64,000 nt of DNA. Source: Aromatoleum bremense. Lineage in GTDB: Bacteria > Pseudomonadota > Gammaproteobacteria > Burkholderiales > Rhodocyclaceae. The position numbers were made by a program, and so were the translations under genes. Location of the stretch: contig NZ_CP059467.1 in NCBI RefSeq assembly GCF_017894365.1, positions 62,001-126,000 of the forward strand, read 5' to 3'. Of the stretch, positions 1-64,000 are shown one piece after another; positions within the stretch are counted from its first letter, which is position 1, and each line of letters opens with the position of its first letter. The notes beneath the pieces were generated by a model. That model saw only the letters and a list, made by a program, of their open reading frames with translations. It ran no database searches and was not told the origin of the DNA.

Positions 1-221
1 CACTCGGTGCGGACATACACCTTGCTCTTGCTGTCGTAGTCGATGTTGCCTGGCACTAACTCTTTGTAAGTAGCCAGATCACGCGTCGCGGCAGCTGCCT
101 GGATGCTGAAGCGAGTAAACAAGTCCTGGCGCCGAACCTCCCCTAGGAAACGGACGCGCAGCTCTATAAACGCGAGGCGGTCGCGCTGGGGTTGGGTGAG
201 GTCTTCTGGTTCTGTGGCCAT
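1..221 (-). CDS. capW: CapW-like wHTH-WYL repressor, N-terminal part (cut by window edge)
   Basis: The minus strand is open from an ATG at 221 to the window edge, giving 73 codons beginning MATEPEDLTQPQRDRLAF. The visible part is a winged helix-turn-helix (LGEVRRQDLFTRFSIQAAAA, then TRDLATYKEL) of the kind found at the N terminus of CapW/BrxR-type WYL transcription factors. The WYL domain would lie beyond the left edge. CapW represses CBASS operons and is typically encoded divergently upstream of the cyclase, which is exactly the arrangement here. The frame stays open to 272 without another ATG, so 221 is the likely start. The family call rests on the wHTH and on context; the downstream domain cannot be seen. 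Confidence 0.72.
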   Translation of the reverse strand, partial: MATEPEDLTQPQRDRLAFIELRVRFLGEVRRQDLFTRFSIQAAAATRDLATYKELVPGNIDYDSKSKVYVRTE

Positions 222-292
222 GTCTTCAGCTTGGCTGTCTTTGCCGCGGATAGATCCGTCGGACCACGAGCATCATACCGGCTAATAAAAAG

Positions 293-344
293 TTTCGATA
301 CGCCTCTTTTTGATGCTATAGTCAGCCTTATGTTGATCTCAACA
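293..344 (+). promoter_or_regulatory. Candidate CBASS promoter with overlapping operator palindrome
   Basis: The divergent gap between capW and the CBASS operon contains a perfect 14-base palindrome, TGTTGATCTCAACA, at 331-344. A possible sigma-70 promoter for the operon lies just upstream (TATAGT at 317-322, with TTTCGA 18 bases earlier at 293-298), so the palindrome would sit over the transcription start. That is a natural place for CapW to repress. The -35 match is weak; the palindrome is seen directly, its role is inferred. Confidence 0.45.
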
Positions 345-409
345 TGGCTCGTCGATGTCAACTTTCCCGCCGCCGAGCCAGCGCAGTCGTCGCCACTCGA
401 GTGAGAGCC

Positions 410-1360
410 ATGCCGCTAACCGATACCCAGCTTAGTTACTACGACAGCAACATCCTTCGCTTGCCGGCCGACAAGCGCAAGGAATACCACGCTCAGGTTG
501 ACAGGCTAGTTGTTGAACTGAGCACGAGCGTTCGCGACAAGACTGAAATCAAGATCACCAAGGTGATCAAGGCCGGCTCGTTCGCCAAATTCACGATCCT
601 GCGCAAGACCTCGGTGGACCCGGTTGACGTGGATGTTGTCTTCTACGTCTCCGGGCGCAACGTCGAGCAGGAAACCCTCGCGAGTCTGACCGACACGATC
701 TACGACCTGCTCATCAAGATTTACCCGAACAAGGATGTTGAGCACTTCCAGATTCAGCGAAAAGCGGCAACGGTCGCGTTTGTCGGCTCGGGCCTGAGCG
801 TCGACATCGTTCCCGTGATCGAGGACGCCGCGCGGCCCAACTACGGCTGGCAGTTCGATATCCAGAATGGGTCGAAAGTGCAGACCTGCGCGCCGTGTCA
901 AATTCAGTTTGTGCGCGACCGGAAGGCCGCCGACAAGGACTTCCGGACGCTCGTCCGGCTCGCAAAGCGCTGGCGAAACCAAGCGGAACTGAAGCCGCTT
1001 AAGTCGTTCATGATCGAACTAATCATGGCCTACGTTCTGGACACGCAAGGGTCTGGCGGGTCAATCGAGCAGCGCTTCCGCCGATTCCTCCACTACGTCG
1101 CGCAGTCGGGATTGAAGGAGGTCATCTCGTTCCCCGAGAACACGACGCCGATCGGTTCTTTCTCGGATCCAGTAGTCATCATCGATCCCGTCTGCTGCCG
1201 CAACAACGTTGCGGCTCGCATTACTGAAGCGGAGCGCAAGGAAATCGTGACCGCGGCGACCGAAGCGTGGGAGACAGCGCACTTCGCGTCGGCCGAGGAT
1301 GACATTGACGCCTGGAAGGAGGTGTTCGGCCCCCGGTTCAAAGTGGAGGATGACGAATGA
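410..1360 (+). CDS. cdn: CBASS CD-NTase (cGAS/DncV-like nucleotidyltransferase)
   Basis: A 316-residue nucleotidyltransferase that on phage infection would make a cyclic oligonucleotide second messenger. The catalytic signature is present: a GS motif (AGSFAKFTI, near residue 55), the paired acidic residues in DPVDVDVVF (about 72-80), and a third Asp in VDIVPVI (about 132). A helical C-terminal half with KRWR and a central motif rich in Asp and Pro fits the CD-NTase fold. The ATG at 410 is preceded by GAGAG; an upstream in-frame ATG at 344 would add 22 Arg-rich residues that do not look like the family and would overlap the operator. It overlaps the next gene by 4 bases (ATGA). The HORMA and TRIP13 partners place it in type III CBASS, usually clade C or D enzymes; the clade was not determined. 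Confidence 0.9.
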   Translation: MPLTDTQLSYYDSNILRLPADKRKEYHAQVDRLVVELSTSVRDKTEIKITKVIKAGSFAKFTILRKTSVDPVDVDVVFYVSGRNVEQETLASLTDTIYDLLIKIYPNKDVEHFQIQRKAATVAFVGSGLSVDIVPVIEDAARPNYGWQFDIQNGSKVQTCAPCQIQFVRDRKAADKDFRTLVRLAKRWRNQAELKPLKSFMIELIMAYVLDTQGSGGSIEQRFRRFLHYVAQSGLKEVISFPENTTPIGSFSDPVVIIDPVCCRNNVAARITEAERKEIVTAATEAWETAHFASAEDDIDAWKEVFGPRFKVEDDE

Positions 1361-1851
1361 CTTACACGGCATCCGACACCTATACATACACGGACACGGA
1401 CATCGAGAAGGTAATGCGGCGATTTACCGCCGACATCGTAATGATCGCCCAAAGCACCGGTGCGATCACGGAGGCCAAAGCGCGCGAGTACGCCCACGAC
1501 ATGGAGACGCTCGCGAAGAATGGCTACCTGAAGAAGGTGGACTTGACGCTGCTCAGCGGCATCAATGAAGTTCGCGCCACCCAATACACCGTCAACACTG
1601 TGGGCAGCGATCTCACGTCGAGTAGACCGGGTGGCGTGATGTGGCCGCGCGTGCCTAGCCCAGACCTGCGCGTCATAGTCTTCCACACCGACGCCTACGA
1701 TGCGGTGGCAAGGGAAGTGATGAAGCCGAAGCTGAAGATCGGATGGACCCCCACGAGGGCCGACACGAGCCACTCCGGGCTTACCAACGGCGTGGGCCGC
1801 GACTATGCAAGTAACGGTTGGGGCCTGCAGCGAAAGGACTTTGGACAGTGA
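1357..1851 (+). CDS. cap7: Bacterial HORMA-domain protein, CBASS activator
   Basis: A 164-residue protein beginning MTYTASDTYTYTDTDIEKV, followed by RRFTADIVMIAQSTGA, the typical N terminus of bacterial HORMA (Cap7) proteins of type III CBASS. In the family, the HORMA protein senses a peptide through a closure mechanism, then binds and activates the CD-NTase; the TRIP13-like ATPase reverses this. The C-terminal segment (GWTPTRADTSHSG...NGVGRDYASNGWG) would correspond to the safety-belt region. It starts inside the stop of the CD-NTase gene (ATGA) and its own stop overlaps the GTG of the next gene, so the whole operon is translationally coupled. Only one HORMA gene is present, as in the E. coli MS115-1 type system. 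Confidence 0.87.
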   Translation: MTYTASDTYTYTDTDIEKVMRRFTADIVMIAQSTGAITEAKAREYAHDMETLAKNGYLKKVDLTLLSGINEVRATQYTVNTVGSDLTSSRPGGVMWPRVPSPDLRVIVFHTDAYDAVAREVMKPKLKIGWTPTRADTSHSGLTNGVGRDYASNGWGLQRKDFGQ

Positions 1852-2744
1852 ATCAACCCAAGATATTCGACAGCGAAACGGCCCTCCCCGACGAACAACT
1901 GACGCGCAAGGAGAAGACGCTTCTCGGATTTGATGTGCGGTATGGTCGTGTACGGGACCAACTGCGGCTTCTGCTCAACATCGGCGAGCTCAAGACCTGG
2001 AACCAGAAGCACCACGGCGGCAAGCTTGCACTATGTGACCTTGTCGCCGAGCAATATCCGTTCATCATTTTCCATGGTGATGTTGGCACAGGAAAGACGG
2101 CCACGGCCGAGTGCATTGCGAACAGGCTGGTAACGGAAGCCAAAGCCGAGGACTCGGTTCTGTTTAAATTGAGCAATCGAGTTCGCGGATCGGGCAAGGT
2201 CGGCGAGATGGGAACGCTAATCGCCGACGCGTTCCAGAAGGTTATCCAGGCCGCCGGCAAAGGCCGGCGCGCGATCCTGATTATTGACGAGGGTGACTCC
2301 CTCGCTGCCGCACGTTCCCAGGATCACAGCCACCATGAAGACAAGGTGGCTGTTAACACGCTTATCCAGGGCATTGATGACCTCCGCCGCTTTGGTGGCC
2401 GCGTTGTTGTGGTGCTATGCACCAATCGCGTTACCGTGCTCGACCCGGCCCTTCAGAGGCGGGCAGCAATGATCGAGGAGTTCAAGCGCCCTTCCATGGA
2501 AGAGCGTCGGCAGCTCTTTACGACAGACCTGGCCGCACTCCATCCGACAGAGCCGCAGCTTGCAAGCTTGGTCACCGCAACGGATGCTCGTAACGGCCTG
2601 CCCGGCTGGACCTATTCCGATATCCGTACACGCTTGTACCCCGCCGCGCTCGCGCTGGCATTCCCAGATTCACCACTTCGGGTCGACCATCTCGTGACAG
2701 TTGCTGGCTCGATGAAGCCCTCGCCTGTTGTGGAGGATCGTTGA
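1848..2744 (+). CDS. cap6: TRIP13/Pch2-like AAA+ ATPase of type III CBASS
   Basis: A 298-residue AAA+ ATPase. Walker A is GDVGTGKTA (about residues 77-85), Walker B is AILIIDEGDSL (about 143-153), and a sensor-1 Asn-like position follows in VVVLCTNR, with an arginine finger candidate in LQRRAA. In type III CBASS, this ATPase remodels the HORMA protein to its open state and so switches the cyclase off. The start is the GTG at 1848, which overlaps the HORMA stop (GTGA); the open frame extends 10 codons further upstream but only into HORMA coding sequence. Length is usual for bacterial Cap6. It ends with a one-base TGATG overlap with the effector gene. Confidence 0.88.
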   Translation: MNQPKIFDSETALPDEQLTRKEKTLLGFDVRYGRVRDQLRLLLNIGELKTWNQKHHGGKLALCDLVAEQYPFIIFHGDVGTGKTATAECIANRLVTEAKAEDSVLFKLSNRVRGSGKVGEMGTLIADAFQKVIQAAGKGRRAILIIDEGDSLAAARSQDHSHHEDKVAVNTLIQGIDDLRRFGGRVVVVLCTNRVTVLDPALQRRAAMIEEFKRPSMEERRQLFTTDLAALHPTEPQLASLVTATDARNGLPGWTYSDIRTRLYPAALALAFPDSPLRVDHLVTVAGSMKPSPVVEDR

Positions 2745-3907
2745 TGCCGAAGTCTGCGCTGTTCGGTCGCCGGATTCACATCGCCGGCAGCATTTCCACT
2801 GAACTCTCGGTGGCGCCGGCTGCGGAAGTTGCAGGGGCCCGTGAACTGGTGAAGGGATTGGTCGTCGAGCTGATCAAGCGCGGGGCTACATTCGTGCTGC
2901 CGGTCGATGCTGAAAAGTTGCGAGCTGCTGACAATCTACCCATTTGCTTCGACTGGTTAATCTGGCAGACACTTCGCGAGAATCTTGTGCGTCGACCCGC
3001 CGGAGCGGAAACCCCCCTCGTCGTGGCGGTACAGCACCACAAGACCGAAGATCAGATCCCAGCGGAGGTTGAGGCGCTGTGGGATGAATTGCGGACCTCG
3101 GACTTGGTTCAGATCGAGAACGTCTCGCACTGGAACATGAACAGTAAGCGGATGGAAGCTCAAGCGCGATACGGGGACATTCTCGTAGCGCTCGGCGGCT
3201 CCGAAGGCGTCATGTTCCTCGCCAACCTTTACCACGATGCCGGCAAGCCGGTGGTTCCGCTGAACCTGCCCATTACTGCTCCGGATACGGGGGCACGTCG
3301 GCTCTTCAATCTTGGGCTGACCAGTACTCAAGCGCAGCGCCTGTTCCATACAACGGACCAAAGCACCCACGCGTGGATTAATCGAATCAACTTCGCACGT
3401 CGAGTTTCAGTAGCTGATCGTGTCGTCGGAATCGTCGAACTGTTGGAGGCGCTGGAGAAGCCGAAGGCGTTCGTCGTTCGACTTCTCAATGCAAGCCATT
3501 CAGACTATCCGGACGTACAAAATTTCTTTGATACGGTGGTACAACCCGTGGTCGAAGGGGAACTCGGATATAAGCTGGTCGTCGTAGATGGCCGCCAAAC
3601 TTACGAGCATGCGCGAATCGACCAGGAAATCTTCGTCAAGCTCCATCGCAGTAGCGTAGTCTTGGCCGACATTACGGGGATGCGCCCGAATTGTTTTCTT
3701 GAGCTTGGCTACGCTCTCGGCAGGGGCTTGCCCACGATGGTCATGATCAAGGACGGTAGCGAGCACCCATTCGACATCTACACCATTGCCGGTCTTCACT
3801 GGAAAACGAGTGGCTCGGCGGATGAACGCCGCCGCGCCTTTCGTGAGCATTGGGCTGCTATCCGCAACAGGCCGGCACTCGTTCCTACGGAACCCCTAAT
3901 CTCATGA
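2744..3907 (+). CDS. CBASS effector candidate: SLOG-like domain plus deoxyribosyltransferase/TIR-like domain
   Basis: A 387-residue protein in the effector position of the operon. The N-terminal half (IHIAGSIS near residue 10, VELIKRGATFVLP near 40, and a glycine-rich loop LVALGGSEGVMFLANLY near 147) looks like a Rossmann-type SLOG/LOG domain, which in other defence systems binds nucleotide-derived signals. The C-terminal part (from about residue 240) carries VVLADITGMRPNCFLELGYA at about 304-323, the Asp and Glu pattern of nucleoside 2-deoxyribosyltransferase-like and TIR-like glycosidases. The inferred model is a cyclic-nucleotide-gated NADase or nucleotide glycosidase. The usual type III effector NucC is absent. 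Family assignments are by motif only; ligand and activity are unknown. The gene is coupled on both sides (TGATG and ATGA). Confidence 0.7.
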   Translation: MPKSALFGRRIHIAGSISTELSVAPAAEVAGARELVKGLVVELIKRGATFVLPVDAEKLRAADNLPICFDWLIWQTLRENLVRRPAGAETPLVVAVQHHKTEDQIPAEVEALWDELRTSDLVQIENVSHWNMNSKRMEAQARYGDILVALGGSEGVMFLANLYHDAGKPVVPLNLPITAPDTGARRLFNLGLTSTQAQRLFHTTDQSTHAWINRINFARRVSVADRVVGIVELLEALEKPKAFVVRLLNASHSDYPDVQNFFDTVVQPVVEGELGYKLVVVDGRQTYEHARIDQEIFVKLHRSSVVLADITGMRPNCFLELGYALGRGLPTMVMIKDGSEHPFDIYTIAGLHWKTSGSADERRRAFREHWAAIRNRPALVPTEPLIS

Positions 3908-4458
3908 GCTACAAGCGCGAAGTGTTCGTCTCAGTTGACGTGGAGACATCAGGGCCAATTCCGGGCGAATACAGTTTGCTATCAATTGGCGCTTGTGACG
4001 TGGACGACGAAAGCCGGACCTTCGCCTGCGAAATCAAGCCCCTCAATCGAAATGCGGACCCCAAAGCCTTGGAGGTCACCGGCTTGTCGTTGGATGAACT
4101 CGACCGCATGGGACTCACGCCGGAAGATGCGATGAAGCGCCTTCGAGAGTGGCTTGGTGGCCTTGTCAGTGCAGATGACTTGCTCGTCTTCGTTGGATTC
4201 AACGCGCCATTCGACTGGTCGTTCGTCAACTACTACTTCCATCGCTTTGTTGGCGCCAATCCGTTTGGCTTTTCCGCACTGGACATTAAGGCGTACTACA
4301 TGGGTGCGACGGGGTGTCGATGGGCCGATACTCGGTCCAGTCGCATCGCAGCTGAGGTTCACCCCACAAGCCGGGGTAACCATAAAGCACTTGACGACGC
4401 CATGTATCAAGCGGAGTTGTTCCGGTTGATCAGGCGACGCGCTGGCACGAAAGAGTGA
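3904..4458 (+). CDS. DEDDh 3'-5' exonuclease, CBASS accessory
   Basis: A 184-residue exonuclease of the DnaQ/RNase T superfamily. Exo I is VDVETSG (DxE, about residues 9-15), Exo II is GFNAPFDWSFV (about 98-108), and Exo III is HKALDDA (about 161-167), giving a DEDDh set. It starts in the stop of the effector gene (ATGA), so it belongs to the CBASS operon. Exonucleases are known accessory genes of some CBASS operons (called Cap18 in one scheme; that name is from memory). It might process nucleic acid released during the response or trim the signal; neither is shown by sequence. The longer upstream open frame is part of the effector gene. Confidence 0.82.
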   Translation: MSYKREVFVSVDVETSGPIPGEYSLLSIGACDVDDESRTFACEIKPLNRNADPKALEVTGLSLDELDRMGLTPEDAMKRLREWLGGLVSADDLLVFVGFNAPFDWSFVNYYFHRFVGANPFGFSALDIKAYYMGATGCRWADTRSSRIAAEVHPTSRGNHKALDDAMYQAELFRLIRRRAGTKE

Positions 4459-4510
4459 GGTGCTTGGAGCGGCCCCGTTTGATGGACGCCAAGAATGGCG
4501 CTGCGGCAGC

Positions 4511-4546
4511 AAGTTATCCACGGTCGCGCGCGGCGGTGGGTAACTT
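4511..4546. terminator. Inverted repeat after the CBASS operon
   Basis: AAGTTATCCAC (4511-4521) and GTGGGTAACTT (4536-4546) form an 11-base inverted repeat with one mismatch and a 14-base loop, 52 bases after the exonuclease stop. It could end CBASS transcription, but there is no clear T-run. Both arms resemble a DnaA box, so a binding site is an alternative. Confidence 0.3.
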
Positions 4547-5101
4547 GTGGTGCCTCCCTGTTGTGATTTCTGCTGTTTGATCGCCCATCATCATTCCGGC
4601 GTTTCGTAGCCGAGTGCGCTGTGTCGCCGAATAGCGGACAACCGCATGGCCTGACTGTCACCACTGGACCGTCTCCTGCGACCGATTACATGCCGGCCGG
4701 CTGGCAGTTTCCGATTCGCGGCTCAACACTCGAAGCTGACGGACATCAGCTCGAAAGTCAGACGTCGCTTCAGGTGCGTTATCCCCCTTGCATGGCAACA
4801 TGCTGTCCGACCGCCGGCGCTAGACGGTCGCGTACGGTTGAACAGCCGGCGATCGAGGCAAGTGTCGTAAGAGGCCGTTTATCGGGCAGAATCACGGCCT
4901 CCTGGCTGATCGTACACACCGCGGGCACCTTCCTTCCGGTTCACTTCCCGACGACCCGAACCATTGAGATGGTCATTTCTCCCCAAGACTGTGCCGAAGG
5001 TGCGCCCAGCCGTGCACCGGCTGATTCCATGCCATATGATGCAATTGGGATGGCGCGACCAGAGCAGTTACCAGCGCCGTTCCCACGACGAAAATCGCTC
5101 G
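4547..5101. other. About 550 bases without a convincing gene
   Basis: Open frames here have no start signals, no recognisable protein similarity and an irregular composition. This stretch lies between the CBASS terminator-like repeat and the KorA-like gene. It may hold the KorA-like promoter or debris from insertion of the CBASS cargo. I see no RNA gene or clear repeat. Confidence 0.3.
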
Positions 5102-5335
5102 ATGACACCAGAACAATTCGAAGCAATTGCCAGACTCGTCCGCGCACGAGAGGGGCCCGCACGATCCGCGGCGCGGCTCGTGCTCATAGACGGCATGAGG
5201 GTGAAGGCCGCCGCCGAAGCCTGTGCTTTGACGAGCCAGTCCGTCAGCAAGGCCGTGCGCCGCTTCCGGGAGGCGCATGCCCTACTCTGCGCGGCTTACC
5301 CACCACAAGCCGAGAAATCCGAACGCGAAGCTTGA
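5102..5335 (+). CDS. KorA/TrfB-like transcriptional repressor
   Basis: A 77-residue protein (MTPEQFEAIARLVRAREGPA...) matching the TrfB/KorA DNA-binding domain: an N-terminal helix, then a helix-turn-helix in VKAAAEACALTSQSVSKAVRRFREA. In IncP plasmids, KorA represses replication, partition and transfer promoters. Here it stands alone, convergent with the helicase gene and not beside parA. The in-frame open region continues upstream to 4964, but the protein similarity begins at the ATG at 5102; the ribosome site is weak. The target operons are unknown; the hairpin-rich and promoter regions of this element would be the places to look. Confidence 0.72.
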   Translation: MTPEQFEAIARLVRAREGPARSAARLVLIDGMRVKAAAEACALTSQSVSKAVRRFREAHALLCAAYPPQAEKSEREA

Positions 5336-5340
5336 ACAGC

Positions 5341-5368
5341 TGCGGGGGCAGCGTGCGCTCCCCCCGCA
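5341..5368. terminator. Bidirectional terminator-like hairpin
   Basis: TGCGGGGG (5341-5348) and CCCCCGCA (5361-5368) form a perfect 8-base stem with a 12-base loop, between the convergent KorA-like gene and the helicase gene. It is well placed to stop transcription from both sides. There is no strong T-run on either side. Confidence 0.5.
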
Positions 5369-5390
5369 AAGATGCCCCTGCTGGGGCCGG

Positions 5391-7679
5391 TCAGGCGATC
5401 AACTTCTTCGCTAGCGCGACCTCGATGCTGTCGCCCGACTGATTGAGGACGTCCAGCCCGGTGTCGGGCATGTCGCCCGACGTCGATTGCGCGACCGCGA
5501 TCTTCTGGGCCATGAGGGCGAGGCAGGCCATCTGTGCGGTGTCTGCGTAGCCGAAGAAATGCACATCCACCGGGTGCGTCTGCCCGATTCGCCACGAGCG
5601 TCGGGAGGCCTGCTGAAGGGTGTAGACGTTGTAGCCCGACTGCATGTAGGCGATCGTCGGAAAATCCAGCAGATCCAGGCCGGTCTTGACCAGCTCCGGG
5701 TTGGTGATGAGCACATTGATGCCGCGCTCCACCTGATCGGCAACCCAGTCTTCCCGCTTCGCCGCATCCACGCTCGCGCGCAACACGGCGACCTTGAACC
5801 CATGCTGCTCGAGTTGGGCGCGGAGCCGCATCGTCGTGTCTCGCGTCCCGGTGTAAATGGAATAGACGAGCACTTTGCGGCCCCTGCCCTTCTCCCGCCG
5901 GCAGAGGTCGATCAGCGCCAGTTCCTTCGGGCTCACCTCGCCATCGCCAAAAATGGCTCGCTGGAAAGCAAGTTGTGCTCGGGTTCGAGGATGCCTTACC
6001 AACTCGTCCCGGAAACAACAATCGGGCCACGCCAGCAGCACCTGCAGGACCACGCCCAGCAAGGTCGCATCGCCACAGCGCAGCGCCTGCACCAGCTCGG
6101 CCCTGAGCACGCCCGCGAGCTTGGCATACTCCTCGCATTGCGTGTCGGTCATGTCGACGGACTCGAAAGTCTCACGATACGCCGGCAGCACATTTCCGCC
6201 GATGTCCTTCAGCTTCAGGAACACCGTGCACGGCAGGACGTAGCGCATGATGCCTTTCGGCCCGAAACCCGGTGCCTTCGCAGTACGATGGCTGATCGTC
6301 TTGCCCTTGGCGGTGCGGTGGGCGTGCGCCCCCACTTCGCGGTAGATGTCCTTCACGACACCGTGATCACGCATGAAAGCCATCGCAGCAGGCCCCAGAC
6401 TGCCCCGGACGTTGGCGCGGTAACCATCATCAATCATCGCCCGCGGATTCAGGCGCCACAGCAGGTAGAAGAGATCGTCCGCGTAGCCGCCCATGAGCGT
6501 CCCGGTCAGCAGCAAGATTTTCGCGCACTTGCTGGCCAGAACAGCCATGGCCTGGCCCTGCGCGCTCCCGGCGTTCTTATACTCGTGCCCTTCGTCCACC
6601 ACCAGGAAGCCGAAGTAGCCTTGCGGCAGGTAGCGTTTGATGAACTCGGTCGCCTGATAGTCGCCCTGCCCGAAGCTGAACTCCATCGCGGCCATCGCAC
6701 GCTCCATCCGCGCGGCCTGCCGATCGGAGAACACGAGATCGCCCTGCTCGTCCATCAGGTTGATGAACTCGTAGAGGTTGTCCGCCAGCATGGCGCCGAG
6801 CATCTCTTCACCAAATCGGCTCACGAGACGCTCGGCGGTCTTCGCGCCGATGGTTGGGAGTTGCTGGAGCGCGTCGACCACCAGCTCACGCGGCGTCCGC
6901 TGTGGCTTGCCTTTTCGCATAAGGGTCCACAAACGGGCGCCGCATCGGCTGCAGGCGCAGCGATTTTCATCGAGCACCTGTCGCGCGCGGGGTACCGACA
7001 AGGGGATGTCGGTGCCGTCCTCAGCCTTGTTCGTCAGCCATTCCCCGCAGTCGGGGCAGCTCGCGTAGGCGTCGAGATGGCGTGCGCCGAACTCGTCGTG
7101 ATAGACCGTCTTGCGGACCGCGAACGCGGGTCGCCAGTGAAAGCCCATGCGCATGCGCACGCGCCCCAGTACAAAGAATTCCGGCACCGTGGGCCGCGTG
7201 CGCATGGCACGCAAGGTGAGCAGCTTCTGCAGGGTGTCCGGCCCGTTGAGAATCCACACGCGGGCGTCCGGGGTCGTCGTCTTGATCTCCCGGCGCCACT
7301 TGTAGACCAGGTGGGGCGGCGAGAGGACGAGGGTACGGTGGTACCCGGCGTCGTGCATCAATGCAGCGGCGGCGATCGCCATGATCGTCTTCCCGGTACC
7401 CATCTCGGCGTTGAGCACGGCTGCAGGCTCCCCGGCATCGAACAGGAGGCAGGTCAAGGCCTGAACCGCTTCGCGCTGCGCTGGAAACGGCCGGCGAGCG
7501 AGCCGATCCATCAGGGCGTCCCGATACGGATCGGACTTGCCGTCGTAGATCGGCGGGTTTTGGCGACGGACGGCCGCGAGGAGGCTGTCTCCGAATTCGT
7601 CGACGAAGTCAGACAGCGCGAGGTTTGCGGGCTCCGGGGGTGCGACCGACGGAGCGCGTTGTACCTGGACAAGGTGCAT
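5391..7679 (-). CDS. SF2/SNF2-type helicase of ICEs and plasmids
   Basis: A 762-residue DEAD/DEAH-superfamily ATPase. Walker A is AEMGTGKTIMA (about residue 89-99), the DEAH-like box is VVDEGHEYKN (about 365-374), motif III is LLTGTL, and motif VI is QASRRSWRIGQ near residue 688, as in SNF2 enzymes. Two zinc-ribbon-like pairs (CPDCGEW near 208 and CACSRCGARLW near 240) are inserted in the first half. Such helicases are common in backbones of conjugative elements, where their role is undetermined; a part in DNA processing or replication is plausible. The ATG at 7679 follows an AGGAGA site. It is the most downstream gene of a minus-strand block reaching back to 13323. Confidence 0.82.
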   Translation of the reverse strand: MHLVQVQRAPSVAPPEPANLALSDFVDEFGDSLLAAVRRQNPPIYDGKSDPYRDALMDRLARRPFPAQREAVQALTCLLFDAGEPAAVLNAEMGTGKTIMAIAAAALMHDAGYHRTLVLSPPHLVYKWRREIKTTTPDARVWILNGPDTLQKLLTLRAMRTRPTVPEFFVLGRVRMRMGFHWRPAFAVRKTVYHDEFGARHLDAYASCPDCGEWLTNKAEDGTDIPLSVPRARQVLDENRCACSRCGARLWTLMRKGKPQRTPRELVVDALQQLPTIGAKTAERLVSRFGEEMLGAMLADNLYEFINLMDEQGDLVFSDRQAARMERAMAAMEFSFGQGDYQATEFIKRYLPQGYFGFLVVDEGHEYKNAGSAQGQAMAVLASKCAKILLLTGTLMGGYADDLFYLLWRLNPRAMIDDGYRANVRGSLGPAAMAFMRDHGVVKDIYREVGAHAHRTAKGKTISHRTAKAPGFGPKGIMRYVLPCTVFLKLKDIGGNVLPAYRETFESVDMTDTQCEEYAKLAGVLRAELVQALRCGDATLLGVVLQVLLAWPDCCFRDELVRHPRTRAQLAFQRAIFGDGEVSPKELALIDLCRREKGRGRKVLVYSIYTGTRDTTMRLRAQLEQHGFKVAVLRASVDAAKREDWVADQVERGINVLITNPELVKTGLDLLDFPTIAYMQSGYNVYTLQQASRRSWRIGQTHPVDVHFFGYADTAQMACLALMAQKIAVAQSTSGDMPDTGLDVLNQSGDSIEVALAKKLIA

Positions 7680-7727
7680 GATGGTCTCCTGGAAGGAGGC
7701 GGAGACCGAACCCCGCGGGTTCGTGTC
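7680..7727 (-). promoter_or_regulatory. Leader hairpin upstream of the helicase
   Basis: In mRNA sense, the leader contains GAACCC, a three-base loop and GGGTTC just before the AGGAGA ribosome site of the helicase gene. Similar short GC-rich hairpins precede several other genes in this block (9346, 10077, 12514, parA), suggesting a shared post-transcriptional control or a mark of gene insertion. Confidence 0.4.
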
Positions 7728-7789
7728 CCCGCATGGGTTGATGACAGCGCGTCGGAATGACCGATGCTGTGCCGGCCGGAAGCGCTCGG

Positions 7790-8752
7790 TCAGTACTCTT
7801 CGGGCAGGAGCAGCGTCGTGACACTCCGGTCCGCTTCAGTGATGATCCACAGCGTGTTTTCGCCATAGCCGGCGCAGGGTCGCGCCGGATCGATCGGATA
7901 GGCCGCGAGGATGCGCCCGTCGCCCGAACTCACCGCCTCGTCATTGAGCTGTCGGTCGAGACTCACACCCCAGTCACCACGGGTATAAGCAGCAAGGCAC
8001 CGGTTGATCAGCCGCGGGTGCATGTCGAGGAGGTCTTCGACGCCCGGCGTCATGACCACCCTGCCCAGTTCGAACAAGGGGTCCTCAATCCGCTTTGGCG
8101 GCAAGTCGTTGGCGATCGCCGCCATGCTCAACGCAGCATCGGCGGGCAGCGCGTCAGGTTCAAGCGAGAGCACGCCCGCGCTGACGCCCATCGACACGAT
8201 GTCCTCGAACCGGTCACCGAGGCTCACGCGGACGCCATCAAGCTTTCCGATGGGCGGGAATTTGAACGTACTCAGGGGAGTGCAGATGCGCGCCCCGAGG
8301 CCGTCCAGCAGTGGCTCCTGCCAGTGGTCAAGGAGCGGCAAAGGACTGAGCGCTTTGACGACGGTCCACAGGCGCAAACGCGACACCTCGACGCCATCGC
8401 TCAGCAGCCAGGCCGTGCGCCCGGCCCGGTCAGGCTGGACCAGGATCGGATCGTAGAGCCACGTATGGGTGAGCGTGCCGAAAAGGTTGCGATCCGGAAA
8501 CCGGCCGGTCAGCTTCTGAATGCGGTCGGGATCGGGGACGTATGCCGTGTGACGGTGGTCGGACTCCACCATCGTGAAGCTGGCCTGTCCGCCAGTCAGC
8601 AGGCCGCCCTGGTCATGCGGCACCGAGAATGCCGACATAAACTGGAGCACCGACGTGTCACGCCCATACAGCGAGAGCAGCAGGAGCTCGGACTGCTCGC
8701 CGCGGATGCAGGCATCCGCGAACAGGTCCGAGAAAGACTCGATCGAGAACAT
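7790..8752 (-). CDS. Uncharacterised ICE/plasmid protein with C-terminal ITEADRSVTTLLLPEEY motif
   Basis: A 320-residue protein. I do not recognise its main fold. The last 60 residues (GDWGVSLDRQLNDEA... ending WIITEADRSVTTLLLPEEY) match a small domain found at the end of many plasmid and ICE proteins, some of which are labelled, without good evidence, as type I restriction subunits. The N-terminal part begins MFSIESFSDLFADACIRGEQ. The ATG at 8752 is chosen because GGAGGT lies just before it; the open frame runs further upstream to 8830 but through the leader. One of the four pseudoknot leaders lies about 80 bases upstream. Confidence 0.7.
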   Translation of the reverse strand: MFSIESFSDLFADACIRGEQSELLLLSLYGRDTSVLQFMSAFSVPHDQGGLLTGGQASFTMVESDHRHTAYVPDPDRIQKLTGRFPDRNLFGTLTHTWLYDPILVQPDRAGRTAWLLSDGVEVSRLRLWTVVKALSPLPLLDHWQEPLLDGLGARICTPLSTFKFPPIGKLDGVRVSLGDRFEDIVSMGVSAGVLSLEPDALPADAALSMAAIANDLPPKRIEDPLFELGRVVMTPGVEDLLDMHPRLINRCLAAYTRGDWGVSLDRQLNDEAVSSGDGRILAAYPIDPARPCAGYGENTLWIITEADRSVTTLLLPEEY

Positions 8753-8832
8753 GATGGAGACCTCCATGACAGGGAGCCGATTGCCGGATGGCGGTCGGCT
8801 CGGGTTGAAAAGAACGTGTGAATAGATCAAGA

Positions 8833-8877
8833 GAACCCCAGGCCCAAGGCCGTACCTGTTTCAGGGGCTGACAGGTC
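8833..8877 (-). ncRNA. Leader pseudoknot element, copy 1
   Basis: On the plus strand, ACCTGT (8854-8859) and ACAGGT (8871-8876) form a 6-base stem around an 11-base loop, TTCAGGGGCTG. GGCC (8841-8844) and GGCC (8848-8851) form a second short stem. GGGGCT of the loop (8864-8869) can pair with AACCCC (8834-8839; one G-U pair in the RNA), making a pseudoknot around the second stem. In mRNA sense (minus strand) the element lies about 80 bases before the ATG at 8752. Three related copies show compensating stem changes. Confidence 0.6.
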
Positions 8878-9010
8878 GCGATAGGCCGACTCCACGGAGT
8901 CGGCGTCCATCAACCGGCAATTCCATTCGCGTGAATCGCTTTTTCCAGTGTCGCTGTGGCAGGCACTCGAAAAAGGCCCCGCGCCGATGGCGCAGGGCTC
9001 GCAGGATCTT

Positions 9011-9346
9011 TCAATTCGAAGATAGTGCTTCGTGTAGGGCCGGCACCCAGACACGGCCGTTGTAGCTGATATAGGCAACCTGCTGATCGCAACCGTCGAG
9101 CACCTGGCCCCCTGCCCAGTTACCGGAACCGAGCGCGTGCTGGTCGATGAACGCGCGCACCCGCCGGCGTGCATCCAGGAGCGATGTGACCCGTGCAAAA
9201 CGGTTTGGGATCTCCAGCAGCGGTTGGCCAGGATCCTGTCCAAGATCCGGATTGCCGCGTGTGAAAAGTGCCACCCGCAAGGCTTGAATGCGCTGCAGCG
9301 TCCACTCGTCGGCTTCCCGGTCGAATTTCATCTGTCGGATGATCAT
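9011..9346 (-). CDS. Small uncharacterised backbone protein
   Basis: A 111-residue protein starting MIIRQMKFDREADEWTLQRIQ and ending with GRVWVPALHEALSSN. No family is recognised and no membrane segment or signal peptide is visible. It looks real: it has its own start, keeps the operon direction, and its leader holds a hairpin (GCCCC, GTA, GGGGC in mRNA sense) like those of its neighbours. The ribosome site is a modest GGGAG a few bases before the ATG. It lies 258 bases upstream of the start of the next gene, with a pseudoknot leader between them. Confidence 0.6.
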   Translation of the reverse strand: MIIRQMKFDREADEWTLQRIQALRVALFTRGNPDLGQDPGQPLLEIPNRFARVTSLLDARRRVRAFIDQHALGSGNWAGGQVLDGCDQQVAYISYNGRVWVPALHEALSSN

Positions 9347-9432
9347 GATGAGACTCCCGTCAGGCCCGTCGGGACGCCCCTACGGGGCGGAACCCGATAG
9401 GCGTGGTTGAGATACTTGCGCCTTGAGGATGC

Positions 9433-10077
9433 TCAGGGGCCGATGCGTCGCACCGGCACCAGTACGAGCTGCTCGCCGGCGGCAAGCGCCGATTTCAGGG
9501 TTGGATCATTCGGGATGTGGACCGAACGAGCGCTGGCGTCGAAGAACGGCGACTGCCCGGTCAGCCGGTCGGAGAGCAGTGTCGCCAGCTCGGTGAGGGC
9601 GTCATGCACGGCGTCTTCAGGAAAGGGAGGGTGTCGCGCGACATCCGCGTGGTCGGCGCCTTCCACCATCCGGTCGGCGAGGTAGGTCAGGAGCGCGGCC
9701 GCCATCGGAAAGAGGGCTTCCTGCCAATCGACGTCGCCGTCGGCTCCTACCGGAATCTCCATCTGATCGGCACCCGCCTCGGGGAGCAGCTCGCACAAGC
9801 GGTTCAAGGCGCTCGCGAGCGCGTGATTGAAGGCGGTTCGCACCCGTTGGAGGATCGCCCAGAATGCGGCCGGCTCATCCCGCGCGCGGCATGCCAGCGG
9901 CCAGATCACCTCCGTGGTGGCGAGACCGGAGGCGTGACACAACAATCTGGTGCGTAGATAGTCCGTGCAATGGGCTCGCCACTCGGCCTCGATGGGCACA
10001 CGGCGCGGCGCTTGGGTTCGGGCCGAGGCAAGCACATCGCCCTCTCGCACGAGCACCCACATAAGATCGTAATTCAT
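9433..10077 (-). CDS. Uncharacterised ICE backbone protein
   Basis: A 214-residue soluble protein starting MNYDLMWVLVREGDVLASAR, with a helical middle (LQRVRTAFNHALASALNRLCELL) and C-terminal LVPVRRIGP. No family is recognised. The ATG at 10077 is chosen because an AGGAGA site precedes it; the open frame continues upstream to 10143 but through a strong hairpin. It belongs to the same minus-strand block as the DUF6094, DUF3275 and DUF3577 genes, proteins that commonly occur together in ICEs. Confidence 0.6.
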   Translation of the reverse strand: MNYDLMWVLVREGDVLASARTQAPRRVPIEAEWRAHCTDYLRTRLLCHASGLATTEVIWPLACRARDEPAAFWAILQRVRTAFNHALASALNRLCELLPEAGADQMEIPVGADGDVDWQEALFPMAAALLTYLADRMVEGADHADVARHPPFPEDAVHDALTELATLLSDRLTGQSPFFDASARSVHIPNDPTLKSALAAGEQLVLVPVRRIGP

Positions 10078-10126
10078 GGCGGTCTCCTGACATGATAAAT
10101 GGTTACGCTGGCAACAGGAAGGGATC

Positions 10127-10151
10127 ACCCGAAGGACACTCACCTTCGGGT
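10127..10151 (-). promoter_or_regulatory. Leader hairpin upstream of the 214-residue gene
   Basis: ACCCGAAGG (10127-10135) and CCTTCGGGT (10143-10151) form a perfect 9-base stem with a 7-base loop, 50 bases before the start at 10077. It could be a terminator for the upstream gene or a leader control hairpin; no T-run follows in either direction. Confidence 0.45.
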
Positions 10152-10247
10152 CACGTTACTGAGGAGGGTTGGGCGCCGATGAGCGCCGGGTCAGCGATGG
10201 CGGAAGCACTCCGCCGCAGGCGTGAAGCCGGGCCATGCGCCCTGCTT

Positions 10248-11351
10248 CTACTGGATGGTGACCACAGACCCCAGGCTGGGTCCCGGCGTGAAGTCGATAG
10301 CCCTGATTACGGGCACAAAGCGGTCGGTCAGGATGACGGTCTCGTTCGCGGTCCCGTCCGGGTTCTCGCCCAGTTCAACGGTGCGAACCTTGTCCTTGTA
10401 GGTATCGCCCTTGATGAGGAGGACGCGTCCGCTCGCGGAGGTGACCACGCCTTGCGCCTGGCCTGCCGCCAGTGCAAGGGCGAGATGCCAGCGCCCCATC
10501 GCTTGCAACGGTGGCCGGTGTTCGGCCTCGCCGCCACCGAAGTGGATGCCGAACTGCGGCCACAGACTGTGTGCGTACAGGCGTTGCACCTCGGCGGCGA
10601 GCTGCGCCGCGTCGATCCGCACGGCATGGAAGCGAAATACCTCCCCCGTCATCACTTCGGGCACCAGATAGGGCTCCTCGGGCCACGTTTCCGGTAGCAC
10701 ACGATCCAGGAAGTCGCCCTTGCCGGCCGCTCGCAACAGGGAGGAGATCGCCGGTTCGGGTCGAGCCGACCGTCGCCGCACACCGAATACGACACACTGC
10801 CTGAAATGCTGTTCGGGTGCCATGAAGAAGCGGACGCGGTCGAAGTTCCGCGCGATCGAGCTCGCGAACTCGTCATCGAGGACGTGGTACGGCACGATCA
10901 GGACCAGGATGCCGCCGTAGGCAAGGCTTGCGATCGACCTGCGGAAGAAGATCTTTTCCAGACGTTCGGCCTTCGCCCTGTCGCCCGTGTGGGCCCGGTC
11001 GGCAACGGCGTCACCGTAAGGTGGATTGAGGAACAGCACCCCCATCGTACGCGGGCTGACGACGACGTCCTGGATGTCGCTGTGGATGACGACATCGAGC
11101 AAGGCCTTTGCATGCCAGGCGCGATCGGCGTCGAACTCCACGCCGAGTGCCTGGACGGCGGCGCCGCACCCGACCAGCGCGCCCTTCAGCGCGTGCAAGG
11201 CACATCCCTCGCCACAGCACGGATCGAAAATGCGCAGATCATCCCCGGCGATATCCAGGGCGCCGATGATGCGCCCCAATGTCGCTTCGTCGGTGGGGAA
11301 GTAACCGTTCTTGATGAAGTTACGCGCCAGGCGCGGGAAGATCAGGGCCAT
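10248..11351 (-). CDS. DUF6094-type SAM-dependent methyltransferase
   Basis: A 367-residue protein starting MALIFPRLARNFIKNGYFPT. Motif I of class I methyltransferases is IFDPCCGEGCALHAL (about residue 40-54) and the amino-methyltransferase motif is LFLNPPYGDAV (NPPY, about 106), as in N6-adenine DNA methylases. The family is typical of ICE and plasmid backbones and is thought to act on DNA, although targets are not established. The start is the ATG at 11351 after GGAGG; the open frame upstream to 11756 crosses a pseudoknot leader. It lies 5.4 kb from the DISARM-like genes on the other strand, beyond the replication origin, so I do not take it as their missing methylase. Confidence 0.78.
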   Translation of the reverse strand: MALIFPRLARNFIKNGYFPTDEATLGRIIGALDIAGDDLRIFDPCCGEGCALHALKGALVGCGAAVQALGVEFDADRAWHAKALLDVVIHSDIQDVVVSPRTMGVLFLNPPYGDAVADRAHTGDRAKAERLEKIFFRRSIASLAYGGILVLIVPYHVLDDEFASSIARNFDRVRFFMAPEQHFRQCVVFGVRRRSARPEPAISSLLRAAGKGDFLDRVLPETWPEEPYLVPEVMTGEVFRFHAVRIDAAQLAAEVQRLYAHSLWPQFGIHFGGGEAEHRPPLQAMGRWHLALALAAGQAQGVVTSASGRVLLIKGDTYKDKVRTVELGENPDGTANETVILTDRFVPVIRAIDFTPGPSLGSVVTIQ

Positions 11352-11424
11352 GATGCCTCCGTGAGGGAATCGCGGGAGCATCGGGCGGGACGGGCCGACG
11401 ACGACCCGCAGGGGTGGGAAGAGA

Positions 11425-11468
11425 TGTCCCGGAGCGAAGGCTCCTGCCTGTTGCAGGGACTGACAGGC
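11425..11468 (-). ncRNA. Leader pseudoknot element, copy 2
   Basis: GCCTGT (11446-11451) and ACAGGC (11463-11468) form the main stem around loop TGCAGGGACTG. GGAGC (11431-11435) and GCTCC (11440-11444) form the second stem with a GAAG loop. GGGAC of the loop (11456-11460) pairs with GTCCC (11426-11430). Compared with copy 1, the outer stem pair and the pseudoknot both change in a compensating way. It lies about 75 bases before the DUF6094 start at 11351. Confidence 0.6.
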
Positions 11469-11854
11469 TGCCGGGCAGATTGCACCGGCCACAGACAACA
11501 CATGAACGAACTCCCAGAGACGGCCTGAGCCCAGGCGGCCTATGGGAACCCGCTGGTTCCGCTTCGGACGGAGTTTGGACGATGCCTTCGTCGCGCCGGT
11601 CGGCGGTATCGCCAGATGCCTGGGAGCCACGCGGTGCACCGGTGCGAGACACCCCAATGGAAGGCCAGGGTGCCGATGAGAACGCCGCGCGGGCCGAGTC
11701 GTCCACGCAAATGCCGCAACACATCGGGCGTGTTGCTGCCCAGCTATCGATGACACCCTGACGGGCTTTCCGAATCAGCGCCAGGCACCAGAGCAGTGAT
11801 CCGGAAAGCCCGCGAACGGGCGATTGTTCCGTCGGCCGCCATGGCCGACGCACG
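11469..11854. other. Gap of about 390 bases between DUF3275 and the DUF6094 leader
   Basis: No convincing gene. Short minus-strand frames exist, but without ribosome sites or recognisable similarity. The gap follows the DUF3275 stop and may hold a promoter for the DUF6094 gene. Nothing else is visible. Confidence 0.3.
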
Positions 11855-12514
11855 TTACGTGTCGGACTTCGTGGCCAGGTATTCCTGGTATCGCTCCGAC
11901 TCCTCCGGATACCACGTCTGCTCCTCCGGAATGAATCCGTAGTGGAGACCGGATTTCAGGCGGTTCCGTTGCGCCCGGAAGCGCCTGCGGTCATCGAGCG
12001 CGGGGTCGAGCTTCACCGGCCGGCGCGACGCCACCAATGCGTGGAGCTCCTCGCCGAACAAGGCCCCGTCCGACGAATCGTCGGGGACCGGGGACGGAAC
12101 CGCTTCGGACGCGTCAGGTGTTAAATCGGCAGGCGTCCCGCTCGGACCCGGATCCTGCTTTTCGGCGGCCGGTAAGCGCTCGGGCGGGGCCGCAGAGGAA
12201 TCGTGGGTGGATTCGTCGGCCGGATCGGGCTCGGTCGTCGAGTCTGGAAGCAGGCTTTCCGTGCCGGCATGGATCTGCAGGTCGGCCAGGCGCGCCCGGA
12301 TCTCCACCACCAGTCGGCCATTCGCGTTGTAGGACCACGAGAAAATGCGCTGGATGGTGTAGTGGCCGGTATAGACGCCCTCCTCGAACTGATCGAGGAC
12401 GGGGTCCTTGACGCGGAACTCGCCAATATCGGTGAGCAGGTCGCCCACACTGAATGGCCCGTTGGCGCCGTTGATGCGCTTGATGCAAAGGGAGCCCTCG
12501 ACAGTCACGCTCAT
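11855..12514 (-). CDS. DUF3275 family protein
   Basis: A 219-residue protein. The first half (SLCIKRINGANGPFSVGDLL, then IGEFRVKDPVLDQFEEG, YTGHYTIQRIFSWSYNANGR, LVVEIRARLADLQI) is the DUF3275 domain found in PFGI-1-type ICEs. A Pro, Ser and Asp-rich linker follows (about residues 90-155), and a basic C-terminal segment ends the protein. The function is unknown. The ATG at 12514 follows a GGAGGT site. Its leader contains a CGGGG, five-base loop, CCCCG hairpin, with pseudoknot copy 3 further upstream. Confidence 0.8.
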   Translation of the reverse strand: MSVTVEGSLCIKRINGANGPFSVGDLLTDIGEFRVKDPVLDQFEEGVYTGHYTIQRIFSWSYNANGRLVVEIRARLADLQIHAGTESLLPDSTTEPDPADESTHDSSAAPPERLPAAEKQDPGPSGTPADLTPDASEAVPSPVPDDSSDGALFGEELHALVASRRPVKLDPALDDRRRFRAQRNRLKSGLHYGFIPEEQTWYPEESERYQEYLATKSDT

Positions 12515-12710
12515 GGTTTCAACCTCCGTAGGATGGATCGGAGGCCTGCCCCGTCGGGGAGACGCCCCGATGGGTGACAACTTCATGCAAGACGGATGCG
12601 GTCAGCCTGCCGGAAGAGGACCGCCAACTTTCGTCGGCGGGTCCGGTTTCAAGGACGCACTGGTATTCCGGACCAGCGCGGGGGTGCTGACAGGCAAGCC
12701 CATGTGAAAA

Positions 12711-12753
12711 GACCCCGGGCCGAAGGCCGTACCTGTTTCAGAGGCTGACAGGT
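12711..12753 (-). ncRNA. Leader pseudoknot element, copy 3
   Basis: ACCTGT (12731-12736) and ACAGGT (12748-12753) enclose the loop TTCAGAGGCTG. GGCC, GAA, GGCC (12718-12728) is the second stem. GACCCC (12711-12716) can pair with the loop GAGGCT, with wobble pairs. It lies about 195 bases before the DUF3275 start, further than the other copies, with an additional GC hairpin between. A partial echo (GTGCTGACAGG) lies at 12684-12694. Confidence 0.5.
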
Positions 12754-12843
12754 CGCACGGCGCACGTTTTTGCCGAAACGTGCAAAACGGCGGAAAGTCG
12801 GAAAGGCTCCCGAAGTGTGAATCGACGCATCCAGGGTGACGCG

Positions 12844-13323
12844 TCACCCGTGGGTACCGCTGCGTGGCTCGATTGGCTGCTGCGGACGCTCGTATTTCGT
12901 CTCGCCATCCACCTTGACGTGGCTCACCAGGAAGAGACGGCCCTTGATGATGGCTCGCGGCTCCTGGGTCACCTGACCGGAGGTCTTGTCCTTGACCTCG
13001 GTCGTGTAGGAATGCGGGTAAATGTCCCCGATCTTGAACGCGACGAAAACCTTGCGGCCCGCATCGACGTCCTCTTGCAACGACTGCACCAGATCGACGC
13101 AGGCGTCATCGGTGACACGCACGTCGAAATAGCTATAGCCGGGATCCGTCGTGTCCCCGTGCAACGCGTTGATCGCGCAGGCAAGAAACGGCTTGCCTTG
13201 ACGACCTCCGCCGTTGCGCGGATTCACCCAGCGAATGCGGGACAAGTATCCGCATCCCTGCGTGTGCAGATCGAAATACTCCTTCTCGGGAGCAGCGGTA
13301 TTGGAGTGAGCCTGGTCGGACAT
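12844..13323 (-). CDS. DUF3577 (STY4534-like) ICE protein
   Basis: A 159-residue protein whose core reads YFDLHTQGCGYLSRIRWVNP, then FLACAINALHGDTTDPGYSY and FDVRVTDDACVDLVQSL, which is the DUF3577 domain of PFGI-1-class elements. Homologues are annotated as ICE replication or single-strand-binding-like proteins; the biochemical role is not known. The ATG at 13323 follows GGAGAT. It is the most upstream gene of the minus-strand block. It is preceded by pseudoknot copy 4. An RNA motif named after DUF3577 genes has been described in bioinformatic surveys (from memory), which makes this leader worth comparing. Confidence 0.82.
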   Translation of the reverse strand: MSDQAHSNTAAPEKEYFDLHTQGCGYLSRIRWVNPRNGGGRQGKPFLACAINALHGDTTDPGYSYFDVRVTDDACVDLVQSLQEDVDAGRKVFVAFKIGDIYPHSYTTEVKDKTSGQVTQEPRAIIKGRLFLVSHVKVDGETKYERPQQPIEPRSGTHG

Positions 13324-13409
13324 GATGATCTCCAAACAAAAAAATCGGGAGATCACACGCCCGACATCGGGAAGAGAGATCTTCCCGATCGGGTGGGTGA
13401 GACTGACGA

Positions 13410-13453
13410 AACCCCGAGCCCGAAGGCCGTTCCGGTTACAGGGGCTGACCGGA
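13410..13453 (-). ncRNA. Leader pseudoknot element, copy 4 (upstream of DUF3577)
   Basis: TCCGGT (13431-13436) and ACCGGA (13448-13453) enclose the loop TACAGGGGCTG. GCC, CGAA, GGC (13418-13427) is the second stem. GGGGCT of the loop pairs with AACCCC (13410-13415; one G-U pair in the RNA). Relative to copy 1, two stem pairs change and both keep pairing (A-T to T-A, T-A to G-C). It lies 87 bases before the DUF3577 start. Confidence 0.65.
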
Positions 13454-13479
13454 CGCTGCGCAGCCACTCGGCTGAACAC

Positions 13480-14062
13480 TACGATTATTCTTACGCGCTA
13501 CGAGCGCGGCCGTCAAGGGGGTTGATCGCCGGTGGTCAAGCCAATGCCCCCTGCGATACGCCTTGAAGGAAGACAACGGTGTCGCCTGGCGGCAACCGCC
13601 GACGCAGATTCCGGCCTTTGGCTCGCTCAAGCCGTTGATTGGATTGGAGGTGAGCCCCCAGGGGGGATCGCAATCGCAGCTTGAATTTTGCGTGGCGATC
13701 AGCGATATTTTGAAGGCGGATCGATCGCGTTCGTAATGCCTGCCCGGGTAACGGGCTCCCTTGAGTTCGCAGCGATCCTTGTTTTTCGGTTTGGGCGAAC
13801 CCTGATCGTCCCTCAGCCTGGCGCACCGACGGCGAGCCCGCGAGCAATCCGATAAAGATGCGCCTCACGAGGCCTGCATGCTGCGCCCAAGAGCGGCGCC
13901 CCCGATTTCCTTGCGCCGGATTTCCGTGACCTGCGGTTGCGACGAGGTTAACTCCGGCCTTCCCGCTGCAAATCGTTCGATAGGGGACGGGATCGAGGTG
14001 ACCACCACTCGCGACCGACGCAATCGACGCATGGCATTTCAACTCCCGAGGAGATCACCTCG
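13480..14062. other. About 580 bases without a convincing gene
   Basis: This divergent gap separates the minus-strand DUF3577 block from the plus-strand repA block, so promoters for both should lie here. A minus-strand open frame (13536-14042) lacks a ribosome site and any recognisable domain. I cannot point to a convincing promoter. Confidence 0.3.
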
Positions 14063-14380
14063 ATGAACGTCGTTCACATCAACACCCACCCTGCCCGCCT
14101 GCGGCCGGGCGAGATGGCAATCCACGACGAATATGGATGGGTGGAGATCGTGGAACGCACCGGTTCACGACGAAAAATCCGCTGGATTGAGCGTCGGCCG
14201 GAGCCATCCGGAACACGCCATCCCGACGAGCTGGATGCGGAGCTGCTTACCATCTGGGAAGACTGGGTCGACGGCGACACATTGACGGCGACCTCCCGCC
14301 GGAAGGCCACCCCCATGCCGGGTAGCGGAATCAGCCTCCTCGTGGGCACGCGGAAATCATTGGGAGAGCTGGCGACCTGA
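14063..14380 (+). CDS. Small protein upstream of repA
   Basis: A 105-residue protein (MNVVHINTHPARLRPGEMAI, then DEYGWVEIVER). A GAGGAGA ribosome site lies 11 bases before the ATG. No family is recognised; the short beta-rich N-terminal segment with GWVEIVE resembles small chromo/SH3-like folds only loosely. It precedes repA by about 100 bases on the same strand, so it may be co-transcribed and could influence replication control. Confidence 0.6.
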   Translation: MNVVHINTHPARLRPGEMAIHDEYGWVEIVERTGSRRKIRWIERRPEPSGTRHPDELDAELLTIWEDWVDGDTLTATSRRKATPMPGSGISLLVGTRKSLGELAT

Positions 14381-14482
14381 CGGGTCCCGGATGGCGTCGG
14401 GCCGATAGGTCAACGCGAGCGAAGCCCGACGTCACGGCCCCACCTACGACAGCATTGAAAGTGACAGGAGCACCGAGGAGCC

Positions 14483-15457
14483 ATGCCCACAACGAAGCCG
14501 AAAAACCTGTCTTTTGATTTTCGTTCGGGACAACCCATTCCGGCGTGGGTGCGCGAAGTGATCGACACGCATCTGGCCATCGAGGCCGAGGACGCCAGGA
14601 GTGCCGGATCCCTGGGTTTCCTGGCCCGCGCCCTGATCATCGCCACCATGCCGTACAAGGATCCCAAGACCGAGGTCTTCAAGCGTCAAAACGGCGACTT
14701 CCGCCTGCGGATCATTGCCGGTTACGAAGGAGGCATTCCCTACGGTATCTATCCGCGTTTGCTGATGTCGTGGGTATCGACCGAGGCCGTACGCAAGCAA
14801 ACGCCGGTGATCCAGTTGGGAGATTGCCTGCGCGCCTTCCTGCACGATGTAATGGATTTGCGCAGCAGCGGCGGCGGCGCCCGCGGGAGCGGCAGCCGCG
14901 TCACCGAGCAGATGAAGCGACTGTTTGGCTCGCTCATTACGGCGCACTATGCCGGCACCCAGCAGCAACAAGGCTTCCTGCTACGGAATGTGCTCATCGC
15001 CGACGAGCTGCAACTCGACGACGCCGTGCTGACCGGCCTGTGGACGCCACAACAGGCCCACGAAACCGGCCGATGGCAATCGCAGGTGCGGCTTAGCAGC
15101 GGGTTCTTTGAGGAATGCATCAACAACCCCGTGCCGATCGATCTGCGCGCTTACAAGGCGTTGCGCGGCTCGCCGCTGGCGATGGACGTCTACACCTGGC
15201 TTACCTACCGAATGAGCTATACGCAGCGACGCAGCCGCCCGATTCGCTGGGAACCGCTGATGTTGCAGTTCGGCTCCGATTACGGCACCGAGACCGCGCA
15301 AGCCGTGCGCGACTTCAAGAAGGCGTTTCTCAAGGCATTGAAGCTCGTACTTGTCGTCTATCCCCAGGCCTGTGTGGAGGTCCGCGATGTTGGGGTCGTG
15401 CTGCTGCCCTCTCGCCCGCACGTATCGCCGCTGCCGGTCCAGCGCGACCTGTTCTGA
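14483..15457 (+). CDS. repA: Plasmid replication initiator RepA (PF04796-like)
   Basis: A 324-residue protein of the plasmid RepA family: LGFLARALIIATMPYKDPKT, NGDFRLRIIAGYEGGIPYG and IYPRLLMSWVSTEAVRKQTP are the hallmark N-terminal winged-helix segments, with the C-terminal domain around IDLRAYKALRGSPLAMDVYT and WLTYRMSY. Such initiators bind iterons next to their own gene and open the origin with host DnaA. The ATG at 14483 follows GAGGAG. Six iterons and DnaA boxes lie immediately downstream, so this is a complete iteron replicon inside an otherwise ICE-like backbone. Confidence 0.85.
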   Translation: MPTTKPKNLSFDFRSGQPIPAWVREVIDTHLAIEAEDARSAGSLGFLARALIIATMPYKDPKTEVFKRQNGDFRLRIIAGYEGGIPYGIYPRLLMSWVSTEAVRKQTPVIQLGDCLRAFLHDVMDLRSSGGGARGSGSRVTEQMKRLFGSLITAHYAGTQQQQGFLLRNVLIADELQLDDAVLTGLWTPQQAHETGRWQSQVRLSSGFFEECINNPVPIDLRAYKALRGSPLAMDVYTWLTYRMSYTQRRSRPIRWEPLMLQFGSDYGTETAQAVRDFKKAFLKALKLVLVVYPQACVEVRDVGVVLLPSRPHVSPLPVQRDLF

Positions 15458-15459
15458 CG

Positions 15460-15761
15460 CGCTGAAGAACTCCCGCCACCCCCACTACCCGGGCACGCCG
15501 GCCGAGAATGGACCGGCACGCGTCGTCGCGCCCTGCCGACCCGGCGATTCCTTTCCGCGCTGACGAACTCCCGGTCACGGGTGTGCGCTGAAGAACTCCC
15601 ACACCGCCCTCGCCGGCAGTGGAAAACCCTGTGGATAGACAAAGTTATCCACGCTGAACAACTCCCGCGGCCAATTCTTTTGCAACTCAATGAGTTACGA
15701 CCACCCGGAGCACTTATCCACGCTGAACAACTCCCGCGATCTTGCGCTGAACAACTCCCGC
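15460..15761 (+). repeat. oriV: Six iterons of the RepA origin
   Basis: Six direct copies of CGCTGAASAACTCCCGC or a close variant start at 15460, 15558, 15586, 15652, 15721 and 15745. The core AACTCCC is invariant. Copies 4 and 5 are each preceded directly by TTATCCA, forming overlapping DnaA boxes (TTATCCACG at 15645-15653 and 15714-15722); a further box in opposite orientation lies at 15630-15638. This is a classical iteron origin. Confidence 0.88.
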
Positions 15762-15828
15762 CGACAGTTTTGCAGCGCGCCTGAATGCCTTGCCAATACT
15801 GGCTTTGCGGCGAACACGACGAAGCTCC

Positions 15829-15871
15829 CCTGTAGTTATTCTTGTATACCTATATGTATTACCTGTAGTTA
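15829..15871. other. AT-rich segment next to the iterons
   Basis: Two direct copies of CCTGTAGTTA (15829-15838, 15862-15871) flank an AT-rich stretch (15840-15861), 70 bases beyond the last iteron. In iteron origins, such a segment is the place where the strands first open; that role is inferred. Confidence 0.5.
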
Positions 15872-16727
15872 ACCTCGCGCGGCCTGGGGATAATTTTCGC
15901 GCATGAGCAATGACAACACCGACGGGGAGTTCTGTTCTCGATCAGGGTGGTTTCCCGGGCGTGACGCAAGAAGCGGTCGGCAGCCCTCGCGCGGAGAGTC
16001 CAGAACAGGTTCAGCAGGCCAGACCTGAGCGACGATAATCAGCGCCCCGTCCGACCCACTTCAATCGGTCGTCCCTCAGGACGGGTAACGGCTCCCATCC
16101 GAGGAACGCCTGCCACACGTGCTGCGCTGTCGACGTCCCTTGCTCGTTGCGGCCACTCAGCTCCTGCTAATCGAGCGCCCGCTTCGCGAGCCAAAGCAGC
16201 CGTAGACCGAGCAACAACCCTCAATGGCCACCACACCCGCCTTCGAACGGCAGGTCGCGACCTATGGCGACCTTCCATCCCTGCACAGTCTGGCCAGAAC
16301 TTAGATCGCCTTGATAGGCACCAACCCAGACACCATGGGCTAGCAGCAGCTCGACCTCGGTGGTGGCTACCAACACGACCGCCGGAACGCGAAGTTCATG
16401 CTGTTGCTGGAAATCCGAAAAGTCTCCCAGCTTTGAGGGCGTTACTGCGGTTGCGTATGCTGTATGCCATACGCTTCTTATCAGAAAGAACGACCTCTAG
16501 TCAACCACCGAAACTCGGTAAACGCTCGTTGACCAACACGGTGTTGTCCGCGATGACTGTTCGCTTCTCGTGGTACGGTAAGATGAAATATCTTCAATCA
16601 ACGTGACATGTGTTGATCAGCATTTCACAGGTATGTGTCGGCGTGATTTTGGACTTTGAGATGGCATACGGACTACTACGGCAGCTAGAGTCCCGTAAGT
16701 TTGAATTTATATGGCGAACGAATAACA
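15872..16727. other. About 850 bases without a gene, between the origin and the DISARM-like operon
   Basis: No open frame has coding character. The sequence is less GC-rich near the operon start (16450-16727), which suggests the promoter lies there, but no clear hexamers stand out. TGTTGATC at 16611-16618 repeats the left half of the CBASS operator palindrome; it may be chance. The stretch could include the junction at which the defence cargo was acquired. Confidence 0.3.
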
Positions 16728-19700
16728 ATGGAAAAAATCGACCTTGAGAGCATTTCCAACAACGCGAAGGGAATGCCCGACTGTTGGCACATTGACGCCA
16801 GCGGCAAGTCCTCTCCCGAGGTTTTTCAGAAGCACTTCGGTCTTCCCCGAAGTCTGCGCAACGACAAGAAGCTCCTGGAGGTTTCAGTCTTGCGTCAAAA
16901 GCGTGTGCTGCACTTCATGTGGCGCTTGCTGCACTACCGCAACCTAGGGTTGCAGATCATGCTCATGGGCGACAAGCACGCCAGCCCCGAAGCGCATGCC
17001 ATGGCGCGCTATGACGAGGGCTGGCATCTGCGCAATGAGGAAGATCTCATCGAAGTCGCCAAACTGGATGAGGACGACCTTAATGCCAAGCTAACCGACC
17101 TGCTCGCGCAAAAGCGCGACAAGGAGTACAAACTGCAGCAGGTCAAGGTCCAGATGCTGGCCAACCGGGCCAACACAACCGTCGATCGCGCCTTCGAGGT
17201 CATGGGGAAGTGCGCCATCGAAACTTGGCTTCGCGCGCGAAACGACCTGGCGAATTGGGACAAGCTCGATGACCAAGAGAAGGAGCTCCTAGCTGAAGTC
17301 ATTTTCTGCGGCTACACCTTCTTTGGGAAAGCGGCCTTGGAGGACGTTGCAACCATCGAGCCTAGCGTTTTTGCTTACTGCCGGACCTTCCGGGGCTTAC
17401 CCCCGTTGGTGGTGAACATCGCTCCGGTGGTGCCGGCGGTTCAGGCCGTTCCCCACAAGCCTGTGGACGAACTGCCGACTAAGGTGTCCAAGGACGTGCC
17501 TGCACGTTCGGCCCTGGGCGATTCTACTGCACGTAGTGTGGTCGAGCCTGCATCCAAGATGGAACAGGCGGCCCCGGTCAAGACCGTGGCCAAACCCGCG
17601 GTGGTTCCTACCCAAGCAGCCCCCGCATCCGCTGCACCGAAGCAGGATGCGGCGTTGCCCGCAGGGGCACCAGCACCGAATTCATTACAGCAGCTATACA
17701 GCCTGATCGGCTCCCTGAGCAAGGAGGCCCTGGACAGCAACGACGTCGGTCCCGAGCAGGCCCAACAGATCCGAGACCTGCTGGATCAGCATCTGGAGCG
17801 TCTAACGGAGCTCTATGCGCGCCTGACGCCCGAGGACGTGCGTGCGCTGATCGAACGCTATAGCGATGCCGTCCTCAACATGGCCAAGGCTCTGGAGTTC
17901 GACAACAGCGACCAGCGCGATCTGGTGCCTGTGCTGCGCACGGCCTGGAAGATAACAGTGGTTTCCGCTCTGGAGGATGGGCGTCCGCGTGCCTGGTTCG
18001 AGGTGAACCTGAGCGAGCGCCAGCAACTGCCGGAGTTTGTGGAGCGCTTCGAGGCAGAACAGTCCCGGATTGCGGCGGCCACCAAGGAGATCGATGCGCT
18101 CAGGACCCAGCTGGCCCAAGCTAAGTTTACCGCCCGGGCGTCTCTCAAGGCCAAGGAAACCCACAATAACAACGAGATTAGCAGCGCTCACCAGGAGCTC
18201 GAGACGATCCGAGTGGAGGCGGCTCACTACCTGGTGCCTGAAGGGAGAACCCTCGACGACCTGATGGAAGACGAGTCTCTGCTGGCGGAGGTCAACATTG
18301 AGGTGGAGGGCTTTAACCCGCAAACCGTTCAGGACTTGCAGGCCGTCGTCTCGGCGTTCGAACCCTTGAAATTGAGCCCGCAGGCAGCCGTGCCAGCACC
18401 ATCCGCTGACACCTCGTTAGGGCCTGTGTCAGCCGCGGCTCCAGCTCCTTCTTCTTCCATTATTGAAGCCACCCAAGACGGAGACGAGGTCATTCAGCCG
18501 GAAGCCGAGGTGGCGGTTGTCCATGTGGAACTAGCACCTGTGCAAGCTCCTGAGGCGGAAGATCCCTCCGTTCCGGAAGCAGCCCCACAACCGGAGCACG
18601 AGCCGGAGCATCTAGTGGAACTTGCTTCCGTGGCCCCATCCGAGAAGGCACCCGCACAAGAGCCCGTCCCGGTCATAGAGCCCGAGAGGGAGGTTGAAGA
18701 GCCTCAAGAGGCTACCACCTTCGGTGTGGATGAGGCCTTGCGCCACTTGCATTGGGCTGAATCCAAGGAGGAGGCTCAGCAAGCTTTCCGTATTGCCTAC
18801 GAGCAGTATTCCCAGGTGCCTCGCTACATTGCGGAGGCCGTGGCCTTACACTGGATCGAGGCGGGCCACCTAAATGTGGCGTACCAAATCCTGCGCGACG
18901 CGAATGAGTCAACCCTGCTCTCGGATCGCGTGCTGGACGCCTCGCTCCTGCGCTCAGCCTTCTATGGCATGAACCTGTGGCCCAAGGACCGGGATGCACT
19001 GAGCTACACGCAGCGCGACCTGAACCTGCTCAACCACAAGGACCTGGAAGACCAGCTCGAGCGTAAGCCCACTGGCAGAGTCGTGCCTTACCTGTTGGTG
19101 TGTGCCACCTTTCAACCAGCACTGTTTGCAGGCGGGGAGACTCAGGCGGCAACCTTGCTCAAGCTCGCGGCCGACCACTTTGAAGACCATTTGAGTCGCC
19201 TGATCACGCACACGGCCGAGTTCACCTTGAGGGGCGGCCGGCTCGACCTAGACATCCTCCGCAATGAACAGGCCCAGGAAGTCCATCTGGCGGCGGCCAA
19301 ACTCCAAGATCAGGTCAATACGTGGGTCGAGCTCAACCAGCAGCGCACCAACCGTTGGCATGCCCTCCGCCTGGCCCTGCGCAGCTGCATCAAGCATCCG
19401 ATTATTGCCGAGGCCATTGCCGCCATCAAGGCGGGAGAGCAGGGCGATGCTGCCGCGGTGCGGCGCTTCCGTGACACGTACTCCGTGCATGCCGAGTCGC
19501 GCCGCCTGCTCGACGATCTGGTGGTCGAGATCCGCGCCGATGCCGTCGTGAGCGACCAAATCGACAGCCAAGCCTACACTACCTTCTGTCAGCAGATGGA
19601 TGGTCTGGTGTCCATCGCCCAAGCCTGGCTGCTGGAAGTGACGCCGGCCGACATGCGGCCAAACGAAGTCCAAGATTTCCTGCAGAAGTTCCACACCTTG

Positions 19701-22700
19701 CTGGGACGCTCCATCCACAACCTGGAAAGCCACCCGGAACACGCGGATCTGGAGCACCGCGCTGGCAGCGCCATCCTGCTCAAGCTGCTACGCAAGCTGC
19801 AGGCCGAGATCAAGACCGCATCTCACGACACCTGGCGTTTCGACCAGACAGATGCGACCTTCCGCTTGCCGGAGACGCTGGCGCGTCTGGACATGGGGCA
19901 CGTGGGAGTCGACCTGCGACTGGAATGGTTCGCCATGCGGTTAACCTCTCCCAACTGGCTGGCCGATATGCTGGATTTGGCCCGTCGCCACCAAGCGCAT
20001 TGGGTGCGGTTGCTGCTCCTGCGCCAGCTCGAGGAAATCAGCGGGCCGCGCGACGCCGAAATTGACAGCGTCAGCAACGACATTGCGGGCGTGCGCGCCG
20101 AACTCAAGAAGGCTATTGAGCAGTTCCGTAACCTCTCGCTGCAAGCGATGTCCGTGGACATCATCAGCGAAGGCGAGCACTTGGCAAACATTGACCAGGT
20201 TAATGAGTGGCTCGAAGAGCTTTCCGACCGCAAGCCCTACGTTGACGTCGCTGACATCGACGACGATGTTCAGCTTCGTGTTCGCTCCATGGACAAGCTG
20301 CTAAACAGCAGTGCTGCGCAGCTCGAAGAGGAGCTGAATCGGGAGCTGCTTAGCATCCGCGTCAAGGTCGGTCCCGCCGCCGTGCCTGAAGGCTGGGACA
20401 CACGTGCCCGCCATGCGCTGGACAAGCGCAACCTGTCGCTGGTGCGCGAACTGATCAACCAACTTAAGGAGCACAGCGAACGCAACGCCCGTCTTGTGGA
20501 GACTTCGCTGCTCGACAATGCCGAATTCTCTGCCTTCCTCCAAGCGGAGAACGGGCTCTACACCCTGCTGCACGAGCACCCAAGCCCCCGCGAAGCAGGG
20601 GATCTGGTCATCGATGAGCAGCCCGGCGGACTGAACTATGCCGTGCACAAGGCGGACTTCAACGACGTTATCGAGACTTTGCTCGAATGGCGCAGCAAGG
20701 GCAAGAACAAGAAAGCCACGCTGGAGATGCCCACATACGAAGGCATTGTGTCGGTGTTGCGGTTCCTAGGGATCGAGGTGGTCAACAAGATCGGCAAGAC
20801 CGAGAGGCTCAATAACTGTGAGTACACCCCGACAGGCGACTTCCGACGCCTCAAGGTCCGCATCTCGCGTCCCACCTTACCCAAGGGTTTCCCTTTATTC
20901 GAAGGGGACGTGGGATCGTCCCAGCCCCTGAACATCATCTTCGTGCAGGGGAACTGGAACCAGGTGGGCCTCATCGATCTGATCGAGCGCCACGGTCAGC
21001 CGGACCGCGCCATCCTCATGGTGGGGCAGCCCCTGAGTCCCGAAGAACGCAGAGGCTTCGCGGCCTTCTGTCGTGACCACAAGTGCACCATCTTCTTGCT
21101 CGATCCTGTGATCCTGTCCTACGTGGCCACCGCGCGCCATCGGCAGATGATGCTTGAGACCTTCTTGCGGGTCAGCGCCGCTTGGACCTCCTACAACCCG
21201 TACACTAAGGGGGATGCCCGTCTGCCGGCTCCGCCCGAGATGCGATTTGGCCGCGAGAACGACATCGCCTCGCTCGTCGAGCCTCGCGGCGCGGCTCTAG
21301 TCTACGGTGGCCGTCAGCTGGGCAAGACGACGCTGCTCAACGCCGCGGTCCAGGAGTTCAAGAAGCGCGATCCGCTGCAGAACCACGCCTTCTACATGCC
21401 TATGGATGGAATCTTCCAGCATGTGGTCGAGCGCGGGATCAACGTCAAGAAGCGTCTTTTCGAACAGCTCGTCGTCAAACTGATAGATGACGAGGTTCTA
21501 ACCAGCAACCTCAGCAATGCCCAGATGGATCCGGAAGACCGGCTGCGTCAGGAGTTTCTGCGCCCCGGCACCAAACGAGTCCTCTTTTGTCTGGACGAAA
21601 TCGATTCCGTCCTCAACAAGGACGCCGCGACCAACTTCGAGTTGGTGCGCTCCCTCAAGGCACTGGTCAACGACCCCCACCATCGCTTTCGCGTTGTGTT
21701 TGCAGGTCTCAACAACGTTAACCGCTTCCGGACGTACCCGAACGTCCCGCTGGAGCAGCTGGGCAGTCCGTTGGAAGTCGGTATCCTCTCATCCCAAGAT
21801 GCACGCAGTCTCATCCTTCAGCCGCTGACTGCCTTGGGCTATCGCTTTGAGGAGCCCGAACTGGTGGACCGCATTATGGCGTTCACCAACAGGCACCCCA
21901 GCTTGCTGCACATCTTCTGCAGCGAGTTGGTCGAGCAGCTGGGACGCGACCGCAGCCGCCAGGACGGTTTTCGCCTGATTCGCCAGAGCGACATCGAAAA
22001 CATCGAGAACAACTCAGATGTACGCCGACTCTCGGGCGAGCGCTTCGACATGACGCTTAACCTAGACAAGCGCTACACGGTCGCTGTCTACGGCTTGATT
22101 GCTGCCTACGACAAGGGCATTGGTAAGTTCACCGTGAGCAAAGCGCTCGAGGTGGCACGCACCTGGGTCCCCGAAGAGTTCGAGCAAATGAGCGAATCGG
22201 GCTTCGAGAGCCTGTTGCTGGAGCTTGTAGGTCTGGGTGTGCTTCGCGTTGACGACAAGGCCAAGCGCCAGTACGCCTTGCGCAATCAGTCCATCCTGCA
22301 GCTTATCGGCTCGATGGATGATATCCAGCACAAGTTGCAAGTGGCGATTGACGACCTCAAGAACCACGCCGAGGATGTGCTGACCTGCCACGCCACGTGC
22401 CCGGCGCCCAACCCCATCCCGTCCCCGCTGTCCTTGCAGGACGAGCGCATGATCCTGTCGGCCAAGCCGCCCGAGGGGGCACCGAAGTATTCGGTCTCGT
22501 TGATCATGGGTACACCGGCGCTGGGCATGACCCTTAAGGGGATGCAAGAGGGCTTCGGCGCCATCAACGAGTTCCAGTCGGGCACCCAGATGTTCAACTA
22601 CGAGACACGCGTCGTCACCGATACGGCGACGATGGATCTCAAGCGCTTCTCGGATACGATCCATACGGCCATCGGGGCCTGGGCCTCGGCCAATCCGGCG

Positions 22701-23465
22701 GTGGTGCTGATTTCGCTCGAGGATTGTTCCTCGATCGATCGGATCATGGACCTGATCAGCATCGCCAATGAAAAGGCTTCGCAAGCGACAAGGCTCAAAC
22801 ATCCATTGCGTCTGGTCTTCCTGCTGGGCGCGCGCGCCATGTGGAGCTGGCATGCCCACTCTTGGCTCACGACCGCGCCCAATGAGATCGGTGGCCAGGT
22901 GGAGCTCAACCGCTGGACGCGCCACGCTTGCGAAGGCCTGCTGGAGCAGCAGGGTATGTCGGTGACCTCCGAGCAAGGCGACATGCTTCGCAGTGCCACC
23001 GAAGGTTGGTATGTCTTCCTGATGAAGTTTATCGAGGTGCGCAAGAAGAAGGCGTCGGCTTCTAGCTTCAACGATTTCTCCAAGGTTTTCACGCCGCTGG
23101 TCGAGCTGCCACCCAAGGAATTCGAGAAGTTCCTCCTGCAGTCGGGCATGAATTGCGTGGAATGGTCCTTGCCTCTGGCAGGCAAACTCAAGGAGTTCGA
23201 GGCGCTTAGCAACTTCTCCAAGGAAGACCTGCAGACCGCTATCGGATTCATGGGCGAGGAACAGCCTGATTTTCCCATCACGCCCGAGCAGTCGGATGCC
23301 GTGGTGCGTTGGTGGGCCGCATTGCGGGTCATTGAGGTCAACACCAAGGCGAAATCCAAGGCCGCCCACCGGGAAGGCAAGATCACCTACAGCTTCATTC
23401 GCTCGATCCAGCGTGCGATCGGCGAGCATGTCAATCAAAGTGGCGCCAAGGAAGCGCGGCCGTGA
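16728..23465 (+). CDS. Giant AAA/STAND-type ATPase leading the DISARM-like operon
   Basis: A 2245-residue protein not found in canonical DISARM. Visible layout: an N-terminal helical region (1-225), a Pro/Ala linker (228-315), helices with a coiled coil (about 330-505), an acidic Pro-rich linker (548-661), a long helical-repeat middle (660-1400), a P-loop ATPase with Walker A GGRQLGKTTL (about 1527-1536) and Walker B VLFCLDEID (about 1618-1626), a winged-helix-like segment (about 1785-1855) and a C-terminal helical domain. The architecture resembles STAND-type sensors and the large ATPases of BREX, so a role as sensor or loader is reasonable but unproven. The ATG at 16728 is preferred; a TTG at 16701 is in frame. 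It overlaps the next gene (GTGA), so the proteins are made together. Confidence 0.75.
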   Translation: MEKIDLESISNNAKGMPDCWHIDASGKSSPEVFQKHFGLPRSLRNDKKLLEVSVLRQKRVLHFMWRLLHYRNLGLQIMLMGDKHASPEAHAMARYDEGWHLRNEEDLIEVAKLDEDDLNAKLTDLLAQKRDKEYKLQQVKVQMLANRANTTVDRAFEVMGKCAIETWLRARNDLANWDKLDDQEKELLAEVIFCGYTFFGKAALEDVATIEPSVFAYCRTFRGLPPLVVNIAPVVPAVQAVPHKPVDELPTKVSKDVPARSALGDSTARSVVEPASKMEQAAPVKTVAKPAVVPTQAAPASAAPKQDAALPAGAPAPNSLQQLYSLIGSLSKEALDSNDVGPEQAQQIRDLLDQHLERLTELYARLTPEDVRALIERYSDAVLNMAKALEFDNSDQRDLVPVLRTAWKITVVSALEDGRPRAWFEVNLSERQQLPEFVERFEAEQSRIAAATKEIDALRTQLAQAKFTARASLKAKETHNNNEISSAHQELETIRVEAAHYLVPEGRTLDDLMEDESLLAEVNIEVEGFNPQTVQDLQAVVSAFEPLKLSPQAAVPAPSADTSLGPVSAAAPAPSSSIIEATQDGDEVIQPEAEVAVVHVELAPVQAPEAEDPSVPEAAPQPEHEPEHLVELASVAPSEKAPAQEPVPVIEPEREVEEPQEATTFGVDEALRHLHWAESKEEAQQAFRIAYEQYSQVPRYIAEAVALHWIEAGHLNVAYQILRDANESTLLSDRVLDASLLRSAFYGMNLWPKDRDALSYTQRDLNLLNHKDLEDQLERKPTGRVVPYLLVCATFQPALFAGGETQAATLLKLAADHFEDHLSRLITHTAEFTLRGGRLDLDILRNEQAQEVHLAAAKLQDQVNTWVELNQQRTNRWHALRLALRSCIKHPIIAEAIAAIKAGEQGDAAAVRRFRDTYSVHAESRRLLDDLVVEIRADAVVSDQIDSQAYTTFCQQMDGLVSIAQAWLLEVTPADMRPNEVQDFLQKFHTLLGRSIHNLESHPEHADLEHRAGSAILLKLLRKLQAEIKTASHDTWRFDQTDATFRLPETLARLDMGHVGVDLRLEWFAMRLTSPNWLADMLDLARRHQAHWVRLLLLRQLEEISGPRDAEIDSVSNDIAGVRAELKKAIEQFRNLSLQAMSVDIISEGEHLANIDQVNEWLEELSDRKPYVDVADIDDDVQLRVRSMDKLLNSSAAQLEEELNRELLSIRVKVGPAAVPEGWDTRARHALDKRNLSLVRELINQLKEHSERNARLVETSLLDNAEFSAFLQAENGLYTLLHEHPSPREAGDLVIDEQPGGLNYAVHKADFNDVIETLLEWRSKGKNKKATLEMPTYEGIVSVLRFLGIEVVNKIGKTERLNNCEYTPTGDFRRLKVRISRPTLPKGFPLFEGDVGSSQPLNIIFVQGNWNQVGLIDLIERHGQPDRAILMVGQPLSPEERRGFAAFCRDHKCTIFLLDPVILSYVATARHRQMMLETFLRVSAAWTSYNPYTKGDARLPAPPEMRFGRENDIASLVEPRGAALVYGGRQLGKTTLLNAAVQEFKKRDPLQNHAFYMPMDGIFQHVVERGINVKKRLFEQLVVKLIDDEVLTSNLSNAQMDPEDRLRQEFLRPGTKRVLFCLDEIDSVLNKDAATNFELVRSLKALVNDPHHRFRVVFAGLNNVNRFRTYPNVPLEQLGSPLEVGILSSQDARSLILQPLTALGYRFEEPELVDRIMAFTNRHPSLLHIFCSELVEQLGRDRSRQDGFRLIRQSDIENIENNSDVRRLSGERFDMTLNLDKRYTVAVYGLIAAYDKGIGKFTVSKALEVARTWVPEEFEQMSESGFESLLLELVGLGVLRVDDKAKRQYALRNQSILQLIGSMDDIQHKLQVAIDDLKNHAEDVLTCHATCPAPNPIPSPLSLQDERMILSAKPPEGAPKYSVSLIMGTPALGMTLKGMQEGFGAINEFQSGTQMFNYETRVVTDTATMDLKRFSDTIHTAIGAWASANPAVVLISLEDCSSIDRIMDLISIANEKASQATRLKHPLRLVFLLGARAMWSWHAHSWLTTAPNEIGGQVELNRWTRHACEGLLEQQGMSVTSEQGDMLRSATEGWYVFLMKFIEVRKKKASASSFNDFSKVFTPLVELPPKEFEKFLLQSGMNCVEWSLPLAGKLKEFEALSNFSKEDLQTAIGFMGEEQPDFPITPEQSDAVVRWWAALRVIEVNTKAKSKAAHREGKITYSFIRSIQRAIGEHVNQSGAKEARP

Positions 23466-26266
23466 AACCCACCTTCCCCGCAACCACGCCAGTCCCCAAA
23501 GGCTGGCGTGGTTTGGTTGAAGAGTCCTGGCCGGCGGTCACAGCGTCGGAGTTGCTGCGCGGCGGCGACGAGATCTGGCATGCCGAAGGCTTGAGCACGC
23601 CCAAGGAAGAAGAGGCCGTGGCCTTGGCCGCCATGGGGCGGTTGCTGCGCTACGGCCAGTCGGTTCACCTGAACCTGCCCATTGGCCGTGAACCAACCTT
23701 GCCCCGTCTGGCCTTCTACCTTCACCGCCTGCGACTGGATGCCGCCGGCGGGCTGATGCGGTCGGCCTGGCTCAATCCAGTGACCATTGCCCACCGCAAT
23801 GACCTGATCGTTTTCGGACGACCGCGGCGCATGCTGCGCGACTTCAGCACCTCGGCCGTGATGCGGCCGATGGTGGTGGATACCATCCGGCCTTTGGCTC
23901 CGTCGGAATTCCAGCGGACCTTGCTGGTGAACGGCCACGGGGACCTTCTGGAAACTCTGAAACTACTCTCCGAAAAGAGTCTGCCTTTTGCCATAGTGGT
24001 GCAGGTAACGCCCCAAGGATGCGATGGAAACTCGGTAAGCATAATCAAGGTCCTGCCTGATTTCTTTCCTGGCATACCCATCGTGGCCCTAGGCTACACT
24101 GGTCAGGTGCTCAGCGAGCCCTTGCCGATGCATACCTGGAACACTCGTATCGGAGATGTGGTTGCCTTGCGCCATGCCTCATGCGAGCCGCTGACCTGCA
24201 CCCCAAACGTCGAGGTGGTTGCCGCGCGCGACCCTGTGATGGATGCCTTCGTCAAGAAGCTGGGCTTCATGGTCTGGAACTTGAAGCGCAAGATGGAGGA
24301 AACCGGAGGGCTCTCGCGGGAGCTCTCCGCCTTGATGGCGGTCGATCGGGCCCTGCGCTGCCTCAATGTACCCCTGCCCGTGCACGAGCAAGGCACCTTG
24401 CGCCATGTACGTGGCGGTCGCTACCCCGTTCGCATGATTGAGTCGTGGCTGGAGATCGCCTCTCGCCTGAAGGGGCGACGCGGCGACATCCAGGAATTGC
24501 ACGCCCAGATTCTGGTTATGACGCGCAACATGATGAAGGACCTCACCGAGGCCAAGCCTGGGAGGGGCGAAGCCCTCATCCAGTTGTGTGGCCAGGTCTT
24601 GAACAGCGATCAGCGGGCCTGCGTGCTAGTGGGTGGCCGGCGCGACGCCGAGATTCTGCAGAGCTACATCGAAAGGCGTCTCGGACCAGAGGCGATCGAG
24701 AACATCACGGTCTCCCAGATGGACGGCTCAACGGCGGTGCCACCCGAAGGGATCGATCTGGCCATCTACGCCGGAGTGCTTTATCCCTCGCGCATCCATT
24801 GGCTGGGCTTGGCCGCCAAGCGCAAACTGGTGCTATGCCACCCGTTCGAGCAGGAATGGGTTTGCCAGCAGATCGATCGCTGGTGGCAGGGCTATGCCTT
24901 GCCCAGTGCCCCTACGGGCGACAAGCAGCGCCTGTGGTCGCTCGAATGGCCAGCCCAAGGGTGCTTGAAGGATGCGCTCATCGACAACGAAGCCTTGTGC
25001 GGCAACGAAACGTCCTTCACCTTGTTCGAGATCGATGGCGAATACCCGCGCCAGATGCGTGTAGCCCAACTCGAAGCCACCCGCGGTTTCAAAGACTGGC
25101 TCAATGTGCTTATGACCGAGCCGCTGCCCGTGCAGCGCGACGATGAGATTGCACCGGAGCCCACGCGCGATGTCGTCGTGCTGCACTTGGAGGGGCAGTC
25201 CGAGCCCATCCGTTGGGCCGTGAACCACCAGATTCTTCGCCTTCAGGACGATGAATTGGTCGTCTGCACCGCCAGGGACCTGGAAGTCGGTAACGAACTG
25301 GTCATGCTTGTCAGCAGCGATGAGCGCGTCGCCACACAGCGCGATCTCTTTGACATGTTCGTGCAGAACAACCATGGCCTATCCCAGACCCTGCGCATCG
25401 CCGAAAAATGGCAGGAGTTTGTGGATGCCGGCATGCAGAAGTTCGAAACCGCCATCGAATTGAACAGCTATCTTAAGTCCAAGCGCTACGAGGTACATAA
25501 CAACACAGTGCAAAACTGGGCCCACGGCGGCGTGATCGGGCCAAAGGACCCGGCGGCCATCCGGTTGCTGGCTGAACTGGCTGAGATTCCGAGTGCAGAC
25601 AAGATGACTACAATGGTGGCCAATGCGATTCAGGTCATCCGTGCCGAGCATCGCCGCATCGGTTCGGACCTGCGGCGGGCCATTGCGGTGTCGCGCAACC
25701 GGGACGTCTCGGCAGTTCAGGTCGGCTCGCGGCGGTTTTCGCGCGACGTCTTTGACGCCATGGTACAAATCAGCCGGGTGGTGGGCATCGAGCGCCCTTC
25801 CCTAGAGCAGTCAAGCTTTGCCCAGCGACGCTCCCTAAAGGACCTAGCTCTGGACTTTGCAATCGAGCACGGCAACAAAGTCCTTTTCACCTCCGGATGC
25901 GAGCGTTCCATGAGCCGTTCGGCTTACGCCGATCTACAGGCTTTTGGCGAGGTTCTCAAAGTGCTGGTCGATGGGTTCTACCCCATGTACGCCAAGCACA
26001 GCAAGTCACTCAAAGACGTCGAGGGCATGCTGGCCCCTATTCCTGCATCCTATGCTGGAGGCATGTCCGATGTCACCAAGGGCAAGCACGAGCAGCACTA
26101 TTTCCGGCAATACGAAGGCCAGCGTGTGGACATCTCGCGACACATCAAGCTTGGTCGGGCATACGACCCGCGCTACACACTGCGTCTGTACTTCCACTGG
26201 GATGCGGAACGCGCCAAGGTCGTGGTGCACCACGCCGGCGAACACTTGCCGACCCTGACTAGCTAA
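23462..26266 (+). CDS. drmE: DrmE-like DISARM protein
   Basis: A 934-residue protein starting at a GTG that overlaps the previous stop. The order beside drmA, drmB and drmC and the C-terminal region (YFRQYEGQRVDISRHIKLG, then YFHWDAERAKVVVHHAGEHL) suggest DrmE, the marker of class 2 DISARM, whose molecular role is unknown. A helix-rich segment near residues 650-720 (SYLKSKRYEVHNNTVQNWAH) looks like a small DNA-binding region. The N-terminal half contains alternating beta/alpha segments like an inactive helicase (GGRRDAEILQSYIERRLG, then DLAIYAGVLYPSRIHW), without a Walker A motif. The family assignment is from memory of DrmE and from context; a profile search should decide. Confidence 0.6.
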   Translation: MKPTFPATTPVPKGWRGLVEESWPAVTASELLRGGDEIWHAEGLSTPKEEEAVALAAMGRLLRYGQSVHLNLPIGREPTLPRLAFYLHRLRLDAAGGLMRSAWLNPVTIAHRNDLIVFGRPRRMLRDFSTSAVMRPMVVDTIRPLAPSEFQRTLLVNGHGDLLETLKLLSEKSLPFAIVVQVTPQGCDGNSVSIIKVLPDFFPGIPIVALGYTGQVLSEPLPMHTWNTRIGDVVALRHASCEPLTCTPNVEVVAARDPVMDAFVKKLGFMVWNLKRKMEETGGLSRELSALMAVDRALRCLNVPLPVHEQGTLRHVRGGRYPVRMIESWLEIASRLKGRRGDIQELHAQILVMTRNMMKDLTEAKPGRGEALIQLCGQVLNSDQRACVLVGGRRDAEILQSYIERRLGPEAIENITVSQMDGSTAVPPEGIDLAIYAGVLYPSRIHWLGLAAKRKLVLCHPFEQEWVCQQIDRWWQGYALPSAPTGDKQRLWSLEWPAQGCLKDALIDNEALCGNETSFTLFEIDGEYPRQMRVAQLEATRGFKDWLNVLMTEPLPVQRDDEIAPEPTRDVVVLHLEGQSEPIRWAVNHQILRLQDDELVVCTARDLEVGNELVMLVSSDERVATQRDLFDMFVQNNHGLSQTLRIAEKWQEFVDAGMQKFETAIELNSYLKSKRYEVHNNTVQNWAHGGVIGPKDPAAIRLLAELAEIPSADKMTTMVANAIQVIRAEHRRIGSDLRRAIAVSRNRDVSAVQVGSRRFSRDVFDAMVQISRVVGIERPSLEQSSFAQRRSLKDLALDFAIEHGNKVLFTSGCERSMSRSAYADLQAFGEVLKVLVDGFYPMYAKHSKSLKDVEGMLAPIPASYAGGMSDVTKGKHEQHYFRQYEGQRVDISRHIKLGRAYDPRYTLRLYFHWDAERAKVVVHHAGEHLPTLTS

Positions 26267-26300
26267 GCCCATCCTCCACATCAACCTTGATCCTTTGCCT

Positions 26301-27086
26301 ATGACACCAGCTCAGACACTGACCTACAAGGACAAGATGGCGATCTCCGAGCGTCTGCTCGAACTCATGCGCATGCGCCTCACCGGCAAGACTTCGCTGG
26401 GTTTGTGGCCTGAGGGCCAAGTTTCGGCGCAGGACCCAGCGGCGATTTCGCTAGTGGGCGGGCTGGCGCCGTTGCCTGACCCGGACTACCATCGCGAGCA
26501 GCCCCCGAGCGCCATGGGCATGGTGCTGATGGTCGAGCCCGACGGCCAAGGAAAGGTAATCGTCTCGGTCAATGGGCGGTTTGACGTCACGCACCGATAT
26601 GTGCCGTCCCTGCAGACCATGAAAGAGCACGTACAGGTCGGCGCCGACGGCGAGCGCCATCAGCAGAAGCTCCCTGACTGCTTCATTCGCTTCTCTGTCC
26701 AGTTCTCGGACGTGACCTTCACCTTGGACACGGCCCATTTGAACCAGTGGTCCGAGGAGAAGCTTGAGCCCTTGCTCAGATCCTTGCACAAGGTTTGGGA
26801 GACCGATCCGCGCATTTTCCGGATCTGCCAAGTCAACGACAAAGGCTACATCAACACGACCATTCCCTGGGGCAAGGACGACTGCGCCGGCGACCAGGAA
26901 CTGGCCGACCTGGTGGCACGCAACCTCTTCATAGGCGACAGCATCCTGTTGCACGATGTCAGGCTGCGGGCTCGCCTGCGCCCTCCTCCGCCCAATTTTG
27001 TGTGCAATGATTCGCGCTATCTTCTGGAGCTTTACCTCCAGAACAAGATTGAGTCCGTAAACTGCTGTAAATCGAGTGGCAGGTAG
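26301..27086 (+). pseudogene. drmA: drmA, 5' portion, interrupted by IS256-family insertion
   Basis: The ATG at 26301 begins MTPAQTLTYKDKMAISERLL. The true coding sequence runs to 27046, after which the insertion sequence begins; the frame then reads into the element and stops at 27086, giving about 248 native residues plus 13 foreign ones. These residues are the N-terminal domain of a DrmA-type helicase and carry no helicase motifs on their own. Removing the element and one copy of the 8-base target duplication rejoins ...LYLQN with NTDSMTGRAY in frame. Without excision, this is a truncated, probably inactive product. Confidence 0.82.
27039..27046. repeat. Target-site duplication, left copy
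   Basis: CAGAACAA directly before the insertion sequence, repeated exactly at 28430-28437. Eight bases is the usual duplication length for IS256-family elements and fixes both ends of the insertion. Confidence 0.9.
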
Positions 27087-27154
27087 CCACCGCTTCAGTT
27101 CGGTACGATGACGTTGTCGAAGCGTTGATCAACCGAAGAAAGGCAGGCGAAGCG

Positions 27155-28372
27155 ATGGCTGGATATGATGTTAGCGTAGGGCGTGATTTGTTGCCAGGGC
27201 TGTTGAGCGGTCAGGACGGGCTGGCGAAACTGGTAGAAGCGGTTCTGAACCAGATACTGGAGGCGCAAGTGACAGAAGCGTTGGGAGCGGAGCGGCACGA
27301 ACGCACGGAAGAGCGCGCCGGCTACCGCAACGGCACGCGAGCACGCACGCTCTACACACGGGTGGGGCCGGTGACGCTGCTGGTGCCGCAGACGCGGGAT
27401 GGCAGCTTCTCGACAGAGATCTTCAAGCGTTACCAGAGGAGCGAGCAGGCGTTTGTACTGGCGCTGATGGAGATGGTCGTGCAAGGCGTCTCGACGCGGA
27501 AAGTATCGGCGATCACCGAGGAGCTGTGCGGCACGAGCTTTTCCAAATCGACGGTCAGCGCGCTCTGCGCCGGACTGGACGGACGTGTCGGTGCCTTCAA
27601 CGAGCGACGGCTCGAAGGCGATTACCCGTTTGTTCTGGTCGATGCGCTGTTCATCAAGAGCAGGGAAGGCGACCGCGTCGTATCGCGCGCCGCACTGGTC
27701 GTGTCGGGCATCAGGAGTGACGGCTACCGCGAAATTCTCGGCGTGAAGATCGGCGACACGGAGAGTTTCGCCACTTGGGATGAGACGTTCCGCTGGCTCA
27801 AAGGCCGGGGGTTGAAAGGCGTCATGTTCGTCGTTTCCGACAGCCACGGCGGGCTGACGCAGGCGGTCGCAAAGCATTTTCAGGGGGTGACCTGGCAGCG
27901 CTGCCAGGTGCATCTGATGCGCAACATTCTGGGGAGCTGCAGCGCCAAGATCCGGGCCGACGTGGCGGCGGCAGCCAAACTCGTCTTCCAGGCGGCGGAC
28001 ATGGCCGAGGCCAAGCGCCGGCTCGCCGAATTCGTCGAGCGCTTCGAGAAAACGGCGGCAAAGGCCGTGGCGTGCATCGAGGAAGGTTTCGCCGACGCAA
28101 TGGCGGTCATGGCGCTGCCAGAGAAATACCGGCGGCGGCTGCGCACGACCAACATGCAGGAGCGGCTCAACGAAGAGATTCGCCGTCGCGAGCGGGTGAT
28201 CCGCATCTTCCCCAACGACGAATCCGCCCTGCGCCTGATCGGCGCCCTGTTGGCCGAGCAGAACGAGGTCTGGCAGGAAAGACGATATCTGGATATGGAT
28301 GAATTCGCGGAGTGGGTCGCCGCCCGCGCCGCCGCCGGCGAGAGCAACAACGTTGTTGCTCTCGCCGGATAA
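27155..28372 (+). CDS. IS256-family (mutator-type) transposase
   Basis: A 405-residue DDE transposase. The acidic triad is visible as VLVDALFI (about residue 168), VVSDSHGG (about 230) and NMQERLNEEIRRRERVIRIF (E, about 340), with the IS256/mutator signature HLMRNILG between. The ATG at 27155 (MAGYDVSVGRD) follows AGGCGAAGCG and fits the family; the open frame upstream to 27125 adds 10 residues. The reading frame is intact, so the element could be active. The 3' end of the gene includes a 34-base perfect palindrome. Confidence 0.94.
   Translation: MAGYDVSVGRDLLPGLLSGQDGLAKLVEAVLNQILEAQVTEALGAERHERTEERAGYRNGTRARTLYTRVGPVTLLVPQTRDGSFSTEIFKRYQRSEQAFVLALMEMVVQGVSTRKVSAITEELCGTSFSKSTVSALCAGLDGRVGAFNERRLEGDYPFVLVDALFIKSREGDRVVSRAALVVSGIRSDGYREILGVKIGDTESFATWDETFRWLKGRGLKGVMFVVSDSHGGLTQAVAKHFQGVTWQRCQVHLMRNILGSCSAKIRADVAAAAKLVFQAADMAEAKRRLAEFVERFEKTAAKAVACIEEGFADAMAVMALPEKYRRRLRTTNMQERLNEEIRRRERVIRIFPNDESALRLIGALLAEQNEVWQERRYLDMDEFAEWVAARAAAGESNNVVALAG
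28335..28368. repeat. 34-base perfect palindrome at the transposase 3' end
   Basis: The two 17-base halves (28335-28351 and 28352-28368) are exact reverse complements, centred on AACGTT, covering the last codons of the transposase (ESNNVVALAG). It could work as a terminator or limit read-through into the element. Such an arm inside coding sequence is unusual. Confidence 0.85.
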
Positions 28373-28429
28373 AAACCATTCGTCATCATCCGGGCTGAAG
28401 AGAATTTACAGCAGATTTTGGACTTGACT

Positions 28430-28437
28430 CAGAACAA
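28430..28437. repeat. Target-site duplication, right copy
   Basis: CAGAACAA directly after the insertion sequence, identical to 27039-27046. Confidence 0.9.
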
Positions 28438-31249
28438 CACCGATTCCATGACGGGCCGTGCCTACGGCCTGCTGCGCCCGAGCTTGCTCGATGTGGGGTT
28501 CGAGGCGAATCTGCTCATTGGCCGTCAATTCGACGTCCCGCACCGCCTGCAGCCCGAAGACTACCGCTACCAACTCGAGGATGGGGTGGCTGGATACGGT
28601 GTCACCTGTGCGATCGAGAAGGTTAGCGAGCAACGCTTCCGAACCAATTCGATGCCGGTCTTTGCACAGGCGAGGGTAGATGCTCCGAGCCCGAAAGATG
28701 TCGGCATGCCTTTGCCCGCGAGCTTCCAGCTGCTCAAGGACCAGCCGCTCGAGGTGCTCAACGGCTTCCTGTCGGCACTCAAGAACTACCGCTCCGTCTG
28801 GGACAGCGTGGAAGCCGACCTGGGCCAGGCCGGCAAGACGGCCGAGCTCGATGCGGTGCGCAAGGACCGCCAGGACTACGACCGGGAGATCGACCTGATC
28901 GAGGACGGCATTGATCTCTTGCGAGAGCACGATGGCTTGCGCCGGTGTTTTTCCCTCATGAACGAGGCCATGAAGCGTGCCATCGAGTTGCAAGGCAAGG
29001 CGTTCGATGGCTGGCATCTGTTCCAGCTGGGCTTCGTCCTCATGCAGGTGAGGTCGGTGTACGAGCGCCACGCGCTCGTACATGAGCGCAAATGTGTCGC
29101 CAAGACCGCCGATGTGCTCTGGTTCTCCACGGGCGGCGGCAAGACCGAGGCCTATCTGGGCATCATCGCCTTTGGCATGCTCTATGCCCGGCTGCGGGGT
29201 CGCCTCTACGGCACCACCGCCTGGATGCGGTTTCCGCTGCGCATGCTTTCGGCTCAGCAGTTCCAGCGCCTGTCCTACGTTGTGGCGCAGGCCGAAGTGC
29301 TGCGTTGCAGGGAGGGCTTCCAGGGGCACCCCTTCACAGTGGGCTACTACACGGGCAGCGGCACACCGAGCCGCATCAGCCGCTCGGACGTCAAGGGGGC
29401 CGACATCTGGTTGCCGGAAATCGATGAAGACAGTTTGGATCGCTACCGATTCATCACCGACTGTCCTTACTGTGGGCAACGGGGTTCGGTTCACATGGCC
29501 CGCGACATCGACAAGGTCCGGATGTTGCACCGTTGCTCCAGCGTCGATTGCTGGAGCAATACGAAGGCGAAAGAAGGCGCTTACGGAGAGGGCATCGCAG
29601 GCGAAATCGGGATTTTCGTCAGCGATGAGGAATGCTACCGATACCTTCCCACGGTGCTGGTGGGCACGGTCGACAAACTCGCCGTGATCGCCCATAACGA
29701 GAAATTCGCGGGCTATCTGGGCGCGTTTCGGCATTTCTGCCCAGAGCACGGCTTCACGGCGGATGCCAAGTGCAAGCACCAGCGCATCCGCAAGGTCTTG
29801 CAGGGCAATGGCTACGAATCGGCTGACTGCGGCAACAACTCGCGCACGAGCAAGATCCGAACGATGCAGTTGGCGCCCATGCTGGACCCGGGCTTCAGTT
29901 TCCTGATCCAGGACGAACTGCACTTGCTGCGCGAGTCGCTGGGCAACTTCGATGCCCACTACGAAACCCTGTTGCAGACCCTGCAGGTGGGGCATGGCGG
30001 CCAGGCCTCCAAGGTGCTGGCGGCCACAGCCACGATAAAGGACTTCCAGAACCACATCCTGCACCTCTACATGCGTCCAGGCCGACGCTTCCCGTCTCCC
30101 GGGGCGCTGCGAGGCGAATCTTTCTATGCCCGTATCAGCCGGGATGGGGATGAGCCCTTGGTGCGGCGCTGGTTCGCCGGTGTATTGCCCTTGAGTTTCA
30201 GCCGCGGCGGGACGGAGAAGGCCGCCGCCGAGGTCGCCACGCGTTATCTGGACCAAATCGACGAGTGGTTAGAAGGTTTGGCGGCCCAAGATCCACAGAT
30301 CCTGGCCCAGATCGGGATAAGCCCTGAACGAGCTGGCGTGGTACTGGATTACGTCGGAAAATTCCTCAACACTGACCTGATCTACGCCAACCAGAAGCGC
30401 CAGACGACCGCCATCATGGAGCACCTAGACAACGTCAATGCGCGTGATAACAAGGCGCGGTCATACCGGTTGTTGGACGGTCAGACCCCCTTGGATAACA
30501 TTCTGGACGCCATCCACCAGGTCGAGAACAAAGCGCCCAATGATCCGATGCGCCATCTGGTCGCCACCAGCGTGGTTTCGCACGGCGTTGATATTGCTGA
30601 ATTGAACTTCATGGTGCTCGATGGCTGGCCGAGGTCGACCGCTGAATACATCCAGTCGTCCGCCCGCAGTGGACGGGTACAGCCGGGCATCGTGATGTCG
30701 ATCTTGAGCTCGGGCAAGCTGTTCGAATCGGGGGTCTTCCTCAACTTCGATGATTACCATTTCTTCCTCGACAAACTGGTGGACTCGGTCCCGATTAACC
30801 GCTTTGCGCCCAATGTGATGCAGCGCACGCTGCCCGGGGTGTTCACCGCGGTGATCCTGAACTGGGCCAAGTTCCAGCCAGGTTGGGGCGTGATGCTCAA
30901 TCGCTACGCCAGTCAGCTGCACAAGGTGCTCAACGACGCCACAAGCGATGCCCGTCAGCGGTTGCGCGAGATGCTGGTGCGCACACTCGATGTGCCGGCA
31001 GATGTCGTCCATGAGTTCGACATACGGGTGCTGGCGTCCTTCAAGATGCAGTTGGAGGATGAGGTCGACCGAGGTCTGCACCGCCTGCAGAACCTCAATG
31101 CGGCGAGTGCCGACAAGGACTTGGGGACCGCCCTGGAGTCGATCTACCAATTCCCGCCGATGCGTTCCTTCCGAGATATCGAAAACCAGGTCGAGGTCGT
31201 CTCGGCCGGCCTCAAAGAAAAACGCACCTTGAGTGCTCTGGGTCGTTAA
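28438..31249 (+). pseudogene. drmA: drmA, 3' portion with all helicase motifs
   Basis: The remaining 937 codons of DrmA, in the same frame as the 5' portion once the insertion is removed (restored protein 1185 residues, usual for DrmA). It contains Walker A TGGGKTEAYLG (about residue 480 of the restored protein), the DEAH-like box IQDELHLL (about 740), motif III as LAATATIKD, and motif VI SSARSGRVQPG (about 990). DrmA is the DNA-translocating helicase of DISARM, acting with DrmB. An ATG at 28448 or TTG at 28418 could allow translation of this part alone, but no good ribosome site precedes them, and the N-terminal 248 residues would be missing. Confidence 0.85.
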
Positions 31250-31261
31250 GGGGGGACAGAG

Positions 31262-33331
31262 ATGTCAGAGAACATCGAACAGGAACTGGTCCAGAACAGC
31301 CGCATCTTCTACGAAGCGTTTCTGCCTGGTGCTGTGACGCGCCTACGCAACCAGGCCTTGGCCATGGTCGTGGGCGTGGCCGACAAGGAAGATGCCCTTG
31401 AAGGGCTGGACCGCACCCAGTTGGTGGATGCGGTGCGCAAGTTCCTTGCGGACTGGAAAATCGCTGGCGGCTCGGTCGATGCCCTGGTGGAGGAGGCAGC
31501 GGAACGCAATGAATTCCGGGTTCAGGCACCGTCCGAGATCTACGTGACGCCGTTCCCCCTAGTTCTGCGGTGCCAGACCTGCGGGGCGCTGGAAAACCAC
31601 GACAAGCCGCGACGCCAGCATGAGCACACCTTGGCTACCACCTACACGCGGACCTCCGGCGGAGATGGCAGCTCCAAGGCCTTTATCCGTTGCTCCGAGA
31701 AGGGCTGTGGGGGGCGTATGCAACAAGTGCCCTTTGTGGTGGTACACCGCTGCGGCCACATCTCGGCGATGAACACGCCGGCAGCCGCGCGCGGGGTTAA
31801 CCGCCTGGGACTGCGCCACAACAACGGGATGTTCCGCCAGAACACCTTCTTCGACCTCGCGAGCAACGACAACGTCTCGGCCGCCTACACGGAGATGTGT
31901 CCGACCTGCTCGGTCAGCCACCAGCCCGACCCCTCGATGCTTCAGAAGGGCACCGCTGTCAGTGGCGGCGACGCCTTCTTCCCCCAGGTGATCCAGTTCG
32001 TGGCGCTATCCAAGAAGCCCGGCGAGCTGGTCTCCAGCGTCCAGTCCGAACTGGTCCGCTTGCCCGAGAGCACCTTATCCGGTCGCGCAAAGGACCTCGC
32101 CGAAGGCGTGGTCTATGGCCTGCTGGGCTGCATTGACAGCGAGGCTCTGCAAGCCCAACTGCTGCAAATCCTAGAGGGCGGCGAAGTCAATGCCGATGAC
32201 TTGGCCAAGATCCAGACCGAGCGCGAGAACCTGGAGAAGGAAATCGCAATGCTCGATGCGCTAATTGCGAACGGCACGCCACTCGAGTCCGTGCGTGATG
32301 CATCCAAGGAGCGCCTGTCCAAGCTCATCAGCAAAATGGGCGCTGCTGAAGGGACCTTCGTAGACGTTCGCAACTACATCGACAACGATACGGTCCTGTT
32401 AGACCTGATTCGCCAGCGTCGCACGATGGAAGCCGTGCTGCTGCGTCACGACGTTGGGCGCCAAGGCGTGGCCGAGTCAATCGAGAGCACCACCGATTCA
32501 GTGGTCAAGTTCAGCCGCTCCGAAGACTGGAAGCATGTCCAGTCCACCTATGGCATCCAAGACATCGCACACATTCCCGACTTGAAGGTGGTCTTGACCG
32601 CGGTGGGCTTCACGCGCGAGAAGCGCGAACCTGAGCGCACCCAAGGCGAGATCCCTGTCAAGCTCAACCCGTTTGAGGATCGGATCCGCTCGTCTGCCAA
32701 GGGCAAGGCCGTGCTGTATGCCTTCAGCGCCCAAACAGAGGCTTTGTGGATCCGGCTTGACCCCATAAAGGTCTTGCAGTGGTGCGTCAAGCACGCCGGC
32801 TGGGATGCGCCACCGCCTGAGGCGCTGCAGTCACGAGAGCGAGCCCAGGCCCATTTGCTTGCGCTCAGCCCCGCCTTGACCGCGGCCCCGGGCTCGGCTA
32901 CCGAGCTCACCAAGACGATTGGGCTGTCTGCAGCAGCGCCGTTTCACTTGATGCACACCATGTCGCACTCGCTCATGCTGACCGCGCGCCGCCACAGCGG
33001 CTACGACAGTCAGAGCCTGACCGAGTACCTGCTGCCAATGGATTTGAGCTTCCTGATCCACGTGACCTCGGTGCAAAACTATACCGCCGGCGGTTTGTTG
33101 ACGCTGTTTCAGCACTACCTGCGACGTTGGTTCGAGGACGCATCCTTGCATGCGTTCAACTGCGCGTTCGATCCGATCTGCTCGGATGTCGGCTCGGCTT
33201 GCCCCGGTTGCATTCAGATACCCCGGGGGTGTGAGACCTTCAACGCTGGGGTGTCCCGGTCCTACCTACACGGTGGTTACGTCGACAAGACGCAGAGCCT
33301 GTGGGCGCCCACGGGCTATTGGCAAAGCTGA
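31262..33331 (+). CDS. drmB: DrmB, DUF1998 protein of DISARM
   Basis: A 689-residue protein with a good GGGGGGA ribosome site. Zinc-binding pairs are visible at CQTCGALENHD (about residue 104), CSEKGCGGRM (about 144), CPTC (about 213) and CPGCIQIPRGCE near the C terminus (about 646), with a coiled-coil segment in the middle (NADDLAKIQTERENLEKEIA). The C-terminal FHLMHTMSHSLMLTARRHSG is the DUF1998 signature. DrmB forms a complex with the DrmA helicase in DISARM and probably gates its access to DNA. The gene lies 12 bases after drmA, so it may suffer polar effects from the insertion upstream, unless the element provides a promoter. Confidence 0.88.
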   Translation: MSENIEQELVQNSRIFYEAFLPGAVTRLRNQALAMVVGVADKEDALEGLDRTQLVDAVRKFLADWKIAGGSVDALVEEAAERNEFRVQAPSEIYVTPFPLVLRCQTCGALENHDKPRRQHEHTLATTYTRTSGGDGSSKAFIRCSEKGCGGRMQQVPFVVVHRCGHISAMNTPAAARGVNRLGLRHNNGMFRQNTFFDLASNDNVSAAYTEMCPTCSVSHQPDPSMLQKGTAVSGGDAFFPQVIQFVALSKKPGELVSSVQSELVRLPESTLSGRAKDLAEGVVYGLLGCIDSEALQAQLLQILEGGEVNADDLAKIQTERENLEKEIAMLDALIANGTPLESVRDASKERLSKLISKMGAAEGTFVDVRNYIDNDTVLLDLIRQRRTMEAVLLRHDVGRQGVAESIESTTDSVVKFSRSEDWKHVQSTYGIQDIAHIPDLKVVLTAVGFTREKREPERTQGEIPVKLNPFEDRIRSSAKGKAVLYAFSAQTEALWIRLDPIKVLQWCVKHAGWDAPPPEALQSRERAQAHLLALSPALTAAPGSATELTKTIGLSAAAPFHLMHTMSHSLMLTARRHSGYDSQSLTEYLLPMDLSFLIHVTSVQNYTAGGLLTLFQHYLRRWFEDASLHAFNCAFDPICSDVGSACPGCIQIPRGCETFNAGVSRSYLHGGYVDKTQSLWAPTGYWQS

Positions 33332-33342
33332 ACATAGACGAT

Positions 33343-34128
33343 ATGGCTAACACACTCCGAAGCATGCTCGTCGCTGGCCTAGCAGATCATATGCGGGTCT
33401 TGCCAGAACCCGTCGCGCGCAACCTCGCCAATGAGCTGACTTGTGAAGTCAGCACTTATGTCGCAGGAAGTCGTGGAGCCTGTCATCAGCTGCCCTGTTT
33501 TCCGCTGGTGACCTGGAACGTCTTTACCGTGGGGGTGCCCTGGGAAGCATTTGGCAATGCCCACGGCGGTCTTAATAACAGTGGCGTTGCCTCGGCGGTT
33601 AAGGCTCTGTGCAGTGCTCCCGCTCACATGGATGCCCAATTGGCAGCGCAAGCAGGGGCTTCAGGTCTCTGGGGAGGGAGTCTGCTGGTGGCGCTCGGCA
33701 AGATTCTCGGGGGAGTCAGTCACGACCTCATTATCTTTTCGCCTTACTGGCGCACTCATGGCGTGCAATCGCTACTTGCCGCCGCGGGCCGCAAGAGCTA
33801 CCCCGGCGTGAATGTATTGGTCTTCACACAACCCAGGTGCAGGATGAAGTCTGGCGATGAAGAGGGCCTAGCCTTCTTTATCGACATGATGAAGGCAGGC
33901 GGGGCTTCTGTGTTGGTGATGGTGCCCTCGGCGCACGATGGCCTAACCCCGATCCTGCATGCCAAGTTGATCATTGCCGACGGCAAGACGGGCTATGTCG
34001 GTAGTGCTAACTTCACCCAATCAGGTCTGGATCACGGACTGGAGGCCGGTGTTTTAGCGGAAGGCGAAATCGCAAATGCGTTCTCGGGTTGGTCAAAAGC
34101 CATTGCGGCCGCCTGCGAGCCTTGGTAA
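33343..34128 (+). CDS. drmC: DrmC, phospholipase-D-type nuclease of DISARM
   Basis: A 261-residue protein with one HKD motif: ILHAKLIIADGKTGYVGSAN (about residues 203-222), followed by FTQSGLDHGLEAGVL. A single HKD fits DrmC, which is thought to act as a dimeric nuclease. The ATG at 33343 lies 11 bases after the drmB stop; the open frame starts earlier, inside drmB. It is the last gene of the operon. No methyltransferase gene (drmMI or drmMII) follows or precedes it. Confidence 0.85.
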   Translation: MANTLRSMLVAGLADHMRVLPEPVARNLANELTCEVSTYVAGSRGACHQLPCFPLVTWNVFTVGVPWEAFGNAHGGLNNSGVASAVKALCSAPAHMDAQLAAQAGASGLWGGSLLVALGKILGGVSHDLIIFSPYWRTHGVQSLLAAAGRKSYPGVNVLVFTQPRCRMKSGDEEGLAFFIDMMKAGGASVLVMVPSAHDGLTPILHAKLIIADGKTGYVGSANFTQSGLDHGLEAGVLAEGEIANAFSGWSKAIAAACEPW

Positions 34129-34151
34129 ATGCAGGATCAAAGGATCCCGAT

Positions 34152-34313
34152 TGTTGGTGCCGATCAAGAATTGACCAAGTGCACCGAAGGGGAATTGATC
34201 AGCCCGATTCCATATTTTTTGTTGGAAGTTCAACGCGCTCCATTCGATGATGGTGATCAGCGCTCGGCCGGTATACGGCCATCAAGCTGGTCAATTCTTG
34301 ATCGGCGCCAACA
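34152..34313. mobile_element. 162-base inverted-repeat element with IS21-like ends
   Basis: 26-base terminal inverted repeats (34152-34177 and 34288-34313), with one mismatch, enclose about 110 bases with no gene. The ends read TGTTGG... and ...CCAACA, with GCCGATCAAGAATTGACCA inside, in the style of IS21-family termini. No target duplication is visible. It is best read as a MITE-like or deletion-derived IS21 remnant at the downstream border of the defence cargo. Confidence 0.6.
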
Positions 34314-34581
34314 CTCAGGGTGAAAAAACCGGTCGCGCCGCAACAGCTGACGCTGTTGTAGTGGAGCGTTCTAAAGTCGTGCTTAACGAAATCAGATAGT
34401 TACGCAATTAACTGTCGAACTCCGGAGACCCTACCTGATTGCGGAACCGCGAGTGAAATGGGCAATAAGGAGGTGTGGAACAGATGGAACAGCTCGGATC
34501 CGCAGATTCGCTCACTGGTGTACCATCGGTTGTGACTGGCCGACCTACCGCAGGGCGAACCCGATGAGAAACTGAATCGGA
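34314..34581. other. About 270 bases without a gene
   Basis: CAACAGC and GCTGTTG (34342-34359) form a 7-base stem with a 4-base loop shortly after the inverted-repeat element; it may be a weak terminator for the convergent ssb or drm operons. Nothing else is recognisable. Confidence 0.3.
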
Positions 34582-34998
34582 CTAGCTGGCGTCGCTGGAC
34601 GCCTCGCGCGGCAGGGTCGCGTCCCCGCGCTTTGGCTTGTACTCGACACCGGCGACCCGGCCAAGGCACAGCGTGACGTCGTCGGCAGTGACCTGGAAGC
34701 CGGGGATCTTGTCCGACGCACCATCCGGCAAGAACATGAACTGCTTGAGCACCCCTTCGACGTGGACACGCGCGCCCTTCCTCAGCAGGCGAGCGGCATC
34801 CTCGCCGCGTTGCCCCCAGAGGGAGACACGCATCCAGAATCCTCCGACTTGCTGATATTCGTCGTTGGCCTGGTCGTATGCGTAGTCATCGAAGAACACG
34901 CGCATTTCGGCGACCACTTCGTCGCCGCCGTTCACGGGAATGCGCTTGAGGATGGGTGCATCACCGAGATTGCCTTTTCCCTTGAAGACATTGGGCAT
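34582..34998 (-). CDS. ssb: Single-stranded DNA-binding protein (ICE type)
   Basis: A 138-residue OB-fold protein: MPNVFKGKGNLGDAPILKRI, then VAEMRVFFDDYAYD, FWMRVSLWGQRGEDAARLL, and KGARVHVEGVLKQFMFL, a divergent SSB of the kind encoded in ICE partition/replication blocks. It would cover single strands during transfer or replication. The ATG at 34998 follows AGGAGA; the open frame continues upstream without similarity. It lacks the acidic C-terminal tip of chromosomal SSB. It is the last gene of the parA-to-ssb minus-strand operon. Confidence 0.8.
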   Translation of the reverse strand: MPNVFKGKGNLGDAPILKRIPVNGGDEVVAEMRVFFDDYAYDQANDEYQQVGGFWMRVSLWGQRGEDAARLLRKGARVHVEGVLKQFMFLPDGASDKIPGFQVTADDVTLCLGRVAGVEYKPKRGDATLPREASSDAS

Positions 34999-35066
34999 GC
35001 TTTTCTCCTTGGCGTCACGTTGGAACACGGAGGCAGCCGACGCCGGCGCTCCCACCGTGCGGAACA

Positions 35067-35513
35067 CTACAGGCTTCGCTGTTGGGCATGCCGCAGCGCC
35101 AACCGCGCCTCGATCTCACACTGATTGAGCTCGAGGGCGCGCCGGTGGGTACGCTCATACCACTCGCGCAGCGCCCCGGGAAGTTGGGCGAAATGGGCGT
35201 GGATTGCGCCCCACGGGATGTGGCCGGCCCGGGGCCCGGCGCCTGCCGCACGCCAGCGCAGGTGAACCTGACCGGTGGCTTTGCGCCGATGCAGAGACAA
35301 ATAGAAGGTGCGTCCCCGCACGCGCCGAGTCAGCCTGGACAGGTCATCTTGCGCGCGGTGAATCCTGTCAACACTCGCGGCGGCTTGGCGCACGTCGGTC
35401 GGGGTTCCGCCCCTACCCGTAAAGGCCTTTGCGTCACACTCCTGTTGACGTGCCGGCGCGTTGTCGCACGTGCTGGGGGTTGCCGCACGATCCGGAGTAT
35501 TGGATTGCGCCAT
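35067..35513 (-). CDS. DUF3158-like ICE protein
   Basis: A 148-residue basic protein. Its N-terminal 45 residues are low complexity; the core is RGRTFYLSLHRRKATGQVHL, then RWRAAGAG and LREWYERTHRRALELNQCEI, resembling DUF3158, which lies between the TIGR03761 and ssb genes in PFGI-1-class elements. Position and core support the name, but similarity is partial. The function is unknown. The start at 35513 is not supported by a strong ribosome site; a shorter N terminus is possible. Confidence 0.55.
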   Translation of the reverse strand: MAQSNTPDRAATPSTCDNAPARQQECDAKAFTGRGGTPTDVRQAAASVDRIHRAQDDLSRLTRRVRGRTFYLSLHRRKATGQVHLRWRAAGAGPRAGHIPWGAIHAHFAQLPGALREWYERTHRRALELNQCEIEARLALRHAQQRSL

Positions 35514-35530
35514 GTCCGCGCCACTCGCGA

Positions 35531-36676
35531 TCAGTCGACCAGGCCGTCATCAGTTGCGTCATCGACAGCTGCGCCACTCTCCTGACTGATTGCCGCAAGC
35601 TCCTCCGCCACGCGTTCGAGCATTGCCTTCTCGGTATCCGAGATTGCGACACGGCGCTGGGAGTGACGCGAGACTTGCTGGCTGGCATATACGCCGGGCG
35701 GCACGGGACCAAAAATGCCGGTGACGGCTGCGACACGTCGCTGGGCATTGGTGTCGGCGCCCGGCAAGAAGTCGATGCGGCTGAGTGGCAGCAATTCGGG
35801 TTTGGTGAGCCACGTCTCGAACCGGATGAACTCCTCGAAAGCCGCACGCATCGGGCGGGTGAACTGCCGGATCGCATCGTGCTCCTGTTTGTCGGAGAAC
35901 ATGGCCTTGCGTCCGAGGGTCTTGACGACCCGGACGTAGAAATCGAACTCGACGATCAATTCGGCAATCGCGTAGCCGTAGGGGCTGCGGAACCCGAGTT
36001 CCAGTACCTTCGGTTCACGCGACTTGAGAATCGCAAAGCCGAGACCTTTGTCCGCCTTCTTCTTGATCTCGGCGTCGAAGGTCCGGGTTTGGTGATCCAG
36101 GCCACGTCGCAGTTCGGGGATGCGGTTATCGGCCCGCAAGAGTGCCCAGTCGGCGTAAGGGTTGTTGTTGCGGGTCAGCGTCCACAGCGCCTTGAGGCTG
36201 GACGCGACGCGCTTTCCCCCGGGAATTGCGTTGTACTTTCCCGCGGGGTCGCGTCGGCGCCCCATGAACATTCGAAATCCTTCCTTGGTGTGCAGCGTCA
36301 TCGTGTCGACGCCGTCGTCGACCAGCCCCCCGAGGTCGCGGAGCTGGTTGGCAACGCTTGCTTCGACGACATGGTCCGCCCCGTTGGTGACCCGATAATC
36401 CGCCTCCATCTGATTCAACCTGTCGCAACGCTGCAGGTAGAGCTCATAACGTGGCCAACGCGGATCGGTGGGATCGGGATCCTCCGACTCGATGAGATCG
36501 AGGAGTTTCGCGCGCTCCCTTGTGATGCTGTACCGGTCATCAAACGGCGAGGCGTCATCGGTCTCGAAGGGAATGGATGCGCCGCCCGGAAAGATCGGCT
36601 CGATGAGACCGGGTTGGCTGGATGGGAGGAGTGGGGAGCGGACAGGAGGGCGAGTAGTGGAATTGGGCGAAGCCAT
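35531..36676 (-). CDS. TIGR03761 (PFL_4669-like) integrating element protein
   Basis: A 381-residue protein of the TIGR03761 family: SSLKALWTLTRNNNPYADWA, then LLRADNRIPELRR, LGFRSPYGYAIAELIVEFDF and YVRVVKTLGRKAMFSD. These proteins are fixed members of the ICE maintenance block; the function is not established. The ATG at 36676 (MASPNSTTRPPVRSP) follows GAGGGAA; the longer open frame upstream belongs to the preceding gene. Its order after the winged-helix gene and before the DUF3158-like gene matches other PFGI-1 elements. Confidence 0.82.
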   Translation of the reverse strand: MASPNSTTRPPVRSPLLPSSQPGLIEPIFPGGASIPFETDDASPFDDRYSITRERAKLLDLIESEDPDPTDPRWPRYELYLQRCDRLNQMEADYRVTNGADHVVEASVANQLRDLGGLVDDGVDTMTLHTKEGFRMFMGRRRDPAGKYNAIPGGKRVASSLKALWTLTRNNNPYADWALLRADNRIPELRRGLDHQTRTFDAEIKKKADKGLGFAILKSREPKVLELGFRSPYGYAIAELIVEFDFYVRVVKTLGRKAMFSDKQEHDAIRQFTRPMRAAFEEFIRFETWLTKPELLPLSRIDFLPGADTNAQRRVAAVTGIFGPVPPGVYASQQVSRHSQRRVAISDTEKAMLERVAEELAAISQESGAAVDDATDDGLVD

Positions 36677-36687
36677 GAGACGTTCCC

Positions 36688-37284
36688 TCACGTAACGTGG
36701 GTTAAAGGGGCCGCTCCGACGTCCTGGACGTCGCGCAGGCGCGAAAGCGCGGGAATCGGCGTGAAGCCGGGGATGAACTCGACGTCCGGAAGCGGGCGGC
36801 GCAACAACTGGCGCAGTGCCAACACATTCACCCGGTATGCGGCAGTGGCGCGCGGGATCTTCTTGCTCGTGACCAGGGAATCCTGTTCGAGACGCTGCAG
36901 GGCGCGCTGAACCACTTGATGACCGAGCCGGGTGCACGTGGACAACGTGCGGCTCGAGATGCGCACCGACGTTCGATCGGCGGAGCGCCACAGCAGGGCG
37001 AGCAGAACCGCTGTGGCGGGATAGTCGCCGTCGAGGCGCACGAGGAGGTCGAGGGCGATCTGTTGCTCGGCTGTCGCAGTCACAGGCCGTTGATCTGGAC
37101 CTGATGAATCCAGCGGTAAAGGCCCTTTCGCTGGGTCGATTGAATCCACAGGAAAGGGATTTACTGCTGGGTCGATTGAATCCAGACAGGCCGTTTGCGT
37201 GGAGAATCGTTCCGCATCCGCTGGAGGCGCCGCCGATGTCGGCGATTCAGGCTGTCTCACAGTCGTCGAATTCGTGCACGACAT
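36688..37284 (-). CDS. Winged-helix ICE replication-like protein (STY4528 position)
   Basis: About 198 residues. The C-terminal two thirds (EQQIALDLLVRLDGDYPATA, then VLLALLWRSADRTSVRISSR and LGHQVVQRALQRLEQDSLVT) form a winged-helix domain, in the place normally held by STY4528-type putative replication proteins. The N-terminal part has a repeated DSIDPAKGP-like motif encoded by 36-base tandem repeats (37095-37190). The start is uncertain: ATG 37284 and GTG 37260 are both possible and neither has a clear ribosome site. Both overlap the end of the DUF2857 gene. Confidence 0.6.
   Translation of the reverse strand: MSCTNSTTVRQPESPTSAAPPADAERFSTQTACLDSIDPAVNPFPVDSIDPAKGPLPLDSSGPDQRPVTATAEQQIALDLLVRLDGDYPATAVLLALLWRSADRTSVRISSRTLSTCTRLGHQVVQRALQRLEQDSLVTSKKIPRATAAYRVNVLALRQLLRRPLPDVEFIPGFTPIPALSRLRDVQDVGAAPLTHVT
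37095..37190. repeat. 36-base tandem repeat in the winged-helix gene
   Basis: CTGGGTCGATTGAATCCA occurs at 37131 and again 36 bases later at 37167, with a third, degenerate unit before them (37101). The repeats keep the reading frame and encode the DSIDPA.GP(L/F)P linker. Confidence 0.7.
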
Positions 37285-37801
37285 ACCAGAGCGTCGCAAT
37301 CGAGAGATCCGGAAAAACGTAATGCAGCTCCACGTACTGACGTTGCGGCGAGAACCTGCTGCAGATCTGCGGCCATGCGTGCTGCACGGCCTCGCGAACC
37401 TCCGGTTTCGGCAACGGAGGACGGCCTCGCGGCTGGGACTCCGGACACAACAGGGCGCGTTGCTCGCGAATCTGTTCCATCGTCATCTTGAACAGATGCA
37501 CCAGTAACTGGGGGTGAGCGCCGTGCTGGACGTGGTACTCCATCAGTTGCCGAGATTCCGTCATCGCTTCGTGCCGACGATAGGCGGCCTCGAGGGTTGC
37601 CGGCGCGAAGTGAACGGAAACGTCGAGCTGGGGCATGCCGGCGATCGCGTTGAGATCCCTGACGGAGGCTGTGCGCAGGGTATCCAGGAGGTCCGGACTG
37701 AGGCCCGCGTCGAGCAGTGTCTCGACCTCACCCATGTCGAGCAGATGGATGAGATGGGACAGGAGCGCAACCCGTAGTTGTTCACTCTTTATCGGGATCA
37801 T
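37247..37801 (-). CDS. DUF2857 family ICE protein
   Basis: A 184-residue protein: MIPIKSEQLRVALLSHLIHL, then LLDTLRTASVRDLNAIAGMP and a C-terminal half with CPESQPRGRPPLPKPEVREA and YVVHEFDDCETA. This is DUF2857 (STY4526-like), which follows parB in PFGI-1-class elements; some family members have FlhC-like features, but the role is unknown. The ATG at 37801 is the natural start. The gene follows parB by 150 bases. Confidence 0.78.
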   Translation of the reverse strand: MIPIKSEQLRVALLSHLIHLLDMGEVETLLDAGLSPDLLDTLRTASVRDLNAIAGMPQLDVSVHFAPATLEAAYRRHEAMTESRQLMEYHVQHGAHPQLLVHLFKMTMEQIREQRALLCPESQPRGRPPLPKPEVREAVQHAWPQICSRFSPQRQYVELHYVFPDLSIATLWYVVHEFDDCETA

Positions 37802-37951
37802 CCCGCTACCCCAATTCTGTTAAGCCTCCGGATTTGGCCGCGAGCGGTGCTCACGACCAACGTGCCTCCGCGAACATTTCTCCCGCCTGACAACGTGCTT
37901 CCGGCAACGCGGTGCGACGGCCGAAAGCGGAGGTCCGGGAGCCGATTACAT

Positions 37952-39475
37952 TCACTCGGGCGAGTGTTCATCCGGAAACTGTCGGTGGTAGGTATCCATC
38001 AGCGTTCGCATCAGGGGCCAATAGGTCGGCTGCAGAAGCAGCGAAATGATGTGCTGTGCATCGGCGTCGGCGACATCGCTACCGCCTGACAGGCTCACCA
38101 GGAGCCGGTGCGCTGCCTGCCGTGTGCGCGTTTCCGGCGCGCCAATTGAATGCTCGCTATCGGCAAGCGGCGCCATGCAGAACCCGTGCGCCTGGGCGCT
38201 ATCCCAGCGTACGCACGAGGAAATCTGGAACGGAGCGGCGAAACCGTTCAGGGCCACGGCAAAGGTAGGCGTCCCGGCCGGTCCGCTGTCGGTGCGGCCC
38301 CTTCCCGTTCGCTTCCGCGGCGGCACCGATTGCGGCTGCGGCGGAAAAGCGATGTGGTCGCCGGTCCGTGTTGCACTCTCCGGATCGAAGTGACCGGGCA
38401 GCGTGCGATCAATCGAGATCGGCCCCCCGGCCGGCGGGTCGCCGGCCAGCCGGGCGCGAATTTCGGCGGACGAGAGTTGTTTCGCCGCCCCCATCATGGC
38501 GAACAGTGTCTGTTCCACCGCGGAAACAGGACAGTTCGCCTGCCGGGCGAACTGGGCGTTCATTTGCGCCAGAATCCTCTCGACTTCCACGGCGGCAAGC
38601 CGCGGCGGATCATCCTGCTCCCGCACGGCGTTGATCTCGTTCGCGGCATCGGCCGCGAGCTGCTGAAACTCGGTCATGCGAACGTAGGGATCCAGATTGA
38701 GGGCCTCGGCAAGCTTCTCGAGGTGCCCAAAACGGCTGCGAATTGCCCCCGCGCTCTCGTGGGTAAGATGCGGGCCGAACGGCGCCAACTGGTCGACGGC
38801 AAACAGGTAGTTCGTCGCGGTGACCGCGTGCAGTTTCAAACCGCACTTGTTGGCATGTTCTGAAAGGGCACGGAGACTCAGCGGTCCTGCGAGATCCGCC
38901 TCCAGCTCGGACTTCAGAAGCGCCACGCCGCGGGCCTTCTCCCAGAATGTGGTATCCGCCCGAAGCTCGTTCTCGATCAGATGGGCGGCGATGACGTCGC
39001 TTTCACTGACCCACGGATGGACGACAGCGCGGATCCATTCGTACCCGGGGTCTTTCGTCTCGTGCCATAGCTCCTGAACGATCTGCAGGCGGGTGTTGCC
39101 TCCCATGTAGCACATGTACCGATCGGACTGCGGCCTGCGAGTGACGGATAGCGCCTCGCCGAGCCCGCCGCGTGCTTCGATGGAGGCCCGGATCTCGGCG
39201 TAGCGCGGATTGGTTTTCACTCGCGGATTGCGGTCGTAGCAATCGATTTCGGTACACCGCAGCATCATCCAGCCATCAACGGCCTGACTCGCCTTGATAC
39301 TTGCGGCAGAAGTGTCGGGACTTCTCACCGCAAGGCTGTGCGCTGCGACAAGCGCCCGCCTTTCCGCGGCGTTCGATGCGCATGAGGGGGCGGGCCGAAG
39401 TTTTCCCTGCTTTTCCATTTGCTGCGCCAGATCCTTGATGGAGATGGTTTCAGGCAGTCGTGTCTTGGAGCGCAT
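37952..39475 (-). CDS. parB: ParB family partition protein (PFGI-1 class, TIGR03764)
   Basis: A 507-residue ParB. The ParB/Srx-like N-terminal domain is seen in WMMLRCTEIDCYDRNPRVKT, then IRASIEARGGLGEALSVTRR and YMCYMGGNTRLQIVQELWHE (the GGNTR segment replaces the usual GERR box of this domain). A helix-turn-helix region follows (LSLRALSEHANKCGLKLHAV). It would bind centromere sites and work with ParA to keep the element stable during its extrachromosomal phase. It overlaps parA by 26 bases. Length is typical for the ICE class, which is longer than chromosomal ParB. Confidence 0.85.
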   Translation of the reverse strand: MRSKTRLPETISIKDLAQQMEKQGKLRPAPSCASNAAERRALVAAHSLAVRSPDTSAASIKASQAVDGWMMLRCTEIDCYDRNPRVKTNPRYAEIRASIEARGGLGEALSVTRRPQSDRYMCYMGGNTRLQIVQELWHETKDPGYEWIRAVVHPWVSESDVIAAHLIENELRADTTFWEKARGVALLKSELEADLAGPLSLRALSEHANKCGLKLHAVTATNYLFAVDQLAPFGPHLTHESAGAIRSRFGHLEKLAEALNLDPYVRMTEFQQLAADAANEINAVREQDDPPRLAAVEVERILAQMNAQFARQANCPVSAVEQTLFAMMGAAKQLSSAEIRARLAGDPPAGGPISIDRTLPGHFDPESATRTGDHIAFPPQPQSVPPRKRTGRGRTDSGPAGTPTFAVALNGFAAPFQISSCVRWDSAQAHGFCMAPLADSEHSIGAPETRTRQAAHRLLVSLSGGSDVADADAQHIISLLLQPTYWPLMRTLMDTYHRQFPDEHSPE

Positions 39476-40352
39476 CGGCTACCTCGGCGCCTGAACCGGT
39501 CGATATCCCACCGGCGTAGTTCCCTTCCAGACTGGGAATCAGTTCCCACAGGAGCGTGTGCATCGTGTCGCGCGCCTTGCCGGGATCAATCCAGTGAACC
39601 GGGAGTTGGGCGGTCGCCGCGTTCTTGTAGGCCACCGCATGCGGGACGACGGTGTTCAGGACACTGACCCGGCATTGCAGCTTTCGATACTCCTCGCGAA
39701 TGGCCTGGGCGATCTCGCGCGAGTCGCGGGTGTTTTCCTGCCGGTAGATCATCGCCTGCATCGGAGGAACGGAGAATCCGAACGAGCGGGCGGTTTCGAC
39801 GCGATTCAGCAACTTCTGCGTGCCGTCGAGGAATTCGCGCGCGGAAAGGATGTCGGGCGATACGGGTGACAACAGGATATCGGCAGCCAGGACCGCGGCA
39901 TCCTGGAGATGGCCGACCGCGCCCTGCGTGTCGATGAGCACGACGTCGTAGTTCTCGGACAGCAGCGGACTGCGTAGCGCGAGCTTGATGCGAAGTGCGC
40001 TATCCATGCGCGGCGCCAGCCAGTCCTGTAGCGTCCCCTCGGGCGCATCGGAAACGACGAGGTCAAGGCAGCCGTTCGGATTGAGTCGCGGCTGCCCGCG
40101 TGGAAGCATGGGCGCAAGGGCAAGATCGATCGTCGAGATGCAATCGTCAGTGAGTGCACCTTGCTTGATCATTTGCGTCAGCCCGTGGGGAGCCAGGCGC
40201 CCGATCGGAAAATACCGGCTGAGACTGGGCTGGACGTCCGCATCGATCAGCAGCACCCGCATTCCCAGGTCCGCCAGGAGCGCGCCCAGATTGGCGTTCA
40301 CGGTCGTCTTGCCGACACCGCCCTTCGTCGATACGACGCTGTAGACGATCAT
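39450..40352 (-). CDS. parA: ParA family partition ATPase
   Basis: A 300-residue ATPase. The deviant Walker A is STKGGVGKTTVNANL (about residues 7-21), Walker A' is VLLIDADVQPS (about 38-48) and Walker B is YDVVLIDTQGAVGHL (about 131-145). The ATG at 40352 (MIVYSVVS) has GGAGGG at ideal distance; the open frame upstream adds only seven residues. With ParB it forms the partition system and is the first gene of the minus-strand maintenance operon. A hairpin (CGGGG, CTTCG-type loop, CCCCG) precedes it. Confidence 0.9.
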   Translation of the reverse strand: MIVYSVVSTKGGVGKTTVNANLGALLADLGMRVLLIDADVQPSLSRYFPIGRLAPHGLTQMIKQGALTDDCISTIDLALAPMLPRGQPRLNPNGCLDLVVSDAPEGTLQDWLAPRMDSALRIKLALRSPLLSENYDVVLIDTQGAVGHLQDAAVLAADILLSPVSPDILSAREFLDGTQKLLNRVETARSFGFSVPPMQAMIYRQENTRDSREIAQAIREEYRKLQCRVSVLNTVVPHAVAYKNAATAQLPVHWIDPGKARDTMHTLLWELIPSLEGNYAGGISTGSGAEVADALQDTTA

Positions 40353-40425
40353 CGAACCCTCCGTTCTAAACAACAGAAACGGTGGCGATTCTCAAAGGGA
40401 CGGAGAGCGATGGGAAAAGCATGAG

Positions 40426-40531
40426 TGCCGCGGGGCGAAGCCCCGACACCAGCTCGCGTTGCGATGAGCTGTGTCCCACATGGAATTTGCCTGTCAACAA
40501 ATAGAATTGGCCAACATTTGATACTTGTCAA
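40426..40531 (-). promoter_or_regulatory. Leader and possible promoter of parA
   Basis: On the minus strand, TTGACA occurs twice (plus-strand positions 40526-40531 and 40492-40497) upstream of parA; neither has a strong -10 at ideal spacing. GGGGC, GAA, GCCCC (about 40434-40446) forms a leader hairpin of the same style as those in the DUF3275 block. Confidence 0.35.
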
Positions 40532-40557
40532 GCATCCGACATGTAAATGACGCTCTT

Positions 40558-42714
40558 CTAGCCCTCGCGCGCAGGACGGGCGAGGTTTTCGGAGAATGTA
40601 ACAATGTTTGGATTCGGAAGCGGGACAGGGTTGATCCAGCGCTCGGGATGCTTGATCACTACCGCGGCGAGCTTGCCGACAGGCTTCCCGCCGCGCCCGA
40701 GCACCGTGTAGTGATGAACATTGGAATTGCCCGCCCCGACGACGTGCCAGCGTGCCTTGATGACCTGCCGCTGGATGCCGCTACCCGGTTTGTCGTTGAC
40801 GCCCGAAGCGCGAACGGGCCCGTTGCCGTCGTCGCCATAGAGTGTCGCGAAGTCACGGAATGTCCGCGGAGAGACCAACGCCATTCCCTCTGGCACGAAA
40901 TGGACAGGGGCTCCGGCTTCGTTGTAGGGAATGGATCCGTCTGCGATGCCCTGTTGCAGCCACGCCATGAACAGGAGGGCAGCATCACCGGGTTCCGGCG
41001 CGTCGCTGGCCTCGCTCCGTGCGCCTTTCCGGGGCGACCCGGGCACGTGCGCAAAGGGCGTGACCGGACGGCTAGCCGGCAGGAGTGCGGGACGCGGAGC
41101 GCCGACGCGTGTCGCAGCGTCCGAAGCGGCAGCGGCAGAGTCGTCTTCGGACAGGTAGTCGTCCTCGATAGCGGCACTTGCCGGTACTGCATTTGGCGGT
41201 GATGGTCGTGGGGTCGCCCGCCGCGGCTCGTTGAACCCGGTCGGCGGGGATGCAGCATGTGCCGGCCTGGGCGGGGGCACGTCGAGCTCCTTGCGTGTTG
41301 TCGACGATCGCTGTCCGGATTCCTTGTCACGGTTGCGGCCCGGATCCCCTGGCTCCGCGGCTTTCGGCTCGTCGCTGTCGCTCTTCTCGCGCGCATGGCG
41401 CGGCGCCTTCACGACGATCGCACCATCGAACGCGGGCGGATAGTCTTCCGGTCGGTCGAACAGCGTCGCGAGCGGGAACTTGAGCATCGCAAACTCATGC
41501 CCATATCCGCTGCCACGGATTTCCACGTACCAGATGGCCTGGCCTGTATCCGGGTTACGCTCCAACAGGCCATAGTCCTGCCAGGTGTCGAACAGCCGGT
41601 CGTTCTTGCTCGGCCCCGGAACACTGTCGGCGCAGTCGGGATCGGTGCGCGAGATCTCCTCGCGCACGGCATCGGCCAGACGTTTTGCCACGAACCAGGC
41701 GGCGCCCTCCGCAACCCAACCTGCCGCACCGTCCCGATTCAGTGGCAATCCCCCTTGGCGCAGCAGGCGGCGCATTGCTTCCATCAGCCGCTCGACCAGG
41801 GGGACGGCTGTTGCAGATCCGAACTGGTTGCGCGGCCCTTGCTGCAGGTTGCTCGCGGCCGAGCGCTGATCCGCTCCGCGCACAATCCCGGTCAGCACAC
41901 TGCTTGCGTCATCCCCTGACAATACGGCGTCCAGCTCGCGCATGACGGCAGGTTCGCGCGCCAGAAATGCGAGCGCTGTTGCAGGCACGATGCGTGGCGC
42001 CAACACTTGCGGCAAACGCCGGTGGGCTGCGTAGTTGCGTTCTGCTGCCGGGGCAAAACGGACTTCGTACTCCTCTGCGCCAGCCGTGACCATGTCGCCC
42101 GACATCGGAAGCCAGGGGCGCGCAGGGCCGTCCGGACGATCCGCAAGACTCACGCGAAGGTCGGTTATGGGCTTGCCGATGTCGTGAAGGAGCGCCGCGA
42201 AAATGACGGCGTAGGTCCAGTGATCCCGCTGCGCATCGATCTGCTCGGCGGCTCCGCCACGCGGTAGCAGATAGCCGTTGCGCAGGCAGACCGCCGCATA
42301 CACGACCTCGATGGTATGTGCGGCAAGCCCGCCGAGGTGGGCGTGATGATGGGCCTCGCTTGCTGGCAGAAGCTGCACGAACCGCAGGTACTGTTGCATC
42401 GCGGGTGCAATGTCCCGCTCCCACGCCAGGTTGCCCAGTTTGGATTCGCGCTGGATCTGTTGCAGTGCTCCGGCCAGGTGGCACACGTCAATCAATGCCG
42501 CGACATCAAGAACCCTCAGCCATCCATGGCGGTTCGCGGCCAGCCGGTGCGCGTCGCCAACCGCGATCGTGGATCGTGATGCGGGAGTCGAACGCCGCGA
42601 GCCGGCCGCCGTGCGATATGCCGCCATCTTGCCTGTGACCGGCCACAGCAACCAGGCGCCCAGTCCTGCCGCCGCAAGAAAACAGCCCACGGCCAATACC
42701 GCCAACACGATCAC
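40558..42714 (-). CDS. traI: MobH-family relaxase (TraI_2)
   Basis: A 718-residue relaxase of the MobH family, which nicks oriT and leads the strand into the recipient. A membrane segment occupies residues 1-26 (VIVLAVLAVGCFLAAAGLGA). The histidine-rich motif is SEAHHHAHLGGLAAHTIEVV (about 118-137) and the HD motif is ALLHDIGKP (about 173-181). A low-complexity linker (about 460-610) leads to the TraI_2 C-terminal domain (EGMALVSPRTFRDFA, then VHHYTVLGRGGKPVGKL). The GTG at 42714 overlaps the stop of the upstream gene (GTGA) and is preferred over an ATG at 42807, which would overlap by 97 bases. Here it lies beside the maintenance block, divergent from the secretion operon. Confidence 0.87.
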   Translation of the reverse strand: MIVLAVLAVGCFLAAAGLGAWLLWPVTGKMAAYRTAAGSRRSTPASRSTIAVGDAHRLAANRHGWLRVLDVAALIDVCHLAGALQQIQRESKLGNLAWERDIAPAMQQYLRFVQLLPASEAHHHAHLGGLAAHTIEVVYAAVCLRNGYLLPRGGAAEQIDAQRDHWTYAVIFAALLHDIGKPITDLRVSLADRPDGPARPWLPMSGDMVTAGAEEYEVRFAPAAERNYAAHRRLPQVLAPRIVPATALAFLAREPAVMRELDAVLSGDDASSVLTGIVRGADQRSAASNLQQGPRNQFGSATAVPLVERLMEAMRRLLRQGGLPLNRDGAAGWVAEGAAWFVAKRLADAVREEISRTDPDCADSVPGPSKNDRLFDTWQDYGLLERNPDTGQAIWYVEIRGSGYGHEFAMLKFPLATLFDRPEDYPPAFDGAIVVKAPRHAREKSDSDEPKAAEPGDPGRNRDKESGQRSSTTRKELDVPPPRPAHAASPPTGFNEPRRATPRPSPPNAVPASAAIEDDYLSEDDSAAAASDAATRVGAPRPALLPASRPVTPFAHVPGSPRKGARSEASDAPEPGDAALLFMAWLQQGIADGSIPYNEAGAPVHFVPEGMALVSPRTFRDFATLYGDDGNGPVRASGVNDKPGSGIQRQVIKARWHVVGAGNSNVHHYTVLGRGGKPVGKLAAVVIKHPERWINPVPLPNPNIVTFSENLARPAREG

Positions 42715-43178
42715 CCCCTGCGACTTCCAATCTGTGCGGTACAGAACTGCGTCAAGAGCCAGTTCTGCAGCACTTCGCGTCGCGGATAGGGGCCTTCGGA
42801 TTCCCACACTTCAACCGTTACCCCCTCGCAGAATGCGGTGAAGGTCTCGGTGAGAGGCTCCCACTTCTTGCCGTCGCGGCGTTTGGCCCGGTAGCGACAA
42901 AACGGCAGATCCGACAAATCGGCCGCCAGTTGGCCCGGCTCGGCGGGTTTCAGGGCTTCAACGTAGTGGGCGAGAAGGTTTCGCACGGAAATGACCGGAT
43001 CGTCCTCGGCGTAGAGGTACGTTTCCAGCCCGTCGTACCGGGCCAGCCAACCGAACAGGACGCTGCGCCAACCGGGTTCCCCCAGTCCCTCCAGAAAATG
43101 CCCGATGGTGACAACCGCCTGAACCCGCGCCTCTTCCTGGTGCGGCGGGATGGGCGGCGGCATAGTGTTCATCAGCAT
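42711..43178 (-). CDS. Uncharacterised protein coupled to the relaxase
   Basis: A 155-residue protein (MLMNTMPPPIPPHQEEARVQ, then GHFLEGLGEPGWRSVLFGWL and FCRYRAKRRDGKKWEPLTET). No family is recognised and no membrane segment is visible. Its stop overlaps the relaxase GTG, so the two are translationally coupled; it may be a relaxosome accessory protein. It is the first gene after the hairpin-rich divergent region. A second ATG six codons in is a possible start. Confidence 0.6.
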   Translation of the reverse strand: MLMNTMPPPIPPHQEEARVQAVVTIGHFLEGLGEPGWRSVLFGWLARYDGLETYLYAEDDPVISVRNLLAHYVEALKPAEPGQLAADLSDLPFCRYRAKRRDGKKWEPLTETFTAFCEGVTVEVWESEGPYPRREVLQNWLLTQFCTAQIGSRRG

Positions 43179-43389
43179 TCCACCTCCAGCAAAATGCCCG
43201 GTTCCCTTCTTGTTTGCGCATCGAACGGCCGGGGGTGAGCCGCCGTCGCTTCACCATACTTTAGTCGTACGCATGCGTCAGCACCACTTCGCCCTGCGTG
43301 CCGGAGCGTAGTCTCCCCAAGCGTGCGGCACGCCTGCCCTTTCCGTCCTTCGTAAAGCCGCGTCAATTTCCAGGACTTTCCACTGGGCA

Positions 43390-43580
43390 TGGGGCCGACG
43401 GTGTGCTACGGCCCTTTCCGGGGCCTGCCACGGCAGGCTTCGGCCCCCCTGGCCGGTAAACCCTTGCCGCAAGGCCCCCCTCCCCGTGAATCCTTCGCCC
43501 AGCCCCGACTGTAGGGGCTGGGCGCCCTTTCGGGTTGGGCCCGTACCCCCTACGCGAAGGCCCGCCGCCGGGCCGCCCCC
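43390..43580. other. oriT: Hairpin-rich divergent region, candidate oriT
   Basis: Between the relaxase unit and the secretion operon lies a GC-rich stretch of nested inverted repeats. GCCTGCC and GGCAGGC (43423-43429, 43432-43438) are separated by two bases. An 11-base perfect stem (43496-43506 with 43514-43524) has a GACTGTA loop. An outer pair, CCTTCGC (43492-43498) and GCGAAGG (43554-43560), encloses it. Position next to a MobH gene and the density of repeats fit an origin of transfer; attenuators or terminators are alternatives. The flanking sequence 43190-43389 and 43581-43774 shows no gene. Confidence 0.45.
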
Positions 43581-43774
43581 TTTGCCCGCCGCCATTTCGC
43601 CCTACCACTGCCTTAAGCATTTTGCAAGCATAAAGCCGCGCAATCTTTTCCGATTTCACACCTGCACCGCACGGACGCCCTCGCCACACTCTGCTCCGTG
43701 ACTGGCCGCTGACAGCGGGCCGCACCCCCACCGCCAACACGGCAGGGGTGCCTTTCTAACCGACGGAGCACCCA

Positions 43775-44290
43775 ATGCCACGCATTGTCGCAATCGCTCT
43801 CCTTCTGACGGTTGGCGCGTCGTGGGCGGAGGCTGCTTCTGACGAACTCCACCTGGCCCGATACTCGACGACTTCGATCACGCCCGACCCGTCCGCATTA
43901 AATCCGCTGGCGGCCATCGCCACCGTGCGCTTTCCCCGCGACCACGTGCGCACCGTGGGTGATGCCGTCGACTACCTGCTCCTTCGCACGGGCTATCGTC
44001 TCGAATCAGTCGATTCCGCCGCACGCGAGCTCTTTCCGCTGCCCTTGCCCGAAGCCCACCGCGAACTGGGCCCTTTTCGCGCGCTGACCATTCTCGAGCT
44101 TCTCGTCGGCGAGGCCTACAAGGTCGACGCCTCCCCGGTGCATCGCACCCTGGCTATCGGTCTTCGCCTCCACGACGGACCTTCACACCTTTCCGGTCCG
44201 CGTCAGGAACCGGCCTCAAGCCAATCCGGCGCGGCGACCTTCGACGACGCGGTGAGCATTCCCGTCGTCACGTCGGAGCCGCGGCAATGA
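43775..44290 (+). CDS. pilL: PilL-like conjugation protein (TIGR03748)
   Basis: A 171-residue secreted protein with a signal peptide (MPRIVAIALLLTVGASWAEA). The mature part, ARYSTTSITPDPSALNPLAA, then IATVRFPRDHVRTVGDAVDY and LLLRTGYRLESVDSAA, matches the PilL N-terminal domain of PFGI-1-class elements. In related elements, PilL belongs to the conjugative pilus assembly machinery; this short version carries only the N-terminal domain. The ribosome site is CGGAG. It opens the plus-strand secretion operon and overlaps the next gene by 4 bases. Confidence 0.8.
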   Translation: MPRIVAIALLLTVGASWAEAASDELHLARYSTTSITPDPSALNPLAAIATVRFPRDHVRTVGDAVDYLLLRTGYRLESVDSAARELFPLPLPEAHRELGPFRALTILELLVGEAYKVDASPVHRTLAIGLRLHDGPSHLSGPRQEPASSQSGAATFDDAVSIPVVTSEPRQ

Positions 44291-44979
44291 GCATGCCCCA
44301 GGCCACGCTGACGCAAGACGGTGCCGGCGAAACCGTCGCGCTCCCGCCCCGTCATCACCCGGGTCGTCGCCGGGTCGTCTTCGTGCTGATCATTTTCCTT
44401 GTCATTGCCGGTATCGCCCTTTCGGCGCTTCACGTTCTCCGTGCGCCGGCCCCGCCCGAGGCGATGCCGCAGGCCCGGTCGCAGCACGAGAGTGCAGGTG
44501 CGCTTGCGCCCCCTTCGCTGTCCGATCCGCTCCCGGCACGGGGGGCCGAGTCCTCCGCGCGCCTGGACAGCGTTGAAGAACGCACCGTCGAATTGGCGCG
44601 ACGGGTGGATGGACTGGTCACGACCCTGGCCGAACTCACCACGTCCCTCACCACGTCCGTGACGGCGCTTTCCGACGCCAACGCCCAACTGCGCTCGCGG
44701 CTCGACGTCGTGAAACACCCCCCGCAGCCCGCGATTCACCGTCCCCCGCGCATCAATCAGCCAGCGCCATCCAAGCCCAGGCTTCCCGAAATCGTGTCGA
44801 TTGACAGCTGGGCCAACCAATCTTCCGTTGCCATTCGCGACGCCGACGGCCACCTCGCCTTCTATCGCGAGGGCGACACGGTCGGTGTCGCCCGTATCGA
44901 GCGAGTTGACACTTACGCCCGACAGGTCCAGTTCCGCCTCCCAGACGGAAGTACCGCCACGGTCAGGGTTCACGACTGA
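44287..44979 (+). CDS. Inner-membrane anchored coiled-coil conjugation protein
   Basis: A 230-residue protein with one transmembrane segment (VVFVLIIFLVIAGIALSALH, about residues 25-45), a coiled coil (RLDSVEERTVELARRVDGLV, about 95-140), and a periplasmic C-terminal domain (SIDSWANQSSVAIRDADGHL, then FYREGDTVGVARIERV) resembling PilP/PilO-like assembly domains. It follows the PilL-like gene in PFGI-1 elements. The specific family is not certain. The 4-base overlap with the previous gene suggests coupled synthesis. Confidence 0.65.
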   Translation: MSMPQATLTQDGAGETVALPPRHHPGRRRVVFVLIIFLVIAGIALSALHVLRAPAPPEAMPQARSQHESAGALAPPSLSDPLPARGAESSARLDSVEERTVELARRVDGLVTTLAELTTSLTTSVTALSDANAQLRSRLDVVKHPPQPAIHRPPRINQPAPSKPRLPEIVSIDSWANQSSVAIRDADGHLAFYREGDTVGVARIERVDTYARQVQFRLPDGSTATVRVHD

Positions 44980-44991
44980 AGCGGGCCCCAT

Positions 44992-45492
44992 ATGAAAAAG
45001 GGACTTCTTCCGCTTCTGCTTCTGCCCGTTCTCGCGGACGTGCGCGCTGTGGATACCGCGACGACCGAAGTGGCCGCCACCCGCCCCGGCATCACCGACA
45101 GGCAGTTCGCCGGCACATCCGATACGGGCGTATCCAGCACCGACATCCTGGAGGCGCGTTACTGGGGCATCACCGTGGAAGAGCTGCAGCGCGCCCGCAT
45201 CCTCATGCGCGGTCCGCGTGGTGCCTTCAGCGATCCGCGCATCAGTCCGGTGGAAGTGCTGGGTGTCCACGCCCGCTCCGACGCGGAGCGCACGCGCTAC
45301 GGCGAACTCTTCGCAAGGCTGCTACACGACGATGCCGAGCGCGTTCTCGCATGGCAACGGGCCGGCACCGAAGCCATGCGCCGCCTCTATCCGAACGACA
45401 AGGTGGTGGACTTCTCCGGTCTCCGCCCGGCCAGTGCGAAGGGCAAGGTGCTGCCGAACTGGTTCTTCGCGCCGGGAGCCAGCCGCGAATGA
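44992..45492 (+). CDS. TIGR03759 integrating conjugative element protein
   Basis: A 166-residue exported protein (signal MKKGLLPLLLLPVLADVRA). The core ARYWGITVEELQRARILMRG, then PRGAFSDPRISPVEVLGVHA and RTRYGELFARLLHDDAERVL, is the TIGR03759 family signature. The role in transfer is not known; it always lies next to the transglycosylase gene, as here (ATGA overlap). Confidence 0.84.
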   Translation: MKKGLLPLLLLPVLADVRAVDTATTEVAATRPGITDRQFAGTSDTGVSSTDILEARYWGITVEELQRARILMRGPRGAFSDPRISPVEVLGVHARSDAERTRYGELFARLLHDDAERVLAWQRAGTEAMRRLYPNDKVVDFSGLRPASAKGKVLPNWFFAPGASRE

Positions 45493-46076
45493 CGACGCAC
45501 ATGCAAAATTCCCGGCGGACGTTCCTCGGCACGGCGACATCGGCCCTGGTCCTCCTCGCCGCACCCGCGTTGTCGTACGGCCGAAGCGACGACAACGGCC
45601 AACGGCGCACCTATCCCCCCATCCCGCCGGCGTATGGGCAGGTTGCCCGATCCCTTGGTCTGCCCGCCACGATCCTCTACGGCGTGGCGATACAGGAGTC
45701 GGTCATGGTGTGGAAGACCGTGGCTCTTCCCTGGCCATGGACGCTCAATGTGCGCGCGGTGCCGCGTCGCTACGCGAGCTACGCGGAAGCGGTAACCGAC
45801 CTTCGGCAGGTGCTCGCCCAGGGGGTGCGCAACGTCGATTGCGGCACGATGCAGGTCAACTGGCGTTACCACTCCGACAGGTTGCGCACCCCGACCCTGG
45901 CCCTCGATCCCTGGCACAACCTGACCGTGGCGGCTTCGATTCTGCTGGAGCGGCGGGCTGCCGCAACGAACTGGTTTGACGCCGTGGGGGCCTATCACGT
46001 CCAGGACGATGAAGGCCGCGCTACCCGGTATGCGCGCTCCGTATTTGCGCACATCGCGAGGATCGAGCATGTGTGA
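45489..46076 (+). CDS. Lytic transglycosylase of the conjugation system
   Basis: A 195-residue SLT-type lysozyme-like enzyme that would open peptidoglycan for the secretion channel. The catalytic Glu is in YGVAIQESVM (about residue 69), followed by NVDCGTMQVNWRYH (about 119-132) and an AASILLERR segment. The N terminus, NSRRTFLGTATSALVLLAAP, is a twin-arginine-style signal, which is uncommon for this family. The ATG at 45489 lies in the stop of the TIGR03759 gene. Confidence 0.84.
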   Translation: MTTHMQNSRRTFLGTATSALVLLAAPALSYGRSDDNGQRRTYPPIPPAYGQVARSLGLPATILYGVAIQESVMVWKTVALPWPWTLNVRAVPRRYASYAEAVTDLRQVLAQGVRNVDCGTMQVNWRYHSDRLRTPTLALDPWHNLTVAASILLERRAAATNWFDAVGAYHVQDDEGRATRYARSVFAHIARIEHV

Positions 46077-46272
46077 GTCCGCCCTGCCCGCGTCCAGCGC
46101 ATTGGCCGCTTCCGCTCCGATCACCGTCCCTCCGGTGATCCTCCGCCGCAGCTCCCGCGGCTCCTCCCCCACTGCAATGGCGGGTTCTGCACAACCATGG
46201 CCCCCCTCCCACCGGGCCTCCTCCCTGCCCACGACCATGGTTGTGCGTCCTTTTTCGGGGAGCGGAAAGTGA
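46069..46272 (+). CDS. Small Ser/Pro-rich protein between transglycosylase and traD
   Basis: A 67-residue frame (MCESALPASSALAASAPITV...) that overlaps the transglycosylase stop by 8 bases and ends in GTGA, overlapping the traD GTG. The tight coupling on both sides suggests it is translated, if only to pass ribosomes to traD. In other elements a TIGR03765 gene sits here; this product does not resemble it. It may be a relic of that gene. Confidence 0.4.
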   Translation: MCESALPASSALAASAPITVPPVILRRSSRGSSPTAMAGSAQPWPPSHRASSLPTTMVVRPFSGSGK

Positions 46273-48410
46273 GCCGCGGCGTCATCGAGGCGTGGTTGCG
46301 GCCTCCGATCGAGATCTGGAGCGCGGTGACTTCCGCTTCTTGCGGACTGGTTGCCCTGGTCGCGCCATGGGTGCTGATGATGCCCCCCGAGCTGGGACGC
46401 GTTACCGCCCTGCTCGCCATCGGTTTCGCGGGCCTGCGCGGAAAGCAGGCGTGGCGCGTATGGCGCTACCAGTATGGACTCACGCGCTACAAGACCACCG
46501 CCATCGCACCGCACAAGCTGCCGTGCATCCCTGGCAAGTTGTACCTGGGCGAAGGATTTGCGTGGGGACAGCAGCATACGCAACGCCGAATGGATGCGGC
46601 CCGACCGGAAGCGCAGCCGTATCTCGCCCCGGGCCTCCTGATTACTGCAACGCGCATGACACTGAGGGGCCTGCGGCACACCCCGCTCAAGCCCCTCGCC
46701 GCGGCACTTACGGCACCACGCTGGTGGAATCCGCTGGCCGAACCGCCCGATCTCGGCGGCACACCCATTCTTCACGGCGTCGAGCCAAAGGAAGTCCACG
46801 TGACCTTGGGTCAGAAGCATCGCCCCGGACATCTCCTGTGGCTGGGCACGACACGCGTCGGCAAGACGCGCGGCATGGAACTGCTGGTAACGCAGGACAT
46901 TCGCGACCGGAAAGTCGTAATCGTCATTGATCCGAAGGGCGATGCCGAACTCATGTTGCGCGTCTATGCAGAAGCGGCCCGTACCGGCCGGATGGACCAT
47001 CTCTACCTCTTCCACCTTGGCTATCCGGACATTTCTGCGCGCTACAACGGCATCGGCAACTTCGCCCGTATCACGGAAGTCGCCAACCGCACCACCAATC
47101 CCCTGCCTTCGAGCGGGAACTCCGCGGCCTTCAAGGAGTTCGCGTGGCGATTCACCAACCTGGTCGCCCAGGCACAGGTCGCGCTGGGGCAGGTGCCCAC
47201 CTACGATCTGCTGCTGCGCGACATCACGGACATCGAACCGCTCTTCCTCCGATACGCCACCCACATCCTCAGGATGCAGGGCCCGGACGACTGGGAACTG
47301 CGACTCGAAAAGGTCCAGACCCAAATCGAGAAGCGTCAGATCACTGTGCCACGCGCGCTGCAGGATCGCAGCCAACATCTGGTGGCGCTCGTGCATGTGC
47401 TGAAGGACCTGCAGTTGCCCGATGCCGTGTTGCAGGGTCTGGCGACTGCTGTGCGCTATGAACGCAGCTTCTTCGAGAAGATCGTGGCTTCGCTCGGACC
47501 GTTTCTCGAGAAGCTCACCACCGGCCCTGTCGGCAAATTGATTTCGCCGGACTATTTCGATCCGGCCGACACCCGCCCGATCTTCGACTGGATGCAGATC
47601 ATCCGCCAGGGCGGCATCGTGTACGTCGGGCTCGACGCGCTATCGGACGCCACGGTCGCCGCCGCGGTGGGCAATTCCATGCTGGCCGATCTGGTCAGCG
47701 TCGGCGGCAAGCTCTACAAGACGGGCCTCGACCCCCATCATCCGGAGGGCAAGATCGTCCTGCCCGAAGTGGCCTGCCACTTCGACGAGGTCAACGAAAT
47801 CGCCGGGCCGGAGTTCGTCCCGATGGTCAACAAGCTGGGCGGATCCGGTTTCAGCATCACCGCGTACACCCAGACCATTCCGGACATCGAAGCCAGACTC
47901 GGCGACGCCGCAAAGGCCCGCCAGGTCCTGGGCAACTTCAACAACATCATCATGCTGCGGGTCAGGGACCCGGGCACGGCGGAGTTCTTCTGCAGCCAGC
48001 TGCCCGAGGTCGATGTCCGGCACCTGATGGTGGTGACCGGTGTCAGCGACACCGACGGGTCCACGGCGACGGACTTCACCTCGCGCAACGAGGATCGCCT
48101 GTCCACCCAGCGGGTGCCGATGGTGTCGCCCTCCGACATCATGGCACTCCCGCAAGGACAGGCCTTCGCCCTGCTCGAGGGCAACCGCCTCTTCAAGCTC
48201 CGTTTCCCGCTTCCCGACCCGGCAAACGATCGCTTTGTGCCCCCGTCCCTGCAGGAGGTCGCGAACCAGATGCGGGCTAAATACCGTACATCCGAACACT
48301 GGTCCGCCCAGACCGACTGGCTCAAGGACATGCCCATCGGGCTCGTCGCCCCGCTCGGTTTCACGGTGGGCGACTCGGAAGGAAATGACGATGGGGAGGC
48401 TGCAGCATGA
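46269..48410 (+). CDS. traD: TraD coupling protein (PFGI-1 class, TIGR03743)
   Basis: A 713-residue VirD4/TraD ATPase that links the relaxosome to the secretion channel. Two N-terminal membrane segments are visible (VTSASCGLVALVAPWVLMMP and VTALLAIGFAGL). Walker A is LGTTRVGKTRGMELL (about residue 191-205) and Walker B-like VIVIDPKGDAELM (about 217-229); a second conserved segment (PEVACHFDEVNEIAG) lies near 500. The GTG at 46269 overlaps the preceding small gene; the frame extends upstream but the family begins with SRGVIEAWLRPPIEIW. Confidence 0.9.
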   Translation: MSRGVIEAWLRPPIEIWSAVTSASCGLVALVAPWVLMMPPELGRVTALLAIGFAGLRGKQAWRVWRYQYGLTRYKTTAIAPHKLPCIPGKLYLGEGFAWGQQHTQRRMDAARPEAQPYLAPGLLITATRMTLRGLRHTPLKPLAAALTAPRWWNPLAEPPDLGGTPILHGVEPKEVHVTLGQKHRPGHLLWLGTTRVGKTRGMELLVTQDIRDRKVVIVIDPKGDAELMLRVYAEAARTGRMDHLYLFHLGYPDISARYNGIGNFARITEVANRTTNPLPSSGNSAAFKEFAWRFTNLVAQAQVALGQVPTYDLLLRDITDIEPLFLRYATHILRMQGPDDWELRLEKVQTQIEKRQITVPRALQDRSQHLVALVHVLKDLQLPDAVLQGLATAVRYERSFFEKIVASLGPFLEKLTTGPVGKLISPDYFDPADTRPIFDWMQIIRQGGIVYVGLDALSDATVAAAVGNSMLADLVSVGGKLYKTGLDPHHPEGKIVLPEVACHFDEVNEIAGPEFVPMVNKLGGSGFSITAYTQTIPDIEARLGDAAKARQVLGNFNNIIMLRVRDPGTAEFFCSQLPEVDVRHLMVVTGVSDTDGSTATDFTSRNEDRLSTQRVPMVSPSDIMALPQGQAFALLEGNRLFKLRFPLPDPANDRFVPPSLQEVANQMRAKYRTSEHWSAQTDWLKDMPIGLVAPLGFTVGDSEGNDDGEAAA

Positions 48411-49183
48411 GTGCCGCCGCTTCATCGGCGCGCCCGCCACCTCGCGCATCCACGGCGCCGGCCTCGTCCGCGCCGCGCGATGTTCGTTCCAGGGGACCAC
48501 TCAGCAGCCTGGCTGATCTGGTCGTGGGGCTGCTCTTCGCGACCATTACCTCGTGGGTGTTCGGCACCGCGCTGACGATCGCCGGTGACTATACGTTCTG
48601 GAAAGGTGAAGGGATCAGTCAGGCGCGCGGTGCCGTCGCGGAGGACTTCGGCTATATCCAGGGCTTTCCGCGCTCCCTCATCGTCGAGGACACCGTGGTC
48701 TTCGCCCGCGATCTTGCCGAACTCGTCACGCGGCCCTATGTGTGGCTCCACGCCCCGCTTTTCATTGCCCGTGCGAATGCGATCGATCCCGGTGCGGCAG
48801 CCAAACCCCAGGCACGTACTGCCCGGCGCATCGTCAGGGAAGCCGGCCGCTGGGTCGAGATCTCACTCTATGTCGCGCAGGACACGGTGATCCGGCTGGC
48901 CGTCGCCTTCTACGCGCTGCCGGCGTTCGCCATGGCCATCCTCCTCGGCCTCATCGATGGCCTGGTGCGTCGCGATCTGCGCAAGTGGTCGGGCGGGCGC
49001 GAATCCTCCTTCGTCTATCACCACAGCAAGCGCTTCGCGTGGTGGTTCCTGACCGCCGGATTCACGGCCTACCTGGCGTGGCCGTTCGGGGGTTTCAACC
49101 CGGCCTATCTCGTCCTGGCCTTCGCGATTCTCGTCGCCGCCTCCGTCTCCACCACCGCGTCCACCTTCAAGAAGTACCTGTGA
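48407..49183 (+). CDS. TIGR03747 conjugation membrane protein
   Basis: A 258-residue membrane protein that follows traD in this ICE class and overlaps it by 4 bases. A Pro/Ala-rich N-terminal tail leads to one membrane segment (LADLVVGLLFATITSWVFGT, about 37-57), and three more lie in the C-terminal half (FYALPAFAMAILLGLIDGLV; WWFLTAGFTAYLAWPFGG; YLVLAFAILVAASVS). The conserved segment VRRDLRKWSGGRESSFVYHH supports the family. It is thought to work with TraD at the inner membrane. Confidence 0.85.
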   Translation: MSAAASSARPPPRASTAPASSAPRDVRSRGPLSSLADLVVGLLFATITSWVFGTALTIAGDYTFWKGEGISQARGAVAEDFGYIQGFPRSLIVEDTVVFARDLAELVTRPYVWLHAPLFIARANAIDPGAAAKPQARTARRIVREAGRWVEISLYVAQDTVIRLAVAFYALPAFAMAILLGLIDGLVRRDLRKWSGGRESSFVYHHSKRFAWWFLTAGFTAYLAWPFGGFNPAYLVLAFAILVAASVSTTASTFKKYL

Positions 49184-49195
49184 AGGAGTCCCGTC

Positions 49196-49504
49196 ATGCC
49201 CCGAATACTGCGTCCGTTGTTTCTCTCGTCGCTGTCCGCCGCCGCTGCGCTCGCCTTCATGCCGGCGCATGCAGACGAGGATACCGAGCGCGAAAACCTC
49301 GCGCGCCTGGAGCATGAAATCGCGCTCCTTGGCGAGGAGGTGCGCGCCGCGAAGGCGCACGCCCCGACGCTCGCGAGGGTGCGGTTCCAGTACGACGATC
49401 TGGCGCGCGATCTGGACCTGATCCGTGTCGGGATTGCGGAGCATCTCAACGCGCCTCGTCAGCCACGACCGATCGAACCGCTCAAGGGCGACTACCGGCG
49501 CTGA
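49196..49504 (+). CDS. RAQPRD family conjugation protein
   Basis: A 102-residue periplasmic protein with a signal peptide (LFLSSLSAAAALAFMPAHAD), a predicted coiled coil (NLARLEHEIALLGEEVRAAK) and the C-terminal block FQYDDLARDLDLIRVGIAEH, then NAPRQPRPIEPLKGDYRR. The usual RAQPRD motif appears here as APRQPRPI. The function is unknown. A GAAGGAG ribosome site precedes the ATG. Confidence 0.82.
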   Translation: MPRILRPLFLSSLSAAAALAFMPAHADEDTERENLARLEHEIALLGEEVRAAKAHAPTLARVRFQYDDLARDLDLIRVGIAEHLNAPRQPRPIEPLKGDYRR

Positions 49505-49515
49505 CGGGAGCGGTC

Positions 49516-49746
49516 ATGACCTCCGAACAAGTCCAGGCGTTCTCGAACTCGGCGGGGGTTTCCCCGGCCGCCATCGCCATCGTCGTTGCGATGATCGTCG
49601 CCGCGGTCGGCGTGCTATGGGCCGCGGACATGGTTCGCCGGCTGGGTATCGAGGGACTCCACGACCCTCGCCGCCTGCCAATGCTTCTTCTCTACAAGCT
49701 GCGGGTACTGATCATCGTCTTGCTGCTGATCTATTTGCTGACCTAG
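49516..49746 (+). CDS. TIGR03758 conjugation membrane protein
   Basis: A 76-residue protein with two membrane segments (PAAIAIVVAMIVAAVGVLWA and VLIIVLLLIYLLT), found between the RAQPRD and TIGR03745 genes in PFGI-1-class elements. It is small, like pilin-associated membrane proteins; the exact role is not known. Confidence 0.8.
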   Translation: MTSEQVQAFSNSAGVSPAAIAIVVAMIVAAVGVLWAADMVRRLGIEGLHDPRRLPMLLLYKLRVLIIVLLLIYLLT

Positions 49747-49828
49747 ATCGCGGCCGGTCCGGCAGGCAAGGCCGCAGGTCTGCCGGTTTTTCCATGGCGC
49801 GGCGCCTCTTCACCCACCGGAGGGAATC

Positions 49829-50263
49829 ATGAAACGTCTCACCTATCATTCAGGCGCACCGGGCGGAGCGATCCATCGCGCGGCCAGCGGTTTGGCACGC
49901 TGGTGGCGCTCGCCCACGACGATCCCGCGAGCCGCTCCGCTCGTGGTTGCGATCCTCGCCGCCGCCTTCGTCATCGAACCTGCCCTGGCCGAACTGCCGA
50001 CTGCCGTGCAGGCAGGCAGCGCCGCCTCGGGCGACTACATCGAAATCGGCAAGCAGTATTTCAAGAACGGTCTCATCGTCCTCGGCCTGATCATCGCGAC
50101 GCTGGGCTTCATCGCGGTCGCGGCCGGGGGCATTGCGAAGTTCAACGAGTACCGCATCGGACGCGCCGAACTGGGTGACCTTGGCGTCCTCGCCGTTGTG
50201 GGGGCCGTTGTGCTGGTACTCATGGTGTACCTCCTCAACGAAGCGGCGACCATCATCGACTAG
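49829..50263 (+). CDS. TIGR03745 conjugation membrane protein (pilin-like)
   Basis: A 144-residue protein with an N-terminal export-type segment (AAPLVVAILAAAFVIEPALA) and two membrane helices (GLIVLGLIIATLGFIAVAAG and GVLAVVGAVVLVLMVYLL). The layout resembles TraA/VirB2-type pilins, and this family is a reasonable candidate for the pilus subunit. The GGAGG ribosome site is good. A 24-residue basic N-terminal tail precedes the signal, as in long pilin leaders. Confidence 0.82.
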   Translation: MKRLTYHSGAPGGAIHRAASGLARWWRSPTTIPRAAPLVVAILAAAFVIEPALAELPTAVQAGSAASGDYIEIGKQYFKNGLIVLGLIIATLGFIAVAAGGIAKFNEYRIGRAELGDLGVLAVVGAVVLVLMVYLLNEAATIID

Positions 50264-50271
50264 GAGGCATC

Positions 50272-50703
50272 ATGGAATCCGCGAGCCCCATGGTCCCTCA
50301 AGATGCGCCCCCCGGGCCGACCACTGCTCCGCTGCCGGATCGGGTGAATGCAGAACCGGCGATCATCAAGGGGCTGTCGTCCACCGAATCCCAGTGGGCC
50401 ATCGGGCTGGCCGTCCTTGTGTGGTTTCCCGTAGGCAGCCTGGTTGGATTTGCCATCCATCACCTGCCGATGGCCGTGCTCATCATCGCCACCGGCCCCA
50501 TCGCAACCGTCTGGCTCGCGGCGGGCCAGATGGCGAAGCTCAAACGCAATCGGCCGGATCACTACTACCTGCATCTGCTCCTGCATTGGGCGGCCTCCGT
50601 GCGTCTCATCCGATCCGGGTTCGTCACCCATTCGGGCGCCTGGGACATCGGCCGCACGCTCCTTCCGGCGCGCGCGCCGAGGTCACGCGTACGTATCCGT
50701 TGA
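50272..50703 (+). CDS. TIGR03750 conjugal transfer protein (TraL/VirB3-like)
   Basis: A 143-residue protein with two close membrane segments (WAIGLAVLVWFPVGSLVGFA and MAVLIIATGPIATVWLAAGQ), followed by LKRNRPDHYYLHLLLHWAAS. It occupies the place of TraL/VirB3 inner-membrane proteins next to the pilin-like gene. A GGAGG site precedes the ATG. Confidence 0.82.
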   Translation: MESASPMVPQDAPPGPTTAPLPDRVNAEPAIIKGLSSTESQWAIGLAVLVWFPVGSLVGFAIHHLPMAVLIIATGPIATVWLAAGQMAKLKRNRPDHYYLHLLLHWAASVRLIRSGFVTHSGAWDIGRTLLPARAPRSRVRIR

Positions 50704-50716
50704 GTCAGGAGAGCCC

Positions 50717-51484
50717 ATGTCGCCCTTCACCAACAACCTCGCAAACGCGCAGGCAACCATACGCAGGCAATCCTGGTTCATCGCGGCACTGCTCGTCCTG
50801 TTGCTGATAGCCATGGTGAGCTGGCGCACGACGCAGACCCATCTCACCGCACATATCCCACCCGACCTTTCGCGGGGCGGCGCGATCCAGCTGGGGCGCA
50901 CCGCGGAGGTGCCGGCACCGAACGTCTATGCCTTTGGCTTCTACATCTGGCATCAGGTCAATCGCTGGGCGAGGGACGGCTCGAAGGACTACGGCGCCCA
51001 GATCTATGCCCTGCAAAATTACCTGACGCCCTCATGCCGGGAACAACTGCTGCAGGACATGCGGGTCAAGGCAGGAGACGCCGAGCTGATCCAGCGCACC
51101 CGCGCGCTGATGGAGATTCCGGGCTACGGGTACACCGCGAACCGCGTCTCCGAGCATGGAAACGGCGGCTGGACCGTTCTCGTTGACGCGCAACTCGTCG
51201 AGACCTCGCGCGGCATGCCGGTCAAGGACACGTTTATCCGCTACCCCCTGCATGTGGTGCGCTACGACATCGACCGGGAGAAAAATCCCTGGGGCCTCGC
51301 CCTGAACTGCTTCGCGGGGCGCCATCCGGAGAGGATCGATCCGCAAGCGCTGCAAGCGGCCGTCAGTCCGACATCGCCCCCGACACCGACCCTGCCCAGG
51401 ACTATCGTCGTCCCGGAACAACTCGCCCAGCCCGGGGCTAGCGGCCTTGCTCCGGCGGTGGCGCCCGCCCAGGCAAAGGAATAA
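50717..51484 (+). CDS. TIGR03746 (PFL_4703-like) conjugation protein, TraE/VirB5-8-like position
   Basis: A 255-residue bitopic protein: one membrane segment (WFIAALLVLLLIAMVSW, about 18-35) and a periplasmic domain (NVYAFGFYIWHQVNRWARDG, then YALQNYLTPSCREQLLQDMR), ending in a Pro-rich tail. It belongs to the core of the channel; comparable to TraE in F-like systems. The ATG at 50717 follows GGAGAG; the longer frame upstream overlaps TIGR03750. Confidence 0.84.
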   Translation: MSPFTNNLANAQATIRRQSWFIAALLVLLLIAMVSWRTTQTHLTAHIPPDLSRGGAIQLGRTAEVPAPNVYAFGFYIWHQVNRWARDGSKDYGAQIYALQNYLTPSCREQLLQDMRVKAGDAELIQRTRALMEIPGYGYTANRVSEHGNGGWTVLVDAQLVETSRGMPVKDTFIRYPLHVVRYDIDREKNPWGLALNCFAGRHPERIDPQALQAAVSPTSPPTPTLPRTIVVPEQLAQPGASGLAPAVAPAQAKE

Positions 51485-51489
51485 ACGCC

Positions 51490-52533
51490 ATGTTGTCAGT
51501 ACAACGCGCCTTGCTGGTTTCCGGTGTGTGCGCGACTGCCATGCTGCCGGCATTCGCACAACAGGCGCCGACGGCGCCCGCCCTCTCACTGCCGCAGGTA
51601 TTCCAGCGTTCCGCCGCCATTATGGGACCGCCGACAAGCCTTGGCGGTGTGCCGCCTGACCTCGGTGCCTTACCCAAACCTGCCTCGCCGCCGGCAGCGC
51701 CCGCGGGCGACACCGCGACACGCACGACCGCTGCCGCCGAAACGTACGGCGACGACGCGCCTGCCCTGGCCAGGCCGGCAAGGCGCCTTGCCGCGCCGAC
51801 ACCCGCTGGCGGACGTACCGAGCATGTGCTGTTCGACCGTCTTCCCGTCCCGATCCTCCTTACGCCGGGACGCGAGCGTCTGGTGCGGTTCCCGTTTGTG
51901 CCGCTGATCGACGTTCCTCCATCCGTCCAGGGCGTCCTCGAGGTGCAGATCATCGAGGACACCGCGTACCTGACCGCCCGTGGTGCGGTCCCCCGCACGC
52001 GACTGGTCGCGCATGCGATCGAAGGGGGCACGAAGCTGCCGCTCGACATCGAGGCGGTCGACGGCAAGGACGCGATGCCGATTCTTCAGATCCATCTGCC
52101 GAACGAGGCAGCCGCCGACGATGACGATGCAGCGGCAAGTGCGGCGCGCAGCACCCCCGAGCCGGTGGGCATGATTCAGCTTACGCGCTACGCGGCCCAG
52201 GTCCTCTACGCCCCGAGTCGTCTGGTTCCCACGTACCCGGGCGTGCGGCAGGAGCCGGTCGAACGCACACCCGTGGTGGGCCTGTACCGCGGCGGCGAGG
52301 TGGAGACCGCGCCCCTGGGCGCGTGGTCCAGCGGCACGCTCCATGTCACGGCAATCCGCTTCACGAACCGCTCCACGCATCCGCTCGAACTGGATATGGA
52401 ACGTCTACGCGGTCGCTGGATTGCCGCCACCCCGCAGCATTGGCTGCTGTTGCCCAACGGGTCGGAGGCGGACACCACGGCGGTGTACCTCGTCTCCGAC
52501 CGGCCGTACGCCACCGTGGCCCTGTGGCGATAG
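51490..52533 (+). CDS. TIGR03749 (PFL_4704-like) conjugation protein, TraK/VirB9-like
   Basis: A 347-residue exported protein (signal SVQRALLVSGVCATAMLPAF). The mature protein has a Pro/Ala-rich region, then HVLFDRLPVPILLTPGRERL and VRFPFVPLIDVPPSVQG, followed by beta-rich segments, like outer-membrane ring components of type IV systems. It lies directly before the TraB/VirB10-like gene. Confidence 0.85.
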   Translation: MLSVQRALLVSGVCATAMLPAFAQQAPTAPALSLPQVFQRSAAIMGPPTSLGGVPPDLGALPKPASPPAAPAGDTATRTTAAAETYGDDAPALARPARRLAAPTPAGGRTEHVLFDRLPVPILLTPGRERLVRFPFVPLIDVPPSVQGVLEVQIIEDTAYLTARGAVPRTRLVAHAIEGGTKLPLDIEAVDGKDAMPILQIHLPNEAAADDDDAAASAARSTPEPVGMIQLTRYAAQVLYAPSRLVPTYPGVRQEPVERTPVVGLYRGGEVETAPLGAWSSGTLHVTAIRFTNRSTHPLELDMERLRGRWIAATPQHWLLLPNGSEADTTAVYLVSDRPYATVALWR

Positions 52534-52542
52534 GACGCCGCC

Positions 52543-54015
52543 ATGCAGATCGCCCAGAACAAACTCGTTCCCGTGCTGACCGCGGTCGCCTTGGGCGTGA
52601 CGGGTTTCATCCTCTACAAGCAAGGTCAGGATCCGGGCGTACCGGCCGGACCGCCAATGGCCGCCGTGCCCGAGGCGCCGCTGCCGCCCACGCAGAAAGG
52701 GGCGGACGCCGATACACCGCAGGAAACGCTGAACACCGTCGTGGCGGCGTACAGCAAGCTGAACGAGCAAACGCAGTCGCTCGTCGACGAGAACCGGCGA
52801 CTCAGGGACGACAACGCGCGCAAACAGCGCAGCGAGGACCGAATTCGCGAACAGCTCCACCGGGAACTGCGCTCCGAACTCCTCACCGAGGTGGAAGGCA
52901 TGAAAGCGCGCCAGCCGTCTGGCAGCGAACCGCCCTCCTCAGGGCTGCTCAACTCACCGCTGCTCGGCAATCTTCCTGCGGGTTTCGGCTTCGAGCATGG
53001 CGTTACCGGATCGGGCGCCCACCCGGCGGATGCCTCGACCCCCGCCATCGCATCGGCATCTCCGACCCGCATCCTGCCGCTGGGCTATCAGATGGGCAAG
53101 GGTGCCGACGGCAAGGAAGGCGTGGTGCGCGAGCTTCCCCCCGCCGGACCTGCTGCCGCCCGCACCCAAGCCGCTCCTGCGAAGCCGAAGAAGGCCGGCC
53201 CGGTACTCACGCCCTACTATACCGTCCCGGAAAACGCCACGCTGACCGGCGTCATCAACATGACGGCCATCGTTGGCCGGGTTCCCGTCGACGGCAAGGT
53301 CACCGATCCGATGCAGTTCAAGCTGCTGTTGGGTTCCGAAAACCTGGCTGCGAATGGACACTATCTTCCACGCAACCTGACTGGCGTGGTGGTATCGGGT
53401 ATTGCGATCGGCGACATGACGCTCTCGTGCGCAGAGGGGCTCGTCCAGTCGCTGACCTTCGTCTTCAACGACGGCAACATTCACACGGTGAGCCGGCGCA
53501 ACAACGGCACGACGCCGCTCTTCGGTGCGAGCGGGAGCCCGAGCGGTAACTCTCCCTCGCTGGCGGCCGCGCCGAAGCTGGGCTGGATCTCGGACCGCTA
53601 TGGCAATCCCTGCATTCCCGGCAGGTTCGTCACCAACGCTCCGGCGTACCTCACGGACGCGGTCGGGCTCAGAACCCTTTCGATCGCAGCGGAGGCTGCC
53701 GCGGCAGCCCAAACGACCCAGACCGACAACATCTTCGGCACAACCACCAGCCGGGTAACTGGCGATCGCGGCACCTACATTCTCGGTCGGTCGCTGGGCG
53801 GCGGCGTCGATGAAGTCACAAGCTGGATCATGCGCCGCCTCAACAACTCTTTCGACGCCGTCGTGGTGCCCGCCGGCGGCGAAGTTGTCGTCCACATCGA
53901 CATCGAGATCCCCATCGACAAGTCGTCCGACGGCCGCAAGCTCGACTACGGCCGGCTCGACGACGCCCCGGCAACGCACGCCGACATGCGAGGTAATTAC
54001 TATGGGCTGGACTGA
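52543..54015 (+). CDS. TIGR03752 (PFL_4705-like) conjugation protein, TraB/VirB10-like
   Basis: A 490-residue protein: an N-terminal membrane segment (LVPVLTAVALGVTGFILYKQ), a coiled coil (SKLNEQTQSLVDENRRLRDD, about 65-110), a Pro-rich linker, and a C-terminal beta-barrel-type domain (TLTGVINMTAIVGRVPVDGK, then GNPCIPGRFVTNAPAYLTD and GDRGTYILGRSLGGGVDEV). This bridges inner and outer membranes in the channel. Its last 14 bases overlap the lipoprotein gene. Confidence 0.86.
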   Translation: MQIAQNKLVPVLTAVALGVTGFILYKQGQDPGVPAGPPMAAVPEAPLPPTQKGADADTPQETLNTVVAAYSKLNEQTQSLVDENRRLRDDNARKQRSEDRIREQLHRELRSELLTEVEGMKARQPSGSEPPSSGLLNSPLLGNLPAGFGFEHGVTGSGAHPADASTPAIASASPTRILPLGYQMGKGADGKEGVVRELPPAGPAAARTQAAPAKPKKAGPVLTPYYTVPENATLTGVINMTAIVGRVPVDGKVTDPMQFKLLLGSENLAANGHYLPRNLTGVVVSGIAIGDMTLSCAEGLVQSLTFVFNDGNIHTVSRRNNGTTPLFGASGSPSGNSPSLAAAPKLGWISDRYGNPCIPGRFVTNAPAYLTDAVGLRTLSIAAEAAAAAQTTQTDNIFGTTTSRVTGDRGTYILGRSLGGGVDEVTSWIMRRLNNSFDAVVVPAGGEVVVHIDIEIPIDKSSDGRKLDYGRLDDAPATHADMRGNYYGLD

Positions 54016-54430
54016 TTCGGCACCCGCCATACGAAGGGCTTCCGCACCGTTGGCCGCCGTGGCGCTCCTCACCGCCTGCAGTGTCGCGGGGCCGCGTAGT
54101 TCGCCCCTTCCGAAAGAGGGACCGACGATGGAGCAGATCTACCGCGAGCGGGCCGGCGAGGCCGATCGCGAACGGGCCCGCGAAGCGCTTCCGCTGCGAC
54201 CGTCGTCGGAAGAGTCACCGGGTCCGGTGCGCGAAGCGGCGATGCGCCAGATCGAGCGCCGCTTCGCCCGCCTCGCGAATCCCGACCTGCTCATGGTCGT
54301 GTTTCCCCACCTCGCCCAAGGCAAGTACCCCGTCCCCGGTTACGTGACCGCATTCCCGATGTACGAGCGTGTCGAGTACCTCCTCCCCGGCGAAGAGGAC
54401 GCGCCGCGGCCGGCGACCGCACGACCCTGA
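54002..54430 (+). CDS. TIGR03751 conjugal transfer lipoprotein
   Basis: A 142-residue lipoprotein. The N-terminal segment APLAAVALLTACSVAG ends in a lipobox (LTAC, Cys about residue 26). The mature part includes GPTMEQIYRERAGEADRER and NPDLLMVVFPHLAQGKYPVP, then GYVTAFPMYERVEYLLPGE, conserved in the family. It probably serves as the outer-membrane lipoprotein of the channel (TraV/VirB7-like). Confidence 0.85.
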   Translation: MGWTDSAPAIRRASAPLAAVALLTACSVAGPRSSPLPKEGPTMEQIYRERAGEADRERAREALPLRPSSEESPGPVREAAMRQIERRFARLANPDLLMVVFPHLAQGKYPVPGYVTAFPMYERVEYLLPGEEDAPRPATARP

Positions 54431-54446
54431 GTATGGATGGACGACC

Positions 54447-57311
54447 ATGTTCGGCTTGATTCGCATGCTCACATTGGCCCCGCCCGAGGAGCCGTCAGCC
54501 AGCCGGCGGGACCGCCCGGGCGGCGTGTCCAGTATTAACCCCACGCTGCGCCGGGGGCCGTTCCGCGTCCGAGACCGGCGCCAGCAGGCTTCACGCCCGC
54601 CGAGCTTCACCGACCAGTTACCGTGGATGGACTTCGAGCCCGAAACGCAAACCTTCGTCCTCGAGGACGGGATCTCACGCGCGCTCCTGTTCGAACTCGA
54701 TCCGCTACCGAGCGAGGCCCGCACCGACCATTACCTGCAGGCGCGCTGTGCGGAAATCCAGTCCGCCCTTCAGGCCCTGCCCGAGTACGACGAGGCGCCG
54801 TGGGTGGTGCAGTTCTTCTGCAACGACGACACCGATCTCTCATGGGAAATCGGGCGCATGCGCGACTACATTCTCGCCGTGCATGCGAAATCGCCCGACC
54901 GCGGTCGGCAGATTCTCGAGAGCGACTTCACGCGACACTTTCTCGCCGAGATGGCCGAGCACCTGGCGGCGGCTTCCAGACCAGAGGGGCTGTTTACGGA
55001 CGAAGGGGTATCGGGAAATCGTTGGAGGGGCCAACTGCGCCGCATCCGTTGCGCAATCTATCGGCGCTTTCCACCCGGATTCGATTTCTCCCGGGAGATG
55101 CTCAATCCCGTCGAGAAGCTGCAGCAAACCGCCCGCGGGCTGATCTCGGGGCTGGCACAGGCAGGCGTCAAGGGGCGGCCAATGAACGCAGCCGACTTCT
55201 ACGCCTGGCTTCTGCCGTTCTTCAATCCGAAACCCGAATTCGCCGATACGGTCGGGGACCTGCTGCGCTTGTGTACCTATCCGGGTGACGACAACGCGGC
55301 AGTCGGCATCGACCTGGGCGAGTTGCTGTTGCTGTCGCCCCCGCGCTCGGATGCAAAGGCCGGCCTGTGGTTCTTCAATGACCGTCCGGTACGCGCATTG
55401 GCACTGCAGTCCCTGCGCCAGACGCCCGAGATCGGCCACTTCACGGCCGAGCGCCATCATGCGGACAAGCAGTTCGCCCGCTTCGACCGCCTTCCCGATG
55501 GAACGATGCTCTCGGCGACGGTAGTGATCCACCCGCAGGACACGATGCGCCGCCGCGTCGAGGCGATCAAGAGCGCTTCGCGCGCCAACACCATTGATGC
55601 GATCCACACCTTCGAGGAAGCGACCCAGGTCCTCGACAACCTGCGCGCCGACAAGCTCTACCCGTTCTATCTGACACTCTTCGTGTGGGGCGAGGACACC
55701 AATCAGCTGGGACGTTCGGTCGCCGAGGTCACGGCGGCCATGCACTCGTCCGGCCTCAAGTTCATTCAGCCGATCGACGAACTTCAGGGCTGCGACGTGT
55801 TCCTGCGCGCGCTGCCGATGTGCTTCGATCCTCACTTCGACGCGACCCACCTGCGACGCAGCCGGCTCACCTTCGCCTCCCAGATCGCTGCCCTGCTACC
55901 GTTTTATGGGCGGGCACGTGGATCCGGGAATCCGGGGTTCTGGCTGTGGAACCGCGGCGGCGAACCGCTTCTTCTCGATCCGCTCAATCCGGCCGACCGG
56001 AACAAGAACGCCCATCTCCTGATGTTGGGTCCCACCGGGGCGGGGAAGTCGGCGAAGCTCAATTATCTCGCAATGCTCATGATGGCCATCTACCGGCCCC
56101 GCTTGGTCATCGTCGAAGTCGGGAAGTCCTTCGGTTTGCTGGGCGAGCATATGCGTGCGCGCGGGCTGAGTGTGCACCAGGTGGATCTGACGCCCGACGC
56201 CGATGTCAGCCTGCCGCCGTTTGCGATGGCGGCCCGCCTCGTCAGTCACGGGGAGCAGGCCATGGCGCGGGCCCTGCAGTCGCCGGATCTCGATCCCGAA
56301 CCCGGCGCACCTCGCGAAGATATCCATGACACGCACGACGAGGACGGGGACGAAGACGGGGCCGACCCGAACAAGCGCGACATCCTCGGCGAGATGATCA
56401 TCGCTGCGACCCTCATGATCAGCGGCGGCGAAGAAATCGAGATACGCAAGATGAGTCGGGCGGACCGCTATCTGATTGCCCGCGCGATCCTGGGCGCCGC
56501 CGGTCGTGCACGCGACCAGCAGCAGCGTCATCCTCGGGCCGAGGACGTCGCCCGGGCCCTCATGGACATGCGCAATGACGAAAGTCTCGGGGGTGCCCGC
56601 CGTGATCGTGCCGAGGAAATGGGCCAGGCGATGATGGTCTTCTGCGACGGATTGCGCGGGAAGCTCTTCAATCGCTATGGCACGACATGGCCCGATGCCG
56701 ACGTCACGATCGTCGAGATGGGAACCCTGGCGCAGGAGGGCTACGAGGACGCGCTGGCCGTCGCCTACACCTCGCTGGTGAATCACGTTCAGGCACTGGC
56801 CGAGGCGACCCAGCACGATCACCGCCCGATCATCTTCCTCACCGATGAGGGACACATCGTAACCACGAACCCGCTGCTCAACCTCTACGTGGTCAAGATC
56901 ACCAAGATGTGGCGCAAGCTCGGCGCCTGGTTCTGGCTGGCGACCCAGAACATGAAGGACTTTCCCGATACCGCCTCGCGCATGCTCAACATGTGCGAGC
57001 ACTGGATCCTGCTGACGATGGACCGCGACGAGATCGAGCAGGTCGCACGCTTCCGGACCCTGACGCCCGAGCAGCGCGCGCTGATCGAATCGGCGCGCAA
57101 GGAACCGCCCAAATACACTGAGGGCGTGTTCCTCGGCACGAAGCTGCAGGCGCTCTTCCGCAACGTCCCGCCGCCGCTGGCGATCGCACTCGCGATGACC
57201 GAGAAGCACGAGAAGGCGTGGCGCCAGGACATCATGGCCAGGACCGGGTGCACCGAGCTGGAGGCCGCCTACGCCGTCGCGCACGAACTTGCCCGAGGGA
57301 GGGCAGCGTGA
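54447..57311 (+). CDS. traC: Conjugative transfer ATPase (PFL_4706 class, TraC/VirB4-like)
   Basis: A 954-residue ATPase that energises pilus assembly and transfer. Walker A is MLGPTGAGKSAKLNYL (about 526-541) and Walker B is PIIFLTDEGHIVTTN (about 792-806); the conserved WFWLATQNMKDFPDTASRML lies near 830. An acidic insertion (HDEDGDEDGADPNKRD) lies near 630. The ATG at 54447 (MFGLIRMLTL) is used because the family begins there; the longer frame overlaps the lipoprotein gene. Confidence 0.9.
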   Translation: MFGLIRMLTLAPPEEPSASRRDRPGGVSSINPTLRRGPFRVRDRRQQASRPPSFTDQLPWMDFEPETQTFVLEDGISRALLFELDPLPSEARTDHYLQARCAEIQSALQALPEYDEAPWVVQFFCNDDTDLSWEIGRMRDYILAVHAKSPDRGRQILESDFTRHFLAEMAEHLAAASRPEGLFTDEGVSGNRWRGQLRRIRCAIYRRFPPGFDFSREMLNPVEKLQQTARGLISGLAQAGVKGRPMNAADFYAWLLPFFNPKPEFADTVGDLLRLCTYPGDDNAAVGIDLGELLLLSPPRSDAKAGLWFFNDRPVRALALQSLRQTPEIGHFTAERHHADKQFARFDRLPDGTMLSATVVIHPQDTMRRRVEAIKSASRANTIDAIHTFEEATQVLDNLRADKLYPFYLTLFVWGEDTNQLGRSVAEVTAAMHSSGLKFIQPIDELQGCDVFLRALPMCFDPHFDATHLRRSRLTFASQIAALLPFYGRARGSGNPGFWLWNRGGEPLLLDPLNPADRNKNAHLLMLGPTGAGKSAKLNYLAMLMMAIYRPRLVIVEVGKSFGLLGEHMRARGLSVHQVDLTPDADVSLPPFAMAARLVSHGEQAMARALQSPDLDPEPGAPREDIHDTHDEDGDEDGADPNKRDILGEMIIAATLMISGGEEIEIRKMSRADRYLIARAILGAAGRARDQQQRHPRAEDVARALMDMRNDESLGGARRDRAEEMGQAMMVFCDGLRGKLFNRYGTTWPDADVTIVEMGTLAQEGYEDALAVAYTSLVNHVQALAEATQHDHRPIIFLTDEGHIVTTNPLLNLYVVKITKMWRKLGAWFWLATQNMKDFPDTASRMLNMCEHWILLTMDRDEIEQVARFRTLTPEQRALIESARKEPPKYTEGVFLGTKLQALFRNVPPPLAIALAMTEKHEKAWRQDIMARTGCTELEAAYAVAHELARGRAA

Positions 57312-57826
57312 TGGCGGCGAACGACTTCGACACGGACGGGCGGACCCTGTGTGCACAGCTCGACCGCCTCGTCGCGCAAGGCCTGGGCGCGCAGGGCCTG
57401 GGCGCGCAGGGCCTGCGCCTCATCCTCGTCGAGAAACTCCCCGACGCCGCCTTCGCGCCGTGGGCGCGGGCCAAGGCGGCCCGCGAGCCCGACGAGGTCG
57501 CCTGGCTCGACCTCCTGGGCGACGGACCGAACCTCGTCACCGGGTGCATCGTCGGCCTCGATGTCGCGGGCGACGACCTGGACGAGGCGCTCAACGTCGT
57601 CCTGACCGGCCGATCCGTGGTCCTCGTGACCGGCCTCGACCGGTCGCGCGCGCCTCTCGGCGAGCGGCTCTTCCGCTGGCTCGACTGGAGCGCGACCCAC
57701 GTGCCGCTGACCGTCGCCAATACCCGCGACGCCGCCGCGTTTCTCGTGCGCCTGCGCCACCACCACGTCGCCGTCGACCAGATCGTCGCCGGCCGCGTCA
57801 TCCAGTCATTGCACCGGGACCCGTGA
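57311..57826 (+). CDS. Uncharacterised protein after the VirB4-like ATPase
   Basis: A 171-residue soluble protein. Near the N terminus, a 15-base tandem repeat (three copies, about 57378-57417) encodes QGLGA repeats. The rest (LILVEKLPDAAFAPWARAKA, then LVTGCIVGLDVAGDDLDEAL and VVLVTGLDRSRAPL) looks like a compact alpha/beta fold of unknown family. It starts in the ATPase stop (TGATG), so it is coupled to it. It may be an ATPase partner; this is only context. Confidence 0.6.
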   Translation: MAANDFDTDGRTLCAQLDRLVAQGLGAQGLGAQGLRLILVEKLPDAAFAPWARAKAAREPDEVAWLDLLGDGPNLVTGCIVGLDVAGDDLDEALNVVLTGRSVVLVTGLDRSRAPLGERLFRWLDWSATHVPLTVANTRDAAAFLVRLRHHHVAVDQIVAGRVIQSLHRDP

Positions 57827-57828
57827 CC

Positions 57829-59145
57829 ATGCGCAAGGCTTGTCTGACGCTGCTCCTCGTCGTCGCCTGCGTGGTGCCCGCCTCCCACGCCGGCGACATT
57901 CCCAGCTCGCGGTCGAACCTGTACTACCGCCTGGGCGGGGGCGATCCGGTCGCGCGCGCACCGAACCCGGGCGGTGTGCCCTACAAATTGGGCCTGTCCG
58001 GCGTGGCCAGGCTCAATTACTCCTGCGGCGCCTACGATTTCGAACTGTCGTTCCAGACGCTCATGAACCAGTTCGCGCAGCTCGGCACCCAGCTAACCCA
58101 GGCCGTCCAGGCCGGCATCGCCGCGCTGCCGATGTACCTCTTCCAGCGTGCCTCCCCCGGCTTGTACGAGCTCTTCCAGACCTACGCGAAGAAGGCCGAG
58201 ATCGCCATCCAGCTCGCGACCAGGACCTGCGAGGAGATGGAGGCGCAGATCAAGCACGGCGAGGATCCCTACGAGGATTTCATTCGCATGGCGCGCGGCG
58301 AAGCCTGGAAGCAGGAGGCCACCGCGAACAAGGATGTGGTGCAGGCGAAGGAAAACGTCGGAGTGAAGAACGGCAACGGCGGCGTCACATGGTCTGGAGG
58401 AATCAAGGCCGGTGGTGTGGGACAGCGGCCGATCCGGATCGTCTTCGACACCATCTATGGCGGATTCAACATCACCATGGGACAGGCGCCCACTACCGCG
58501 GGTTTCGCACACGCACCGGTGAAGCTGACGGAGACCTTCCCGACCGCCGACAAGGCCGCCACCTATGCGACTGACGTACTTGGCGATCTGGAGATCTATA
58601 CCTGCACGGACAACAATTGCCAGCCGCCCCGGTCGAAGATGGGCCTTGGCCTCGTACAGCAGTTCGAGCTCGAGATCACGACGACGAAGACCCAGCTCGA
58701 GACCTTGTTCGCGACCGCCGTGCCGAAGGGCAGCGACCTCAAGGCCGCGTCGGCACCCGGGGTGCTCGTCACACGCGAACTCGTCGATGCTGTCCGCGAA
58801 CTCCCTCCCGTCGAGCGGCGCATTGCGCAGGACCGGCTCGCGCAGGACATCGCGCTGGCACGCACGGTCGACAAGGCCCTGATCGTGCGCAATCTCCTGC
58901 TCACGGGGCGGATGATTCCCGAGGTCTACAAGACCGCCAACACCCAGATCGAATCCAAGCTCGCCGAGCTGAACCGCCATATCGACGACGTACTGTACGA
59001 GTCGAACGTTCGTAAGCGCGTCATCCCGGAAACCGCCGCCACCCTCATCGACCATTACCGGGCCACGCGCGCGGCGTCCGCCGCGAACCCGGTCCAGCAG
59101 CCGGTCGATCGCAAGCCCGTCATCGACGGCAGGGTGAAGAAATGA
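57829..59145 (+). CDS. TIGR03755 (PFL_4711-like) conjugation protein, TraH-like
   Basis: A 438-residue exported protein (signal ACLTLLLVVACVVPASHAGD). The family signature is NLYYRLGGGDPVARAPNPGG, then VARLNYSCGAYDFELSFQTL, IAALPMYLFQRASPGLYELF and RTCEEMEAQIKHGEDPYEDF. It is the periplasmic TraH-like component of the class. Usually it follows the TIGR03757-TIGR03756 pair; here it precedes traG and the pair lies further on, so the gene order is changed. Confidence 0.82.
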   Translation: MRKACLTLLLVVACVVPASHAGDIPSSRSNLYYRLGGGDPVARAPNPGGVPYKLGLSGVARLNYSCGAYDFELSFQTLMNQFAQLGTQLTQAVQAGIAALPMYLFQRASPGLYELFQTYAKKAEIAIQLATRTCEEMEAQIKHGEDPYEDFIRMARGEAWKQEATANKDVVQAKENVGVKNGNGGVTWSGGIKAGGVGQRPIRIVFDTIYGGFNITMGQAPTTAGFAHAPVKLTETFPTADKAATYATDVLGDLEIYTCTDNNCQPPRSKMGLGLVQQFELEITTTKTQLETLFATAVPKGSDLKAASAPGVLVTRELVDAVRELPPVERRIAQDRLAQDIALARTVDKALIVRNLLLTGRMIPEVYKTANTQIESKLAELNRHIDDVLYESNVRKRVIPETAATLIDHYRATRAASAANPVQQPVDRKPVIDGRVKK

Positions 59146-59504
59146 GCGTCAGCGAACTGCGTCCGCCACGGCGCACACGCCGTCTCGCGCGCCCGCTCGC
59201 GGTCGGCGTGGCATCGGTCGCCGCGCTGGTCGCCCTGGTGGTCGCGGCGCGCTTCGCGTTCGGAACGTATGACGAGTGGGCCACGGTACATCGCAATGTA
59301 CGGCACCTGAAGCCGTATCTCGTCGCGCTTCAGGGCCTCGCCATCGCCGCCCTGTGGGTCGCGTGGCCGTGGCTCGTCGGGCGGTTGGCGCGTTGGCCGG
59401 ACGACGCGCGTGCGGCCCTGCTCGCCGCACGCCACCGTATCTGCGCGGGTCTGGTCGTCATCGAACTCGTCGTCGTCCTTGGTTTCCCGTTCAGCCTCTT
59501 CTAA
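59142..59504 (+). CDS. Small membrane protein between TIGR03755 and traG
   Basis: A 120-residue protein with three membrane segments (LAVGVASVAALVALVVAARF; LVALQGLAIAALWVAWPWLV; ICAGLVVIELVVVLGFPFSL) and a basic N terminus. It overlaps the TIGR03755 stop by 4 bases. Genes of this shape occupy the same place in other PFGI-1 elements. No function is known. Confidence 0.7.
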   Translation: MSVSELRPPRRTRRLARPLAVGVASVAALVALVVAARFAFGTYDEWATVHRNVRHLKPYLVALQGLAIAALWVAWPWLVGRLARWPDDARAALLAARHRICAGLVVIELVVVLGFPFSLF

Positions 59505-59517
59505 AAGGTGCGATGCG

Positions 59518-61095
59518 ATGAGTGTGGATAGCTACCTCGAACTCTTCACCACGATGTACGGATGGGCGTTCGCCGGCGTGATCCGCGACGTGCTCGTCGA
59601 CACCGGCCTCATCTTCCTGCCCTTCCTCGTGATCCTGATCGGCACCTGGCTGCATGCGCATCAGATGAATGGCGCCGAGGGCGCGGCTGCGGCCTGGATG
59701 GTACGCGCGATGGAGGTCGAGTTCTGGAGCGCGGTATTCGTGCTGGCGTTCTGTTTCACCCCGGTCGGCACCAGCCTGCAGAACGTGAATCTCCACTACC
59801 GGCCCCCGGCCACGACCCTCAACGCCGCGCCGGTGACGGCCACCGGCGCGAGTTCCGACAGTACGTTCGACGCTGCCTTCAACGGCGTGCCGCAGCAGCT
59901 CGCCCTGCCGCCCTGGTGGTTCGCCGTGATGAGTCTGTCGGCGGGCTTCAACGATGCGGTGAAGGGCGGCATCGCGGGTGGCCTGAGCGGCTTCCGCCAG
60001 GTCGAGGAGCTCGCGCGCACCGCCGCCATCGAAAACCCGACCATGCGCGCCGAAGTGCAGCGCTTCTACAACGAGTGCTACCTGCCGGCACGCTCCCGGT
60101 TTCTCACCGCTGAGGCGTCGCCCCAAGCGGCCGCCGCCCTCGACAGCTACGGAGAAGCCGACCCGGACTGGATCGGCAGCCATGCGTTTCAGGCCGACCC
60201 GAACCTCTACGCCGCGCTGTACGCGCGAGCGGGGGTGCCGGGGTTCGCGCTCGACGTTGGCGACGCGGATGCCGACATGGACGCGAACACGGTGCTGCCC
60301 GCGCACGGGCGGCCGACCTGCCTCGCATGGTGGACCGACACATCCAGCGGCTTGCGTACGCGCCTCGCCAACAACATCGGCATCGTCGGCACGCCGCCTG
60401 AAACGCTGCCGCAGCGCATCGCCGTGCTCTTCAGCGCCGTCGCGGCCGACAAGCGCGAGGACGGCCTCGCGCGTCTCGCGATGGGACGTTCGAATCCCAC
60501 TATCGCGCCAGAGACGCTGCTCCCCGAAGACAATCGCGGCTGGTTCGAGGCCCTCGGCGGCGCCGCGGCCGATGTCGCCGGGATGGCCGGGATGGTGAAC
60601 AAGGCGATCCACACCCAGGCATCACGGTTTCCGATCATCCAGTTCGCGCTCTTCGCGCAGCCCCTGATTCTCATGGGGATCTACATGTTCCTGCCGCTGA
60701 TCCTCGTCTTCGGGCGTTACAGCCTCAACGTGATGTTCCTCGGCGCGCTGGCGATCTTCACGGTCAAGTCGTGGGCCTTGATGTGGTACATCGCGCTGTG
60801 GCTCGACGAGCACCTGTGGGTAGCGATGTATCCCGGTGCCGACTCGATGCTGCTGAACATCCTGCACCTGGAGTTCGACACCGCCCTCAAGCGGACAACC
60901 CTCAACACCCTGCTCATCGGGCTGTATCTGGGCCTGCCCCTGATATGGAGCGGGATGATGGGGTGGGCAGGCTTGCACGTCGTTCAGACAATCGACGCCA
61001 TGCAACGAAGCGCGATCGGCCAGGGCGTGGCGGCGGGACAAACGGGCGTAGGCATAGTCGCCGGCCGCATAGGACGCGCGGTACGACGGAGATGA
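59518..61095 (+). CDS. traG: TraG-like conjugation protein (N-terminal domain family)
   Basis: A 525-residue polytopic membrane protein. The N-terminal part SYLELFTTMYGWAFAGVIRD, then VLVDTGLIFLPFLVILIGTW, and a C-terminal cluster of helices (FALFAQPLILMGIYMFLPLI; YSLNVMFLGALAIFTVKSWA; LLIGLYLGLPLIWSGMMGWA) match TraG N-terminal domain proteins of F-like and ICE systems, which stabilise mating pairs. The ATG at 59518 is preferred over the longer frame. Only the membrane part of TraG is present, as is usual for this class. Confidence 0.84.
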   Translation: MSVDSYLELFTTMYGWAFAGVIRDVLVDTGLIFLPFLVILIGTWLHAHQMNGAEGAAAAWMVRAMEVEFWSAVFVLAFCFTPVGTSLQNVNLHYRPPATTLNAAPVTATGASSDSTFDAAFNGVPQQLALPPWWFAVMSLSAGFNDAVKGGIAGGLSGFRQVEELARTAAIENPTMRAEVQRFYNECYLPARSRFLTAEASPQAAAALDSYGEADPDWIGSHAFQADPNLYAALYARAGVPGFALDVGDADADMDANTVLPAHGRPTCLAWWTDTSSGLRTRLANNIGIVGTPPETLPQRIAVLFSAVAADKREDGLARLAMGRSNPTIAPETLLPEDNRGWFEALGGAAADVAGMAGMVNKAIHTQASRFPIIQFALFAQPLILMGIYMFLPLILVFGRYSLNVMFLGALAIFTVKSWALMWYIALWLDEHLWVAMYPGADSMLLNILHLEFDTALKRTTLNTLLIGLYLGLPLIWSGMMGWAGLHVVQTIDAMQRSAIGQGVAAGQTGVGIVAGRIGRAVRRR

Positions 61096-61112
61096 GTGAG
61101 ATGGAACCCGGC

Positions 61113-61406
61113 CTAGTAATGGATGATCGGAGCCCCGGAATAGGTGCCAACTGGCTCGCCATTCTTGCCCGCGCCAACCGGTTCGCGGCCATACGCGGTA
61201 TAGGCATCCCCCATCATTTCCTCACCGGCAAATGCACCGCGAGAGGTACTCGAGGTGTCCGCATCCGATATGGAATCGCGGGCATCGTCCGAATCTCTAC
61301 GATCCGAACCTCCCGCCACAACGGTCCAGATGATATCCAGCACAGCGCCCAGCAAGGCGAGCCCCCACCCGGAATCCGTGCCGCTCGCGCGCGCATCTCT
61401 GTCCAT
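61113..61406 (-). CDS. Small opposite-strand membrane protein inside the secretion operon
   Basis: A 97-residue protein read against the operon. A strong AAGGAGG site precedes the ATG at 61406. It has one membrane segment (GWGLALLGAVLDIIWTVVAG, about 13-32), a Ser/Asp-rich middle and an ending YGREPVGAGKNGEPVGTYSG followed by APIIHY. No family is recognised. Its stop nearly touches the traG stop (convergent). The gene could be an entry-exclusion or regulatory protein, but only the location suggests it. Confidence 0.6.
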   Translation of the reverse strand: MDRDARASGTDSGWGLALLGAVLDIIWTVVAGGSDRRDSDDARDSISDADTSSTSRGAFAGEEMMGDAYTAYGREPVGAGKNGEPVGTYSGAPIIHY

Positions 61407-61433
61407 AGTCCCTCCTTTACGAGGAATGATCCT

Positions 61434-62258
61434 ATGCCAACGGCCCATCATGAAACATACGCCGCGGTGCGTGGAACGTCGACCCCACGGATGTTCCATG
61501 TTGTAAGCGTCGCCCTCCTCGCTCTCGGCCTGTCGGCAGCGCCCGGTTTCGGCGCCGGACCGGAGACGGCGGCGCAGGCCGTCAAGGCGGCGATCGCCCG
61601 TCACACGAACGGCGAGGTCACGCCGGATTCCGTGGCCACGACGCCCGTTCCGGGCATCTTTGAGGTGACGCACGGCATGGACGTGTTCTACGCGGACGTT
61701 ACGGGTCGCTACGCCTTCATCGATGGCCGCCTGATCGACACGCTCGAGAAGCGCGATCTGACCGAGGCGACGCTCGCCGCGCTCGCGGCGATTCCGTTCA
61801 GCGATTTGCCGCTCGATCTGGCGATCAAGACCGTACGCGGCGACGGCTCGCGCAAGCTCGCCGTGTTCGAGGACCCGGCCTGCCCGGTGTGCCGCTCGAT
61901 GCAGCCGGCGCTCGCGCGCCTCGACAACGTGACGATCCATGTCTTCACCTATCCGGTGATCTCGCCCGATTCGATCCCCGCCGCGGTCGCAACCTGGTGC
62001 AGCGCACACGCTGCGCGCGAGTCGCACTGGCAAGCCTATATGGACGGCGCACCGGTGCCGCAACGCATCGAGCCGCACTGCGAAGAGGCGATGCAGGTCG
62101 TCCGGCGCATCGTCGATTTCGGTCGCGCGCGCGGAATCCGCAACACGCCGACGCTGGTGCTCGCAGATGGTCGCCGCGTGCTTGGCGCGATGCCCGCCGC
62201 GGAACTCGAAGAGGCCCTGTCGCGCGCCGGCGCGCGACCGGCTTCCGCCAGGCCATGA
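61434..62258 (+). CDS. DsbC/DsbG-like thiol-disulfide isomerase
   Basis: A 274-residue periplasmic protein. A membrane or signal segment (MFHVVSVALLALGLSAAPGF) is followed by a DsbC-type dimerisation domain (FEVTHGMDVFYADVTGRYAF, then IDGRLIDTLEKRDLTEA) and a thioredoxin fold with the active site FEDPACPVCRSMQ (Cys 150 and 153, CPVC). The cis-Pro loop is RNTPTLVLADGRRVLG. It would fold disulfide-bonded transfer proteins such as TraH-like and TIGR03756 products. GAGGAA precedes the ATG. It overlaps the next gene by 4 bases. Confidence 0.85.
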   Translation: MPTAHHETYAAVRGTSTPRMFHVVSVALLALGLSAAPGFGAGPETAAQAVKAAIARHTNGEVTPDSVATTPVPGIFEVTHGMDVFYADVTGRYAFIDGRLIDTLEKRDLTEATLAALAAIPFSDLPLDLAIKTVRGDGSRKLAVFEDPACPVCRSMQPALARLDNVTIHVFTYPVISPDSIPAAVATWCSAHAARESHWQAYMDGAPVPQRIEPHCEEAMQVVRRIVDFGRARGIRNTPTLVLADGRRVLGAMPAAELEEALSRAGARPASARP

Positions 62259-62677
62259 AGCGCGCCGACATCATCGCCACGCGGGCGTTACCGCTGCTGG
62301 CCATGCTCGCCGCGGGGCCCGGCCACGCCCAGGAACACGTCGAGGTTTTTCAGCTTTCCACGCAACAGGTTCGCGGCGCCCACGGCGCCACCGTTCATTA
62401 CGTGGATGGCATCGAACGCGTGACGAAGGCGCTGTCGGCCGGCTTGCCGGCCTCGCCGCAGCAGGCGGCCGCGCTTGCCAGGGAACGCTTCGCGGCGCTG
62501 TCCGGCGCAGACCGGCAGGGCATCGAGGCCGGCGCGCGGGCGCTGGATCTCGCCACGCGTTACCGGTTGACGAAGGTGCCGGCGATCGTCTTCGATCAAC
62601 GCGCGGTGGTCTATGGCGTGCCCGACGTGGAAGCGGCACGAACGACGTACCGCGCGTGGCGTGCGCGCGGTTATTGA
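62255..62677 (+). CDS. TIGR03757 (PFL_4709-like) conjugation protein
   Basis: A 140-residue exported protein (signal ALPLLAMLAAGPGHAQE). The mature part has the thioredoxin-like TrbC/TraW-type arrangement: VEVFQLSTQQVRGAHGATVH, then VDGIERVTKALSAGLP and YRLTKVPAIVFDQRAVVYGV. It precedes TIGR03756 as in other PFGI-1 elements. Confidence 0.82.
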   Translation: MKRADIIATRALPLLAMLAAGPGHAQEHVEVFQLSTQQVRGAHGATVHYVDGIERVTKALSAGLPASPQQAAALARERFAALSGADRQGIEAGARALDLATRYRLTKVPAIVFDQRAVVYGVPDVEAARTTYRAWRARGY

Positions 62678-62695
62678 CGGGCGAGGCGCGTCGAG

Positions 62696-63703
62696 ATGAC
62701 CTTCCATCGCTGCCCGCCAACCCCTGCCCTGCGGGCCCTCCTGGGCACTGCGGTGCTTGCCCATATGCCGCTGTCCGCCGCCATGGAAGTTACGACCACC
62801 GCGGCGCTGCTCGCGCAGGCGATCGCCAGTTACCCCGTGTGCGCGTTCTGGCATATCTCCGGCATCTGCTTCTGGCTCTTCTGTACGCCGTTCGGATGCG
62901 ACATCAAGGCTTCGACCCGGTTCAGCCACTTCGCCCCCGAACTCGTGGTGAGTACCTACCACGACGTTGCGACCCATCCGTGGCCCGAGATCGGCGTCCC
63001 GCTTGCCGCGGCGACGTCGGGCACCCTCGGTGCGCTGCTCGGGAAGACCCTGTCGGACAGTGCCGGAACGCGATCGCGGGCGGACCGCACGGACAAGAAC
63101 CGGCGCTTTCGCGATGCCGATGCCATCGGCCACCCGGCAACGCACATCGGCCCCTGCCTGACCGCCGTCAGCCCCTTCGTGCCCTACTTCATGTCCACGT
63201 TGGACGCGCTGGTGTGGCGCTCCTATCTCCCGGCCGAGTTGCTGTTCCCGGCCTCGTGGATCCCCGGCATGCGCGAGGTTGGCCTGTGGCCGGCCAACAC
63301 CTGGGGCAACGTGTATCCGCGAATCGGCGAGGTGGTGCAGCAGCACGAGGTGAAGGGTGCGGCGGTCCTGTCGCAGCGCATCGCCGATTTCGTCACCCGG
63401 CCCGGACAACCGCACGTCTACGCGTACGTGTCGTCCGGCGCGCTGGCGGTGCGTGGCAACCAGCTCGTCTGGGATCCGCCCCCCGCGACGGAGATGAATC
63501 CGATGGGTGGCCTGTGGCAGATGAATGTCGCCATACCCACCAATTGCCTCGTCTTCGGCCTGAACGACACGGCGAGCCCGCTCTCGTACGGCGATGCCAT
63601 GACGACGAATTCGGGGAGCTACGCCTTCACACTGTGGCGGCCCTATGCCTGCTGCGGAATCAGGGGCGTCTTCATCGGCGACATCCAGTTCGGACTGTGG
63701 TGA
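62696..63703 (+). CDS. TIGR03756 (PFL_4710-like) conjugation protein, TraU-like
   Basis: A 335-residue exported protein. After the signal (LRALLGTAVLAHMPLSAAME) comes YPVCAFWHISGICFWLFCTP, then FGCDIKASTRFSHFAPELVV and VVSTYHDVATHPWPE, the cysteine-rich TraU signature. Later segments include PYFMSTLDALVWRSYLPAEL and a Cys pair near the end (YACCGIRGVFIGDIQFGLW). The many cysteines explain the DsbC-like gene nearby. Confidence 0.86.
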   Translation: MTFHRCPPTPALRALLGTAVLAHMPLSAAMEVTTTAALLAQAIASYPVCAFWHISGICFWLFCTPFGCDIKASTRFSHFAPELVVSTYHDVATHPWPEIGVPLAAATSGTLGALLGKTLSDSAGTRSRADRTDKNRRFRDADAIGHPATHIGPCLTAVSPFVPYFMSTLDALVWRSYLPAELLFPASWIPGMREVGLWPANTWGNVYPRIGEVVQQHEVKGAAVLSQRIADFVTRPGQPHVYAYVSSGALAVRGNQLVWDPPPATEMNPMGGLWQMNVAIPTNCLVFGLNDTASPLSYGDAMTTNSGSYAFTLWRPYACCGIRGVFIGDIQFGLW

Positions 63704-63707
63704 TGAC

Positions 63708-64000
63708 ATGAACCCTGCCCTGTTCCTTTCCCTTGCCGTGGGTTTCGCGACCCCCGTCTGGTCGGCGGAGCCCCCCGTCATGCCGGCAACCGTCATCCAT
63801 GACGGCGGCGGTGTATCGCTGGCCCCCTATCTGGCGGGTGACGAGGGGAGCGCCCGCGAGATGCCCCCCTCACAGCAGCCCGCCGCGCCACCGCAAACGC
63901 CCGCCGTACGGGCATTTCCGGTCGCCTCGACAAGGGCCGGACCCGGGCGACTGTTGCACAACCCGATGCCGGCCAGGCTGCCGGGCGGACCGGGCACGCC
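63708..64000 (+). CDS. TIGR03765-like conjugation protein, N-terminal part (cut by window edge)
   Basis: The first 97 residues of an exported protein: signal MNPALFLSLAVGFATPVWSA, then VIHDGGGVSLAPYLAG and a Pro-rich region with VRAFPVASTRAGPGRLL. The VxxDxGxxxxLAPYL pattern resembles TIGR03765 (PFL_4695-like), which normally lies between the transglycosylase and traD but is missing there in this element. The rest of the gene is outside the window, so the call is tentative. Confidence 0.5.
   Translation, partial: MNPALFLSLAVGFATPVWSAEPPVMPATVIHDGGGVSLAPYLAGDEGSAREMPPSQQPAAPPQTPAVRAFPVASTRAGPGRLLHNPMPARLPGGPGT

What the first reader, a model, noticed from the sequence alone, without database searches (positions are those of the whole stretch)
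16728..34128. DISARM-like operon without a methyltransferase, led by a giant ATPase
Seen: five consecutive plus-strand genes with GTGA coupling or short gaps: a 2245-residue P-loop ATPase, a DrmE-like protein, DrmA, DrmB (DUF1998) and DrmC (PLD). Known: canonical DISARM has the drmABC core plus a DNA methyltransferase (drmMI with drmD, or drmMII with drmE) that marks self DNA. Inference: no methylase lies within the operon or at its ends, so self/non-self discrimination must work differently, perhaps through the giant ATPase as a sensor. This could be a new DISARM class or a related but separate system.
Basis: partly seen in the sequence, partly recalled or inferred. Interest (0 to 1): 0.88.

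Follow-up and report, generated by a model that had tools for sequence, protein, structure and literature searches.

The report
Methylase-free DISARM relative with NLR-like sensor
A bacterial gene cluster resembling the phage-defence machine DISARM has no linked self-marking enzyme and instead carries a giant switch protein whose core resembles plant and animal immune sensors, although a jumping gene has broken this particular copy.

Summary
The giant (16728-23465) is most likely a STAND NTPase: its ATPase region passes Pfam's nSTAND1 cut-off, and its predicted fold matches archaeal ORC/STAND ATPases, plant NLRs and CED-4. It co-inherits with a DrmE-like protein (predicted SF2-helicase fold, no Walker A in 82 of 84) and DrmA: 41 of 70 close giants share a contig length with one or both; Mantel rho 0.96-0.97. 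No linked methyltransferase was found in four related loci (only two keep drmA); the window has a DUF6094 methyltransferase-like gene 5 kb away. None of DrmA, B, C, E reaches its NCBIfam cut-off, so this is a deep DISARM-related lineage rather than described DISARM. Distant giants lie beside or are fused to pPIWI-RE. Best reading: a STAND sensor, not DNA marking, licenses a DISARM-type helicase-nuclease. Sensing and anti-phage activity are inferred. My searches of the held papers found no description of it.

The parts
16728..23465 (+). Giant STAND-type NTPase, 2245 aa; ATPase about residues 1505-1800 (Walker A at 1527, Walker B at 1620)
   Evidence: Motif positions; fragment 1380-1870 matches nSTAND1 31.0 bits against 27.1; fold matches
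23462..26266 (+). DrmE-like protein, 934 aa; predicted SF2-helicase-like fold at 15-523, DrmE_C at 593-742, HEC-07-like C-terminus at 804-933
26301..27046 (+). drmA, 5' part; the frame reads on into the IS element to a stop at 27086
   Evidence: 79% identical over 251 aa to the start of the Collimonas DrmA; homology ends at 27046
27047..28429 (.). IS256-family element splitting drmA (1383 bp; transposase ORF 27125-28372 on +)
27039..27046 (.). 8-bp target-site duplication, left copy (right copy at 28430-28437)
28430..31249 (+). drmA, 3' part with the helicase motifs
   Evidence: 87% identical over 939 aa to the Collimonas DrmA; motifs
31262..33331 (+). DrmB-like protein, 689 aa
   Evidence: PADLOC DrmB E 1e-23; NCBIfam DrmB_fam 69.6 bits against 240
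33301..34128 (+). DrmC-like PLD protein, 275 aa, HxKxxxxD motif kept
   Evidence: PLDc_2 41.9 bits against 27; motif

Best explanation
This is a copy, broken in this strain, of a DISARM-related anti-phage lineage in which a giant STAND NTPase plus a DrmE-like adaptor takes the place of the self-marking methyltransferase. Proposed mechanism: DrmA-DrmB is the DNA translocase and DrmC the nuclease. In resting cells the giant keeps the machine off. When it senses an infection cue through its large helical regions it exchanges nucleotide and changes shape or assembles, as NLRs do; through the DrmE-like protein (a helicase fold that probably does not hydrolyse ATP) it then loads or licenses DrmAB on invading DNA. 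Self is spared because the trigger is absent, not because DNA is marked. Shown by computation: the gene set, co-inheritance, a STAND/ORC-type ATPase with conserved motifs, no linked methyltransferase in the related loci examined, drmA split by an IS here. Inferred: anti-phage function, the physical complex, the trigger and the licensing step.
Against: Sample of whole loci is small: only L002 and L009 have drmA, and in L009 it is also IS-split. L010 and L003 have giant plus DrmE-like without drmA in the stretch fetched, so the pair is not always tied to DrmABC. A DUF6094 methyltransferase-like gene is 5 kb away and the genome has one C5 and three N4/N6 methyltransferase matches elsewhere. The full-length giant passes no Pfam cut-off (ATPase_2 27.1 against 33.2); the fragment also passes AAA_22 and AAA_14; Foldseek's top rows are other AAA+ proteins and ORC ranks with or above STAND proteins. 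Haloplanus shows DrmE-DrmA-DrmB with no methyltransferase found and no giant in the stretch, so absence of the enzyme alone need not mean STAND control. No functional data.
Confidence: 0.45

Rival explanations
1. A DISARM variant that still discriminates by methylation, the mark being supplied in trans by a host or mobile-element methyltransferase, while the giant has another role such as loading.
For: DUF6094 with an NPPY motif 5 kb upstream; one C5 and three N4/N6 matches elsewhere in the genome (other methyltransferase families were not searched). Published DISARM DrmAB has an ATPase less stimulated by methylated DNA (PMC9142583 passages).
Against: DUF6094 is not found in the four related loci; the nearest C5 match is about 1.6 Mb away. 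Dependence on unlinked genes fits poorly with a cassette that moves between genera.
Confidence: 0.22
2. Two adjacent systems: a giant-DrmE pair that acts on its own, and a DrmABC module beside it.
For: B. arboris L010 and the Methylobacter MAG L003 have giant plus DrmE-like with no drmA in the stretch fetched; 16 sequences are in the DrmE cluster named from B. cenocepacia (44% identity); distant giants occur with other partners.
Against: Giant-DrmA distances correlate at 0.969 over 26 pairs; short gaps and overlaps through the operon; DrmE is itself a DISARM component. L003's giant is also split over two frames.
Confidence: 0.15
3. An ordinary class 2 DISARM that has lost its methyltransferase and is decaying.
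For: drmA is IS-split here and in L009; L003 and L010 have no drmA in the stretch fetched.
Against: 57 of 61 close DrmA clusters are at least 1100 aa; the clade is one branch at 100/100; the proteins miss the NCBIfam cut-offs, DrmA, DrmB and DrmC by wide margins; giant and DrmA co-vary.
Confidence: 0.1

Closest known systems
DISARM (class 2: drmE, drmMII, drmABC)
   Same: Separate DrmA and DrmB genes, DrmC PLD protein, DrmE_C domain; DrmA profile matches the solved Serratia DrmA 7s9v at E 6e-80
   Different: No linked methyltransferase found; added giant NTPase; no protein reaches its NCBIfam cut-off; the DrmA profile matches 7s9v only from position 301 on, so the N-terminal 300 positions are not matched
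ARMADA (PMC12458937, preprint)
   Same: Also a YprA-family helicase system related to DISARM (parts 1-3 of 8 read)
   Different: [quoted passage not shown] neither partner appears here
STAND NTPases, including AVAST/Avs
   Same: nSTAND1 match and STAND/NLR/CED-4-like predicted fold
   Different: ATPase lies in the C-terminal third of a 2245-aa protein and is tied to DrmE-DrmABC; no Avs comparison was made, only that PADLOC gave no match to the giant
pPIWI-RE systems
   Same: Homologous giant NTPases lie beside (L014) or are fused to (L016, L045, L046) pPIWI-RE proteins
   Different: Different effector; the passages seen of PMC3702460 describe a pPIWI-RE, REase and DinG triad

Membership tests
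DISARM | DrmA helicase, separate DrmB, DrmC PLD protein | tested here: inconclusive
   PADLOC models match (E 4e-112, 1e-23, 2e-12) but NCBIfam cut-offs are not met: DrmAS 326/950 (scanned with the uninterrupted Collimonas gene), DrmB_fam 70/240, DrmC_I 46/133
DISARM | Linked DNA methyltransferase (DrmMI or DrmMII) | tested here: not met
   None in the operon; 0 of 4 related loci and 0 of 3; DUF6094 5 kb away in the window only
DISARM class 2 | DrmE | tested here: inconclusive
   DrmE_C domain above the Pfam cut-off; NCBIfam DrmE_fam 72/80 and DISARM_DrmE 35/250 below theirs
[quoted passage not shown]
   Neither partner among the operon proteins by PADLOC or Pfam; DrmA and DrmB are separate genes
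STAND NTPase | STAND-type ATPase with Walker A and B | tested here: met
   nSTAND1 31.0 bits against 27.1 for the fragment (not for the full-length protein); 9 of 15 members match at E<=0.01; Walker A and B in 91 of 91; fold
STAND NTPase | Ligand-triggered assembly | not testable with these tools
   Needs protein experiments
BREX, Druantia, Dpd | Match to their models | tested here: inconclusive
   PADLOC matches were DISARM, HEC-07 and weak PsyrT, SngC, MkoB, ZacB only; BREX BrxC/DUF499 ATPases share the STAND/ORC fold (PMC12839542 passages) and were not compared directly

The most novel reading that the evidence does not exclude
A superfamily of giant STAND sensors acts as an exchangeable, NLR-like control unit that plugs into different nucleic-acid-attacking machines: DISARM-type DrmABC with a DrmE-like adaptor here, pPIWI-RE (sometimes as one chain of about 3,100 residues) in other Proteobacteria, and perhaps a PLD-SNF2 helicase in a cyanobacterium. 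Infection sensing would then replace DNA marking as the self/non-self decision.
Probability: 0.4. Interest if true: 0.88.

Novelty: new variant of a known kind. Interest (0 to 1): 0.7.

Why it matters
DISARM is understood as a restriction-like system that spares methylated self DNA. A stable lineage that keeps the DrmAB-DrmC machine, lacks the linked methyltransferase and adds an NLR-like switch would separate the machine from the mark and make the question of what licenses DrmAB directly testable. The same sensor family beside and fused to pPIWI-RE would connect NLR-like immunity with two nucleic-acid-targeting machines.

Tried and rejected
Second gene of distant systems as a detached copy of the giant's C-terminus: not supported, hhalign probability 0.2%; several distant giants carry their own match to the C-terminal part of the profile.

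HEPN nature of that second gene: only a short R..AH-like motif seen by eye; the ones scanned gave no Pfam (L012, L013), PADLOC (L012, L014) or NCBIfam (L012, L044, L045) match. Unproven.

Canonical DrmE of other loci against the DrmE-like profile: strong only over the C-terminal part in L051 (hhalign 98.5%) and L023 (90.7%), weak in L053 (66.6%) and L052 (35%), none in L055 (0.2%). Homology of the N-terminal halves is therefore not shown.

Viral contigs: no close giant, one distant giant, 17 DrmA loci of other clades, used as controls. Phage records: no match to the DrmE-like protein.

Tree rows left out: L031 (near-copy of L030), L033 and L037 (partial), L056 (broken); long branches make the placement of the outgroups unsure.

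Pseudomonas relatives (DrmA about 50-54%): not reached. A 16S pattern from memory found nothing in 274 genomes; a genus search covered 4 genomes and found nothing.

Profile of the whole giant against PDB sequences: nothing useful; of its ATPase region: weak Cdc6 (E 0.005) and PH0952 (E 0.007) matches. No direct comparison with AVAST, BrxC or DUF499 was made; none of them shows in the VIA rows seen, which does not exclude them.

Contig lengths cluster at 15.7-18.9 kb (22 of the 70 close giants, counted by hand); perhaps assembly breaks at the cassette's borders; not tested.

Full report
OBSERVATION. The window is G000:C1:62001-126000 of a 4.38-Mb single-contig genome. The operon is the giant 16728-23465, a DrmE-like gene 23462-26266, drmA, drmB 31262-33331 and drmC 33301-34128. 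PADLOC recognises DrmA, DrmB and DrmC and, weakly, DrmE (E 1e-4); it finds nothing for the giant. Pfam DrmE_C is above its cut-off in the second gene; Pfam names no family for the DrmB-like protein.

DrmA IS BROKEN HERE. The ORF at 27125-28372 is a Mutator/IS256-family transposase. Blastn against Collimonas L002 runs from 18723 to 27046 and resumes at 28430; the two ends overlap by 8 bases in Collimonas, and the 8 bases at 27039-27046 and 28430-28437 are identical. So drmA carries a 1383-bp insertion with a perfect target duplication. The Cupriavidus copy (L009) is also interrupted in drmA, by a gene with rve and HTH_21 domains. Collimonas keeps an uninterrupted drmA of 1183 codons. Of 61 close DrmA clusters 57 are at least 1100 aa, so disruption is not the rule.

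A DISCRETE CASSETTE. Homology to Collimonas begins at 16720, 8 bases before the giant's start codon, and ends at 33331, the end of drmB; the blastn shows no shared flanks with L002, L009, L003 or L010. In Collimonas drmC matches over about a third of its length. The window's surroundings look like a conjugative element: TraI_2, TraD/TraG-like, TraC and DUF3275, ParA and RepA_C. It also carries SMODS and Cap17-like_N genes, of a CBASS type. In Collimonas two upstream genes match ABC-3C-type families (CTD7 just below its cut-off, DUF3732; the link of DUF3732 to ABC-3C is recalled).

CO-INHERITANCE. The giant has 176 homologues at E<=1e-3, of which 120 are listed; 70 of these are at 41% identity or more. 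The DrmE-like protein has 84. DrmA, searched with the Collimonas gene, has 322, of which 120 are listed. By identical longest-contig length, 31 of the 70 close giants pair with a DrmE-like protein, 22 with a close DrmA and 12 with both; 41 pair with at least one. Only the longest contig of each cluster is shown, so this is a lower bound; it is an indirect test. Distance matrices of paired proteins correlate: giant-DrmE 0.957 (n=31), giant-DrmA 0.969 (n=26, four of them distant pairs), DrmE-DrmA 0.85 (n=25); 0 of 999 permutations reached any of these. Source names give consecutive tags: P. hiiakae DrmE 02630 and DrmA 02631, MAG RLY71 2274 and 2273, P. nemoris giant 07033 and DrmA 07035. Four giants at about 29-32% identity pair with DrmAs at about 51-54%; that DrmA group holds many Pseudomonas names, so the lineage seems to reach beyond Betaproteobacteria.

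RARITY. Besides this genome, no full-length giant was found among samples of 399 genomes of the order, 369 of the class and 278 of the family (this genome counted in each); 5, 6 and 2 others gave partial matches. Viral contigs gave none close. Of 24 plasmid records with a match, 2 cover at least 80% of the giant.

METHYLTRANSFERASE. In other DrmA loci, five of seven plasmid loci have an annotated DNA methyltransferase. Those five supplied the queries of a phmmer screen, which added Rubrobacter (6 of 7; Haloplanus none) and found one in 10 of 17 viral loci. The same screen found 0 of 4 in L002, L003, L009 and L010 and none in the window. Only L002 and L009 of these four have drmA, so the comparison has little power. 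A motif screen found only DUF6094 in the window and nothing in L002, L009 and L010, but it recovered only 2 of 4 positive-control loci. Ten flanking ORFs, 8 of L009 and 2 of L002 chosen from more, gave no methyltransferase by Pfam. The DUF6094 protein 5 kb upstream has an NPPY motif. The genome has one C5 and three N4/N6 matches elsewhere; other methyltransferase families were not searched. So no linked enzyme was found, but marking in trans is not excluded.

A WIDER FAMILY. The giant profile matches all 19 proteins scanned, which had been chosen because the giant had hit them (1,157-3,133 aa); L047, L048 and L049 match only over pieces of the ATPase. In L014 the giant lies beside a pPIWI-RE protein (PADLOC PprPIWI E 2e-44), and in L016, L045 and L046 it is fused to one (E 9e-45 to 3e-120). 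In Brasilonema L011 a PLD-SNF2 helicase follows. In Salinibacter, Streptomyces L013, Thiodictyon and Agrobacterium a smaller second gene follows. So the giant looks like a reusable control unit.

MEMBERSHIP. None of DrmA, DrmB, DrmC or DrmE reaches its NCBIfam cut-off, and no linked methyltransferase was found. I therefore do not file it as DISARM but as a DISARM-related lineage. Its DrmA profile still matches the solved DISARM DrmA (7s9v) at E 6e-80. In a 39-row tree (19 clade rows, 20 controls) the clade is one branch at 100/100; its nearest rows, Rubrobacter and Streptomyces, join at 82/92 on long branches, so that placement is unsure.

LITERATURE. Searches listed no paper that, by title or abstract start, describes a DISARM-like system led by a giant STAND ATPase. 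The library holds only open-licence papers. Seen: PMC12458937 outline, parts 1-3 of 8 and passages; PMC9142583 passages; PMC3702460, PMC12839542, PMC7159879 and PMC9252829 passages. The PMC9142583 passages say that DrmC appears non-essential and that DrmAB is activated by 5'-overhang DNA with an ATPase reduced on methylated DNA. A core with little sequence specificity needs another brake if no mark is made; the STAND protein is my candidate for that brake (inference).

Noticed in passing
344-3907: SMODS nucleotidyltransferase (344-1360) and Cap17-like_N (2741-3907) genes: a CBASS-type defence system on the same element.
   Followed up: no
10248-57311: Conjugative-element backbone genes (DUF6094, DUF3275, TraI_2, TraD/TraG-like, TraC; also RepA_C at 14483-15457 and ParA at 39450-40373) around the operon in a chromosome-sized contig.
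   Followed up: partly
L016:8119-17421, L045:5434-14835, L046:8784-17975: Single proteins of about 3,060-3,130 residues joining a pPIWI-RE module to the giant STAND-type ATPase.
   Followed up: partly
L009:30349-31524: The Cupriavidus oxalaticus drmA is also interrupted, by a transposase-like gene with rve and HTH_21 domains: two of the three drmA-bearing loci examined have an insertion in drmA.
   Followed up: partly
L051:10291-17904: Haloplanus plasmid with DrmE, DrmA and probably DrmB in a row and no methyltransferase found within the fetched stretch.
   Followed up: partly
L050:11383-12456: The C-terminal (HEC-07-like) part of the DrmE-like protein occurs in a 357-aa protein of an Acidovorax plasmid without DrmA in the stretch.
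   Followed up: no
L010:24492-33886: Burkholderia arboris giant-DrmE pair without drmABC, followed by a WYL regulator and a Prok-E2_A/Prok-JAB ubiquitin-like cluster.
   Followed up: partly
L012:11659-31383: The Salinibacter giant lies on a plasmid about 11 kb from type I-E CRISPR genes.
   Followed up: no
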